This document shows positions 1-64,000 of a stretch of DNA of 64,000 bases, in pieces. A model generated the notes under the pieces. It did not search any database, had not been told where the DNA came from, and saw nothing but the letters and a program-made list of their open reading frames with translations. Origin of the DNA: Macrolepiota albuminosa (lineage: Eukaryota; Basidiomycota; Agaricomycetes; Agaricales; Agaricaceae); NCBI GenBank assembly GCA_027475525.1, contig JAMWFC010000054.1, positions 558,001 to 622,000 on the forward strand. The letters run 5' to 3'. Made by a program: the position numbers and the translations under genes. Positions within the stretch are counted from its first letter, which is position 1. Every line of letters starts with the position of its first letter.

Positions 1-365
1 AAACACAGAAGCATTGCCTTCTCGTACATTAGCAAGGCTTCCACTCTCTTGAAAGCTTCTTGGCATGCAATCATTGGTTGCCCATAACATTGCCATCTGC
101 TGATGAATTGGTGTCTGTCCTAGCACCAGACAATTTGCTCTGTGTGTTTGCAGGTGGCAAATCTGCCAGAGGCCACCAGCAGATTCTTCTAGACCTAGAC
201 AAGTGGTGGTCGCTAGATAGGATGGAAATGTCTCAATGGCCAACAATATAATCTGCCTGTTTGCTGGCAGCAAGTCCGTTGCTGCTTCTGTTGTCAGTTC
301 TGTTGCTAGGTCCATAGATCCTGCTCAGATAGGCCAATTGACAGGCATTGAGTCCCATACCAACA
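1..365. other. Left flank, no gene recognised
   Basis: The sequence before the first LTR holds only a short open frame (60-251) with no recognisable motif. The five bases before the LTR (CAACA, 361-365) do not match the five bases after the right LTR (GATGA, 14146-14150), so no target duplication survives for element A. Confidence 0.5.
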
Positions 366-600
366 TATAGCATAGCCCGCTATATAGTGCTGGCCACATA
401 GCTTTTACTTACTGTAGTCAATATTATATTATATTTATTATAATATAATATTATTATTTATCTTACTATAAATAGTTTACATGTGCTGCTTACTTAGCAG
501 CTTATTTTTGTATTCATTTTACATAGTCAGGAGACTGGACTGGTCTGATTCTGTATAGTGTGAACTGTAAACTCTCACTAAATTTCGTAACTTTGTTACA
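366..600 (+). repeat. 5' LTR of element A
   Basis: 235 bp, aligned end to end with 13911-14145. The terminal dinucleotide is TA here and TG in the other copy, a G-to-A change at the first conserved position. It ends in TTACA. An AT-rich palindromic core (TATTATATTATATTTATTAT) is shared by both copies. Confidence 0.92.
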
Positions 601-1160
601 TTTTTTTGAATCCACCAGCTAGGATCTATTGCCTAGCATCTGACATCAGGCACTGAGTTTGTTGACAGAACTCTATCAGCTTCTTGTGCTTCTTGTACAG
701 CCACACTGTGCAAATTTCAAACAGGGAATCGATGAGTAATCCCATATCTGCAGTTTTCACTGACAGCAGGCAGAATGCCCACGACCTACGGGGAGACTCA
801 GCAGATACTCAGGATGTGCCAGCGTCCAATGTGGGTTAGTTAAGACCCAAGGCTCAAGACTGAGGTTGGAGCACTGACCTGTCTGAGAATAAAAGTGAGG
901 CCTGGAGAGCTGAGAGCTCACAACAGGACGGTCAGCAATGGCCATGGGACAAGATGCCAGGGGGATTAACTCCTCCAGTTACGCAGCTGCCAGGAGGACT
1001 GTGACAGTCCAGCCGGCTAGCTTCCAAATGGCCCCCTAATGAAGGCCAACAGTCAACAGGCGTCCAAAGCGCCTCAGGAGACACCGAGTTGTTGGTATAG
1101 ACTGGGGGAGCTATTCCTCTGAGCCAGAGTGGTGGGACCAGGCAGTTCACAGCAGGCTCA

Positions 1161-2077
1161 ATGCCTTCTAAGATAGCGGAAGCCCACCTAGAAGTACTGG
1201 AGGAGGCTGCAAGTCCTGAAGTAGCCCATGCAGAAAACCGCTTTCCACAGACACCAGCAGTGGAGGAAGCTCTGGAGGTTGCAGGGTTTCTGGAGGAGGT
1301 GATTGAGTCATCAAGCGACAATGACGCCAGAGCAGAGGAGCAGCGGTTGAAAACTGCATATACCGTGCGCTTGTGGGTGTTCTGGGATTTATACCCAGAG
1401 GTGATAAAATACACCATCCAAGCACAACTCAAGCGCTACGCTTCAGCACATATAGTAGCACTTAGGCAACAAGGGCACAAAGTGCCCAATGTATTCAGTA
1501 CAAAATATACTGATTTAATGGAGAGAGTGCTCACTATTGAACTGCAAATGTACTTGCAGTGGAAGGCTGCAAGACAATCAGGGGTCTTGACCCCCTGAAG
1601 CCACATCTCTGAGGAATGCTTAGCATGTCGCAATCAAGACATCAGAATTGAGCTAGTGGAGGCACTAGCATGGGCGCAGAAAGTGCCCAAAGTAAAATGG
1701 TGAGTACTTTCTATACTCCAGCAGGACAAGGGTGGCGTGAGGAGCCCCCACACATGCGTAACCAAGACCATAGGACAGATATGTCAGGCCCAGATGGACA
1801 CAATAGTATCATGCTCAAGATGAAGAGCAAGGCATCTGTGATGCTGCATGTGCCCATGGCAGAAACGTTGAGCGACAGAGTCACGTATCAACGTATGTGC
1901 AACGGCAACCTCAGGACTAAGAGACAGTCTCTTATCGACAATCAGGGCATTGTATTCGAGGACACTAAGCCCATTGACGAGATGCATTGTCAATTCATAA
2001 TGCAGGGCCAGAACAATCAAGCTTCTCCAGACCCAGGGCAGCGCAACGATCATGATCAAGGAGACTTCCTCAATTGA
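1161..2077 (+). pseudogene. Leader/early Gag-region ORFs of element A, unrecognised
   Basis: Two open stretches (1161-1598, 145 codons; 1670-2077, 135 codons) lie between the 5' LTR and the recognisable Gag core. The first is acidic at its N-terminal half (Glu/Ala rich) and helical-looking later. Neither shows a motif I recognise. Position argues that they are the N-terminal part of the old Gag or a separate leader protein of element A. Confidence 0.45.
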
Positions 2078-2350
2078 GATGGCGCCACTGGACATGATGC
2101 CCCTGGTAATGGCCAGAATGATAGCCCTAGGTCGACTTCTTGAGATGAGGGCAATTATGCCCACAGTCAAGGAGGCTTGAGACGTTTGCTGTAGGGTGGA
2201 CAAGGGAAGTTACTTTCCCAAGCCGCTGATTTAGCGACTAGATCCCCAGGTCAGCAGGAGGCCATTTGAATGCATTGTGAAGCCATGCACAATCACCTGC
2301 ATTGAGTAGTTGATGATGTCCTGGGGGTAACCTTATGGTTACCAGATGGG

Positions 2351-3235
2351 GTGAAGCTGCATAAAGCAGATAGTAGGCATATTTGTGCCTACACAGGTGC
2401 GTCCAAGTTCAGCAACTTGGAGGATTGGGCAATGGATGTATGCACCTACCTTGCCATGTGCTTGTACAGAGGTGACCATATGGAACGAGAACAAATCTTT
2501 GTTCTGCCTGAGTTCTTGGCTGGAGATGCCATGGGATGGTTTCGATGAGCAGTACTGCACATCAACCAGGTCCAGTATGAGTAGATGTTCAAAGGAGTCC
2601 TTACAGGACTGTACAATCAATTGTGCACCCCTCAATGCTACAGGATGCAAGGCAGGACTTCCAGTCTACCAAATACACCAAGAAGTTGAGAGTACAAGGG
2701 TTCTATAATACCCTTAATGACCATGCCCAGAATATAGCAGTATACCTGGACGGGTATACAATGCTTGAAACATTCTTGGATGGTATTCCAGCAGACATGC
2801 ACCGCTATCTGATATGTGAGGACGGACTGTCCCAAGAGGTCAACGATATGGAAGAGTTTGTGGCATATGCCATCAGGTATAAGCAGTCCCTTAAGACTGC
2901 TAACCACTATGAGCATTGTAGTGGCCACAAAGGGGGAAGCAGGCAACTACCGCCTGCTGGGGCACTCTCATGGGGTCAGCATGTGGGGACCTTCCTGGCC
3001 AAGAAGGCCGATTTGGATCATGACCGCAACATGCAATTTGTGGTATGCAGAACTCCAGCAGCAAATCAAGGGCAAAGCCACCCACACCCAGAGTAGGCAC
3101 CGGACAGAGAACGTCCTAAACCAAGGCCAGATTTCAAGCCGGCCAACCCACCAGGTCAGATGGGAACCTGCTTTGCATGCGGCCAGCCAGGCCACTACCC
3201 TACCAATTGCCCTGCAAAGACGGGAGCTCTAAGAA
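2351..3235 (+). pseudogene. gag: Element A Gag (capsid plus zinc knuckle), broken
   Basis: Fragments in different frames make a Ty3-type Gag: a capsid-like stretch (2351-2548 and 2623-3096) followed at about 3159-3220 by a CCHC zinc knuckle, CFACGQPGHYPTNC, which fits C-x2-C-x4-H-x4-C and would bind the element RNA. An in-frame TGA in the codon after GWF-R at about 2546 and at least one frameshift interrupt it. It lies directly 5' of the protease, the normal order for Ty3/gypsy. The zinc knuckle is unambiguous; the capsid call rests on position and general resemblance. Confidence 0.75.
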
Positions 3236-3303
3236 AGAGGTACACACCCCGCACCCACCTTTGAGCCGCACATACTGCAGCCACAAGTGGGAGTGATGGA
3301 GAC

Positions 3304-3966
3304 ATGTCTGCTGAGTCTGAGGCAGAGCACCCCACAAACAACCAAGAGCCCCCAGAGAAGGCATCAGGCACCGAGCCTAAGAGTGTGGTTGTGGAGGAGG
3401 AGGAGTACATCATAGTCAACATTTATGATAACATCTACGACAATGAGTACTACAGTCATGACAGCGACTCTGAGTGCCTAGCAGTGATGACGGATTGGCT
3501 GTCCTCAAACGATTCCAAAAAAAATAATGTGGTTCGAATGAAGAAGGTGATCCTTTGTCGAGCAGAGGGTACTTTGCAGCACCCTACACTGAAACAGGCA
3601 GACAAAGAGTGCCTGGTCTTGTATGTGGATGTGAATGGCCACAAAGCATGGACCTTATGGGACTCCGGGAGTACTACATTGGGTATAACGCCCCAGTTCA
3701 CCCACATGTATGGAATTTCCCTGCAGGAGTTGGATACGCCATTGGCATTGCAGCTGAGCACCATAGGAAGCCATGCTATGGTGCAGTATAGGATGAATGT
3801 AACTGTCCAGACACCGGGCTTCTGTAGCCAGGAGTATATGGATGTAGCAAACTTTGATCACTATGATATGATATTGGGAATGCTATTCATGCGGCATAAC
3901 AAAGTCATGCTAGACTTTGATCACTGTCAGGTGCTAGTGAATGGGAAGGTGATTCCAGCCAAATGA
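3304..3966 (+). pseudogene. pro: Element A retropepsin domain
   Basis: This 220-codon open frame carries the aspartic protease signature DSGST (about residue 120) preceded by a beta-strand-like LYVDVNG and followed by the ILGM-x-FMR flap/C-terminal motif, as in Ty3/gypsy retropepsins. The acidic N-terminal 80 residues look like a linker after the zinc knuckle. The enzyme would cleave Gag-Pol as a homodimer. The frame closes at 3966 and the Pol linker continues elsewhere with stops, so this is a remnant. Confidence 0.8.
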
Positions 3967-4400
3967 GCTACAACAGATGACACTGATAATCACCTGCAAC
4001 ATCATCGCACTACAGAGAAACACAAGAAGTCTCCATGACTCAGCCAGCACAAAGTGCCAGTGGTGGAGGATGGTTGAGGAAGTACAGGCCATGCCTGGAC
4101 TGAGCTCAGACCACAATGTGGTGATGATGAGCCAGGAGGAGTATTAAGCCTCCAAGAGGAACGACGAGCAAATACTCGCTCCTGATGATTGAGGCGCAAA
4201 GCCTCCAGACAAGCGCCAGCAAAAGGCAAGACAGAGGGAGGACTCAGTGGATGTATGCCCACCTACATCCTCACAAGTCAAGTTAGATGACTTAAGAGAC
4301 AGCAACTGAGAGGTGGAAGCCTCAGGTAGGGAGGACACATGGTCCCTTATGGGAATGACCAGCACCTCTTCCTGAGTATAATTGAGCATATGACCCTCAA

Positions 4401-6132
4401 ATGCCGCAGGAGTGGAACAAACTGATGGCAGCCACTTGTGTGCAAAATGCGCACCAGCAACAGACAACTGTCATACCAGCATTGGATGAGGTGTCCATAG
4501 CGTACTCATTTGTACATGAGGAAAAAAGCCTTGTGGCTTGTAAGGCAGTGGTAGTGGGGTCCCTGCTAAGACTACATATACCCAATGACAGTGTCACTTG
4601 GGTGCTTGCAATGCATGAGCAATATGCACTGCAGCCTTTGTCATCCTCAGAGACAGTGGAAGTACTTCCTCCAGTGCATATGAAGGGGAAACAGAAGGCA
4701 ACAGGCCTTTGTGAGGAAGATATACCTCGGTTGCATCAGCAATAGCAAGAAGAATTTGCTGATATGGTCAATGGGACCAAGGAGGAGCTCCTGCCATGGT
4801 GGGAAGTGAACTATGAAATCAACCTCATAGACGAGAGCAAGCAATACAAGTACCACTTGCCACACTGTCCACATGCACTCTAGGAGCAATTACACGATAA
4901 AACTAATTGCTATTTGAATGCTCAGTGGTGGTCACCATGCACCACTGCTCAGGCTGCACTATTACTGTGCATCCCAAAGAAGGATGGAACCCTTCAAACA
5001 GCTCTTGATGTGTGTCAGCACAATGACAATACTATAAAGGATGTAACTCCTTTACCAGATCAGGTGATCCGGGAAGACATGGCTCAGGCAAAGTATTGCT
5101 TGAAGATTGACCTTACTAATGCCTACAAGCAGGTGCACATTTGCACCAAAGACATACCCAAGACCATATTTGCATCAATCATGGACATGTTCACAAGCAA
5201 CATAATGCAGATTGGAGACTGTAATGCTCCTGCAACCTTTCAGAGGCTAATAACCTCTATTTTTCGAGACGTAATAGGATGCTTTATGCACATCCATTTA
5301 GATGACATATTCATCTACTCGGATTCTATGGAGGAGCATGAGCAGCACCTCAGAGTCATATTCAAACAACTATGCAAGTACAAATTGTACTTGAAGTGGA
5401 AAAAGTGTGAGCTTTATGCTCAGAGTATAGACTGCCTAGGGCATGTCATCGATGAGCGGGGTATCCACCCTGATCAGGACAAGCTTGATCGCATTTGGAA
5501 GTGGCACACACCACAAAACTACAATGACATCCAACAATTCATTGGCCTTGTCAACTACATATTGAGCTTCTTGTCCGATGTCACTGCTTATACTGGGCCA
5601 CTTATGTCCATGATGCAGAACAGGTCACCATTCAATTGGAGGCCGCTGCACCAGCGGTGCTTTGAGATGGTCAAATGGATCTGTATAAAGACTTCGATGA
5701 TTTGACTAATTGACCCTATATGGCTTATTTGCAATGTGTCTAAGACAGGTGTTGGTGCCATGTATGGTCAGGGGAGTAGCTGGCAGACTTGCCGCCCAGC
5801 AGAGCTTATGTCACAACTGCCCAGCAAACCTATGCTGTGCACAAGCTGGAGACTCTAGCCATACTTGAGGCCCTCCTCAAGTGGGAGGATAAGTTGATGG
5901 GATACCTCATAAGGCACTTGAGTTCTTCAAAACTCAGATGAACTTGTTGCCACATCAGCGACGTTGGATTGACTACATGTTGAGATACCAGTTCAACATC
6001 ACCTATATTAAAGGTGAACTCAACAAAGTGGCAGACTGCTTGTCTCACTACTTTGAGAGCGATGTAGTTGGGGAGGCTCACAAGCCTCATGAGTATGTGC
6101 AGGCAGACTGCCACATAGACCCAGACAGAGAG
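4401..6132 (+). pseudogene. pol: Element A reverse transcriptase and RNase H
   Basis: The best open part (4914-5705) contains the RT blocks: LLCIPKKDG, the altered LKIDLTNAYKQVHI palm strand, and LDDIFIYS with the catalytic LDD, then the thumb and connection (GLVNYI). The segment 4401-4745 and the interrupted stretch to 4880 form the linker into RT. RNase H follows: a degenerate VSKTGVGAMYGQG strand at about 5740, then 5938-6132 with the RNase H end motif YIKGELNKVADCLSHY. Many stops (TGA/TAG) interrupt the last third. Homology to Ty3/gypsy Pol is clear; function is lost. Confidence 0.85.
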
Positions 6133-6650
6133 TGTAAGGGCAACCTCTAGAGGCTGTGGCTCAGTCACACAGCTGGCAGAGGGAGATCCAAAGTGTATTA
6201 GAATATATACTGACAATATCAAGGTAGCTACTCACCTGGCAGAGGGAGATCCAAAGAGAACAAGTCTGGGGATTCCCTATGCCAGGTTGGACGCTTCTGG
6301 GGCCTCTGAAGCATGGGAAACAACTGTACAGTACAACAAAACCTTAAAAACTCGAAAATTGACTAACCAAACAAGTGTGCAAACAAGGGAGGAAAACTCC
6401 GGACTTTAGAAGTCAGAAAGGCAAACTCCAGCTTATCTAAGCAGCCTGGAGCGGTGCTGAAGGGCCCACACTTGTCTGAGTGATAGCTAAAGAACCAGAG
6501 CACCTTAAAGGTTGAGAATAGTATTAACAGATAGTGTTGAAAAAGTAGTAACAGCAAAATAAGAGAATGATAGAAGAAATAAGGAAGTGAATGAAAGGAG
6601 AGTGAAGAAATAAAGAGTGAAAGAAGAAAGGAATGAGGAGTCCCCTGACA
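6133..6650. repeat. Solo LTR (family S) inserted in element A pol
   Basis: A 518-bp unit starting TGTAAGGG and ending CCCTGACA, so its ends form a short inverted repeat TGT(A/C)AGGG. It is flanked by perfect 5-bp duplications GAGAG (6128-6132 and 6651-6655). Removing it rejoins RNase H to the sequence leading to integrase. A second copy lies at 11181-12482. No internal region is present, so it is a solo LTR left by recombination after insertion into element A. Confidence 0.85.
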
Positions 6651-6655
6651 GAGAG

Positions 6656-8401
6656 GATCTACCTCTCCACCAATACCAGGAAATCAGAGAGCATGTCTTG
6701 GATGTACATGCAATGCATGATGACAAACAGAGGTGAAGTACTCACCTCCAGAAGCAGCATGAAGAGCAGGATGTAGCTGCCCAGCTGCTCAAAGAGCATG
6801 AAGTCATGAATCCAGCGTCACCTGGGGAACACAAGCGCCCCGACAGACCTGTTACTCTGGCTGAGATGCTTGAAGGCGAATTGCCTTTATTTCAGCCTCC
6901 TAGCCTGGGCAGCGACAACTTCTGCACAGAAGTGGTATGGGAATATAGTGATGATTCTCTCTTTGCTGAGATAATCACCAATCCCAATGACCACCCTCGG
7001 TTCAGGCAGGGGCCTGGTGGACTGATCACAATGGACAACTGTCAAGAGGTGGCAGTGATCTGCCTTCCCCATATGCGAACTATTGTCACATGAGTACTGA
7101 ATTAGGCCCATGCACTGGTGGGGCACTTCAGTGCTGCACAAACGTTGGGATACATTTATAGATGGTATTGGTGGCCATGTATAGCCCAAGAAGTGACTCA
7201 GTTCTGCGCATCATGCGCAGCATATCAGAGGGCAAAGTTGCCCCCTGGATCCCCTGCCAGGAAGCTGCACCAGCTACCCATGCTGGTAAAACCTTGAGAC
7301 TCCATTGGAATGGACTTTGTAGGTCCCTTTTCCAAGTCTAGAGGATTTGACTACCTCTGGGTGATAATCTGCCGCATGACAAGCATGGTGCACCTTATAC
7401 CAGTGTGAACTACGCTGACGGCTAAGGAGCTGTTGTGGATCTACCTCAGGGAGATTGTTAGGCTGCATGGGCTGCCTAGCACTATTGTGAGTAACCGTGA
7501 CTCAAAGTTCATGTCTCAATGGTGGAGGGAACTCCACAAACTGTTAGGAGTGCGACTCCTTATGTCGACGTTGTTCCATCCTCAGATGGATGGGCAAACT
7601 GAGCGGGCCAACCACAGTATAGGCCAGATCTTGAGGGCAGTTGTTTGTCCTGACCGACGGGACTGGGTGGACTGGTGTCCACTCACTGAGTTTGCAATTA
7701 ATGCAAGTATCTCAGAGATGACAGGGTATGTGCCCTTTGAGCTCGATGGAGGGTACTTGCCCTTTATGCTGCACAAAATTTGTGCTGATGTAGTGGCCCT
7801 CCGAGGAGTTGTCAAGTTTGCCAGGCAGGCCCTGGAGAATATTGCAGTGGTGCATGGCGCCATCATAGAGATGTGAGTCTTTCAGGCAAAAAATGCTAAT
7901 CACTATAGGCAAACAGACCCACCAATAGCAGTGGGAGCGTTGGTCTATCTGTCAACGCATAACCTGAGACTCTCAAAGGGATGGACAAGTAAACTCTGCC
8001 CAAAATGGGTAGGCCCGTACTGTGTGCTAGGCGCGGAGCCAAGTACCTCCAACTATGTGTTGGAGCTGCCTCAGGCATTGCAGGAATGACAAATTGTCCC
8101 AAAATTCCATGTGTCGCTGTTGCGACCATATAGCACATTCAACAACATGCTATTCCCTAACAGGGTGACCCTGGGCCCCTATGACTTTGGGGCACAAGAC
8201 AATGACAAATGGTTTGTTGAGTGCATCATAGGGCACTGGTGGACTGAGCGTAGTACACTCAAGTTTGAAGTACAGTGGTTCCTCAGAGACACAACATGGG
8301 AGCCACACTCCCATTGCTCCAAGTTGGTGGCACTTGACCGTTATTTGGAGTTGAAGGGCGTTAAGTGCCCACATCAGTTAAGTAAGCATGTTGGCGCTTA
8401 A
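6656..8401 (+). pseudogene. int: Element A integrase and C-terminal chromodomain
   Basis: The zinc-binding HHCC region is visible at about 7105-7250 (LVGHFS...FCASCAAYQRAK). The catalytic core is split; 7433-7876 holds SNRDSKF and FHPQMDGQTERANH, typical of Ty3/gypsy integrases. From 7877 the C-terminal part reads into the GPY-like WVGPYCV motif, then KFHVSLLRPY and a chromodomain at about 8209-8370 (FVECIIGHWW, FEVQWFLRDTTWEPH). This makes the element a chromovirus, a group whose chromodomain is thought to direct integration to marked chromatin. Frame breaks occur at about 7300-7430, 7876 and 8090. Confidence 0.85.
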
Positions 8402-8505
8402 GTTGATCAGCAGTGCCAATCGCAGCTTGGCTGAGTTGGTCAGCAGCTGTAGCTGAAACACATCTTAAAATGCAAAATTTCTTTTTTCCCTTTCTTCCCT
8501 TAACC

Positions 8506-8533
8506 ATGGACAACATGCCTATGGACCCCAGTG

Positions 8534-8564
<31 letters not shown>

Positions 8565-9571
8565 GTTTGAGTTCACACCGTCAGTCTTACTGTCGGCTGA
8601 AGGAGCAGATGGCTCCTCCACTGACCCAAAATGCGCCCCAGTGGGGACAATCACAACAGGCTGTGGGCTTCCCACAGCAGCAGCAACAACCAGCAGTGGG
8701 CTACTCACTGCAGCAGCTAGTGATCAGTGGCTATCCGCCACACCAACTCATGCAGGGCAACTTTATGCCCCAAAACGCACCTATGGGCAGCTATCAGCCC
8801 CAACAACCAGTAGCAGGTGCTTATGTGCCACATCACGCTAAGGGCCAATCCCAGCAACACCAGTACGGGGGGCTTATCAGCCCCCAAGTAGCGCCAGGAT
8901 GAAGGCAGCTTGCCTCCGTACTGGTGGGGGGTACAATGGGGGCACATCCTTTGCCTCAGTTTACCACCCCGGCACACTACCCTGGCATGAGTGGTGCACC
9001 TGTAATAATGCTGTACCCCCCAGCTTGGATGGGGGCTTGGGATGTGATGCTCCAGTACGATGCCTCGTATGAGGTGCTAGCCAAGGGAGGCAAGTCAGCT
9101 TCCCTGTTGGCCACAGTACCAGCCAACAATCTAGAGGGATGCCAAGCATCCCTTGTGCAGGCCCCTGCAGCCATTGAGAGCATAGAAACTCTCAATCCAG
9201 AACTAAGCATCAGTTCATCAGCCAATGCGCTGATGGAGAGCCTGGCCAGGCTCTCCTTGTTACAGCGGCTGGAGATGCCGCACCAACCTGAGCCCAGCTC
9301 AGAAGAAGAGTCACGTCCTCGATGCAACAAAGAAAAAGCATGGGCTGTTGAGCCCAGTCTCAACCAGGACTTAGTCCTGGCTACTCTCCTCCAATGCCTG
9401 GAGAACAACAGGTACAATGTACCTGCAGAGTCGTCATTCCTCTGTGATGCGGAGGTAGTCGTCCTCATCAGCCAAATGATGGATGACATGGATCATATGC
9501 ATGCTCAGCGCAAAACTGATCTCCTTGCCCTATCGGCCGCTTGCAAGCGGCAGACTACACCTCCAAGTTGA
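8506..9571 (+). pseudogene. Accessory Q-rich ORF of element A, unrecognised
   Basis: After the chromodomain a new ATG (8506) opens a frame with a run of eight Gln. It continues, after a shift, as a Gln/Pro-rich low-complexity stretch (8531-8902) and then as 8924-9571, which ends in an acidic, Leu-rich region. The register is kept only piecewise, so the protein is broken. I recognise no domain. Most Ty3/gypsy elements have no ORF here, so this is either an accessory gene of the element or captured sequence. Confidence 0.5.
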
Positions 9572-11180
9572 GACACTAACTCCAGCAAAAGGACACATCA
9601 GCAAGGAGTGGAGGACACGCCCTCCCGCTTGACTCAGTCGAGCATTGTCATCTCTGGTGATGATGCCAACTGTGGTTGGGTGCGCTGGACGTATACGCAG
9701 TACAATGCCATCTTCAGCGCCTGGCGTACGAGTTTGTGAAGAGTCCTGACAGGGTCCCGGTGTGCTCGAGCAGAGGTGATAGGGCGATGCGCTAGATGAT
9801 AGTGCCTTGGGTGCTACCTAGCAAGTGGTAAGCATTATAGTTTAGGAGAAGTTATAGAGAATAAAATGAATAGCACAGCGTAGTGTGCCCGTAAGTGGCA
9901 CCGTAAATGACGAAGACGAGATAGACAAAGCTAGCACTGAACTTATTGACAAAGTCAGGCAATGCTAGTGCTATTTGAATGCTAAGTGTAACTGGGTGCT
10001 CAAGAGGTTACAATTTGTTGCTATATACATGGCAAGTAGCTAGTTTTTACACTATGTGCTATGGTATTTCCAAAATAAGTCCATTGACAGTGCTACCAAT
10101 TAGCGCCTCTCCTCGTGGTTGTAGCTAACGGCCACCTGTCAACAGCGACCTGCAGCACATGGGTGATGGCGACCAACAGCGACTCTAAAACTACTTAGAA
10201 ATGATACGAATTTGCTTACTTTCTGATGTAATTTAATTGGCCATGCCATCCCGGAATGTGGTCGGAGAATTCTCAACAGATGCCGTGAGCACTAATCCCA
10301 GCGCTAACATTGTACTATCTTTTGATAGATTTAAATGTCAGGTCTGCGTGTATCCTGTCTTGTCATCATTGATTTCTTTAGGCTTCTGATTGAAGTGTCT
10401 TGGTGATTGACAGCGCCAATTGCTAACTCCTTTTGGTATTGATCGGGGTTTGGTCAGAGTCAACTTCTCTCCATTGTGCTAGCGCTATGAGTTCTAAGCC
10501 TCCTTGGTCTTTAAAATGAGTGGAGTGTGCCGAGGGGCTGATACTGGTGTTTAAGATGAATGGATAAGTCTTGCCATAGAGCACCAGCGCTAGGGCTGCT
10601 CTGTACCCCAAGCTGGTCGCTAGAGTCTCCAGTGTGTCAAGTGTTGGTCAACCTATAATGTCCCTTGATGCGCTCAGTCCAGGTAGAAGCCTATCACCGG
10701 CTGGGAGGCTGGTCTAGGGCGGGACATCCTTCCCTATGAAGATGCCCTTGCTCCAGCCACCCCCCAGCTCATCCAGCGCCTTGCTAGTGGCACATCTGAG
10801 GTCGCATCTTTGCGACCATTATCTGTGGTATCCACCATGCACTCTGGGGAGCAGAGTTCCTGGGGCATCAGCACATGCTGTGGGCAATGAACCCATGTTC
10901 TGACAAGTCTGTGCCAGAGAGGCTGCCATCCCCACCCTCTGATAATGAATGGTATGAGGAGCCTGAAGAGGCTCGTATGGAATCTCCTGTGCCACATGAG
11001 ACGGCAGCACAACGCATGGCACGCAAACAGTGCAATAGCAATTGACGGGCCAAGATGGACCATTGGGCACAAATAGTGCCAAACAAGGAGCTGCCCTCCT
11101 CAAGGACGAAACCGGGCACATCCCTGATGCGCTCAATGTGATGATCTATCATGATCACACTATTGAGCACCAGAACTCAT
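9572..11180. other. Gene-poor stretch inside element A
   Basis: About 1.6 kb without a convincing gene. A short acidic, Pro/Glu-rich frame starts at ATG 10887 and stops near 11045; it may be the start of the accessory protein continued at 12484. Nothing else recognisable. Confidence 0.4.
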
Positions 11181-12482
11181 TCTAAGGGCAACCTCTAGAG
11201 GCTGTAGCTCAGTCACACAGCTGGCAGAGGGAGATCCAAAGTGTATTAGAATATATACTGACAATATCAAGGTAGCTACTCACCTGGCAGAGAGAGATCC
11301 AAAGAGAACAAGTCTAGGGATTCCCTATGCCAGGTTGGACGCTTCTGGGGCCTCTGAAGCATGGGAAACAACTGTACAGTACAATAAAACCTTAAAAACT
11401 TGAAAATTGACTAACCAAACAACTGTGCAAACAAGGGAGGAAAACTCCGGACTTTAGAAGTCAGAAAGGCAAACTCCAGTGTAGTACTTGGTGTAAGTAT
11501 TACTGATAGTTCTGTGGCTTGCTGGTGTAGAGTATGACTTTCAATGCACACTGACTTGATGATGAAATTGATATATTAATATTTTGAGTGCAAATCCCAA
11601 TCTTCTGGAATGCAGAGGGTTCTCAACAAACTCCAGCCTAAGCAATTCACTCCCTGAAAATTACCAAGCCTTTGCCTATCAATTGCCTGTCTATTCTCTA
11701 CTAAACTTGGGCTATTTATACTGTTTTTCTGGTGCACAGACCACTATCTACACATGACTCTTTGTTGTAAACTCCTCAACCTCCGGAACATATTTGATAG
11801 TCCAATTTCCCTTTTGAGAGGCCTGTTTCGGTGCACCAATTCCACCATTCAACTTCTGGTTCCATCATTCTTCCAGATGTCTCTGATTGCCACTTCCCCA
11901 TTTGCTTGAGCCCCATTTAGCACGATCCCATTCATAGATCCTTCTTTCCCCTTTTGGTTGTGTTATTGTCTGATCTGATTTTTGATCCAGATCACCACGA
12001 TTTGATCCCATTTTGTCACTTCTGCCAGCTCCCATGCTTCCCCTCCCTATTACAGTGGTTGGACTATTGTTGAGCTGATAGTTTGAGCCAGTCCCTGCCT
12101 GTTGTTCTGTACTTTTCTGTGTATTTATTGGGGTGTTTTTGGAGATATAATTTGTTGAGACTGCTATCAAGAGGCTTACAGTTTTCAGCCCATAATTAAA
12201 TGTTTATTTTGACTTCTGATGCATGGTGTGTCCCTGACTGCTGGTACAGCATCGTATCACTGGCTTATCTAAGCAGTCTGGAGTGGTGCTGAAGGGCCCA
12301 CACTTGTCTGAGTGATAGCTAAAGAACCAGAGCACCTCAAAGGTTGAGAATAGTACTAACAGATAGTGTTGAGAAAGTAGTAACAGCAAAATGAGAGAAT
12401 GATAGAAGAAATAAGGAAGTGAATGAAAGGAGAGTGAAGGAATAAAGAGTGAAAAAAGAAAGAAATAAGGAGTCCCCTGACA
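11181..12482. repeat. Second copy of LTR family S, split by a 784-bp insertion
   Basis: Sequence 11181-11479 plus 12264-12482 reconstitutes the same 518-bp unit as 6133-6650 with scattered substitutions. Its first bases are TCT rather than TGT, and the flanks (CTCAT and GCGCA) do not form a target duplication, so it is older or rearranged. The break falls between the bases matching 6431 and 6432 of copy one. Confidence 0.85.
11480..12263. repeat. Insertion within LTR copy two, including a 149-bp LTR-like unit
   Basis: These 784 bp are absent from the intact copy. The first 149 bp (11480-11628) begin TGTAGTAC and end CAACA, and are flanked by the direct repeat CAAACTCCAG (11470-11479; second copy 11627-11636, which overlaps the unit's end by 2 bp). 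It may be a small solo LTR or other short element. The remainder (11637-12263) is unassigned. Confidence 0.5.
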
Positions 12483-12483
12483 G

Positions 12484-13769
12484 CGCAGGGTTATCTCCCC
12501 AGTTCTATTGGTTGCCAGTGACCAATACTATCTTCATTGGGCAAGAAGCCCATGCAGCCAGGGCCTTCAAGGCCAATAAAGAGGGCAACGCCGCGCAGAC
12601 GCCCCACAACAACAAGGTGTACCAAGTGGCACCTTCACAGGTTTCTCCGCAGTCCTTGAGAGCTCTCCAAGCTCCATTCACTGGTGAACAACCAGTTTAC
12701 ACTGATTTGTCAGCATCAGTTGGGCTATCTACTGCTCAACAAATTCAAACAAGTGATGCTAGACTGCCATCCTACTGCTCGAGACAGAGCCATGTCTCAC
12801 TTGCTTGACAAGGCCCTGTATAAGACCATTACGGTACCCTTTGCAAGCCCTGAGGAGCGGGAAAACATCTTGCGGATCTATCGCCACAAGGAGGGTGGGA
12901 GACTGGCCTTCATCAGCCTGACTCCCCCTGATCCAAAGCAACTTTTTGCTTTGGACTACCTGGGCTTATATGCCCTCCTTTATAGGTGTCCTGGAATGTC
13001 CAATGTATGGACCGTGCCATGCACATTCATTGGTGCAGCCTCTTTGGGTTTGTGCTTGTACGTGCAATCAGCGCCAGCCGCCCCTCCAAGACCACAGTAC
13101 ACAAGTATCTGGCCTACATCTTTGCATGGCCAGGCCTCTACAAAGAGGCCATGGCCAAATACGAGGTGGCTACGGGGCAAGCCTTTGTGCCCCTCCACAC
13201 CAATGACCCTAACTTCGAGGCTCAGGCTGTGGACATCCCGAAAGCATCAGCTTCCGTGTTCACTATCAGATGCATTACACGTCCTTCTCCACAATCAAAT
13301 TCTGGTCAGCTAGGCTGACCATGCTTACACCTATGGGGTCACCTACTTGGCCCACATCTTCTTTGGCGACAACTGGCTTTACAGCGAGACGGCCACCATT
13401 GATGACGAGAGGCTGCAATGCCTCGACCAATACGGTACACCCCCGTCCATTGCTCAGTGGAATGGGTGGCATGAGGCCACTATTGGCAATCAACAGCACC
13501 TTATGCTCCAGCAGCAGGATAGTCATCATGCTTACAACAACGCACTCACCAAGGGGATGTATCTTCTTATTGAGCAAGACATTCATGCCTGTGAGCTCTG
13601 GACATGCCAGTACTCATCTGACAATGGGGATCTTCCTGATTCCCAACCATCTACTCTGGGGCCAGTCATTGACCCTACTCTTATACTGTCCCCTCTCCAG
13701 GACTATGATGATTCACTGCCCATAGCAGGGCTATCGGGCACTTCCTACAAGCCCACATCTGAGGATTAA
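12484..13769 (+). pseudogene. Second accessory ORF region of element A, unrecognised
   Basis: Overlapping open pieces (12684-12980, 12986-13318, 13347-13769) join by frameshifts into a protein-like sequence of roughly 350 residues with Trp/His-rich patches (for example HIHWCSLFGF and AHIFFGDNWLYSE) and an acidic tail ending in SED. It ends 140 bp before the 3' LTR. I recognise no family. It is not part of the standard gag-pol set. Confidence 0.45.
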
Positions 13770-13910
13770 CTCCTCGACTATGACATGGATGACGTGACTG
13801 CCAATCCATTCTGAGAGCCTGGAGACTCTCCAATTGTCCCTGTCCCTGATTTACTGACGGCTTGACTGTCGGGGTACTTCGAGACCGTAGTTCGGTCTAA
13901 TTGGAGGATG

Positions 13911-14145
13911 TGTAGCGTAGTCTGCTATGTGGCGCTGGCCACATAGCTTTTACTTACTGTAGTCAATATTATATTATATTTATTATAATATAATATTATT
14001 ATTTATCTTACTATAAATAGTTTACATGTGCTGCTTACTCAGCAGCTTATTTTTGTATTCATTCTACATAGTCAATAGACCGGACTGGTCTGATTCTGTG
14101 TAGTGTAAACTGTAAGCTCTCACTGAATTCCGTAACTTCATTACA
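13911..14145 (+). repeat. 3' LTR of element A
   Basis: 235 bp, starts TGTAG and ends TTACA; same length as the 5' copy. The purine stretch TTGGAGGATG immediately 5' fits a polypurine tract used to prime plus-strand DNA. Confidence 0.92.
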
Positions 14146-14446
14146 GATGATCATTAGGTGCATATTATCTGTATATGCCTAAGTGGCTTTGTTTAACTCA
14201 GGCAACTTATTTTATCTCTCTGCAAAGGCAAACATTGAGAAGGCCTATTTGACTTTAGTAAGCGTGATCCACTCACAATCACCTTTTGGGCCTTCCTTTC
14301 AGTAGTAACTTCTGAGGGCAGGGTTTACTGCTGATCTGCCTTCTAACTCCTAGATTGGCCTATAGTGCTCTAGTTGTAGTATTAATGGTTCTTGTCTTTG
14401 ATCACTCTGTGCATAGTCTCTTTTTGGTTCTGTCTCTGTATACTTC
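14146..14446. other. Spacer between elements A and B
   Basis: 300 bp with no gene seen. Its last five bases, ACTTC (14442-14446), are the left target duplication of element B. Confidence 0.6.
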
Positions 14447-15304
14447 TGTCAGGTTCCGCTGACGACGGGGGCCTCCGGGGGCAAGCGGGTCCTTACTAGG
14501 CGGACTCGAAGTCTACAGAGAGTCTCTGGGTGAGTTCCAGAGTTTTGGGTAGGGCACGGAGTGACTACGGGGCGCCGGAGTTCATAGGAGGAGGTAGAGC
14601 AGGATCCCAGGCTAAGTCCGGAATACGGGGCGGAAGTGGGCGGAGCCTTGTTAAGGCAGAGGGGTGATCGGGGAAAGGGACTGAGACCAGGAGGCTGAGA
14701 CTGGAACCGGAAGACTAAGTTGGAATTGAAGTGAGACTTTAAGAGGACCGGGAGACTGGAGAGAGTAAGACAGATAGATTGAGACAGGTATGAAATAGAC
14801 AAGAGAGTATAGAGACGAGTTATAGCAATATCAAGACTACCGTAACGTACTACGAGCTGCAGGTTAAGTACCAGGTGCCGGCTGAGCTCCGGCCCCCTGG
14901 GTAAGGTCCGTACCCCCTTTCATGTGGTGCGTCCCGTGCGGCGTATTGTCCGGGTGTCAGTCCTCTGCGGTCATGTAGTCCTGGGGGGCGTAGATGGGTT
15001 GCGGTGTATTGCCCAGGTTCGGGAGTGGCGCCAGGAGGGCGGCGTCAAGTGGGGGCGGCCTCCGACATGATCGATCGAGGCTTGGGGCGGCGTCCGAGGC
15101 ATGTGGCGCGTTGGCGGGGCTTCGGGCCTTATCTGGGGGTTGAGCATCGGGTTGGGCCGGGTCGGCCCTGGTTGGGGTGGCATCGGATCTAGTCAGTCTT
15201 GTCCCGATGTGTTCCGGGGGTGCGCTGGGGGTTTGGGTCTCAAAGGAGGGGTTCCAGGCAGGACTTACTGGGGGGTCAGGGTGGCGTAGGCGTGGCTCGT
15301 GACA
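14447..15304 (-). repeat. 3' LTR of element B (left copy)
   Basis: 858 bp; on the plus strand it starts TGTCAGGTTCCG and ends GCTCGTGACA. It has one copy of the 77-bp unit that is doubled in the right LTR, and carries an extra stretch around 14900-14920 (CCCCCTGGGTAAGG) missing from the right copy. Confidence 0.95.
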
Positions 15305-15318
15305 TCACCCCCTCCTTT
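15305..15318 (-). other. Polypurine tract of element B
   Basis: On the minus strand AAAGGAGGGGGTGA lies directly 5' of the 3' LTR, the expected place and composition for the plus-strand primer. Confidence 0.75.
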
Positions 15319-15347
15319 AGCGCCGAGTCCCTACGAGGCATTGGGGA

Positions 15348-17319
15348 GTGCCCTTCTTCGTGGGAGCCGAATTCGAAGTTTTGAAGGTTGATGCCATCAG
15401 TCGGGGGGCTAGAAAAGGGCAGCGTCAGTCCTGGAAGGCTCCCTGTCTTCCCATGTCGCACGAACAGACGCCTCTCCACTCCCCAACCCCTCCCCTGGCC
15501 GGGGATAACTCCCTGGCCGCCTGGGAAGAGTACGACGCACGTCGGAGCGCTTATGAGGGACGCCGGAACCGCCGGCACATTGAGGAACTTGCCTGTGGAT
15601 ATTCCGGCGAGGGTTCTTGCGTTACTGCTGACGTTATCCCGTTGCAGGGAGGATCTTCCAAACTTCGGACCTGGCACCGGTTGCCGGGCCCTCGACAGTC
15701 CAGTCTCCCTCTGTCCCCGTCCCTTTGGTCCGAGTCGAGCGGTGACCCATCCTTGGCGTGGGCCAAGTGTGGGAGGTTCCAGTGGTACAGCGGATCCTCC
15801 AAGCCCAGGTGACGGCGGAGCAGTTTGCGACGGCTCAGGGGTGATATTGGGGGCCGCCAGAACAAGCTTGGTGCAAGACAGCGGGTCCGGTGCATGGGTC
15901 TGCCTTCCGAGAGGTTTCTGCTGACCCCCGCAGTGTGTAATGTGTGCGCGTCGGGGGGTGTCTTGTGCCTTCAAGGAGCCTACGGTGGGGTCCTGCCGAG
16001 ATACCTCTATGTGCGTGGCATGCCGCCTTCGACACGAGAGGTGCTCGGTGATGTTGGCGTGGCGGGCACGCTGTATGGCCCAGGAGCAGGGATGGGACGA
16101 AGATTGGGTGATGGAGAGGCTGCAGGAGAGCCCTGGAACCAGGGCCCGAGCCAGGGGGTCTCCGGAGGCTGGGGCTGAGGGGGTTAGAGTCGCACGTCGT
16201 CGTCCCCGCGGGCGTCGTGTGGTCGCACCACGGGTTGTCCCGGAGTCGTTGCCTTCGGAGTCGCCCCCGGCCCGGAGGGTGGATAAGGGCAAGCGACGGG
16301 CTCGAGAGTTGTCGGACGAGGAGGACGCGCCCCCCACCCATCGTCGCCGAGGGTCCCCCGGAGCTGGGGCCGACAAGGGCAAGCGACGGGCCCGAGACTC
16401 ATCGAATGAGGACGATGCGCCCCCTGCCCAACGTCGCCGAGGGTCTCCAGGAATTGGGGTCGCGGGTCCTTCGAGCTTCCTGGGACAAGTGTTTTCCCCC
16501 GGCTCTGGTCGTCCAGTGCCTGGACCATCCCGCGTACCCGGGGCAGAGGAGGACCTTGCTGCCTCCCGCCGTCAGCTCGAGGAGGCCGGTGCTTGGGAAT
16601 GCCATCTGCTGTCGCGACTCTGGGACGTCATCGAAGAGGGCCAGCGGGAGCGGCAGGCGAGGGAGGGGTTGCAGGAGGAGATGGGCGTGGTTGTGCGGGC
16701 CCGGGAGGCCTTGGAGGCGGAGGTGGCGGGCTTGAGGGCCCGCTTGGAGCAAGGGGACGGGGTAGGGTCAGGGCAGGCAGTGTCAGAGACGCAGGAGGCA
16801 GAGTTGAGGGAGTTGCTGGGGAGGGTGGAGGGAGCCTAGGCGGCCCTGGTGCGTCGCCGGGGCTGGCTGGTGGGAAGCGTGGCAGCCGCCTGTGGCAAGG
16901 CTATGCGTGAGTGACCTTGCGCGCGTCCCGGGGTTCCGGCTGATCCTATTTTAGGTTGGGCTCGAGAACACCGTCTCCTGCTGGATGGAGGGGCTTCGGC
17001 GTATGCCTTCGTCCAGCAGGGTCTTGCAGCAACGCCGGAGCTTTTGTCGACGGAGGTGAGTCGAGAGTTGGAGCAGTGGGGACGATTACTGGCGGCCCAC
17101 TGGAGGCACAATGTAATCGTTCCGGGGTCGTGGGTGGAGATGGTGGCAGACGCGGGGGAGCCCCTCCCCTCATATGAGGAGCGGGTGGCCGTGGTCCTGT
17201 CGTCAATGGAGGCTGCAATGGGGGCTCTCCCGGCGGCCCCGGAGTCGGGGATGTCGAGGGAGGCGTCCGGTAGTGGGGCGGGGGCGTCGGGGAGTGCCGG
17301 GGGGCCTTCGAGGTCGTAG
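15348..17319 (+). pseudogene. Antisense, spliced ORF with Zn2Cys6-like cluster and coiled coil inside element B
   Basis: Opposite to gag-pol, between 3' LTR and chromodomain, lies a multi-exon ORF. The core exon (after a CCCGCAG acceptor at about 15933) has cysteines spaced C-x2-C-x6-C, 15 residues, C-x2-C-x6-C, like a Zn2Cys6 binuclear cluster with a long linker. Two Lys/Arg-rich and acidic repeats (KGKRRAR... at about 16290 and 16380) follow, then a long heptad-like helix (about 16540-16835). A 48-nt intron, 16907-16954 (GTGAGT...TTTTAG), joins it in frame to a last exon ending at 17319. One TAG (16837-16839) now interrupts it. A first exon (15348-15812) is plausible but its splice is unresolved. 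The function is unknown to me; DNA binding is an inference from the cysteine pattern. Confidence 0.55.
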
Positions 17320-17540
17320 GGGGCGTCTTGGTAGTCCTTTTTTTTTCTTTTCTTCTTTTTCTTCTTGGGCATTGTATCTAGTGTAGTAGTAGCGTGTATA
17401 TAAATATCTGGGTTTTTTTGGTAAGCATAGGGGAATAAGAGTCAGGGGAAGAGGATGAGGAAACTTATGGGTGGGAGTTGAATCCCGGATGAATCCAGAG
17501 GCAGGGGTTACGCCCCTGTAGGCTGTCTGTGGGGTTTCAG

Positions 17541-19543
17541 CCCTGGGAGGCGCGGGGCTTGCCGGGGTGGGCCCGGTGGAACTCCCGGAGCTTGTCGGGG
17601 GCGGTCCTCAGGTTTCCCGCGGGTTCCCAGGTGTTGTCCTCTGGTCCGTAGCTGACCCATCGTATGAGGTAGTTTACCCGCCCGCGGATGATTCAGGAGT
17701 CGAGGACATGATCCACCTCGTAGTGATACTTGTCATCTACTTCGAGAGGCGGGGGTCGGTCAGGGCGTTGTCCCGGGAGCGGGTCCAGGGCGTGTCTCTT
17801 GAGGAGTCGGACGTGGAACACGGGGTGCAGCCCCTTGAGGCCCGGAGGAAGGTCGAGCCGGTAGGCGTGGGAGGATACCTTCCGGACGATCTTGAAGGGG
17901 CCGAAGCGTTTGTGGTCGAGTTTTACTGAGGGGCGCCGGGTCCGGAGGTTGCGTCAGTCGAGCCAGACTACGGTCCCGGGGGGCCAGTCAGGCGTGTTTT
18001 CCCACCGGGGGTTCGCATGCTTGGAGTAGGCCTTATTCGCGATGTCGATCTCACTCCGGAGGAATTTGTGGAGGTCCCAGAGGTCCTGGGCTGCTTCATG
18101 GGCAGCGTGGGCTGGGATATCCCAGAGGGATAGGGTCAACCGGGGGTGGTATCCCTTGTTCGCGAAGAAAGGGGACACCCCAGTGGCGGAGTGGGAGGTG
18201 TTGTTATAAGTGAACTCGGCGAGAGGGAGTTCGGCGTGCCAGTCGTTCTGGAGGTAATTGACGTAGATTCAGAGGTACTGTTTGAGGGTCTGGTTGGCAC
18301 GTTCGGTTTGACCGTTGGTCTCCGGATGGTAAGCGGTCGACAGGTTGGTCTGGACGCTGAGGGCCTTGCACAAGGACGTCCAGAACTTCGAGACGAAGAG
18401 GGGGCCTCGGTCGGAGACGATGTCGTCAGGTAGCCCGTGCTTCGAGAACACGTGCTCGAGGAAGAGCCGGGCAAATCTCGGGGCGTCGTCGGTGGTGTGG
18501 CACGGGACAAAAATGGCCTGCTTAATGAGTCTGCAGACAATGACGAGGATAGCATCGTACCCTTCCGATTCTGGGAGCTCGACGATGTGATCCATGGAGA
18601 TGGATGACCACAGGTGCCTCCCCACGGGCAGGGGCTTAAGGAGTCCGTAGGGGCGGTGCCGGGGGACTTTGGCCCGGAGACAGGGTTCGCACGCCCGGAC
18701 GTACCGGGTGACGTCCTTCTTCATTCCTGGCCAGAAGTAAGTGTGGGAGATAAGCTGGAGTGTTTTACGGATTCCTGGGTGGCCACGGAGCTTGTGGTTG
18801 TGGTGCTGTTGAAGGATGTCGAGGCGTACATGCTTGAAGTCCGGGGCGTAAATGTGGCTGTCCTGGAGGAGCATTTTGTTATCTGGAGAGAAGGTGAAGG
18901 AGGGGTCGGGGCTTCGTCCGTCAGAGAAATTGTTCCGGGGGTCGTGCTGGGCGAAGTAGCTATCTTGGGGGGCATCCCGAACCTGCCTCAGGATGCCTTC
19001 TTCGTTCAGGATCAGTACCGTGTTGAGGTGCTCGGGAGGGATCACTACGTGGTGGTTGAAGGCGTTTCGCTCGGCTTCGAAGGATTTCTTGGGGTAGACG
19101 TCGGGTCGTCGGGTGAGGGTGTCGGGCTTGGCTCCGAGTCGTCCGGGACGGTAGTGGATGGTGAAATCGTACTCCGAGAGGACCTCGGACCATCGGGCTT
19201 GTCGGCGGCTGAGGAGCTTGGTGGTCGTGAAGTACTGCAGGTTGTTATGGTCCGAGTAGACTTGGATCTGATGCGGGGTACCCTCGAGATAAACTCGCCA
19301 CTGCTTGAAGGCTTCGACAATCGCGAGGAGTTCCTTGTCGTAGATGTCGTAATTGAGCTCGGCCGGGATCATTGATCGGGTGTAAAAAGCCACGGGTCGG
19401 AGCTCCTGGTTGCCCGGCTCCATTTGCAAAAGGATACCCGCGATGGCATAGTCGGAGGCGTCGCACTCCAGGACAACCGGGAGGGCGGGGTCGTAGTGCC
19501 GGAGAATAGGATACCCGCGATGGCATAGTCGGAGGCGTCGCAC
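17541..19543 (-). pseudogene. pol: Element B RNase H, integrase and chromodomain
   Basis: The frame 18269-19543 holds RNase H ([14 protein letters not shown] near its start, then YSDHNNLQYF) and integrase: the HHCC zinc region (LRGHPGIRKTL...CEPCLRAK) and the catalytic core with SMDHIVELP, VSDRGPLF and YHPETNGQTERANQ, giving D, D and E. After a stop it continues at 17954-18178 and 17541-17930 with the GPY-like FGPFKIV and a chromodomain (DHVLDS, stop, [19 protein letters not shown]). The stops after KQYL, after VVWLD and in the chromodomain are lesions. It is the normal chromovirus Pol C-terminus. Confidence 0.9.
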
Positions 19544-20560
19544 TCCAGGACAACCGGGAGGGCGGGGTCGTAGTGCCGGAGAATCGGGGCTGAAGTGAAA
19601 ACTTCCTTGAGTAAGGTGAACGCACTTTGTTACTGTCCCACCTCCAGGGGGTGCCCTTCCAGGTTAGCCGGTTGAGGGCCTTGGTGATACCGGAGTAGTT
19701 GTCAATGAAGCGTCGGTAGAAGTTTGCGAACCTGAGGAAGGATTGCACTTCCTTGACGTTTTTCAGAGGCGGCCAGTTGAGGATTGCTTCGACCTTTGCG
19801 GGGTCCATGCGAACTCCGTCCAGGGTGACGATGACGCCAAGATATTCGACTTCCGTGGTGTGGAACGAGCACTTCTCCAGTTTCGCGTGTAGGTTGTGAC
19901 TTCGGAGTCGTTCGAGGACTTGCCGGACGTGGATTCGATGTTCGTCAAGGAAGTCTGAATAGATCAGGATGTCGTCCAGGTAGACAATGATGAAGACGTC
20001 GTTCATGTCGTGGAAGATGTCGTTCATGAAGTACTGGAAGGTCGCGGGGGAGTTAGTCATTCCGAATGGCATTACCAGATATTCAAAGAGGCCGTAACGG
20101 GTGCGGAAGGCCGTTTTCCATTCGTGTCCCGGGGCAATCCGGACGTTGTTGTAGCCCGACCGGAGGTCGATCTTTGAGTAAACCTTGGCTTTGCTGAGTC
20201 GGTCGACGAGGTCTCCGATGAGGGGTAGGGGGTATCGGTTCTTCTTGGTGATCTTGTTCAAGCCCCGGTAGTCGACGCAGAGGCGGAGGGATCCGTCTTT
20301 CTTTTTGGCGAAGAGAACCGGTGCGCCGGCCGCGGAGATTGAGGCGCAAATGAAACCCTTACCGAGCATGTCGTCGAGGTAGTCCTTGAGTGCCCAGAGC
20401 TCGACCTCGGACATGTTGTAGACTTTGCCGAGCGGGGGACTCGCGCCGTCCTCGAGGTCGATCTTGTGGTCATATGGCCGGTGCGGGGGGAGGTCCTTGG
20501 CGCTACCTTTGGAGAAGATGTCAGCAAACTTGTGATACTTGGGGGGAACAACTTCGGCGA
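19245..20560 (-). pseudogene. pol: Element B reverse transcriptase
   Basis: The long frame (which continues 5' through the protease region to 21659) includes all RT blocks: FAKKKDGSLRLCVDYRGLN, YSKIDLRSGYNN, the MPFGMTNSPATFQ block and YLDDILIYS (about 19956-19985) with the catalytic YLDD, then the EYLGVIV and FANFYRRFI thumb/connection. Downstream the frame is lost around 19620-19650 and again in the tandem duplication. The strongly conserved palm motifs suggest loss of function was recent compared with element A. Confidence 0.92.
19431..19584. repeat. 77-bp tandem duplication in element B pol
   Basis: 19431-19507 is repeated at 19508-19584 almost exactly. Because 77 is not a multiple of three, the duplication shifts the frame between RT and RNase H and explains why pol is in two pieces here. 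Confidence 0.95.
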
Positions 20561-20879
20561 GGAGTTGGTCTTCAGTCTTAGCGTTGGGGCCGGTGTTTTC
20601 AGCCCGGAGGTGTTCCTCAGGTAGCGTCAGGGATACCTGGAGTTGGTAGGCCGGGGTGCTGTCCTGGAGAATTCGTGCGAAGGGGGTGCAGCCGATGATT
20701 TTGATGTCCGGGGTTCCCGGTGAGTCGGGGGGGTCGTTGAGTTCGGAGCTGGGCCCGGGGGGTCGGTGGTTCCGGGCGGGGTAGTGAGGCCCCCTGTAAC
20801 GATTTTGAGGAACGTTGGGGAGAAATTTGATGGGTTCCCTTCGGGGGTTTTTGGGGCGTCCCGGGTCTTCCGAGGCCCG

Positions 20880-21670
20880 TGGGTAGAGGTGGATGGCGGC
20901 GGCGAGGCGGGCCCCCAGGTTAGGGAAGGTCATGGTGAGGTCTTCCCAGCGGATGTCGGGGTTCACATCTCGGAGCCAAAGGAGGCCTAGGACGATGGGG
21001 GTCGTTTCGGGGAGTCGTGTGACCAGGAAGTCGGCCGGGAACGTTAGGTCGTTGTCTAGCGTTATGGTGGTGGAGTGTCCCTTCGTGATAAGTCCGGTGG
21101 TGGCATCGTTCCCATCGAAGAGCCGGAGGCCGAGAGGTTTGTCGAGCTGGATGTGGGGAAGGGCGAGGCAGTCGCTGATGAACATTCTGGTGGCTCCGCT
21201 ATCGACGAGGGCAGGGAGACGTTCGGTGGTGGCGCCGAGGCAGACATGGATCACGAAGGAGCAGGTGGCCCGGGAGCGGAGGCCAGGGGGTTCCTCCCGG
21301 GGGCACCGGGGGTCCTCCAGGCCCGTTGGAGGTGGCGGGGGTTCGAAGGGGATTGCTTCTTGGGTTGCGTCTTGGTCGAGAGCAAGCGTGAGGGTCCTCC
21401 AGTCGATTCGGAGATTGGTGGCACGCAGCCATGGGGGTCCGAGGACGAGAGGGGCGGCGGCATGGAGCTTGGTGACCAAGAGCCGGAGTGTCTGATGATG
21501 GCCGGAGGCGAAGGTCACAGGCATTTGCACGAAGTGGGTGATGTCGCCGGCGGAGGAGGAGTTCCCGTCGAAGAGTCGGAGATGGATGGGGATGGGGGGG
21601 CTGGGGGGCAAGGGCCGCCCAGGCTTTGTCGATGAAGTTGTCGGTGGCGCCGCTGTCAATGAGGGTGTTG
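20880..21670 (-). pseudogene. pro: Element B: two tandem retropepsin domains
   Basis: Two complete protease-like units lie head to tail. Unit 1: LIDSGATDNFI (about 21633-21665), then RLFDGNSSSAG and PLVLGPPWLRATNLRIDW. Unit 2: LVDSGATRMFI (about 21180-21212), then RLFDGNDATTG and PIVLGLLWLRDVNPDIRW. Each has the catalytic DSGAT and the hydrophobic LG-x2-WL motif near its end. Retropepsins work as homodimers, so a covalent tandem could act as a single-chain dimer (inference). A 1-nt shift in the C-run near 21600 separates DSGAT of unit 1 from its remainder. Confidence 0.8.
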
Positions 21671-22316
21671 ACGGGCTCCGGGGAGGAGGCGAGGGTGGTA
21701 CGAAGGAGGAGAGATTGTGGGGAGTGTGAAGGGAGGTGGGCCAGGAGGGTGTCCGAGGATTGTTGAGCCATGGCGCAAAGATGGGAAACCGGGGCAGAGA
21801 AGACGTCGGGGTCCGGACCGCGATTCAGAATGTCTTCTATTTCTAAATTGCTGGGTCGTTTTCCGTAAACTGGAAGTCGCAGTCTTCCCCGTCGATGGTC
21901 CAGACGGCCCGACCCATGGTCTGGCGCTTTGGGCAACTGCCGATGAAGTGTCCGGGTTCCCCGCAGAGGAGGCAGGTGCCCTTCCAGTGTCGCTGTTCCT
22001 GAACATCTTCGGGGACATCGATCCAGGGGCGGTCGGGGTTCCTGACTCGGTTTGCACAAAGAGCTTCCTCTTTGTCGCCTTTGGGGTGTTCGTCGGCTGG
22101 GTCGTCGGGGTCGTCGGGGTCTCCGGGGAGGGGGTCGGGGATGTCGCTGATGTCAGCTGTGTTGAGGGCGGCTGGTGGTCGTGGTGCCGGGGCATGGGGC
22201 GGTCCAGGGGGTTCTCATCCGGGGTTCGGACGCGTGGTGGGGTCTTGCGGCACCTGGCTAGGGACTCCTGAGTGATTAGCTTTCCAAGAGGTTCCTCCCG
22301 GAGGGGCCCACTGGCC
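21671..22316 (-). pseudogene. gag: Element B nucleocapsid and linker
   Basis: In one minus frame at about 21925-21999 a CCHC zinc knuckle, CLLCGEPGHFIGSC, fits C-x2-C-x4-H-x4-C. The flanking sequence is Pro/Thr/Ser-rich. The knuckle frame closes at about 21845 and the neighbouring frame (NRGPDPDVFSAPVSHL...) leads into protease unit 1, so at least one shift is present between them. Confidence 0.75.
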
Positions 22317-24479
22317 TCAAGAGCTGGAGTACTCGTTGCGATCTTCCCAGTACCTCTGGTCGATCTGGGTCACCAGTGCCTTGTAGCCGTTGTATGTTGC
22401 CTGCTTGGGTGCGAGGCGGAGGACGTCTTTGATTCGCTGAGGGAGCGCTCGCCGGAGGGCGAACCGGAGGGCGTTGTAGTTCCAGCCCGTCTCATAGGCC
22501 TCCTTCTCGAATCGGACGATGAAGGTGGCAAAGCGCTCCTCGGATCTCATTCGGAGGTTGAAGAGGTTTTCCTCGGCTTCTGCGACGGTGTTGAAAATGC
22601 CGAAGCGGCCGGAGAATTCCTGCACGAAGGCCGCCCACTGGGATAGTACGGGGTTGTTGGGGTCGAACTGGAGGAGGGCCGTGTAGTGATCGAAGGCCAG
22701 TCCCTGCAGGTACGAGGCGGCGAATGCGACGCGGGATCTTTCGAGCTGAAACGTGACGGGTTTGGCTTGAAACATGTTGAGGCACTGCATCAGGAAGGTT
22801 CGCCACTTCCAGGGGTCGCGTCCGTGGAAGGGTTCGGGCTTCTGTATGTCGAGCTTACTTTTCCAGGCGAGGGCGTCCTGAGTATCGTCCTGCGGGTTCG
22901 GTGGGCGCGGGGGGGGAGCGGCGTGGTAGTAATAGTAGTAGTAGTTTCCTCCTCCCTGTTGAGGTGGGAAGGCGCCGGCGGCGGCGCCCCATCTCCCAGG
23001 AGGTCCTCCGTCTGGCGGGCCTCCTCCGGGGGGCTGGCCGTGCCCCCCGGGCAGGGGTCCGGGGGCCCATTGGGGGTTGGGGGGCGGCGGGAGACCGCCG
23101 GGTCCGAGGGGGTGGGCAGCGAGAGGAGGTCGTCCCGGGGGGGAGAGGGTGGATGGGGGCCCTGTCTGGGGTGTTGGGGGGGTGGACCGTAAGGGGGTCA
23201 AGGGGGTCCCGGTTCGGGGCCATGCAAGGGTCGGGGGGCCCGTGGTTGGGGGAGGCCCGGGGGGTCCTGGCCCGAAGGGGGGCCGGGGTGGGGCTGGTTG
23301 TGGCCGGGTGTCGTCCTGGAGTCCCGGGGGTCCTTCGTGGCCTCGGGGGGGGCATAAGTCCAGGTGGGGGGGCGTTCACGGTTAAATTCGGGGGCGGCAG
23401 CGGGAGGGGGGTTCCCAGGGTTGTGGGGTTCGTCGATGTACGAGAGGGTGTCGTCCGAGGTGTCGTCGTCCTCGGGTCGGGGTTTACCTCCCGGGGGCAG
23501 GGGTTTGCCTTCGGCCGTCTGTGCCCACGTGTTGAAGGTGCCGAGCACTGAGTAGGCTTGGAGGCGGGCGGAGAGTCCGACGGTGTGGGCGGCGGGTTGG
23601 TCGAAGAGGCCCCCAGTCAAGTTTAGGGACCGCAGGGTGGCAGAGGCGGCGTTGAGCTCCTCCTGCCGCCGTTGGTCTCGTGGCGGGGGGTTCCCTCGGG
23701 TACCTGAGCGGGGCTCGTCCCTCTGGATGTGGAACGAGCAGGCCGGATCCAGGGGATCCTCGAAGCGGTGGGGGTTGGAGCTGGTGTGGATTTCGTCTAT
23801 CAGGCTCTGGAGTTCGTCCCGGAGCGTCGGGTCCACTTGCAGCGTTCTTTTGGTGTTGTCGGAGAGGGTCCCTTTAAGGAATTGGTCGTAAAAGCGGAGG
23901 AGGCGATTGGCCCATTCTTCCAGCGTGCCCCGGAGGTCGTGGTTGCCGAGGGTGACCAAGAGGGCGTGCGTGCGTCGGGCGAACTCCTCTGGGGAGGTGC
24001 GGAGCGCACGCAGCACTTCATCTCGCTGTCGGCAGTACTCCTCCGTTCGTCGCTCCAGTGGGGAGGTCGGAGGGCGGGCCGGCAGGGCCGCTATGGGGTG
24101 TGGCCGATTCTGAGACGGTTCCGGGGTTTCTGTATTCGAGGGGGGTGGTTGGGGTTGGGCGGCCTGCGGCCAGGGTGCGAATGGCCCTCTGCTGGCGGGA
24201 GGTAGATTGGCTCCCCACGGGGTTTCGGGGAGTCCCCCAGGTACCATCCTGTAGGTGCCAGAGTTGATGGGAGGGTTGGCGTACATCCGCCAGTCCGGAG
24301 GGTGCAGGAGCTGGCTGGCCGAGAGGCCGTAGGCTCCATTCGGGTCGGGGGCTCAGAATCGGGGTGCGGGGTAGATTTTGGGAATCGGGGGTGCTGTGGC
24401 TATATTGTTCAGATAGTGGGCGACCGTAGGCATCGGTTTGGTAGCCCACAGGATAGTAGACGGGGATGTACGTAGACAT
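22317..24479 (-). pseudogene. gag: Element B Gag (N-terminal region and capsid)
   Basis: An ATG at 24479, 32 bp after the 5' LTR, starts MSTYIPVYYPVGYQTDAYGR. The frame shifts near 24290 into 23198-24286 (helical EEWANRLLRFYDQFLKG region and Pro-rich tail), then 22317-23201, which begins Pro/Gly-rich with a run of six Tyr and contains the capsid core (WKWRTFLMQCLNMFQAKP, ASYLQGLAFDHYTALLQF, LFNLRMRSEERFATFIVRFE) of the Ty3/gypsy Gag family. It ends at 22317, just before the nucleocapsid linker. Gag would form the virus-like particle. Confidence 0.85.
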
Positions 24480-24498
24480 TGAGAACGGGGTAAGGGGG

Positions 24499-24510
24499 AG
24501 TCTTGATATT
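24499..24510 (-). other. Self-complementary primer binding site of element B
   Basis: One base after the 5' LTR, the minus strand reads AATATCAAGACT. Its exact 12-nt complement AGTCTTGATATT occurs on the minus strand inside the LTR (24892-24903 and 24969-24980; also 14827-14838 in the 3' LTR). No tRNA 3'-end complement (TGG...) is seen. This fits self-priming as in the Tf1/sushi group, where the 5' end of the transcript folds back on the primer site. Confidence 0.65.
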
Positions 24511-24511
24511 A

Positions 24512-25427
24512 TGTCAGGTTCCGCTGACGACGGGGGCCTCCGGGGGCAAGCGGGTCCTTACTAGGCGGACTCGAAGTCTACGGAGAGTCTCCGGGTGAGT
24601 TCCGGAGTTTTGGGTAGGGCACGGGGTGACTACGGGGCGCCGGAGTTCGTAGGAGGAGGTAGAGCAGGATCCCGGGCTAAGTCTGGAATACGGGGCGGAA
24701 GTGGGCGGAGCCTTGTTAAGGCAGAGGGGTGATCAGGGAAAGGGACTGAGACCGGGAGGCTGAGACTGGAACCGGGAGACTAAGTTGGAATTGAAGTGAG
24801 ACTTTAAGAGGACCGGGAGACTGGAGAGAGTAAGACAGATAGATTGAGACAGGTATGAAATAGACAAGAGAGTATAGAGACGAGTTATAGCAATATCAAG
24901 ACTACCGTAACGCAGATAGATTGAGACAGGTATGAAATAGACAAGAGAGTATAGAGACGAGTTATAGCAATATCAAGACTACCGTAACGTACTACGAGCT
25001 GCGGGTTAAGTACCAGGTGCCGGCTGAGCTCCGTACCCCCTTCCATGTGGTGCGTCCCGTGCAGCGTATTGTCCAGGTGTTAGTCCTCTGCGGTCATGTA
25101 GTCCCGGGGAGCGTAGATGGGTTGCGGTGTATTGCCCGGGTTCGGGAGTGGCGCCAGGAGGGCGGCGTCAAGTGGAGGCGGCCTCCGGCATGATCGATCG
25201 AGGCTTGGGGCGGCGTCCGGGGCACGTGGCGCATTGGCGGGGCTTCGGGCCTTATCCGGGGGTTGAGCATCTGGTTGGGCTGGGTCGGCCCTGGTCGGGG
25301 TGGCATCAGATCTAGTCGGTCTTGTCCCGATGTGTTCCAGGGGTGCGCTGGGAGTTTGGGTCTCAAAGGAGGGGTTCCAGGCAGGACTTACTGGGGGGTC
25401 GGGGTGGTGTAGGCGTGGCTCGTGACA
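24512..25427 (-). repeat. 5' LTR of element B (right copy)
   Basis: 916 bp, ends TGTCAGG...GTGACA on the plus strand. It contains a perfect-looking 77-bp tandem duplication (24836-24912 and 24913-24989) that is single in the left LTR, accounting for most of the length difference. Confidence 0.95.
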
Positions 25428-25707
25428 ACTTCTATTGAACTAATATATTGCTTAAAAAATCAGTAGCTTCATTTCTGTAATCTTTTAATATTCTGGATTT
25501 TAAAACTTCCAACTATATTGAAAGCTATAATATGTGATAGTACTAGTTATATTTAATTTTTTAAAAAACATATAAAGAAAGCTTTGGCTAATTAAATATT
25601 TAATATTTAGTTTTATAATAAGAAAACAAAATAAATAAATACTATAAATTGTAATTAAAAGTTATTCTACAAAAATAATTAATATTTAAATAAAATAAAA
25701 TAAATTG
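25428..25707. other. AT-rich 3' flank of the GTPase gene
   Basis: 280 bp of AT-rich DNA between element B and the stop codon of the GTPase gene; expected to hold its 3' UTR and poly(A) site. No other feature seen. Confidence 0.6.
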
Positions 25708-28700
25708 TTACATACTGAGATGCTGAATCACTAATTTTACAAATTTACGTCGAAAAGTCTTATCATTCAATGGCTTGCCTAAAGCCAGAACATCCTTTTC
25801 AATAGTTAAATAAGTATCACTTTGCATGCAAGTAGTAAGTGCATTTATAAAAGATTCAAAGAAAGAATTAGACTCAAATTGATACCAAAATGAATTTGCT
25901 AAGCAAATGAGATAAACTAAAATAAGTTAGAAAAAATTAATTAAAAATATCAATAACAAAAAAAGACAATATCATACCAGCAAAAACAGTTAATGATGGT
26001 GTCTACAACAAAAAAAAATAATTAAAAGCAAAAAGTTTAATAAAATCAAATAAAATTACTAACTTTGAACTTTTCTCGAAAAAGTTTTATTATCTTGAAA
26101 CAAAGCTGAAAAAATTATATTAAAAGAAGTAAAAATAAAAATATATATTTAAACTTACTATCTAAATAAATTTTCAAATTTGCTAAAATAAAAATAAAAA
26201 TAAAAATAATATTTTACATTGCTCTAAATTATTAGTCAGCTGCAAATTTCTTAATTTTTAATAAAGACTAGTAATACTTACTTTCTAAATATATTTTCAA
26301 CTTGTTAAGCAATTTTGCAATAATATAATATAACTTACATACTGTAAATATATCTTATTAATTAATTATATTTTAACAATAGTACAACTTACATTCTTGA
26401 AATGTTATCAACTTAATATTAGTTTTTAAATTGATATAAAAGTTAGTGCAACTTACTGCCTAAAAATATTATTAATTTAATATTAATTTGTAGATTAATA
26501 TAAAAGTCAGTGCAACTTACTCTCTTAAAATATTATTAATTTAATATTAACTTGTAAATTAATATAGAAGTCAGTGCAACTTACTATCTAAAATATTATT
26601 GACTTAATATTAATTTTTAAATTGATGTAAAAATTAGTGCAACTTACAAACTAAATATATTTTAAACAATCAGCTTTTAAATTTTTACAATACCCAATGC
26701 AACTTACAGCCTATATGTGCATTTTGCTATTAGATTTGAGTACCAAATAACAATCAATGCAACTTACAATCTAAATATATTTTCAATTTACAATTAGCTT
26801 TCAAAATATTATAAAATCTAGTGCAACTTACAAGCTAAATATATTTTCAATTTATAATTAATTTTTATATTTGCATAAAAGCCAATGCAACTTACACCCT
26901 ATATTTGCATTTTGCCATTAAATTTGAATATTAAATAAAAATCAATGCAACTTACAATCTAAATATATTTCAAATTTACAATTAGCTTTTAAAATTTTAT
27001 AAAATCTAGTGCAACTTACAAGCTAAATATATTTTTACTTTATAATTAATTTTAAAATTTATATAAAAGCTAATACAACTCACCAACTATCAATTGATAA
27101 TCAATTTTTCTATTTGCATAAAAGCCAATGCAACTTACAACCTATATTTGCATTTTGCTATTATATTTGAGTACTAAATAAAAATCAATGCAACTTACAA
27201 TCTAAATATATTTCAAATTTACAATTAGCTTTCAAGACTTTATAAAATCTAGTGCAACTTACAGGCTAAATACATTTTTTAAGTTGTTATTAGATTTGAA
27301 TTTTACATAAAAATTAATAAAACTTACAGTCTAAATATAATTGAAATTTAGAATTAGCTTTTTTTTATGCACAAAAATCAATAAAACTTACAAACTAAGT
27401 ATATTTTAATTTACAATTAGTTTGCAAGTTTTTATAAAAATCAATGCAATTTACAAGCTAAATATATTTTCAATTAAGAATTAATATTTAAATTTTTTTA
27501 TAAAAGTCAATGCAACTTACTACAGGCTAAATATATTTTTAATATACATGCAGCTATAAGTTGACAAAAGCCAGTGCAACTCACAAGCTAGATATATTTC
27601 CAACTTGCTATTGAAATTTGAATTTTATATACAATTGATGCAACTTACAGTCTAATTGTATTTTGAATTTACAATTAGCCTTTAATTTTGTATAAAAATC
27701 ATTAAAACTTACAATCTACAAATTTATAATCAGCTTTTAAATTTTTATAAAAGTCTGTGCAACATACAAGCTAGATAAATTTTCAATTTGATAAAAAATT
27801 AAATTTTGCATAAATTTAGTACCACTTACAAACTAAATAAAAATTTTCCAATTAATTATCAACTAGTAAGTTTATATAAAATCAATACAACTTACAGTCT
27901 AATATATTTAAAGTTATAATTAGTGTTTAAATATATATAAAAAACATTAAAACTTACTTTCTAAGTATATTTTTAATTTGATATTAGATTTAAATTTTGG
28001 ATAAAGCCAAAGCAACTTGCATTCTAGATAAATTTATAATGTGTCAGTTAATTCTTTACTTCTGCACAAAAGCTATTGCAATTTACTTTCTACACATGTT
28101 TATTAGCTTTTATTTTTGCATAATAGCTAGTGTACTTACAAGCTAAAGATATTTTAAATTCATTATAAGCTTTCATGTTTTTACAAAAGCTGATACAACT
28201 TACAAGCTAGATACATTTTCAATTTGCTATTACATTTAAATTTTGCATAAATTCAATGCAACTTACTTTCTATATATATTTTCAATTTATCATTAGGTTT
28301 TAATTTGCATAATAGCTAGTATACTTACTTTCTAATAGCATTTTAAATTTTTATAAGCTTTTAAGTTTGCATAAAAGCCAGTACAACTTACAAGCTAAAT
28401 AAATTTTAAATTTATTATTAAATTTCAATTTTGCATAAATTCAATTCAACTTACAAACTAGATATTTTTTCAATCTATTATTAGCTTGTAATTTTATTTA
28501 AAAAAATCAATGCAACTTACAATCTAATATATTTTAATTTACTATTAGCTTTCAAATATATATAAAAAGTATTAAAACTTACTTGCTATAAATATTTTTA
28601 ATTTGCCATAAAATTTGAATTTTGTATAAAGCTAAAGCAGCTTACATCCTTATAATACATTGGTCATTTTAATTTTGCATAAAAGTTATTACAACTTACA

Positions 28701-31010
28701 TTCTAAACACATTTTAAATTTTTTATTAAATTTTAATTTTGCACAAAAGTAAATGAAACTTACATGCTAAAAACATTTTTATTACAATTAGCTTTTATAT
28801 TTGCATTAAGCAAATGTAACTTACAATCTAAATATATTTTAAATTTACAATTAGCTTTCAAGTTTGTATAAAATAAGTTCAACCAACTTTCTAAAAATAT
28901 TTTCAATTTTTCATCAAATTTTAATTCTTATAAAAGTAAATGAAACTTACATGCTAAACATATTTTTATTATAATCAGCTTTTATATTTGCATAAAGCGA
29001 ATGTAACTTACATTCTAAATATATTTTAAATTCACAGTTAGCTAAGTTTGTACAAAGTAAATTTAACTCACAAACTAAATATATTTCAAATTCACAATTA
29101 GCATTTCATTTTATATAGAAGCCACTGAAATACAAATCAATGCAGCTTTCTAGATATATTTTTATTTTGTTATTGATTTTTATTTTTGATAAAAGTTAGT
29201 GCAACTTACCAGCTAAATATAATTTCAATTTAATAGTTAGCTTTTAATTCTGCATACTATTTAGTGCAACTTACATCCTAGATATGTTTTAATTAATTGT
29301 CAATTTCCAATTCTACAAAAAAGCTAGTGCAACTTACTATCTAAATATATGTTCAATTTACTAGCTGGCTTTTTAATTCTGCATTCAATTCAATGCAACT
29401 TACATGCTTATACATTTTTAATGTGCCAATTAATTTACCAATTTTATAAAAACATAAATTACACATTACTTACTTTTTCATCCTGCAAGTTCATCATTAA
29501 ATGCTAGTTCCAAAATTCAACTTACATACATACTATTGCAAGAAACAATGTGAGCAATCATTCTTAAATATAAAAGTCTACTCACAATCTATTATGCTGT
29601 ATTAATATCTTAAACAAAAAAAAATGACTAGCATACATGATCCTATTCACATGTTATTGCTATTCTTGACTTCATTTGCCTATTAAAAATTAAAATACTG
29701 CTAACAATAATATTTTATTGACTTACCAATTATAAATTGCCCACCTGATCCTAGATTCATTCATTTAAAAATGCTACAATTGCATGCTAACTTTCTTACA
29801 ATTATATGACCAAACCATTCCCATGTGTTATTCACAAATTTGTCCTACTCAAGTTAAAATCATGCAAATAATAATAAATTCATGCAAAAATACTCACCAT
29901 GCTCATACTTGTAAAGGATGTGCCTCCACTAAACTCACACTTGAGCATAGTAATAGCACATGAAGCCATACTCACTAAAGAACAGCATATTCTATGCATA
30001 GTTCCAGATTGTTTTTTTGAATTGATACAAACAACTTCTTCAGTTCAAGATTGTCAAGAGACTCTACTGTTATTTTCATCAGTTTCTTCACATGTTGCTG
30101 ATGTTCTCCCCCATCATCATGCATATCTATACATTCAGCAAAACAGTAAAGTGACAGTTTCCTAGACATAACAAGTAACCTACCTTCAAAACGAACACTA
30201 TCTTTGGGCGGAAAGAGATAATCATCGAACAATGGAGCTTTGAGACTGTTCAATTTGCGCTCTGCAGCCTTGCGATTGTCATCTTCGCTCAATTCATAGT
30301 CATATACCTGAACGATGAGATCATCAAATTTTGTGAAGATCGCAATGACTGGAACTACAGAGAAGTTTTTAGACGACACCAGCTGGGAAAAATCTCAGGT
30401 ACCAGAAACCCCACTGACCATTGCCCGCTCGTTCCTCATTGAAGAATTTCGTCTCTAAAGGAAGCAGGAACCTTGATATATCTGGTATGAAACAGAACCT
30501 GGGCAACAGATTAATTAGCAAGTCACGAGGTGAACAGTAAAAAGAACCAAATGGCATGAAGCTGATCATCTGGTCTTGTGGCCGTTGCGCGCTCCTTGAT
30601 AAATCTCTGAACCTCCTCAAGTTGTGTGTCGGCCCCTGCCTCGAACCCAGGTGAGTCATGGAAAATGAACCTCGGGTTGCTTTTGAAGACAAAGGGGAGA
30701 TTGATATCATGGATCCCACGCTGCAACGCAAAATCCTGGTCAGCCAAGCTCAAGGGACAAAAACGGTAGCAGTCACTGTCGATGTCGGCTCCAGCTAGAT
30801 CAGCATCTGTTTTAGAAGGAAAGCCGCCTAAAAGGTCAATTGTAAACGCACCAAACTATTCGTTTTTTCGTCGTAGAAGCGCGGGTCCTCGGTAGTGTTA
30901 CAAACCCGCTTCAAAATCATGGTTTTGCCAGCATTTGCCCGGCCGATTACAAGAATACGGAAACGAGAATATTTCTTTCTGAGTTCAGAGGCAGCGTAGA
31001 TGTCCTTCAT
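25708..31010 (-). CDS. P-loop GTPase with membrane segment, gene containing a single-codon exon array
   Basis: Predicted ~436-residue GTPase. Exons (minus): 30852-31010, 30777-30794, 30548-30735, 30419-30498, 30184-30354, 29976-30126, 29898-29928, 29800-29844, a doubtful 29745-29750, the micro-exon array 29642-26159, then 26064-26105, 25978-26002 and 25708-25916 (stop TAA). Phases agree at every junction outside 29643-29750. G1 is GRANAGKT, G3 is DSPGFEAG, G4 is TKFDD. A helical region (LFVSIQKNNLELCIEYAV) follows the G domain, then the array-encoded hydrophilic and transmembrane-like part, then FREKFK, TPSLTVFAGVYLICL and a C-terminus ending VKLVIQHLSM. The paralogue at 33551-35526 has the same order of domains. 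Role unknown; such GTPases may act at membranes (inference). Start: first ATG before G1. Confidence 0.85.
26159..27086 (-). CDS. Micro-exon block 4 of the GTPase gene (second half of membrane segment and basic flank)
   Basis: Low-end coordinate and residue: 27084 Leu, 27020 Leu, 26956 Ile, 26896 Gly, 26832 Leu, 26768 Ile, 26708 Ala, 26648 Phe, 26585 Ile, 26521 Arg, 26457 Ala, 26393 Asn, 26339 Tyr, 26282 Lys, 26218 Ser-Asn (6 nt), 26159 Ile. The helix ends at Ile 26585 and is followed by Arg and Lys. The next exon, 26064-26105, is an ordinary 42-nt exon in the same phase. Confidence 0.78.
27139..27832 (-). CDS. Micro-exon block 3 of the GTPase gene (first half of membrane segment)
   Basis: Low-end coordinate and residue: 27830 Phe, 27768 Leu, 27713 Ile, 27649 Thr, 27585 Leu, 27521 Pro-Val (6 nt), 27455 Leu, 27392 Phe, 27328 Thr, 27263 Pro, 27199 Ile, 27139 Val. 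No codon here has A in the middle position, so every residue is hydrophobic or small. Introns are 52-63 nt. Confidence 0.78.
27896..28890 (-). CDS. Micro-exon block 2 of the GTPase gene (basic)
   Basis: Low-end coordinate and residue of each 3-nt exon: 28888 Lys, 28825 Ile, 28764 His, 28700 Asn, 28646 Asp, 28583 Gln, 28521 Ile, 28455 Phe, 28392 Leu, 28329 Lys, 28267 Lys, 28204 Leu, 28140 Leu, 28087 Lys, 28021 Asn, 27958 Lys, 27896 Thr. The run of Lys/Leu/Asn ends just before the hydrophobic block, as expected for the cytosolic flank of a membrane helix. The intron after 28021 has a GC donor (GCAAGT). Confidence 0.75.
28951..29642 (-). CDS. Micro-exon block 1 of the GTPase gene (hydrophilic)
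   Basis: Low-end coordinate and residue(s) for each minus-strand exon, 5' to 3': 29637 Asp-His (6 nt), 29586 Ile, 29530 Tyr (donor GTATGT; alternative 7-nt exon if GTAAGT at 29525 is used), 29474 Asp-Glu-Lys (9 nt), 29404 His, 29338 Ile, 29275 Asp, 29210 Leu, 29147 Lys, 29072 Phe, 29012 Asn, 28951 His. Eleven of 15 codons have A in the middle position, giving a charged/polar stretch. The donor after 29147 is GCTGCA, a damaged site. Confidence 0.75.
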
Positions 31011-32282
31011 GGTGTGCGAGAGCGAAGATTGGGACGTTATCGATTATCACTCTGGCTCACATAAGCCAGAGTCCCTACCGTGGGGAAGGAAGTATTAAAA
31101 ACCACCAATCCCAGGCCGCTGATATTCAATGCATTCCCATGAAGCTCCTCAATTCGATCTCTTTGAAGCTGTAATTAGTTGCTCAAAGTTGCGTTGGTGG
31201 ATGTTTTAGTTGGGTCTTGTGACGGATTATTCCCGCAGACGATGAAGGGAGATTCAAAAGTCGACGCAAGTTGTGCACGCACAGGCTGATGACGATTATG
31301 GACTGACAGTAAATTTGAGTCTCCGATGAAATTACCCACGACTCGCCAAGTTTGTGCGCACAATACTTACTAGAAGCTTTAGGCTCCAGATCTTATGTTT
31401 ACTGTTCCTTATGATTTGCCATCTGGGTTCAACATGGTCACTTCTACATGATGATCTCTTCAAGTCTCGTTCCTCTACAGTTTCATATCTGCTTCTTTTT
31501 GGTATGTTATTTGTTGTTCCCCGCTCTAAATCAGGAGTTTATCTAGTTCCGTTCCAGAGATCAGCCACATCGCGTCCTTCTGGAATGTTGATGCGAATTG
31601 GGTAGTTTACTTTATTTAAAGTAGTCCAAAATGTAATTTAGACTGACTTTTATTGTATTTCAACTGTCCCAGTTTCACAGAGTACGTGGGGCTAAGTTAC
31701 GCTCGCGCACACTTTGTAAAAGTGATTATAATTTTTAATTGATTTATTGGAATGAAAAACTTAAAAAGTTTACACTCGAAATGGGTCAAAATAGTATTAT
31801 TACTAAACCCGAAGCTACTGTAATGCTCCTAGGCCTAAGAGATCCACTCCCTGGGTATTCCGAGCCGTGGCAATGCAATTGCTTGCCCGACTGCCCCAAT
31901 TCCTTCCTCCTCTTATACTTTTCTCTACGACGCACGGACCACGGCGTATTCGCGTGTTTCGAGGCCGGCTTATCGCGTTGCCGTGCTCATCCAGTCGGAT
32001 AGTATTACCGAGCCTGGGCATCCGTCCAAATGTTTTCCCGAGCCTTGGTGCACGTGGTCACCCTCTTTTCCGGCTAAACTCTTCTCCGTCGTCTGGCTGC
32101 CCCTTGTCTCTCTCCTTCCTTGCCCTCTCTTTCGTCCATCTCCTTTCTCCTTGCTTCGTAGCAGCAGCTGGGCGCGTTGACGGGTCGCAGACGAGTTTTC
32201 GTTAGATTCTGGAGTCGGGCGGAGAGTTGATGGCAAAGATGATGTCAGACTGATCTCGGATCACATTCCGAGATCAGGGATC
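31011..32282. other. Region between the GTPase gene and LINE remnant, no gene recognised
   Basis: Contains the presumed promoter of the minus-strand GTPase (just above 31010). Short open frames are present on both strands but none shows a recognisable domain or consistent splicing. Confidence 0.5.
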
Positions 32283-33105
32283 TTATCTTTTGCCGGGCAC
32301 TGCCACCTATCGGCTGTTCCCGTGCCGATCAAATCTTTCGATCGTCGTTTTCCCTTATCGCGCGCTTACTACGACTAGATGTACATGCGGGGCACGCTTC
32401 CAAACACGGGAACACGTGATAAGGGCCTGCCCCAAATACGAAGAGCACAGACACATACTGGAGGAAGCGGACCCTCAAATGGAGCTGGGAGTCCTACTCG
32501 GCACCAAGAAGGGCCTGGAGGCCATGGTGAAGTTCCTAGCCAAGACAGGAGCCTTCACCAAGACGGGAAAGATCCGTGAAGACAGAGCAAAGCCAGAAGA
32601 AGACGATGAAGAAAACGACGAGGATGAGGAGAGGTGGTGGACACGGATGGAGGCAAGGGCAGAAGGAGAGCAGTGACAGGAGGATGGAGATGGAAGGACG
32701 ATGAAGACAGGAAAAGGCCAAAAGACAGAACCAAGATACGAGATGAGGCGAGGCGAGGCGAGGACCTACACACCACGGGTGGTCACGACAACCCGCGTAC
32801 GCGTCTACACAGCAAGAACAGAGGAATCCGATTTCATGAAGCACCCCTAAGCCCGACCTCACCTAACACCCGAGTTCCTACTGACAGTAATACGCGACGT
32901 AACCTCGCCCAGCGCTCACGCCACCTGAAAGTCTGCGAGGACAGTTCCAATACCCAAACACCACACAAAACGAACACAGCCTGTGGCACAAAGCTCGCCT
33001 AGTTATATTATTGGAGTAGAGTACATGTATTACTTTACCCCCGCCTCTTAGCCCAGCAGTGTGGCTTGCCGGCGGTTTAAACCAAGTTCATTCATTCATT
33101 CATTC
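32283..33105 (+). mobile_element. 5'-truncated non-LTR retrotransposon (LINE) remnant
   Basis: The frame 32290-32676 encodes the C-terminal tail of a fungal non-LTR reverse transcriptase: a Cys/His zinc-like motif CTCGARFQTREHVIRACPKY, then LLGTKKGLEAMVKFLAKTGAF and an acidic/basic end. The 3' sequence runs to a (TTCA)n tail at 33087-33105, typical of LINE 3' ends. The RT domain itself is missing, consistent with 5' truncation during target-primed insertion. It sits between the two divergent GTPase genes. Confidence 0.7.
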
Positions 33106-33550
33106 TCTTTTCATGGCTTTTTGGAGTAATTTTTAAGGTGAGGTAGCCCCACGTCTACAATTTTCGACGTACGCTTACAGTTTTCAGCGTTCTGATGGGT
33201 TATTCGGGGTCTTATTTCCTTCTTGTCTGCCTCGAGTGAGGCAGACGTATCAATGTAAAGGTATGGACCATTGCCAAAAAAGAAATCATTCCAAAGAAAA
33301 CGAGGGCCACACAATTCAAGATGAGTAGTGTCCAGTGTGTTTATAATTTGCGTCACGTTTTTTCAAGAGCTTTTCAGACAGTACTCGGTATGTCTTGTGA
33401 TCACAATGTCGGAGTTTGTCTCCACGTCAATGAACTGAAAGAGACTGGAGCGGGTTTACGGTGGTTTCGGCATTTCCCTCCTGGTAGTATCAAATTGGCT
33501 GTGTAACAATGCTAGTTTAGTTCTCTCACAGCAAACTTCATCCTGTAATC
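33106..33550. other. Upstream region of GTPase gene 2
   Basis: A minus-strand open frame (33111-33356) with an aromatic stretch FLWNDFFFGNGPYLYIDTSA looks protein-like but I recognise no family and see no clear exon structure. The rest should contain the promoter of the gene starting at 33551. Confidence 0.35.
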
Positions 33551-35526
33551 ATGTCTATACTTCTCCCAGATAGCCTCCCGTCGACAGTGGATGAAACACT
33601 AAGTTCCTGTCCACAGTGTGTCTCACTACTCGGACTGCGCATCTAAGCTCTAACAGTTATGGGGGGTTTTTAGGTTCCGTATCCTGGTCGTTGGAAGAGT
33701 GAGCCTGAACATTGGCTTCATCACTAGTAAAGCTGTTTTAATATTTGCAGAGCGGAGTTGGGAAGTCGTCTCTCGTCAGCAGTGTTTTCAATGCCGACAT
33801 TAAAGTCAGCGCCTAATTGTCCTCCGATAACATCTAACGATCGATCAGTAGGACATCGATATTGCCGATGGCCGAAGAGGAAAGTCAGATATTGCTCGAG
33901 AATTCACTTCTCCGGCCAATCCGCGTTTCATCCTCCACGATAGCGAAGGGACGGAGCCTGGGTCCACTGAAACATGGGATGTTGTAGAGAACTTTATCAG
34001 AAAGAAATGTAACGAACCCTTAGTTGAGCAAAGACTTCATGCCATCTGGTAAGGATCATCGCTCCTTTTTTAAAGCTCACTTAGGGGCATATTTATTGTT
34101 AGGTTGTGCATAGAAACACCGCGCACTGGTTCGCGCCTGTTACAGTCCTCTGACGAGCAGCTGTTATCGCTCGCGGCCGACCGTAAGACTAGTTTTATTC
34201 TTTTCTCTCTAGACTTACGCTATTTGAAGTGAGAATCCCTGTCATTATCGTCTTCACGAAATTTGATCTTTTATACAACGAGTATCACCGGAAGGTCTTG
34301 AAGCGTTACAAACATGCACCCTCCAACACAGATACGCTTAGATCAGAGGCAGAAAGAGAAGCTCGAATTCATCTTCAAGATTTGATGAACACGGTTCAAT
34401 TTCATCCAGACATCAATTATGTCTCTGTATCAATGCGTCTCAGTATGAAACACTATTGGACCTATCACTGCTTGACTAATCAATCTCCGAATCAGGATGT
34501 ATTGAGACGCTGAAAAATCTGACCCAAACTACTCGACATTGTCTGCATGAAGTTGAAGGGGAACTCTGGATTCCCTGGGCGGCTGCTCAGCAAATCAGTG
34601 CGCAACAAAAGGTCAATCTTTCAATAGAGTGTGTATTTTGCTACATCCTTGACAATCACCTATTGATTGAACGATTTTCATTATTAGTGAAGGCTTCAAG
34701 AGTATGTCGGTCCTTTCTGATTTACTTCGAAGTGGTGCTCATGATTACTCCAGAGTATTGGGTCGACTTGAGTCAAAGTGCCGCGTTCAAGGAGCACGTC
34801 TTATTTGATTGTCTAAGGCGTATTCACCTGGACATGATCAAGGTTTGGAATTTTTACGACCCGGAATCGGTAAGCCTAGCAATAGACTATCCTTTCTTGT
34901 AAGTCATCCAATGAGTCAATTTATTCAAGCTGCTTCCAGAGACGTGGTTCTGCACAGAAATGATCAAGTTGATTGAGCCGCTATTTGACAGACGTCAAGC
35001 TGGACCGTGAGTTGGTACCAAGTTGTATGCTAGTATTCTGAACATTCGGTTATTCGACTAGGGATGTTGGTGGGACGCTGACTGACCTCAGCAATCTGAG
35101 CACCATTGCTAGTGCTGTCGCCGCTGGTCCTGTAGCGGCGTTGCTCAGTGCAGCTGGGGTGACAGTAGCTGTAATCAATTTTCTCTGTCAGAAATATCAA
35201 GCAATGCATGTGATCTTATTTCAATGGACTACATATTTCTGCTGAAACCTTCTTCACCTAGACCGCGAACAGCACTGTGCCTCGGGGCATACATCGTCGA
35301 CCTCATTCTGATCCTCCACAATATCTTCATGGAGACACTGGTGAAGGAACCACCAAGGCCCCTCAACAAGGAACTTATCCAAGACACATTAAATCAATAT
35401 AAAGACACACAATTGAGAAATGTCCACCAGGTGATTTGCAGTATAACTATTGGGAAAAGCTCTCTGGATCCCAGAGAAAAGATTGCAGATTTGATTCGGC
35501 AGCAGTTGAAGATGGATAGGACATAG
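33551..35526 (+). CDS. P-loop GTPase with C-terminal hydrophobic segment (paralogue with ordinary exons)
   Basis: ATG at 33551 starts MSILLPDSLPSTVDETLSSC. First exons are 33551-33615, 33674-33698 and 33751-33804, spliced by GT-AG introns of 50-58 nt. G1 is split by an intron (GR / SGVGKSS), G3 is HDSEGTEPGS, G4 is FTKFDLL. Later parts include WNFYDPES, a hydrophobic alanine/valine-rich segment (about 35095-35190, AAGPVAALLSAAGVTVAVIN) and a conserved tail (LGAYIVDLILILHNIF, KEPPRPLNKEL) ending at 35526. Several mid-gene junctions (34150-34230, 34440-34500, 34690-34760) are not fully resolved, so partial decay is possible. It is divergent from, and homologous to, the GTPase at 25708-31010. 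Confidence 0.8.
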
Positions 35527-35650
35527 GCGAGGTGTGAAAGACGCATACAACCAAGCTGTCTTATGGAATAAATGTTATCCGGTCTTGTGTTATTGTGGTT
35601 GTCAGTAAATTATTCCAAATAAATCTTCTCGATTCTTCTATGATTTCTAC

Positions 35651-37154
35651 TTATGCCTCCTGGTTCTTCATATGCAAGACACTAAGAAAATCCATGATCT
35701 CTTCCAATTTAACATTTCCCCCTAGCTTCTGGATCTCCTCGCGTGTTTGTGCTTCGAGTGTCTCAAGCACTGCAAAGGTATACTCGAAAGATTTCGTGCG
35801 TGTACGCATGTACTCAATAGTATGGCTCTTTAAAGTTGGTGATGCAGGGCGTTTCTGAAGGACATCTAATCTAAGTAAGCATGGGCGTTGAGATAGGCTT
35901 GAATGAGAAGACGTACTGAGAACTTGACGATTTGTCTTATCTGCATGGATACTATGCACTACAGGGAAGGAAAATTTGCCTTCAGTAAGGTCCTCGGCGA
36001 AACCTTTGTTCTTCGTGTACTGAAAATGATATAGACATCAACATATTGTCACAAATATAAGGCGCCTCATAATCCACGGTCTTCTTTTTGACTGAAGACG
36101 GACAAATAATGGAGGCAAAGTGGCAAAGTCCCCATGTCAGGACCAGAAAAGTACGTACCTCTGTGCCAAGTAGATTCATCAAATCGTCCCGGATCTGGAA
36201 ATATATTCCGATGAGGTTGACGAGAGGTACATAGTCCCTGCCACAAATCTCAGTATGGTTACTACTGAAGGGCGAAAGTCATCCTACACATCAATATTCT
36301 TCGTAGAGCACGCCATCATCAGCTTGATACCAATGCGAAGCAGACCACCTGTCTCTATTAAGAAAGGATGAATTTCCGCGCGTGTGTTTAGAATTAAAGT
36401 ACATCAGTACTAACTATTGTTCACCATGGAAATATACTCTTCCTCTGTCGGGCATTGAAGGGAGTCACGCCAAAAGATCTCGAGACCTTGTCCACGATGT
36501 AAAGACAGAAGCTCCTCTGTGTGAAAGCAATCGATTTCGGACTGTAGCAGAAGTATAGGAGTACACACCGGTGACAATAGTATCAAGCCTCCGTTGTCGG
36601 TCGTGTTCAAAAGAGCCTTGGTCACAAAGGGATATGAGTTCTTTGTACGCGAGGAAGAAGACGTAGTTCGCAGTGTTGATCGTTTGTGGGACCCCATAGA
36701 TCTTGTGCGCGACTGAGAAATATAAGAAAACTGGCGGTCACGTAACTGAAGTATTTTACCAGGTTGGCCTCTGCGGAGTTGCGAGTCGTCCTCAATGTCA
36801 TCTATTCTGTACAATCACACATACCGTACTTGTACACAGGCGACAATGAATCACAAATATAAAATATTACTCACAAGAGACTTGCTGAATGCAACATGTT
36901 CACCAGACGTGAGATGATCGCGAGCTTTGAGGCAGGAACTTCGAGCCAAAGGTTAAATGCCTCAATGAGTTTGCCACGGATCTCCTTTCCCGGATTTGAG
37001 GTAATATACACATATGGCTCCATCAAGATCTTGCCACATTTTTAATTAGAGGATGAACATCAGAAACTTGTATGGATGAACGAACGGATTCCTTTTGTGA
37101 AGACCAGGAAGGGAGAGATCCCAGTTTGGAGAGGATATTATCATAGTGGGACAT
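35651..37154 (-). CDS. Geranylgeranyl diphosphate synthase
   Basis: Trans-prenyltransferase that extends farnesyl diphosphate with isopentenyl diphosphate to C20 GGPP for protein prenylation and diterpenes. Start ATG 37154 ([13 protein letters not shown]). The first intron probably joins KES to [20 protein letters not shown] using an AAG acceptor. The first Asp-rich motif DDIEDD with downstream RRGQP is at about 36760-36800; then [31 protein letters not shown], and the second Asp-rich motif [12 protein letters not shown] at about 36180. The C-terminus (ILQKRP-like region, [26 protein letters not shown]) ends at 35651. All family landmarks are present; seven or so short introns. It is convergent with GTPase gene 2, with stops only about 125 bp apart. 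Confidence 0.93.
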
Positions 37155-38630
37155 AATTATCAGAAAACGAAACGGAATAAGTATTCAAGGACTTCGGCCG
37201 GAAGAGATAACTGGGCAAGCACAATCAAATTGTAATTTGGCAAGGCCGGAAAAACTTGATAGGACAGAATGGGTTGTAGCAATATAATGAGATCAATAGC
37301 AAGGATGGATGAGATGGTCAAGGGTTGGGATACAGCATAATGATCGTGAGGGTCACGCCCCTTGGCCCCTTGGCATCACGCGCTGAGTCAAAAACTAAGC
37401 CCATATCGGAATGTGCACACCTCTTCATTCCTCTTTTTGTTGAATCTGTCATCCCTTTCTTTCTCAGGCGAGGTTTATTTTGAAGAGTAAAAACATTTTT
37501 AGCCATCTTCTTTAATCTTAAGCATCAAAGTGCGATCCGCAGTCGGTGCCCATTTCCCGTCTCATCGGCGACACCCTTACAATACTCATGCACCTCGTCA
37601 AGGCTCGTATATTACTTACAGTTTCTGTTCTTCTACGACTTTCTACGACCCGCTACGACTCCGGGGTCCAACTATGGCTTTTCTACATTCAATAAGCGAT
37701 GACATGATCGTTGAGCGTGTCTTTGAACACTCTCATGCTCCACTGTGGTTCGTCGATGCTCGTGGCTAACTTGTGTGCCGTTTTGACTCTATAGCTGTCT
37801 GAGAAACTAAAGCCTACAGAAATCTAAACGTCCCTCAATGTCGAAATTACTCAAAAGTTTCACTCTGGCCATACCATTCGCCCTGTACCGGCAGCGTCTG
37901 AGAGCTACCGAACATAGCTGCCGGTATTATTACATTCCTCTCGTTAGCTCTAGCTTAGAATCACTTAGGACGTGACAAAGGTTCACATCTACACTCGTAC
38001 TCTTTAGGCGGGTAGAGACCCATCGCTCTGCCTTTCTTATTCGAGAAATCAAGGCCGCATGTATGTGTGCATCCAAAGGTGCGCTGAGGCTTCTTACATC
38101 GCACGAGAAGACTAGGAAGCTCGGTTATAAACTTGTGTTGTGGTTTAGATAGCCTTGTCGAATCAAAAATGTCTTCGTTTTGAGAAGATGAAACTGAAGC
38201 CCTCTCTACCCTGACTCTGATTTGTGGATATCGGGAAGACAGCCATAGTCATCAGTATCATGAAGCGCAACAGATACGCAGGAAGTCAAATCTAGTACAT
38301 GACAAAAAGCTCAGATAAAGTTATGATCTAACGTCTGTTCGTTAGTCTAGCGAGATTCAGATTGTCTTCTGCTGAGCCTTGCCAACCATATGCAATCTTC
38401 TCGACGAGAAGCTTAGTCCCTGTTTACGTTCGACAATCGAGGTTGCAACCGCAATGAATTACAGATGAAAAGTATCAAAGCAGGGACGTAACGTCGAGCC
38501 CCTTAGAGAAAACCAGATCACCAAAGGCTATCCCCAGCTCATACGATTGAGATACAATAACGTGTAGATTATTAATATGCAAGGCTGATAACATGACAGA
38601 ATTTGAACAGATCTGGTACATTACACTAGA
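37155..38630. other. Intergenic region between GGPP synthase and GCN1
   Basis: About 1.5 kb with no gene I can support; short open frames at 37318-37506 and 37530-37769 lack features. A small CTACGAC-type direct repeat occurs near 37635-37665. Should include the GGPP synthase promoter and the GCN1 3' UTR. Confidence 0.5.
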
Positions 38631-41600
38631 CTAAAAAAGGCCATCGAGACTATCGTCCTCAAGCTCTTTGAGTAGGTCTCGTGCCTCGCGAGATGGGCGC
38701 GCAATGACTGGTTTTTCATTGCCAATTGTTTCCAGGACCTTCTGCGCAACGTTCCTGAGTAAAAAAAGTTTCTGAAATAGGTTTGGCTGAACATCATCAG
38801 CTTCTTCATCTGGCGTCAAGACCGCAAGTATGATGTGTGCTCCCAACATCGTTTGTGGTGTACCCGCGACAAGGTATGACCTGCACCGATGTCCTACTTA
38901 ACGGAAAATACCGACTAACAGAGTGAATTACTTACGTTACCATCTGTCTCAAAAGCTCAGGAGAATCGGACAGCGATGACACAAGTTCTCCAATAGCTTG
39001 GGTGTAGGTTTCTGACGAAGTAATCAGCAGGAAATTGATCTATCACGGCAACAGCATACCTCCGTGAATCTCTTTGAATGCATCCATGACCAATTCGACA
39101 CATGATTCCCTAGCACTGTCTCCAATGTTCTTTGAGGCACTCCTTACCACGCTAGCAAGTGCACGAACAAGACTACTCGCAATCGCCTCATCATTGTTCT
39201 TCACGCCAGTGATCAGCTCTGTGATAACGGGATCCACTCGTGGCTGATGCCTCATCAAACCACCCAGAGCCTCCACTGCCTTATTTCGCACTGCAACGCT
39301 CGCTGGATCACTCGCACTTTTAACGAACGTCCGTTGAAGTTGTGGGAAGAACGGCTTTACAAATGTAGGAATACATTTCAGCATTGTCGCTAGCGCACTG
39401 AGGATGGCCGTCTTGACAGCGGGAGGGTAAGTAGTTGCTTGTGTCGCCACGCGAATAAGAGGTCCGGTAAATGGCACCACATAAGGTTTGATCGCGCTCT
39501 CCTCAGTACGCTCAACGAGATCCCCTATAGCATAAGCAGCCTGCTCGCGTTGTTCGTTGCTGCCTGTAGTCAGGCCCGCAATGATGATAGGCACCGTGGG
39601 GCCAACGCCCTTGGGGAGACTGAAGCCCGGTACAGTCTGTCCGGGTCCACCAGTCGATTCAATACTGCGACGAAGAGGCACGACGAGAGGCTCTAGCTCA
39701 TCTTTGGGCATGGATTTCACAAAGATATCAAAGGCTTCTAAAGCTGCGGTATGAACTTCAACTTGAGAGTCTTCAAGAGATGATATGAGTTGTCGAACCC
39801 AGTCGACACGGTATAGTGACGAGTCCAGCTCGGAAACTTGACAGAAGACGGCGAAGAACTTTGAGGCACTGACACGCCGTTTAGGAGATTCGTTTTTGGC
39901 CCTGCAAGTAGTAATCAGAATATACAACTCGAGAGCCTTTCAGAAGACGTACCATCCAAGAAGAGTCAACATGAGGGTGTTAAGACCTTCAGGGTCAGAT
40001 ATAGAGGCGAGAATGGAATGCAGGGTCTCGTCCAGGGCCTCTTGTAGCTCTTCGCTGTTGTGATCTTCCCGTGTTTTGACGAGGGCATTCAAAATGGCAG
40101 TCAACCGCCGACTCAAAGCATTTCCCGCAACTGTCACTAAGGATGCTAGAGCACGAGCATTGAAAACGGTCATCAGAAGCGCCGTCAATGTAGGAATTAG
40201 GACTGGGAATACCATAGAAGCGTGGACCTGTTCAAGAGAGTCAATCAGAAGTATATAGGCTAAAATAACAGTCATGTACATTCATCACTTCTTGCAAAGC
40301 TTGGAGAGCAGTTCCTGAGCACTTACCAGGTTGACGAAGGGCTTCGAGAAGAGTGGGAATGGTTTGATCAATGGCAATTGCACCAAGGTGCTCTTGCAGA
40401 ACATCAAATGCCTTCGCAGCAGCAGACCGGACATTCGCCTCATCGTCGACCAGCGAGACGCGAACAACAGAGATAATATCGTCTTCATGCCCTTCACGCT
40501 GCGACTCAGTTGTACTCTCCCTGTCGTCAACAGGTAAACGAAAGAAAGAAAACGGTTGATCAAAGAACTTACATTATCTCACTCAACATCAGGCAAACAC
40601 CTTCTCGTGTGCGGGAATCCGGAGAGGTAGATTTCTGTTGCAAAATGGAGATTATGGCGGCCAATATCTTCTCTCCGAACTTGCGGCTGATTTCTGTCGT
40701 GGTGCGAACAGCAGTCTGCCATGGAATACGTTAACACGATCAGAACAAATAAGAAAAAACATACCTCTTGTTGGTCAGCTTCGTCACTGGAGATCAAGAA
40801 AACGAGCTGGTTGAGAAGCTCAGGAAGAAGTTCGCGAACTGTGGGGTTGTTAGATCTATTACTGTTTTCGTAGATAGACATATATCTGTACCGGTTCGAG
40901 GCGTATTATGGACAAGGGCCTGCCAAATTTGGGTAGACGTCTGGCGAACCACAAGGACACCGTCTTGGCGAACAATGTACAACGCAGCAAGGATGCGATC
41001 ACGACGCTCCGGACCGAGAACTTCACCAAGGGCACGACGGGAAGTTTCAGCAGTCGTAGCCTCAACAACATTTTCTTCATCAAGCTCGGAAGTTTTGCCA
41101 GAGATACCTGACACCTTGAAGAGGAGCTCGCCCACGAGAGTGGCAGATGATTGCTACAGAAAATGATATCAGTATTACTTTCACCTGAATAGAGAAAACC
41201 TACACGGATACGCCAACCGGGATCAAACATGCCTTGTTCAAGCTCCGGTAGAAGTAGATCGATGGCTTTAGTGGAGTAATTGTTGACGACCATTCGTCCA
41301 GCACGCATGGCAGCTTCCCGAACATATTCCTCTGTGTCAGACAGCCCACTAAGAATAGGAGAGATGATCTTTGGAAGATGGGGTTGAAAACGCGTGCCAA
41401 ACGTTGCAGGTAAGAATACGAGTAGAGACATGAATCCTTCACGGACTGTCGGGCGGGGCGATTGAGCATTCGTAATGATATCCGGAAGGAGACCCTCCAG
41501 ACGCTCCATTCCGAGGCCAGCCAAGACTTCACTGAGACCTTGGGCTGCACCTTGACGATCTACACCAGATGTATCGGTCTTCAGCGTCCGCAGAAGGTTG

Positions 41601-44600
41601 GGCACAAGATCGGGGAAGTGAATTTCTCCTAGACGCTCTACTAAGGTACCCAATGCTTTGGCTGCCGTGGCACGGGCTTCCGGAACAGGATCAACGAGAA
41701 CGACGTGAACCATCGGCAGAAGTTCAGATAGATAGGGCACGAAGTCTTTCGAGTCTGTGAGAGAGGCCAAATTACCCACAATTTGTGCAGCTTTCTTTTT
41801 TGTTTCAGAGCCACGTTCTCGTAGCCCGCGTTCAATAATTGGTACCACCTGGACGGACAGAGTTTTTAGAAGAAAGTACAGGATAAGCAAGAAAAGAAAC
41901 CTACCAGTGCCAAGGATGAGTGGTCAATGTAGTGCATGAATGACGTCTTCAAGAGGGAAGACAATGCATTGGGTGTCTTTGCGGGATCCACCAACGCTTT
42001 GAGAAGAACCGGTACCAGCGACTGTACCTCGGGATTGCTGATAACCTCACCAAACTGCTTCAGACTCTTGTTGGCGGCCGTCCGAACCTGAGCATGTGAA
42101 TCAGTGAGAACTCCAGTCAGCCGGGGTATGACTATAGGCAGAGAAACAGAGAGTTGACGGGGGGAACAATAGGCCATCATCCCCAATAGTTCAATCGATC
42201 CTTTCTTCGTCCGCCACTGCTTTTCGTCTAATCCCTCAAGTAGCGATGGTAGGATAAGTTTGACGCCGTAACCTGATAAATTTCCCATGATCACTCGTGC
42301 TGCATCTTGAGTAGCTTCTCGGACGTCAGCAGTGCTGTCGCCGAACAAAGATAGCAGTAAAGGCAATACGTAGGTTATATATGGTTCAAATAGTCGTCCC
42401 AGAGTACTTGAAAGTGTTTCGAAGGCAAACATGACCCCTTGACGCGGTTCGTACCGCTTTTTGTCTTCGGTTGCGGCGCGTAACCGGGGAATGATAGCAA
42501 ACTCCTTCATCCCACCAATCCCAGTGCCTTTGAGAACGCCAGCTAGACCATATGCTGCACCGCGACGGGTAGCATACTTAGGAGAGTCGAACAGGTCAGC
42601 CATCAGATTATCGACTAACGATGCAAGTCTTGGTCGCATCAATTGAACCAGAGGTGAGAGGCAGTCTGACACTGCAATCTGGACTTGCTCCGCGGGAGTT
42701 TTGAGAGCTTCAACGAGTCTGTCGACGATTGTTGGTATACGTGGGTCACTGGATTCTAGATGACGCGCGAGACGACCAAAGAGGATGATAACCGCTTCCT
42801 TTATCTGATCATCGGTCTCAGTTGCAGGGCTCGGTTGCGCTAAGTGATTTTCAAAGAAAGAGATGAGGGCCGCTAACCGCTCAGCACCGTGGCGATCGAG
42901 AACAGCGGTACCAGCACTGAGCATTCCACGACGAACATCGGCGACGCGATCACCTAGAGCTTGATCCTTGATCAAGAACTGGAAGAAAGGTTCGACCTCA
43001 GCTGGCGTGAACATAGGCGAGAGTTTCTCGAAGGTTTGCGCAATTGCGAGTCGAGCCGGCCACGGATCAGCCCGATCAAGGCTTTGTGCAATGACCATTC
43101 CCTAGTGACACCGTGAGCCTTGATAGATTATGCTGGACGGCTCGATTGTACGTACATATTCGTCGTATTCTGGGGCCAGTATCTTAGCCTTCACTTGTCG
43201 TTAGCACGAAGCGACCCAGGTAGAAAATCGGCTAACCTTTTCCCTATAGAACCCTCGCAAAACCTCGAGAACTGTTTGGATTGATTGTGGCCAGTGTTCA
43301 GTGCCCTCAGCAATAGCAGAAGCAGTACTAGAACGAGCATACGCATTGTTGTGCCCTATTTAGAAGATGAATAAGTCAGGTGAAGTGGATCGGCATGACA
43401 CCTACCCAAGTAATCGAGTAAAGTACTAAGAAACTGTTCTGGAACATCCAGGCCGTTATCTTCCCACAGGTGACGAGCCAACCTTGCGTTTTGTTCATCA
43501 TCGTCATGACAAGCCAAGAAAAGCTCAGGGGACCAGTCAAGTTCTGTCAAGTCGAAGGGCTACCAACAATTTAGTTAAATGTAAAACTCGGGAACAAGCA
43601 ACTCACTTGAAGAGTCTGAAGACAAGAATGACGAACGTATACTTCTTGTATAAGGGTCCCTTGTAAGAGGACAGATATCTCTTCTGGTGACGCTGTCGCC
43701 TGTATTGCTTCTCCTAGTTCAACAAGCGCGGATGAAGCGTCTTTGCTGAGTTTAGGTTGTTGCCTGATCACATGCAAAAGCTTTTCAATTGTCTGCATCC
43801 GAGGAAACGCGGGGTTCGCGACTGTTTGATTGAGTAGAGTTAGATCAACGAAAATTGTCAAAGAGAGAAACAAACATTCGCCACTGTGGAATCTTATGAT
43901 AGCAAGGGCAAGCGCAACTTGTTCGAGTGCGTCTTCTTCTTCCGCTGAGATACCACCTTGAAGTAACACTTGCCCTAGCAAAGGATATGCGTATGAGAAT
44001 GTCGCGGCATCAAACGGCGCCTGCTCTGAGAGCGTTTGAAGTCGCAAGAGAACACGAATAATCAGGACTGTCTACCTGTTTCAGTGTTGACCTAGAGAGG
44101 AAGGCAGAAAAATACTTACGGTTTAAGGGTTCACTTTTTAGTTCCTCGGGTACGACATCGACCTCCAGACTACGAAGGGTTGCCACACCGACCCACTTAC
44201 GGAAGGTGTCAAGTCTCTCGGAAGTGCATTTCGCGAGGTCCTGATCAAGACCATTAAAACAACCGACGTAGATCTCAGTGAGCCGCGACATACCAGGTAA
44301 GTCTCGAAAGCTTCTCCTCCGACTAACGCCAAACCACGACCCAACGCGCCTTCCAAGATCAACGAAGCAACCGAGGAAACATGGTCTCGAAATTGGTCGA
44401 CGCCCGAGCCAGCAAGACTCTGCACGAAGCGAAGACCGCGGCGAAGTCTTGTCTGAACATTGGCAACATGCTGTCGAACCTTTGCCTCTTCCTCAAGCTG
44501 AGCATTAACGAGAGCTTGTTGCTGCTTTGTCAGCGTTTTCGAGGCGGCTGCTTTCTTCGCAGCAATATTCTTCCGAATTTCCGCGTCCCACTTCGCGAGC

Positions 44601-47600
44601 TCGGCATCCTTGCCCTTGATAGCAACTTTCCCTTCACCTTTCGAGGCAAGTACTAGACGAGGACCTCGCGTTAGCAGGTAAGACGTCTCAAGCAGAACAA
44701 CGGCCAACCATCTATATAGGTCGTCCCAGCAGGCGTTAGCCAGATACCAAAGTCAGATTCAGTCAAAGCATTGACTACGACTGGGTTTATATCATCACGT
44801 AATTGATCGATAATACGTGGAAGAGCCTCCTCGGGGGCGACGAATGCTAAAGTGCTGATGGCATTGTACCCTGCGTCTGCAAAGCCGAACTTCGGACATA
44901 TTCTTCAGTCATGGTCAAGTATCGAGTATAACAACAACCCCTCACCTTGGCATCTGCATCCGATCCCCTCAGAATGAGGTCGAGAAGCTCGTCCAGATGG
45001 TTAGTGATCAATTCATGCGGGTCCAGACGTGCTCGTTGACACAGGTCGATCCACGTTTGCCGAGAATTACCACCTAAGAAGTCGAAATCAATAATTAAAT
45101 GGATATAGAGGTAATAGAATATACAGATGAGGTGGTGGTGACCAAGAAGGATGGCATTAACGACGATATTTTCCCTGATTTCGGGTTTTGTTTCCTCTGG
45201 GAAGGAAACAGCACTAAGCAACAGATTCGAGAGCCGCGAATGCTTAGTCCACAGAGTAGAAGTCTCGTTTGTAGACGTCGACGCAGCAGTTTTTAGAGTC
45301 GGCGGTCCGCGCGCCAGGAAGGAGGCGAGCCCATCACGAATGATGCAATTCGTGAGATCAGGAAGCGCTGCCGTGCTCCGTTCGACAACAGCGTTGACCT
45401 CTCGGCGAATCTCCGGTGTGGTTCCATCCAGGGAGAGATGGATGAGTACGAGACTAAGCTGTGTTCTACGAATTCAAGTCAGTTGGCTGTTGGCGTGAAT
45501 GTCTAACCAAAGAACGCACCGAAGATTCTCGTTCTTCGTAAAATCGTTCTTGAAGTAGAACAAAGCCGCCTCCCATGCTTTCAAGAGCCACTTCTCGTCC
45601 ATGGGATCGCTCAACTTCTGATACACCTTGTCCCACAACAAAAACGAAATTTTCGTCGATCCAGACGCTATCGACGTCAACGCCGGATTCTTTGAAATGA
45701 CATCATCTAAAGTAAGAAGTCCCATGTAAGTCTGTGCGGGAACAACGCAAGTAGCAACATACTGAACTTCCCGGTCTTCGCGAGCGGACCCAACAGCACC
45801 GTTGTCGCGATATAAGCCTCAAGAGGCCCCCCACTGGCATTCAGCGGATTCGCAGAAACATTCTTCAAGTTTCCCTCTAGCGCCGGCACGATCGCCTTTG
45901 CGAAACCTAGTGCCTGATCCTCCCCAAAATCGAGCCCGCAGACGAAGATTGTACCAGCCAGTACACAGAACGCACGACGCACTCCCGGCTTCACGTTACC
46001 CATTTCCTTCGCAATAAGTGCTGTCGTCTCAGGAGCCACCGTGCCCGACGCGGGATCTTTGAGGAGGAATATTATGTGCGAGGCGAGAGCGCCTGCAAGG
46101 ACTGCCGTAGCTCCTTCATGCGTCTCTTTCGCAAGAAGCGGGGTCGTGGTCTGGACGAGGGAGGCAGAGATACTAGACGAAGGGACTAGATGTGCGACCA
46201 TTGTATACAGTGCAATACGATGGTCTGGCCCAGTGGTCTTTCCGGTCTTTGGAAGGGCGAGGAGCTCGGTGACTGCGTGCGTAGTAAACTCCGAGGGAGC
46301 ATTGGCAGGGAGGAGTGTTTTGAATAGTTCAATGGCGCCCGCGCGGGTCGAGGGGTTGCTGGATTTGGCGCTGTTGAGAGTCTGCGTGAGGATACGACAA
46401 AAGACATCCGTGGTGAGAGGGCGGGCGTAGGCGGAGATGAAACTGGAGATAACTAGTATTCGAGTCAGCGGTTAGTTTTAGATGAAAAGGTTAACGAACG
46501 TGGCAAGGAAATATCGGGAGATCGTAGCACGGCCTTCTCGATCGTAGGAAGTATCGACTGGAGGAAATCTTGCTCTGACACGAAGTTACTTATAAAATCG
46601 CTATACGCGTTCTGATTTCGTCAGGATTATCTTAAGGTGGTTAAAAGGTGTACGTACGGATATGTAGGGCGGAATCGCAACTCTTGACATCAAAACGTGG
46701 GTCGAGTAAGAAGCAATGATTTCGTCCTGATTGAAGTGAATAAACAGTTGTCAAAAGGAAGGAGGACTCCTACTTTTAGTTCTTGAGTAAGTCGCAAGGA
46801 GGGTTCAGTATTGACGTTTTTCAGTCGTACCAGAACACTAACAGAGACGCCGAGCAGTAGCGTCATTTTAAGCGGGGACTGGCTCGACTTCGTGATGGCT
46901 AACAAAGTGTTAATTAATGTCGGTATCTTCTCTCCGGCCTGCTCGAATTGTCAAGATATGCAACGCGAAACACGCGTCCAACTTCTCTTACCGAACGCAG
47001 AGCACGTCTAACGCGTACCAAAGCACCATGCACCAGTGATTGTTTTGCCTTTGCTGAAGCGTTGATCATATCCAGCAAAGTTGCCATCGATCCCACAAGC
47101 ACGCGCCAAACGTTCAGGGACGAAAATTCAGGATTTGTGTTGACACAGGTAGTGTATATTCCACAGGACCAACTCAAAAGTACAAACAGGTCTGAAGACG
47201 CGTACGAGCTAGAATGAAGGGGAATAGAAATTGAACACGCGATCATCGGGATCAGGACAGAATCTGGCTCTGACCTCGGAGAACCGCGTTTTACGAGACG
47301 CGCGACTTCGTTTGAGAGCCAGCCGAGGATCTTCTCTGTGACGCCCAGCTTGACTTCGCTCGCCGTGCCGTCTGGTAACCCCCGTAGTTCGTCCCTCCTT
47401 ATCAACTCCATGCCGACTGCTTCGACTGCATCTCGCGATGCGTTGTCAGGATATCGCGGGTAAGTCAGTGTTAGTATCTTAAACACGTCCATGATTTGTG
47501 ATAAAGAGAGGTCTAAAACAATCTACTCGTCATTGAAGGTTTTGTACAGCAACCACACAACGAACCTGCATGTTTCGCCAGCGACAACAGCTCGTCCTGC

Positions 47601-47842
47601 AAAAACAGCACCCTTTCTTTCGTCTTTGCTCTTAATAGAGTATCTTGAGCATAGTCTAGTGATCTTTGCCAATCATCTAACACCCGATCTCGTTGCCACG
47701 AAAAGCCACTGGTACGTGCATCTGGATCATCCATGACTGTTGCGGATATCCACGATTGAATCTCTGCCCCGCTCAAAGACCCGGCGGACTTCTCCTGCTT
47801 CTTGAGCTTCGCAAAAGTCGCCCTTTTAGACAGATTGAACAA
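38631..47842 (-). CDS. GCN1: Translational activator GCN1 (HEAT-repeat protein)
   Basis: Very large HEAT-repeat protein that binds ribosomes with GCN20 and brings uncharged-tRNA signals to the eIF2-alpha kinase GCN2. Exons run from about 47842 to the stop at 38631, spaced by ~50-nt introns. The longest exon (41866-43098) holds the eEF3-like core (DVRRGMLSAGTAVLDRHG, YATRRGAAYGLAGVLKGTG, EPRQGVMFAFETLSSTLG, AARVIMGNLSGYGVKLILP); 40859-41890 and 39043-39927 continue the repeats (GFSLPKGVGPTVPIIIAGL), and the end is LLKELEDDSLDGLF. N-terminal exon: EIQSWISATVMDDPDARTSG. No ATG is visible at the very 5' end of the open frame; the start may be ATG at about 47734 or in an unseen exon. Confidence 0.96.
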
Positions 47843-48021
47843 GGATGAAGCAGGAATGTGAAGAGAACAGAAGCTAGAGTCAATAATTTTTCGTTCAGTG
47901 ATCGTGGGAATTCGTCTTATTGACTGTGGGACCTGTTTGTTAAAAGATTTATAGACGTTTCTTTCCTGAACAGTAACCTCGCGGCTGATCTTATCCCTCG
48001 CAGTTTGCTTTTGACCTCAAT
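47843..48021. promoter_or_regulatory. Shared divergent promoter region of GCN1 and CTK3
   Basis: Only about 180 bp separate the left gene's open frame and the CTK3 ATG, so both promoters must overlap here. CT-rich tracts are present (TTCTTTCCTG, CCCTCGCAG). No specific site is assigned. Confidence 0.5.
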
Positions 48022-48980
48022 ATGGACCCTTTTGAAGTAAGGATGCAATTCCTTGCTTTGCTGAGACGACTGAACGCGTCAGTAAACAGTTCGTACTCTA
48101 TAATTTTCACTAAAACGTGAGTAGCGCAGGTCCCAACAGTCGATACAAAGAGTAGTCGGTTTTGCCGTTAAATACTTTCCTGGATGTGGAGAAGATCTAT
48201 GGGACTGTATTGTTGAAGAGTGTCAGAAGGTATGTTGCTTGATAGCAACCGCAATACTAGCCTGACGAATTTCTAGGGCACAGTCAACTCACGTATAAAC
48301 ATCCTCTATTTCCTCGATAGCCTGTGCGAGACATGTCTCCTCGTCAAAACGCGTGCGAAAGGTCAAGACAGAGAATCAAACCTCTACGTGAACTTCGTCG
48401 CTCGCGACCTGGGCAAAATCGTCGAAAATGTCGTCCCAAAAGGCCGGCAAGGGCTTCCAAATCTCGTCAGCACGAGACAAGTGAGAGTTTTCTCAAATCT
48501 CTCTCTATCATGTTCTGAAACTCCTTTCAGATATTACAAAGTTGGCGAAGTAAACGAGTCATTGATCCTCAAACGGTCGACGACGTCCTCACATGCCTCA
48601 ACGACCGCCAAACCGCCCTCGATTCAACGAACCCAACCTCGCCTGCTTCCTCCTCCCACCACCATCACCATGCACCACTTCCACGCAACGAAGTCTTCAA
48701 ACGCATCGAAGAAGATAGGGAACGACACAAGCGCCTTCGCGAGCGACGTTGGGTGCAACCAATTACCCATAATCCCTCTTCGTATCAACAACCCCTGCTG
48801 GCTTCGTTCATGCCGCTCACGAACACCGGTGACGGGGCGCAAGAGTTGACAATCGACATTGAGTTCGAGAATGAGTGGGAGACGACAAGCGATTGGAACG
48901 AGGACGATGTAGAGGCGGCGACGGAGGAGGCAGATTTGTGTTTCCCGGCTGAGGGAGAGGGTCCAATGGATCTTTCGTGA
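48022..48980 (+). CDS. CTK3: CTD kinase subunit gamma (CTK3)
   Basis: Non-catalytic subunit of the CTDK-I kinase, which phosphorylates Ser2 of the RNA polymerase II C-terminal domain. Exons 48022-48077, 48130-48229, 48277-48480 and 48531-48980; introns start GTCAGT, GTATGT, GTGAGA and phases match. The N-terminus MDPFEVRMQFLALLRRLNAS begins a CID-like helical domain (VVGFAVKYFPGCGEDLWDCI, INILYFLDSLCE, NLYVNFVARDLGKIVENVVP). A second part (ILQSWRSKRVIDPQTVDDVL) has the conserved CTK3 end-of-domain helix. A His run and an RERH-rich segment precede an acidic tail ending PMDLS. Complete-looking. Confidence 0.88.
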
Positions 48981-49338
48981 TTGCGGTAGCCTATGGTATT
49001 TATTTTTTACTCTTCGACTATGTAGGCTTCCACCTCTCTGTCATTTGAGAAATCTTGTCGTCCGCGAACCATGCGGAAAAGGATGAGGTTGGACTAACTG
49101 TCTCAATACTTTATCGACATAGCAGCAAGGCCAATTGAGAAGGACCCTTGACTTCCCCGGACTTGGCAAGATTCCACCTCGCAAAAAAAGACAAAGTATC
49201 GGTCAAAGTCAAAGATTTGGACTCGGAATGTCACGAATACTGAGCAAATTAGAGTTCATACATTGTCCAACTGGCGAAAGTGGGCATCATGTCCAAGTCA
49301 ACTTTGGACAAAAACACCTTTTTAAAGAGGCAATGCAA
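48981..49338. other. Intergenic, no gene seen
   Basis: CTK3 3' flank up to the tRNA gene. A short frame at 49135-49383 overlaps the tRNA and is not supported. Confidence 0.5.
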
Positions 49339-49428
49339 TGCATTAAGGGGGAATCGAACCCCCGGCGGGTCGAACTTTTCTGAATATGTTTATGGCAACG
49401 ACCCAGGTTACCACTACCCCATTAATGC
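49339..49428 (-). tRNA. tRNA, probably Gly (GCC), with a ~20-nt intron
   Basis: The minus strand folds as a tRNA: acceptor GCATTAA pairs with TTAATGC, T-stem/loop GGGGGTTCGATTCCCCC (B box), D-arm GGGGTAGTGGTAACC (A box) and anticodon stem GGTCG/CGACC. The anticodon loop TTGCCA is followed one base after the anticodon by a short intron (about TAAACATATTCAGAAAAGTT), the canonical nuclear tRNA intron position. 90 nt in total, about 70 after splicing. The anticodon assignment depends on where the intron is cut. Confidence 0.85.
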
Positions 49429-50762
49429 GTATTGTTATACATCATATAGACCTTCTTATACCTTGGACTCCGTGGTTCACCTTTCTACATTACATTCTCA
49501 TTCTCAAACGATCATTTACAACCTCTATGGGTTAGTCGATTCTATCATACCCTGGCATGCCTTCCTTAGCACTCTCACTCAATGAATGGTCGTATTGAGC
49601 AGTTGTATGAGCTCTCCTAATTCGCTGAACTCGAACCAGCTACTTACGGAAATGGCTTTCGAGACATGGATTTGAACCTTGTGAATATCATGGAAAAATC
49701 CCTAGTAAAAAAGAAGTTTTACTTGAATGGTCTATTTTGGTTGTCGGCCTTAGCTATAGAGGTTTTATACCTCATGGACACAATACTTATACCATCACTG
49801 AAGCGTACTCGCAAATGTACGCTCATCGATTGGCATGCCCAATCGCTTGGTTCCAAATTAGTATGTCTTTAGTGTTTATCTTTCACTTGCACCCCTGCCT
49901 TCGCGGCCGTAAAGACAGGAGGCTCGGAGGAGCAGTCAGGTATACTGTGGCAGTGCACAAATTTTTGGAATCGACGACCGACTTTCCAAGTAATTGAGGC
50001 TAAACATCCATACATCGTGTCCAGGAGGGAGGAGGATGTCATACCTGGCAGAAGTTAGCATCGTTTCCTAATACCATGTATAGACCAAGGCTTGTTTCAA
50101 CTCCATTTCCAGCACAATATCTCGTTGCAGGCTCTTTTCCTTCACTTATGTGCCAACCCATTCACAGGCATTCCGGGTTCCTACCGCAATTTTCTGTGGA
50201 CGCCAGGTTGATGTATAGTGGAGGGGAAAGACCGTCTACGGACATACCTGGGGTAAGCACCTGACAACAAGAGTTGAATCACCTTGCTGGATCAAGGGAG
50301 ATTACGAATAACAGCTCTCACGGTGCTCCTGAGATCACTGCGTTGCTAGCAAACATATTGAGTTTCGATAGTGACCATCGGACGGTGTAGCGGCGTTCTT
50401 CCAGCTTGGTAACAGAAATGATGACAAATTGGAACTGTGGTTGCATAATGGGATAAACAGATGACACACCGAGTTCTGACCATTATCAGTAAAGTGGTGG
50501 AAAGGCCGGCCCATCTTATTTATGGACACTCGAGCATCTGTCAAAAAAACCCTTGGCAATAAAACGTTCGAATTTTTGTAAGCCGTAAAGATATTCACAG
50601 CAGAACGGACACTAGTCATATCTCATAGTTCAGACGAGAAGGCCGAAACACAGCATGGACAGTTTAAACTCCCAAGGTTAGATCAGTATCTCAATAAATT
50701 TTGCCGAACCCATAGACGCAGTGTTCACTGGAGGAGGTGGAGCACGGTGTTTGAGTTCTATC
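49429..50762. other. Gene-less stretch between tRNA and the interrupted gene
   Basis: 1.3 kb with scattered short open frames on both strands but no domain or splice pattern I can support. Confidence 0.5.
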
Positions 50763-50906
50763 TCAAGACGCGGCTCGTTCACAATGTTGCTGCAAGCTAC
50801 AACCACACCGTTGACTTGATGCATTTTCGACCTTCATCCATGAAATACATGTAATTATCTCTCTAAAAAAGAATAATAATGATCTTTGAAATTTCGATAT
50901 GCATAC

Positions 50907-51277
50907 TGTTAGAATCAGTTCCTCACGACCTAGATAGAACAATACAAGATTATTCCTCAGCTCGTTATAATCGACTGTATTCGGACTGTACCTAGATAGA
51001 ACAATACAAGATTATTCTACGGTGCAGTCAGTAAATGTACGTGTCCATGGTAATTGTAAGTTTTACTCACCCTCAGCTCGTTATAATCGACTGAGGGTGG
51101 TATTCTGTATGTACGTGTCTTTTATATGTATGTAAGAGGACAATGGGACCATTGTGTATAAGGATAACAAAGGAAGAGAGTGGCCAGTTATGGTGGCGTC
51201 TGTGGGCGTATGTGATATCTGTGATAATGAATGTGGGCGTACGTGATGATGCGTGGTGACGTCGTTACCGTCTAACA
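50907..51277 (-). repeat. 3' LTR of element C
   Basis: 371 bp, TGTTAG...CTAACA. Internal duplications of CCTAGATAGAACAATACAAG and CTCAGCTCGTTATAATCGAC are visible in both LTRs. Confidence 0.97.
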
Positions 51278-51294
51278 CTCCTCCTCACCACGCA
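51278..51294 (-). other. Polypurine tract of element C
   Basis: The minus strand reads GTGGTGAGGAGGAGTG directly before the 3' LTR, the plus-strand primer position. Confidence 0.7.
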
Positions 51295-51329
51295 TAACGA
51301 TACTCCTCCTCGCGTGGAATCGTGGCAGT

Positions 51330-54300
51330 TCATCTGAGACCAAGTCGGGGGCGGAGATACTTGAAGGCAGGTGCGGCTAACGCTTTCGTGAATATGTCGG
51401 CGGTGTTCTCCTTTGACGAGACGGGATGCAGAACTAGCTCTTCAGATTGCACGCGTTCGCGGAGGAAGTGGTACTTTATGTCCACGTGTTTTACGCGTGC
51501 ATGTAGCAGTGGGTCCTCGGATAGAGCGATCGCGGAGTCGTTGTCGCAGAAGATGGGTGTCGGTTGATGTGTACAGTCGATGTCAATATTTTTCAGTAGC
51601 GCACGTAACCAGATCCCTTCTTGTGCACTTTCGAACGCCGCCATATACTCGGCTTCGCAGGACGAGGCGGCTACGGTTTTTTGTTTCCTGACAGCCCACG
51701 AAACAGCCCCGGTGCCGAGATCCCAAGCATATCCCCCCACACTCCTTCTCGTGTCGGGGCAGCTGGCCCAGTCTGAATCCGTGAACCCTCTCAATTCGAC
51801 ATTCCTCTTCCCTCCTAGGTGTAGCTTCAACTCTCGAGTGCCCTTAAGGTAGCGTACAAGGCGTATGGCGGCATTCCAGTGCACCGTCGTGTATGAGTCT
51901 AAGTATTGCGTGAGTTGCTGCACGCCGAAGGCGATGTCTGGGCGCGTCGATATGGCGAGGTACAACAGGCAGCCCACGAGATGCCGGTAGGGAGTCCGTT
52001 CAAGGGCTCGCTGTTCCTCCGATGAGAGGGTATCTCTGTCTACCCGTCGCAGCTTAGAGTTGGGGTCCATCGGAAGCGTTAGAGGTGTCGCATTCTTCTG
52101 GCCGAATTGATCAATGATTTTATCGATGAGTGCGATTTGCGAGAGCTTCACGGTGTGGCTTGGGCGATCCCACTCCACTGCGATGCCGACCACAAAACGG
52201 GGCAGACCAAGGTCGGAGATAGTCCAAACTTGTCGCATCTGGTCTTTGAATCGATCGTTCTCCGCCTTGCTGCTAGCAATCGAGAGGAAGTCGTCCACGT
52301 GGAGTGCTGCAATGATAGTGCCTTGATCAGTGTTACGGTAGTATATGCATGACTCGCATGCAAGACGCCTGAAGCCCCATGATACCATCTTTTCGTTTAC
52401 TGTCCCATTCCAGATTCTCCCTGCCTGTTTCATCCCGTACAACCCTCGCACTATCATCCATACCCAGTCCTCCTTGCCTTCTTCTTCGAATCCATCGGGT
52501 TGTTTCATGTATTGTACTTCGTCTTCCGGGAGTATGCCGTATAAGAATGCGGTCTTGACGTCGATCTGAGTTGCATCCCAACCTTTCGCCGCTGCGAGGT
52601 GAAGCAGTATGCGCCACGATTCCATGCGCGCCGTGGGTGAGGTCGTCTTTGTGTAGTCGCGCCCTTGTACCTGTTTGTAGCCTCTGAACACCAGTCTCAC
52701 CTTGAAACGAACCGCCTTCCCATGCTCATCCCTTTTGATCTTAAAAACTGGTCTCCCGGTCCTCACTTTCTGTCCAAGGGGCACGTCCGATCGGGGAACT
52801 AGCCTATAGACCCCCATTTCACGTAGTGAGTTCAACTCATCGCGATAGGCTGCTTCCCACTGGGCTGAGTCGCCAGACATTTTTGCCTCGTTCCAGGTAC
52901 ATGGTTCGTCGCTGATGTGTAAGGTCACTGGGTCGTTGTTGAGCTCTTCAGTGGCGGTGAACAGGTCCTCTATGTCTTCTAACGAAGCAATGTTAGTGAG
53001 ATTTGGGATGTCTGGCTCACGATTAGGTTCCACGGCTTCTTGTTCGACTGCCGTTGGCGTCTGGTTCTCGTGTCGGCGTTCAGTTCGAGTGGCGCGCCGT
53101 CGTTCCCCAGCTTCGATGGACTCCTGCACGGCTCGCTGTACGCGGGTTGGAGGGGCGTTTCCTGGATCTGCCCTCTCAGTAGGTATTGGGATACGATCGG
53201 ATCGTCGCAGTTGAGGGAGCTGAGGAGCAATCGGAGGTTCCGCTTCGGGAAGGAGCTGGATGGGCTCTGGAGGATTTTGGGGCATCGGCTGAGAGACTAA
53301 GTCGTCATCGTACGTCGCTGATCTCGAGGGTTGTGGACTCAGGGGATGTGGCTCCTCCTGTACTGGATGTTCGGATTGAATGGGTACAGGTGGTCGAGGG
53401 TGTGCATCCTGACTTTCACAGAATTTAACGTGGTACGTCTCGTAGATTTTACCGGTCGTGCGTTCGTAACACCTGTAGGCTTTCGAGTTCAGTCCATACC
53501 CAATGAGTATGCACTCGATGGATCTTGCGTAAACCTTCGGGTTATGGGTCGCAAGTATGAGCACAAATGCCTTACAGCCAATTTCCCGTAAGTATGAGTA
53601 GTCAGGCTTACGTCCTGTCCACGCCTCGTGAGGGGTAATGCCATTTAGAGACTTTGTCAGCGTTCTTTTATGAAGGTGCGATGCTGTTAAATAGAACTCA
53701 TCCCATAGGTTTGGTGGACATCCGGCTGCCAGACGCATTGCCCGTGCCTTCTCCATGAGAGTTCTATGTAATCGTTCGACCTTCCCAATATGGGCGGAGG
53801 TGTATGCAGCCCCGAATTGCTGTTGTGTCCCTTGTGAGAGAAGCCATGCCTCCATCTCGTGTCCAGCGAGTTCCCCATCGTGTCCAGTTCTATACGTCCC
53901 AAGCTTGCCCTGTATCTCGTTTTCTCGCGCTGTCTGCCAGGCTTTTAGATGTAGTAAGGCATCTGCCTTTCGTTTTAGTAGGACAGACCAGTGCTGGCTG
54001 GTATAATCATCAACGATGTTCATTACGTAGGTATAGCCATTTCGTGATACAACTGCCTGCGGGCCCGTCAAGTCCACCCAAACTATCTCCAGTCTACGAG
54101 TCGCCCTTCGCCCTTCCTCCCGCACTTTTGGCACAGCGTTCCGGGTCTGTTTCCCGAGAATGCATGAGTCGCATTTCAGTGGTTTGGAGGCGAAGGTGGA
54201 AGGCGTACCTGGGATCGAACCAGATCTAGCCATGTCCAAGACTGTCTGGTAGTTGGCGTGCCCGAGGCGGCGGTGCCATGTTTCCAGGTCAGCGGCACTC

Positions 54301-54761
54301 GTAGACGTGAATGCGTGATGCTCGGTGAGTGCGGCATTGATGTTAAGCGAGTAGAGACGTTGATTATTCGTGAGCGGTCCCTGCGCTATCAGCGTGCGAG
54401 TGGAGCGATCAATGATTCTGACTGAGACGTCGTCAAAAATCGTATCGTGACCAGATATGGCTAGCGAGCTAACAGAGATTAGGCGGACAGTTGCATTCGG
54501 GATGTAGAGAGCATTCTCGAGTTCTATGTTTACCCCTTTCGCGACATGTAAACGAATAGTTCCCATGCCAATTGCAGCTACTGACGAGCCCCCAAGGCCT
54601 CTCACGGTACGGGGTGGAATAGATTTCAGTGTGACGAAGTCGCTACGACATGGGGATATGTGGACGGTGGCGCCCGAGTCCACTAGAAACGGGATACGGT
54701 CCATGGATGCGATGGGGCTGTGCTTTGGTTGGGTAGCGGGTGCGATGCCTGTGGCTAGGAT
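51330..54761 (-). CDS. pol: Element C Pol (protease, integrase, RT, RNase H)
   Basis: After the single TGA (54762-54764) the same frame stays open to 51330; the first Met is at 54704. Protease: FLVDSGATVHIS. Integrase: zinc region HRRLGHANYQTV...CDSCILGK, core with WVDLTGP, YTSAHIGKVERLHRTLMEKA. RT: VKTAFLYGILPEDEVQYMKQ, GLYGMKQAGRIWN, catalytic HVDDFL. RNase H: TRPDIAFGV, DSDWASCPDTRRSVGGY, SSCEAEYMA and a C-terminal VKHVDIKYHFLRERV. All copia motifs are present without frameshift, so the enzyme is likely functional if expressed. Confidence 0.95.
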   Translation of the reverse strand: MLATGIAPATQPKHSPIASMDRIPFLVDSGATVHISPCRSDFVTLKSIPPRTVRGLGGSSVAAIGMGTIRLHVAKGVNIELENALYIPNATVRLISVSSLAISGHDTIFDDVSVRIIDRSTRTLIAQGPLTNNQRLYSLNINAALTEHHAFTSTSAADLETWHRRLGHANYQTVLDMARSGSIPGTPSTFASKPLKCDSCILGKQTRNAVPKVREEGRRATRRLEIVWVDLTGPQAVVSRNGYTYVMNIVDDYTSQHWSVLLKRKADALLHLKAWQTARENEIQGKLGTYRTGHDGELAGHEMEAWLLSQGTQQQFGAAYTSAHIGKVERLHRTLMEKARAMRLAAGCPPNLWDEFYLTASHLHKRTLTKSLNGITPHEAWTGRKPDYSYLREIGCKAFVLILATHNPKVYARSIECILIGYGLNSKAYRCYERTTGKIYETYHVKFCESQDAHPRPPVPIQSEHPVQEEPHPLSPQPSRSATYDDDLVSQPMPQNPPEPIQLLPEAEPPIAPQLPQLRRSDRIPIPTERADPGNAPPTRVQRAVQESIEAGERRRATRTERRHENQTPTAVEQEAVEPNREPDIPNLTNIASLEDIEDLFTATEELNNDPVTLHISDEPCTWNEAKMSGDSAQWEAAYRDELNSLREMGVYRLVPRSDVPLGQKVRTGRPVFKIKRDEHGKAVRFKVRLVFRGYKQVQGRDYTKTTSPTARMESWRILLHLAAAKGWDATQIDVKTAFLYGILPEDEVQYMKQPDGFEEEGKEDWVWMIVRGLYGMKQAGRIWNGTVNEKMVSWGFRRLACESCIYYRNTDQGTIIAALHVDDFLSIASSKAENDRFKDQMRQVWTISDLGLPRFVVGIAVEWDRPSHTVKLSQIALIDKIIDQFGQKNATPLTLPMDPNSKLRRVDRDTLSSEEQRALERTPYRHLVGCLLYLAISTRPDIAFGVQQLTQYLDSYTTVHWNAAIRLVRYLKGTRELKLHLGGKRNVELRGFTDSDWASCPDTRRSVGGYAWDLGTGAVSWAVRKQKTVAASSCEAEYMAAFESAQEGIWLRALLKNIDIDCTHQPTPIFCDNDSAIALSEDPLLHARVKHVDIKYHFLRERVQSEELVLHPVSSKENTADIFTKALAAPAFKYLRPRLGLR

Positions 54762-55949
54762 TCATTCGTTTGCAGTCGTCGAATGTTCCCTCCAGTCAAT
54801 ATTCGCATGGACCTCCCCGTACGCTGTGAAACCGACGTGTTCCCATGCCTCGGTACTATGGCCATGTGTAGAATCGTTTAGTGGCACAATAGTGCTGGCA
54901 AACGTGGCCGTCTCAGCGGAGGCAGGGGATGAGGGAGATGGAAGTTGTCCGAGTTGTGTTGGATCAACGTACCACATTCTCCCGTCTAGTCCAGTGACAG
55001 CTACGAAAGACTTCTCTGCCTGTCCCTTCTGCTGTGCACTCGGTTTGCCTTTCGATGCCCTCTGGGCAGTTTGAGCTTCAGTTATCGTCTTTCCAGCCAT
55101 TCCGCCGCCTTTCTGTACGCAGTACTGTTTTGTGTGTCCCCTACACGGCCGCTTGAGTGAGTGGCAGTTCTCGCAGCATATCGCCCCTGGTCCATGATTG
55201 TGACCTGGCAAGTCGGTATCGCGAGACTTATTGCCGCCCCCTTTCGCGCTCAAGGCCGTGGCATGGTTCGACTTTGCTTTGGCGTTGATGATGTTCTGCG
55301 CGTTTTCCATCAGAAGGCGGATGTCGGTGGGTTTGCATGGGGAGGACGTCGTGCATTTGCTAATGAGGGTGGACACCGAGTTTTGCAAGGCCTCAAAGGC
55401 CGGATCGTTAAGACTATTCAACAGGGCGATGCAGGTGAACAGATCTCTGTCCACCTCACCGATGTCGAAAGCTCTTCGGATGATGTCCGCGATACGCCCG
55501 GCGGTGGCAGGCAACGGCTCGGAGAGAGAACAGTAAGTGGACAGCGCCTCCTGAAGGAGCGCAATCTGCTTTATGGGACCCTCTCGTTGCGCGCGCGTTT
55601 TCAGGTCAGCGAAGCAATGCGCTGCTCCCGCATCCGTCTCGAGGTCCCGGTGTTCGGAATCATCCAATGCCGTTTTAATAAACGTGATGGCGAGCCGGTC
55701 ATTCAGGCCCCAATTCGCGTGGGCACGAGGCTCGAGACCAGGGTCCGGGCGGGGTAAGATGGAATCAAAGACGTGAGCGTAAATGCCATTGAGGATGAGC
55801 GCGTCCTTCAGCGATTCCGTCCACTGGGTAAAGTTACCATCCGCCTGTTTATATTTAACGCCCTCCCATCGATGACGAATGACGCGCTCGGGGATGGAGG
55901 GGTTCGAGGCATCCGTCGGTAAGACGGTGGAGGGGGAGACTGGAGCCAT
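54762..55949 (-). CDS. gag: Element C Gag with zinc knuckle
   Basis: 395 residues from ATG 55949. The Ty1/copia Gag family pattern is clear: N-terminal WTESLKDALILNGIYAHVFD, then a helical capsid region (ITFIKTALDDSEH, ALSTYCSLSEPLP), and at about residue 255-285 a Cys/His knuckle-like motif CENCHSLKRPCRGHTKQYC that differs from the usual CCHC spacing. It ends at a TGA followed in the same frame by Pol. The Gag forms the particle; relative Gag and Pol amounts would depend on readthrough of this stop. Confidence 0.92.
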   Translation of the reverse strand: MAPVSPSTVLPTDASNPSIPERVIRHRWEGVKYKQADGNFTQWTESLKDALILNGIYAHVFDSILPRPDPGLEPRAHANWGLNDRLAITFIKTALDDSEHRDLETDAGAAHCFADLKTRAQREGPIKQIALLQEALSTYCSLSEPLPATAGRIADIIRRAFDIGEVDRDLFTCIALLNSLNDPAFEALQNSVSTLISKCTTSSPCKPTDIRLLMENAQNIINAKAKSNHATALSAKGGGNKSRDTDLPGHNHGPGAICCENCHSLKRPCRGHTKQYCVQKGGGMAGKTITEAQTAQRASKGKPSAQQKGQAEKSFVAVTGLDGRMWYVDPTQLGQLPSPSSPASAETATFASTIVPLNDSTHGHSTEAWEHVGFTAYGEVHANIDWREHSTTANE

Positions 55950-56120
55950 GCTGTACCGGATGCAATCGGTTCACGGAGGGCCAGGAGGAAAAAAAGAGAC
56001 ACGAGAGACAAAGACAAAGAGATGCGCGACGCGACGCGATGAGATCAGACGAGATAGGAGTCAGAAAAGGGGAGGTCCTGGTTCTAAACGTTCGACACTG
56101 TCTATAAGATGCGTCGAACA

Positions 56121-56132
56121 AAGCCCATAACC
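56121..56132 (-). other. Primer binding site of element C, initiator-tRNA anticodon-arm type
   Basis: Immediately after the 5' LTR the minus strand reads GGTTATGGGCTT. This resembles the Drosophila copia primer site, which pairs with an internal fragment (anticodon arm) of initiator methionine tRNA, rather than with a tRNA 3' end. Based on recalled copia sequence, so moderate confidence. Confidence 0.6.
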
Positions 56133-56503
56133 TGTTAGAATCAGTTCCTCACGACCTAGATAGAACAATACAAGATTATTCCTCAGCTCGTTATAATCGA
56201 CTGTATTCGGACTGTACCTAGATAGAACAATACAAGATTATTCTACGGTGCAGTCAGTAAATGTACGTGTCCATGGTAATTGTAAGTTTTACTCACCCTC
56301 AGCTCGTTATAATCGACTGAGGGTGGTATTCTGTATGTACGTGTCTTTTATATGTATGTAAGAGGACAATGGGACCATTGTGTATAAGGATAACAAAGGA
56401 AGAGAGTGGCCAGTTATGGTGGCGTCTGTGGGCGTATGTGATATCTGTGATAATGAATGTGGGCGTACGTGATGATGCGTGGTGACGTCGTTACCGTCTA
56501 ACA
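56133..56503 (-). repeat. 5' LTR of element C
   Basis: 371 bp, identical by eye to 50907-51277. Confidence 0.97.
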
Positions 56504-56943
56504 CATACCTATGCGCGTGATTCTCCTCCCAGAGTTCATCATCTGAAAGAGACATGACCAATCACAACCATTTTAGGTTACTTACCATTCGTGACTTTCC
56601 TCAAATATGGTCTGGACCACTCGGAGAAGAGCGCCTGCCATATCTGATGTCTCCACAATGCACCATTTGTACATTTGTACGGGCGGTGCAATTTTCAAAA
56701 TGGTAATCGGGGTGAATGTCCGAATCATTAAGTTGACACGATATCAGTTTACGTCCAATTGGCATGGGTCGGACCGACAGCAGATCCATACATGACTCCA
56801 AATGCAGCTTCGGTGTCACTGATTGGGAGGATGAACAAAGTAACTACAAAAGACAGAGAGTGGAGCTGCCTATTCATGGCTGCGAATTGGTACTTACTTA
56901 CAGGAAGAGACGTAGACTTTGAGGGACTTGTGCGACGAATCCG

Positions 56944-57046
56944 GCGGAAAGTCTCCTTGAATTGGGACTCCGACTTCGGCAGAGCCTTGCCGAATCCTTG
57001 TCATTTACGAACTGTTCAGTGTCTTGTGCTCTGTCATGTGTTTCGA
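56944..57046 (+). repeat. Dispersed ~105-bp repeat, copy 1
   Basis: GCGGAAAGTCTCCTTGAATT... to ...CATGTGTTTCGA, similar to 60215-60324 with substitutions and a small insertion. The two copies are direct repeats on either side of the Crinkler-RHS-like gene. Confidence 0.75.
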
Positions 57047-57347
57047 GGAGAAGATGCTGAGTGGGATCGGATCTGCCATCTTTGCATGCGTAACAGCGTA
57101 CATCTACTGGTGCATCAAACATAAGCCTTCTAATGAACACGTAGTCTGAGATGGGCTCAAAGCACTGAGGTGAGAGATGAGAAATCGACTGAGGATCTCA
57201 ACTTCACTTTCGTAGATGAAACAAGAATTGAAACGATTGAGTATGGTTACAAACAGCGGTGATACAATTCATACATGCATATTGTGTTAGACAAGTACGA
57301 AACACAGGTCTAACATGTCAGTCACAAAATTCCTTGAGAAACTCAAT

Positions 57348-59810
57348 TCAGCCCCGACCACAAGGACCATGAAGTTCAAGACTCACGTCCAAATAACGCA
57401 AATGTTCTTGGTCATCTCCCCTAACTCCCGGATTCTGCGATTTCCCGATCTTCTCGAGTAATTTCACAATTTCATGTTTAGAAGAAAGTTCTCCGGGTTC
57501 GTCTGCAAAGAGCAAGTCTTTGTAAGTGTAGTTTTGATTTGGTTCGATTACTGTGAAAGTCGAAGAACATGCTCCAGCACACCAGATATCGTACGCAGTG
57601 TATTCGTCGGCCGGCTTGACGTCTCGAGAAGGGTTGCGCCGCGGTGGACTCAATATAGAGACACCTGATTCGGGAGAACCCAGAGCCATAACCATCCTTA
57701 TGAAAGGAATGGGAGGCTGTTTGTCCGGAGGGTTGAAAATCCCTAGTATAAACGGGTCCATATGCGGTTCAAACAGGCGTCCTACGACTTTTGTGGTGTA
57801 CTCAGAGGCGTTTCGAACTTGGCAAAGAATAACAGACACGTTGTCTGGGCCAACGGGTTTTCGAGCATCGAAGACGAACGGGATGACCACATCCACTCCA
57901 GGTTGGTTTTTACGGCATAGTATTGCAGCACCACGTGCGATGAGTCCGTAGAGAGTGCCGCGGTTCATGGCAGAGGCGTGCTCGATCCTGATGAAGTGGT
58001 TGAAATGCACTTCTGAATGCTCAAAGCAACGTTCAAGCGAGACATCATTGTCGGATTCATGTAGAAACATCGGGCGCCCTTCAAGAATATTCGAAAGGTG
58101 AGCTGCAGTAACATAGCGTTCTTCTTCGTCTTCAGCGACTTTAGTGCTTGGACCGTCCGACCGCAGCAAAGCGTTCAGAAAGCTGGTTAACTTCATGTTT
58201 CGGCCGTCCCCGGCGATTGCATCACGTGCCAGTATGAACAGCAGTAGGGCTACCATCCGACCGCGATCGCCATTGTCAATAATGGAATCTTTCAGCACAT
58301 CTCTAAGAAGATAGGCTTGATCAAGTTTGAGCTGTCGGACGATGTAACGGGAACCCTCCGCCAAAATGGGTTCCGAGGCTGCGATGGTGATGACCGTTTC
58401 GTTGTCTTTTTCTATTGCAAGGCAAAAGCGCATGTGATGCTCTACCTGGTCGACTTCCAGCTTTCGTGACATTAACGTCGTGCGGTCAAAGCATAAGGGA
58501 ATCCGGACGGACAAGATTGCTTCAAAAGGGTAATAAATATCCTCTGAGAACATAAAAATGACGGGGAGCAACCTACCGATGTAATCTAGGCCGATTAGTT
58601 CATGTCGGTCAATGTTGCGGCCACCCAGAAGCTTCGTGGCGGCCAAACCCACCATCCTCCAATCTCCTTCATTATAGCGTGTTCCAAACCTGTGCATCAT
58701 GTCAAAAATTGTCAAAAGAGGCAATGGCTCTTGACATGCAGTGGCCGGCCAAACTGGCACATCCATTCAACAGAAACCATATCTCGAAGAAAATGTACGT
58801 CCTTCCCCACTTTTCCGACTGCTAGTTGGTCGAAACCGATGTCTGTAAAAGGAGGGATGAATTGGGAGTTCTGGTAGTTGACGCCTAGAGAACGAGGCAG
58901 GGCATAATTATGCACGCCGTACGTAGAAATAAACACCGAAACTAGAGCTTTCACGTGAGTGATGCAATGTAACGCCCTTTGAAGGCAATGGAAGAAACTT
59001 TCTCCTTCCGCAATTGGAACTGATATCGGTTCAAACAGCCCATGAACTTCGTCAACTGCAAAGACAACAGCTTCGTATCCCTTATCTTTAGCGCAGGAGG
59101 TCAACGCTTTGGCTTTGGCCTCAAGGAAATGTTCCTGTATCATTCAGTGAGCAGATAGCGATAAATGTGACAAGCGGAGTACTTGCAGGAGACGACTTGA
59201 TCTGATTTTCTTGATTTTCAGCCATGTCCAAAATTCTGTTATAAAACTCGACGCGGTAACTGCCTTGCGATTTATAGGATAAACCAGTGGACATAAGGAA
59301 TCTAAACTTTTCTGCTGGCGAACTGTTCAGGTGTGAGGAATCGTGTTCAGGAATTTTACGTATTTCATCGTCGATGTTTTCGAGAACTTCTTTGGTGCAT
59401 GTGAAGACTGCTGACAAGAACGAAAGACATCTCAACGTCACCACGTCGGACCTGCCTGATCCAGATGAGTAAAAGTAAGATAGAGCTTGACCGTCAGATG
59501 GGGGAAACCCTAAAAACCGAGAACCATGGTGAACAACATAGATCAAGAAGAAAAGATACGACTGCTTTGCCTGTATGTTGGAAAGGTCGGAGATTGAGAG
59601 GAATCACAACCAATTTTTTGGCCAGTTCGTCAATCATGCGAGATTTTCCGGTTCCCGACGACTGGAAAATAGGGATGGCTTGTGCATAAAAGGTCTGGGG
59701 TTCTTTGGATGCATAGAATAGAATAATTTCTTCCAAGACCTTGGATGCTAAGCCTTTATATTCAACACCCCAAGAACGTTCCGTTGCTTGGACGATCTCA
59801 GACTAGATTT
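57348..59810 (-). CDS. Crinkler-RHS-like protein: P-loop NTPase fused to a PD-(D/E)XK-like nuclease domain
   Basis: Minus-strand exons: about 59494-59810 (EIVQATERSWGVEYKGLA, Walker A SSGTGKSRMIDELAK), 59160-59546 (FLGFPPSDGQAL, FRVEFYN-like region), 58760-59125 with Walker B VVFAVDEVHG, then 57348-58720. The last part has NRGTLYGLIARGAAILCRKN, GVDVVIPFVFDA and SVILCQVRN, matching the nuclease half of the CR (Crinkler-RHS) type proteins, with D then Q-x-R where D...(E/Q)-x-K is expected. CR proteins are known as effector or selfish-type toxins in several eukaryotes; the role here is not shown. No signal peptide seen. The 5' end is not fixed; exons may extend to about 60060. Confidence 0.65.
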
Positions 59811-60214
59811 GTTACCTTGGCTAAGATACAAACCTCCGACACCTGTAGGCGACAGATAACGCTTCTGAAACATGAGCGTGTGTGAAAGAAGACCTCTCGT
59901 GTGATCATGTGACGGGGGGGGAGAATACTTATGTCCCGCGGGTAGAGCTGAGTCAGCTGAAGCTGATGACTGGGACGCGACGGATATGGCCGCTCGGGTG
60001 GGAGGACCATATGCTTGCGAATTCGCTGACTGACGCCACCGTTGGCGCATACGCGCGAAGTGAATGTATTGTAGACTAATGAATAAAACTAACTAACAGA
60101 CCTGCACGCACGACGATCAGCCCGTGGGCCAAAGAAAAGTAATCAGCTATTCGACTCCTAAAGGTACGCTGGCCCGCGCGTGGGCTGAACTGCTGGCAGG
60201 ATTGTTTACGTCCT

Positions 60215-60324
60215 GCGGAAAATCTCCTTGAATTGGGACTCCGACTTCGGCATAGCATTGCCGAATCCTTGTCATCTGAGCTGTTTACGTTCTGCAGTGT
60301 CTTGTGCTCTGTCATGTGTTTCGA
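60215..60324 (+). repeat. Dispersed ~105-bp repeat, copy 2
   Basis: Partner of 56944-57046, same orientation. Short frames in this area are products of the repeat and are not taken as genes. Confidence 0.75.
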
Positions 60325-60618
60325 TATGTTCTCAAGTTAAGCCGATGATACCGACGTGTACTTTCGTAATTTGCTCCACAGACTGTTGGAATGTGAAAAA
60401 CACTTTAGTATTAAAGCGAGGTCCGAAAAGCCGATGGTGCTCATGGAGCCACTTTTCGGCCGATCACTATGAAGGACCTCACCGGACAAAATTATAGTAA
60501 TTGATTACGTTTTGCAAGAGCTGAATTTCGATCAGAACCATGATTTTATCTAATAGCTTCAATTTTTGAATTTGATCCCCAATTTAGTTCTTACGTCTTT
60601 GTTGTTTGCTTTTGAGCT

Positions 60619-63600
60619 TTGATTTCGGACTCGGACATTCAGGTATTCTCTTCTTTTTTGCGACCTGCTCTTTCTACTCTGGCATTATCATATGCCATCA
60701 ATAGAAGCATGTCAATTGTCAAGGCATATGATCACTGTTACGAAGTGTTGAAGAGCACAGAGCTACTGTCTCATTCTCAGCTTATATGTCGAGGACAGCA
60801 CATCCTCCATGTTCCAAGCCAGGCTGTCAATGTGTCTCTTTCTTTTTATTTGGACATGTCTGTGCATGTGGTCATTCAGCCTCAGAACATGGTGTTCTTC
60901 CTACTTGATACTGTCGAGAAACTACCAATCTTTTCGTCACTGTAAGTATCAACTTTATAATTGTTTTTCAATCTGATATTTCAATATTCATAGGCTTCTG
61001 AACCTGAAAATCCTCAATCAGCTTGCACTCATTGCAATCTTCCATATTTTGCTCATTTTTTACAGCCATCATCCACACCGTCATCAACTGCCTTAAACTT
61101 ATCAGTGTCTACTTCTGCTCAGCTGCCATCTTTTAATTCCTGGATACCTCCTGCAAGAGAATCTACAGCATCAAATGTTTTTTTATCCGGTATGTCAAAA
61201 GCTCTGAATAAATCAATTTATTTATATTTTTAGCTACAGTGAATCAGTCTCGCCGACGGTCATCAAATCGACATCAACTTTCTTTAAGCCCAATTGGGCC
61301 ATCACGCACAGCTGGCATCACTTTGAATCCATCTCTTTCCACTAGTTCTTTTAGAACTCAAAGCCATAATTCACAAGGTCATAGAGTTAGTGGATCTCTT
61401 CCCCATATGTTATCTTCTGGAATAGGTCCAACGACTTATCATTTTGTTGTGTGTATATATCCACAACTAGTATGTAAAATTCTTATACTTATTTGCTCTG
61501 TTGATTAATTGCATAACAGCTTGATGGAACTGTTGATGGCATTGACGATGTTGGTCTTTTCAAACAAATGCGATGTCCAGCCAGTGGAAAAATCAATGCC
61601 TTTGTTACACAAGCAAAAAGTCTTAATTTGGCCTTCAACCTTGATTTATTTGCACATCCCAATGATGAAGTTGCTCCTCATATCGAAACCGCTTTTAAAC
61701 AGCACCGAGAACAAAATAATTTTTTGTATTATCATCCTGAAGGATCATCTTCCTCAAACTCCTCTCCCAGTTGTGTTTTACAATATTCCTGGAACTTTTT
61801 AATTAGCAGAAACGCTGGACAAATATCAACTAAAGGCACCATCTTACATGTTCCCAATAAAGCAATGAAAAGCATCACATTTCGCGAATTAATGGGAATG
61901 TGTGAGCGCTTACCTCAATATGCTCCAATAGCAGATGCTTCTTCCAATACTACTCCACGACACATTCTTTTTATATGTATGTTGATTTGTATTGTATTTT
62001 AAAATATACTAATAATCATTTTCTTAATAATTAGTTCCAATTTATCAAATCATCCAAGGGCCTCTTCATTCACATGATGATAATATAAATCATCTATGTT
62101 TAATGTGCCATATGTGGGATGGCCACTTTACTGAAGTTATCAACGAACCATCATGTGAACCCAACTGCAGAAACTCCTGCTTTCAAAACATGCCTACATC
62201 TCACCCATTCTGTGAAGCAGCATCATTGTCATTTTCAATCACTTCGGATAGCCCATTATCAATGCATGAATCATCAGATATCGGAACTTCTTCATTTATA
62301 TCTTTTGCTACTACGATATCTTCAACAGCAGCAATCCTATCTTCTTTAGCCAATCCTCCTTTCACTTTGCCATCTGAGTCTTTGATAGCTTCTATACTCT
62401 CTGATATTGCACTGGATACCACTTTTTCTGCTACACCATCCAGCATTGGCAACATCCCTGCACCATCTACCATTGCATCCTCCAACTTCATTAATGATGC
62501 TGATTTTGGACAATTTCTCCTCTTTGATGATGAAAGGGAGCAGGACTTTGTCGGACCACTAGCTTCTGAAGAGGAATTCTTGTTGAGAGCTCCTACAGAG
62601 GCCAAAGCTGGAGAAGCGCTATTCAATGCTATTCATGCATCTCTCAACTCTCAGCCAGTGCTAGCTATTTCTGACACTGTTATCAAAAACTGTTCAATAT
62701 CAGCTTTACTCAATTGCAGATTAAATATCGAAATATAAGCCGATTTTGAACATGTATCTATTATAAATTGTTTACATAGTTTCTCTTTTAGTGGATAAGC
62801 CATTGGTCAAGGCCCTGAACAGTCTGCATAGGCAAGCATGATTGAATTCATGGTCAAACAATTTCCCCACTGGCACCCTGTATCTGGCAATTATTTTTCA
62901 CTTTGATTGCAAGACTTTCCTTGGTCCACAGACAATTTTCCCTCATCAAAACTTATGGCTTTATTATTGCTTTATCCCTGCTGCAAAAATACTCATGTCT
63001 TCCAGTGTCTCCTCATATTCTTTCGCTGCTTCTCTATGATTTCTCAGCATCTGTCAATGACCAACTAGTTTCCCTCATGTCTCCAGCCGCTTTCAAACAA
63101 TTATAAACCTGGCCTCCTACCAATATCAAAAATTTAAAAACAACAGAAGAACCGATGATTATGTTGATAGATTATCTGAACCTAGAGGTGCGAGTCATGT
63201 TTTTTTCTAAAGTATTGAATCTCATTATGTTTTAGCTTTCTTTTGTTCAAAGCATATGTAGAAATCAACAGGCTCAACCAATTGTCGATCGAATTGCTAA
63301 TCAACTACGAAACTCTCTTTTATTCGGCATTTCCAACACTCTTCAAGATTTGAAATGCCATCCAGTTTTTGTTGCTGCTCAACAAGGCTTTGATCAGGTC
63401 TTTCCTAGTAGCTCTAAGACGAAAATGGTGAAAATAGTACTGATCATAATTTCGAATATTTTCTGATGCAATTTTTTCTAGTTTTTCCAGGATATATATA
63501 TCACTATATCTATCTGTAGATATATGCACTCCATTTTTCTTGTACATGACCCTAATTAAGTCATCGCACTCCTCACCATATTGCCCTCAGTTGGTCCAAT

Positions 63601-64000
63601 CTCAAGTGAAATGGAGGTTGTTCAAGGCCTGTTTTTACGATCTGTTTTAAGATTTCTCCTAGGGTTTGGTATTCCTGATGATAATACGGCCCATCCTTCA
63701 GATTCTCCATCAGCTATTGATATCACTCATAGAAGTCAATGCTTGTTAACTACGATGACAGGCACTCCTCACATCCAATCATCCAATATCAAGCTTTATG
63801 TATGTCTTTCTTGGCTGTTTTTTAAATATCCTGACGTCTCTCTTTCTTAGTTTCAATTTCCTCAGACTGTAGCTCATGATTATTCTAAACAAGATTATGA
63901 AGCAAGTTCATGATTGTGATAGTACATTTCACAAAAATTGATATTATTTTCTTTAGATTTGTGTGATCCATGTGTGTACTACGACAATGGAGATTGTTCT
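60619..64000 (+). CDS. Large multi-exon basidiomycete protein, possibly HECT-type E3 ligase-like, truncated by the window
   Basis: Exons join through GT-AG introns: about 60619-60941, 60994-61189, 61234-61470, 61521-61974, 62035-62690, later pieces 62903-63106, 63234-63428 and 63476-63800. Readable parts include an early ACTHCNLPYF, GTVDGIDDVGLFKQMRCPAS, LNLAFNLDLFAHPNDE, VLQYSWNFLISRNAGQISTK, FRELMGMCERLPQY and LCLMCHMWDGHFTEVINEP. Acidic low-complexity sequence follows, then GFIIALSLLQKYSCLP and SVLRFLLGFGIPDD. The order resembles long agaricomycete proteins that I tentatively link with HECT-like C-termini; the HECT end would lie beyond 64000. An in-frame TAA near 63560 and frame changes at 62740-62910 suggest unseen introns or decay. 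The start is not identified. Confidence 0.5.

What the first reader, a model, noticed from the sequence alone, without database searches (positions are those of the whole stretch)
26159..29642. Array of ~57 micro-exons, 53 of them a single codon (3 nt), each separated by a ~60-nt intron
On the minus strand every unit boundary reads TTTAG-NNN-GTAAGT. I walked the whole array: 53 exons of 3 nt, three of 6 nt, one of 9 nt, none breaking the frame. The array sits inside a GTPase gene. The upstream exon 29800-29844 ends in phase 0, and the downstream exon 26064-26105 (42 nt) starts in phase 0 and continues through two more exons to a TAA at 25708. In phase 0 no exon is a stop; the other two phases close (ATA/GAT gives TAG, TTT/AAT gives TAA). 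About 95% of 3.4 kb would be intron to make ~60 residues. One caution: most exons end in T before GTAAGT, which lowers the chance of stops in phase 0. I know of no described gene with a run of one-codon exons.
Basis: partly seen in the sequence, partly recalled or inferred. Interest (0 to 1): 0.98.

Follow-up and report, generated by a model that had tools for sequence, protein, structure and literature searches.

The report
Mushroom gene with one-codon exon array
A mushroom-group fungus carries GTPase genes with runs of about fifty predicted exons that are mostly a single codon (three DNA letters) long, so the cell would likely build one stretch of the protein almost one amino acid per splicing event.

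Summary
The array is real, far beyond chance, and best read as true one-codon exons. On the minus strand, 29750-26159 holds 57 predicted micro-exons (52 of 3 nt, four of 6, one of 9), in frame between a GTPase exon and conserved C-terminal exons. Three more GTPase loci of this genome carry arrays at the same place (57, 53 and 47 micro-exons). In two of these the introns have diverged to near-random similarity (0.55 against 0.53 shuffled), yet splice sites and 3-nt spacing persist. A splice parse with no preference for multiples of three gives 196 of 198 exons divisible by three, 189 exactly 3 nt; shuffles give 23 of 78. Of 13 transcript-like proteins of relatives that span the region, 10 carry a contiguous motif matching the first micro-exons, including a Tyr that has its own 3-nt exon in all four genes; a hypervariable linker with the array's odd composition follows. 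One, P0127, lacks both. No RNA of this fungus was available, so inclusion of each codon is inferred. Nine paper searches found no described run of one-codon exons.

The parts
30852..31010 (-). GTPase exon 1 (ATG 31010, P-loop GRANAGKT)
   Evidence: Pfam PF01926 22.3 bits against cut-off 21.9
30777..30794 (-). GTPase exon 2 (18 nt, LEPTST)
   Evidence: aligned C60 copy
30548..30720 (-). GTPase exon 3
30419..30498 (-). GTPase exon 4
30184..30354 (-). GTPase exon 5 (VPVIAIFTKFDD...)
29976..30126 (-). GTPase exon 6 (...LELCIEYAVL)
29898..29928 (-). exon 7 (31 nt)
29800..29844 (-). exon 8 (45 nt, ...WFGHII), last ordinary exon before the array, ends in phase 0
26159..29750 (-). whole micro-exon array: 57 predicted exons (52x3, 4x6, 1x9 nt), 189 exonic nt of 3592
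29745..29750 (-). micro-exon GATCAG (DQ), 6 nt, donor GTGGGC
   Evidence: set by hand; 6-nt counterpart in C60, C13, C115
29637..29642 (-). micro-exon GATCAT (DH), 6 nt, donor GTATGC
   Evidence: set by hand; 6-nt counterpart in all four genes
29586..29588 (-). one-codon exon ATT (I; D or K in C13, C115 and several transcript-like relatives)
29530..29532 (-). one-codon exon TAT: the Tyr invariant in the 13 aligned sequences
29474..29482 (-). micro-exon GATGAAAAA (DEK), 9 nt; GKT/EKT in transcript-like relatives
26159..29406 (-). variable part: 50 one-codon exons and two 6-nt exons, spaced about 60 nt
   Evidence: one search lists every exon with its donor
29147..29149 (-). degenerate unit AAA without a usable donor (GCTGCA); left out of the model (one search read a 24-nt in-frame exon here, a 16-nt one)
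28021..28023 (-). one-codon exon AAT with a GC donor (GCAAGT)
27521..27526 (-). 6-nt exon CCTGTA (PV)
26218..26223 (-). 6-nt exon AGCAAT (SN), weak donor GTAAAA
26064..26105 (-). first ordinary exon after the array (42 nt, LCFKIIKLFREKFK), phase 0
25978..26002 (-). 25-nt exon (TPSLTVFA)
25708..25916 (-). last coding exon with TAA 25710-25708; conserved ICLANSFW... C-terminal part

Best explanation
The array (minus strand 29750-26159) is a run of 57 predicted micro-exons, 52 of them one codon long, in a fungal GTPase gene, and would be spliced in phase 0 into a 63-residue variable linker between the GTPase domain and a predicted helical C-terminal domain. Shown: the splice-site and spacing pattern in four loci; conserved coding flanks; exon sizes 6-6-3-3-9 readable at the array's front in all four genes; the matching contiguous motif and a composition-matched linker in transcript-like relatives. 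Inferred: each intron of about 60 nt is recognised as an intron (intron definition) through an unusually strong donor (GTRAGT), a T-rich stretch just behind it and a TTTAG acceptor; because a 3-nt exon is too short for both of its ends to be bound at once, introns are likely removed one after another, each step adding one codon to the upstream exon and leaving the next donor intact, like recursive splicing with a 3-nt step. Inferred: the array grows and shrinks by duplication or loss of blocks of whole intron+codon units, so each unit adds exactly one residue and no unit can break the frame; skipping a micro-exon is frame-neutral, while keeping an intron nearly always breaks the frame. The result would be a hypervariable linker whose sequence drifts codon by codon.
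For: (1) k=3 spacing: 45, 53, 29 and 24 sites in the four arrays; every other spacing from 1 to 15 occurs 0-2 times per array; shuffles 0.1-0.5 per k. (2) Parse without a multiple-of-3 preference: 196 of 198 exons 3n, 189 exactly 3 nt; splice scores 157-284 against at most 9 in 40 shuffles and at most 3 on the reverse strand; a parse that also takes in the array front: 209 of 217. (3) Not repeat inertia: in C13 and C115 intron interiors are 0.553 and 0.556 identical within the array against 0.531 and 0.534 shuffled, and over 93 of their units most intron-interior positions carry little information (often below 0.1 bit) against 0.5-2.8 bits at the core splice sites. (4) Coding flanks conserved in frame: C89-C60 omega 0.37 before and 0.72 after the array; the C-terminal parts of all four genes align to relatives. 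(5) Front micro-exons TTTCCT|GATTAT|GAT|TAT|GAAAAAAAA|GAG (C13, FPDYDYEKKE) and TATGGG|AATTAT|AAA|TAT|GAAATAACA|GAG (C115, YGNYKYEITE) match a profile of ten transcript-like relatives (YNNYDYGKTE and variants), each P=5e-6, the floor of the test; the Tyr is invariant in the 13 sequences aligned. (6) S, C, W, M, T and A are 14 of 179 array residues, 8 of 330 linker residues in 11 transcript-like proteins, 656 of 2742 elsewhere in those proteins (P=3e-26). (7) GTRAGT donors: 97 of 114 array exons against 4 of 20 ordinary introns of C89 and C60. (8) Keeping one array intron leaves an open frame in 2 of 214 cases. (9) Best-matching units (identity 0.78 or more) lie 2-4 units apart in 39 of 64 cases. 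(10) Six more distant GTPase loci and the rest of the window have no such clusters.
Against: No RNA from this genome could be examined. That P0013, P0065, P0121 and the others are cDNA is inferred from long uninterrupted frames on contigs of about 0.9-1.6 kb; their genomic loci were not seen, so their linkers are not proven to come from arrays. The window's own array still shows repeat homology (0.66 against 0.54 shuffled), and its front motif fits the transcript profile only weakly (C89 P=0.052, rank 5 of 54 positions; C60 P=0.021, rank 1 of 52). Absence of stops is weak (P=0.036). One unit (29149) is degenerate and several donors are weak (28890 GTTGGT, 26223 GTAAAA, 29750 GTGGGC). Of 13 spanning transcript-like proteins, three lack the clear motif: P0127 has neither motif nor linker, P0083 has Phe at the Tyr place, P0157 a diverged motif; P0063 has the motif but only 14 linker residues. 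Gene models of Laccaria (P0050) and Lactarius (P0111) pass over the region in frame. Splice matrices came from k=3 sites (intron letters only), so one search is not fully independent. The front exons were set by hand.
Confidence: 0.87

Rival explanations
1. AT-rich minisatellite in one long intron: a 60-bp repeat that happens to contain AG-NNN-GT has been amplified, and the whole array is removed as a single intron.
For: C89 and C60 arrays are still detectable tandem repeats; skipping the whole array keeps the frame; gene models of Lactarius vividus (P0111) and Laccaria (P0050) do just that.
Against: In C13 and C115 repeat similarity is nearly gone but 50 and 43 3-nt exons and their splice sites remain; spacing hardly ever drifts off 3n (2 of 198); the front codons match contiguous coding sequence in relatives. 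A single intron needs none of this.
Confidence: 0.05
2. Mixed inclusion: the first micro-exons (6-6-3-3-9-3) are constitutive, but most of the rest is skipped or included at random, so each gene makes a population of proteins with linkers of different length.
For: Skipping is frame-neutral for every micro-exon; transcript-like relatives have linkers of 14-37 residues (13 proteins), shorter than the 43-53 residues behind the front block in these four arrays; P0127 has none; P0149 runs into what looks like retained intron.
Against: Donors are much stronger than in ordinary introns of these genes (97 of 114 against 4 of 20), which argues for efficient use; the relatives' arrays may simply be shorter.
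Confidence: 0.3
3. The gene ends before the array (truncated GTPase from an early poly(A) site or intron retention) and the array is decaying pseudogene sequence.
For: Many of the database gene models seen stop just after WFRHSY.
Against: Exons behind the array are open and conserved in all four genes, splice sites are kept between nearly saturated introns, and 13 transcript-like relatives read through to the C-terminal part, which AlphaFold2 models as a confident helical domain in P0013. The early stops look like a gene-finder limit.
Confidence: 0.04

Closest known systems
Aphid bicycle and megacycle genes (PMC9168663, passages read)
   Same: Genes with very many small exons; the megacycle gene has more than 100 microexons and a protein of about 2000 residues.
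   Different: Roughly 20 residues per exon there (my division), mostly one residue here; nearly all internal bicycle exons are phase 2, here array introns are phase 0; the protein here is a GTPase.
Schistosome micro-exon genes (MEGs; recalled, only listings seen)
   Same: Runs of symmetrical micro-exons whose skipping keeps the frame and can vary the protein (recalled).
   Different: Their exons are several codons long and the proteins are mostly secreted (recalled); here 199 of 214 predicted micro-exons are exactly one codon.
Single 1- to 3-nt microexons: 1-nt exons of plant APC11 and VPS55 (PMC8831610, passages); two 3-nt exons in a fungal lipS gene (PMC5639578, passage)
   Same: Show that exons of 1-3 nt can be included; the 1-nt exon of VPS55 is flanked by conserved GTRAGT donors.
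   Different: Isolated exons, not runs of about 50.
Fungal microexon of Trichoderma Xlr2 (PMC11121469, start of abstract only)
   Same: A functional microexon in a filamentous fungus.
   Different: One regulated microexon in a regulator gene.
Recursive splicing (PMC6224609, start of abstract only)
   Same: A splicing step creates a new donor at the junction, the order of events proposed here.
   Different: There an RS-exon is joined and may then be removed; here every step would add a codon that stays.
Introner-like elements and intron gain by tandem duplication (PMC4457414, PMC4974935, starts of abstracts only)
   Same: Introns multiplied by copying DNA.
   Different: Here intron and codon appear copied together, in tandem, and the pattern hits lie almost only in this GTPase family (72 of 75).

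Membership tests
TRAFAC-type GTPase, Pfam MMR_HSR1 (PF01926) | profile match and P-loop | tested here: met
   22.3 bits against cut-off 21.9; GRANAGKT
Agaricomycete 'G domain-containing' GTPase family | homology over the GTPase part and the C-terminal part | tested here: met
   1056 homologues, best 120 listed; the fungi named there are Agaricomycetes (classification recalled); C-terminal part aligned
Micro-exon gene (general sense: several exons of at most 30 nt, frame-neutral) | many symmetrical micro-exons | tested here: met
   57 predicted exons of 3-9 nt, all 3n, one non-3n candidate dropped
Micro-exon gene (general sense: several exons of at most 30 nt, frame-neutral) | exons shown in RNA | not testable with these tools
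   no RNA of this organism; relatives' transcript-like proteins only
Aphid bicycle genes | internal exons nearly all phase 2 (PMC9168663) | tested here: not met
   array introns are phase 0
Introner elements | near-identical introns scattered over many genes | tested here: not met
   72 of 75 two-unit pattern hits lie in the five GTPase loci; introns of C13 and C115 are not alike
Non-coding minisatellite | spacing and motifs persist only as far as repeat similarity does | tested here: not met
   (on C13 and C115; C89 and C60 alone would not decide it)
Recursive splicing | stepwise removal seen as intermediates | not testable with these tools
   needs nascent RNA

The most novel reading that the evidence does not exclude
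Exon equals codon: a gene architecture in which dozens of consecutive amino acids each have their own exon, so that DNA-level gain or loss of 60-bp units, and frame-neutral skipping of any unit in the RNA, both change the protein by exactly one residue. In this GTPase family it would act as a diversity generator that tunes and scrambles a linker between the GTPase domain and a helical domain, possibly in a recognition or defence role, across many mushroom-forming fungi and overlooked because gene finders cannot model it.
Probability: 0.4. Interest if true: 0.97.

Novelty: new variant of a known kind. Interest (0 to 1): 0.93.

Why it matters
Isolated 1- to 3-nt exons are accepted curiosities; some fifty in a row would test the limits of splice-site recognition, splicing order and fidelity (nearly 60 correct events to make 63 residues). 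It offers a natural substrate for asking how the spliceosome handles exons too short for both ends to be bound at once. It also shows how a coding repeat could be compressed about twentyfold by splicing, and suggests that many database models of this GTPase family are cut short at the array.

Tried and rejected
Positive selection on the codons: among closely related units codon positions 1 and 2 differ about twice as often as held-out intron positions (0.42 against 0.21), and in chosen disjoint pairs 19 of 48 against a rate of 0.148. I do not claim it: one search picks pairs by intron identity, and the AT-rich introns saturate at a lower mismatch level than codon positions. Unit-by-unit orthology between C89 and C60 arrays: no clear collinear matching. 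Prokaryotic or viral carriers: no relative confirmed in genome contigs or viral contigs. A C-terminal-only protein search found only its own query. Solved structures by sequence: none at E 0.1. Fold search of the AlphaFold2 model of P0013: weak resemblance to IRG, dynamin-like and septin GTPases (best E 5e-4, TM about 0.3); not used to assign function. Branch sites: a YTRAY 12-40 nt before the acceptor is in 142 of 214 array introns, against a mean of 99 (maximum 116) in 100 letter shuffles: an excess, not a clean signal. Paper searches for a run of one-codon exons: (nine searches, open-licence PMC only): none found.

Rows dropped before counts: the first splice parse gave more non-3n exons (16 of 60, 59, 55 and 56 in the four arrays together, mod-3 counts in the call) because it gave AAG acceptors little weight and allowed long exons; searches replaced it, but searches use its exon list (179 3-nt exons). 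In one search, candidates that were not 3n were dropped (C89 29149; C115 AATGTAAT) and front exons were set by hand; the end of the C115 gene was not determined. Linker boundaries were set by eye; P0063 and P0083 were left out of the main composition test and added back (15 of 370 against 844 of 3529, P=8e-24); P0127, which has no linker, is in neither. Of 172 proteins held, 17 span both anchors: 13 on short contigs and four genome-based models. The alignment took nine of the 13; of the four left out P0063 has the motif and Tyr, P0083 has Phe there, P0157 is diverged and P0127 lacks it. The motif profile took ten peptides, those nine and P0149.

Full report
What was checked. The window is G000:C89:558001-622000, part of a 100-Mb assembly of 129 contigs. 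The protein relatives that bear names are mushroom-forming fungi (Termitomyces, Lactarius, Phlegmacium, Tephrocybe and others; best 120 of 1056 listed; that these are Agaricomycetes is recalled); the species was not identified. Counting YAG-N(k)-GTRRRT for k from 1 to 15 gives 45 sites at k=3 and at most two at any other k, against 0.14-0.31 per k in shuffles.

The array is one of a family. A DNA search of the same genome found a second array (C60), and pattern searches found two more (C13, present twice as copies identical over 14.4 kb, and C115). Of 75 two-unit pattern hits 72 lie in these five places; the reversed pattern gave 7. All sit at the same position in paralogous GTPase genes, behind the exons that encode ...LCIEYAV and WF(R/G)H... 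The four distinct arrays hold 57, 57, 53 and 47 predicted micro-exons, 214 in all: 199 of 3 nt, 10 of 6 nt, 5 of 9 nt; two candidates that were not 3n were dropped. Six more distant GTPase loci and the rest of the window have no clusters of k=3 sites.

Why the exons are real and not repeat inertia. In C13 and C115 the introns have lost almost all similarity to one another: 0.553 and 0.556 identity within the array against 0.531 and 0.534 for shuffled letters. Over 93 units of these two arrays most intron-interior positions carry little information (often below 0.1 bit), while the core donor and acceptor positions carry 0.5 to 2.8 bits. Yet the distance from acceptor to donor stays at 3 nt. A splice parse that scores only donor, acceptor and a smooth preference for short exons yields 198 exons from the 9-nt exon to the array end, of which 196 are multiples of three and 189 are exactly 3 nt (binomial P about 3e-90 against one third). 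In 40 shuffled arrays it finds 78 exons, 23 of them 3n, and its scores are at most 9 against 157-284. The matrices were built from k=3 sites, but from intron letters only. Run over the array fronts as well, a like parse gives 209 of 217.

The flanks are coding and in frame. The window gene reads through eight ordinary exons (276 aa), the array, and three more exons to a TAA at 25710-25708, 430 aa in all. Between C89 and C60 omega is 0.37 before and 0.72 after the array. In all four genes the exons behind the array align with relatives around ICLENSFW; the end of the C115 gene was not determined.

Transcript-like relatives. Of 172 homologous proteins held, 17 span both flanks of the array: four are genome-based gene models and 13 lie on contigs of about 0.9 to 1.6 kb with long uninterrupted frames (for example P0013, 425 aa on 1498 nt), although the window gene has seven introns in its first 1.2 kb. 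I infer that these 13 derive from spliced RNA. Ten of the 13 carry, between WF.H and the C-terminal part, a contiguous motif, YNNYDYGKTE and variants. In this genome that motif is split over exons of 6, 6, 3, 3 and 9 nt in all four genes (set by hand), followed by a 3-nt exon: FPDYDYEKKE in C13, YGNYKYEITE in C115, DKETIYDEKV in C60, DQDHIYDEKH in C89. C13 and C115 match a profile of ten transcript-like peptides at P=5e-6, the floor of that test; C60 at 0.021 and C89, the window gene, only at 0.052. The Tyr is invariant in the 13 sequences aligned (four genes, nine transcript-like proteins) and has its own TAT exon in all four genes. Of the four spanning proteins not aligned, P0063 has it, P0083 has Phe, P0157 is diverged and P0127 has neither motif nor linker. 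After the motif comes a hypervariable linker of 14-37 residues (13 proteins with a linker). Its composition is odd in the same way as the arrays: Ser, Cys, Trp, Met, Thr and Ala make up 8 of 330 linker residues in 11 proteins (15 of 370 in 13) and 14 of 179 array residues, but 656 of 2742 residues elsewhere in those 11 proteins. This fits codons squeezed between AG and GT: none of the 179 array codons ends in C, and none encodes Ser, Cys or Trp (the 6-nt exon AGCAAT, outside that count, does encode Ser).

How it likely works (inferred unless a call is cited). Array donors are far stronger than those of the ordinary introns of the same genes (GTRAGT 97 of 114 against 4 of 20), and in C13 and C115 positions +9 to +12 are T-rich. 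A branch-site-like YTRAY is in 142 of 214 introns, against a mean of 99 in shuffles. This suggests intron definition of 60-nt introns and stepwise removal, each step adding a codon. Keeping any one array intron leaves an open frame in 2 of 214 cases, whereas skipping any micro-exon is harmless to the frame. Arrays appear to grow by block duplication: in C89 and C60, 39 of 64 best-matching units lie 2-4 units apart. AlphaFold2 of the relative P0013 gives a GTPase domain, a low-confidence stretch (296-318) that overlaps the motif (294-303) and the front of the linker (304-328), and a confident helical C-terminal domain. Fold search suggests only a remote likeness to IRG, dynamin-like or septin GTPases.

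Novelty. Nine searches of the open-licence PMC library turned up isolated 1- to 3-nt exons in plants and fungi (passages of PMC8831610 and PMC5639578) and an aphid gene with more than 100 microexons that are much longer than a codon on average (passages of PMC9168663), but no run of one-codon exons; the passages seen of a 2026 review of non-canonical splicing (PMC13149111) mention none. Subscription papers and preprints were not searched. I file it as a new variant of micro-exon genes, at an extreme not described in what I searched.

Limits. There is no RNA from this organism; inclusion of each codon is inferred. The window array alone would not exclude repeat inertia; the case rests on C13, C115 and the transcript-like relatives.

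Noticed in passing
G000:C13:300001-316000 and 384001-400000 (L011-L014): The C13 GTPase locus is present twice on one contig, 82 kb apart, identical over at least 14.4 kb without a mismatch: a very recent segmental duplication or an assembly artefact.
   Followed up: partly
database proteins P0002-P0005, P0017, P0022 and others: Many of the genome-based gene models seen of this GTPase family in Lactarius, Termitomyces and other fungi stop just after WFRHSY, where the array begins here; possibly widespread truncation by gene finders.
   Followed up: partly
window 33386-36744 against G000:C60:32001-35375: The region 5' of the GTPase gene is 96% identical to C60, while the best match over the gene and the front of its array (window 28196-31034) is 79%: the gene may be hypervariable between alleles or paralogues.
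   Followed up: no
window 33873-34052 (+): A second, distant GTPase-like stretch next to the gene (38% to P0050, with a stop inside), without an array.
   Followed up: partly
window 426-601 and 13965-14145: Both match the same stretch beside the C115 locus and lie about 13.5 kb apart; could be the ends of a mobile element, with a reverse transcriptase frame at 4914-5705.
   Followed up: no
window 15000-25000 (-): GC-rich block (0.57-0.70) with reverse transcriptase, RNase H and integrase domains, gypsy-like by my reading, 3' of the GTPase gene.
   Followed up: no
window 51330-55949 (-): Copia-like retroelement (RVT_2, gag-pre-integrase, gag).
   Followed up: no
window 39043-43098 (-): Open frames of a HEAT-repeat protein, possibly GCN1-like.
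   Followed up: no
window 19431-19584 and 24836-24989: Two perfect 77-bp tandem duplications with different units.
   Followed up: no
G000:C90:2749363-2749435 (L026): An isolated pair of TAG-NNN-GTAAGT units outside the family; no array around it.
   Followed up: partly
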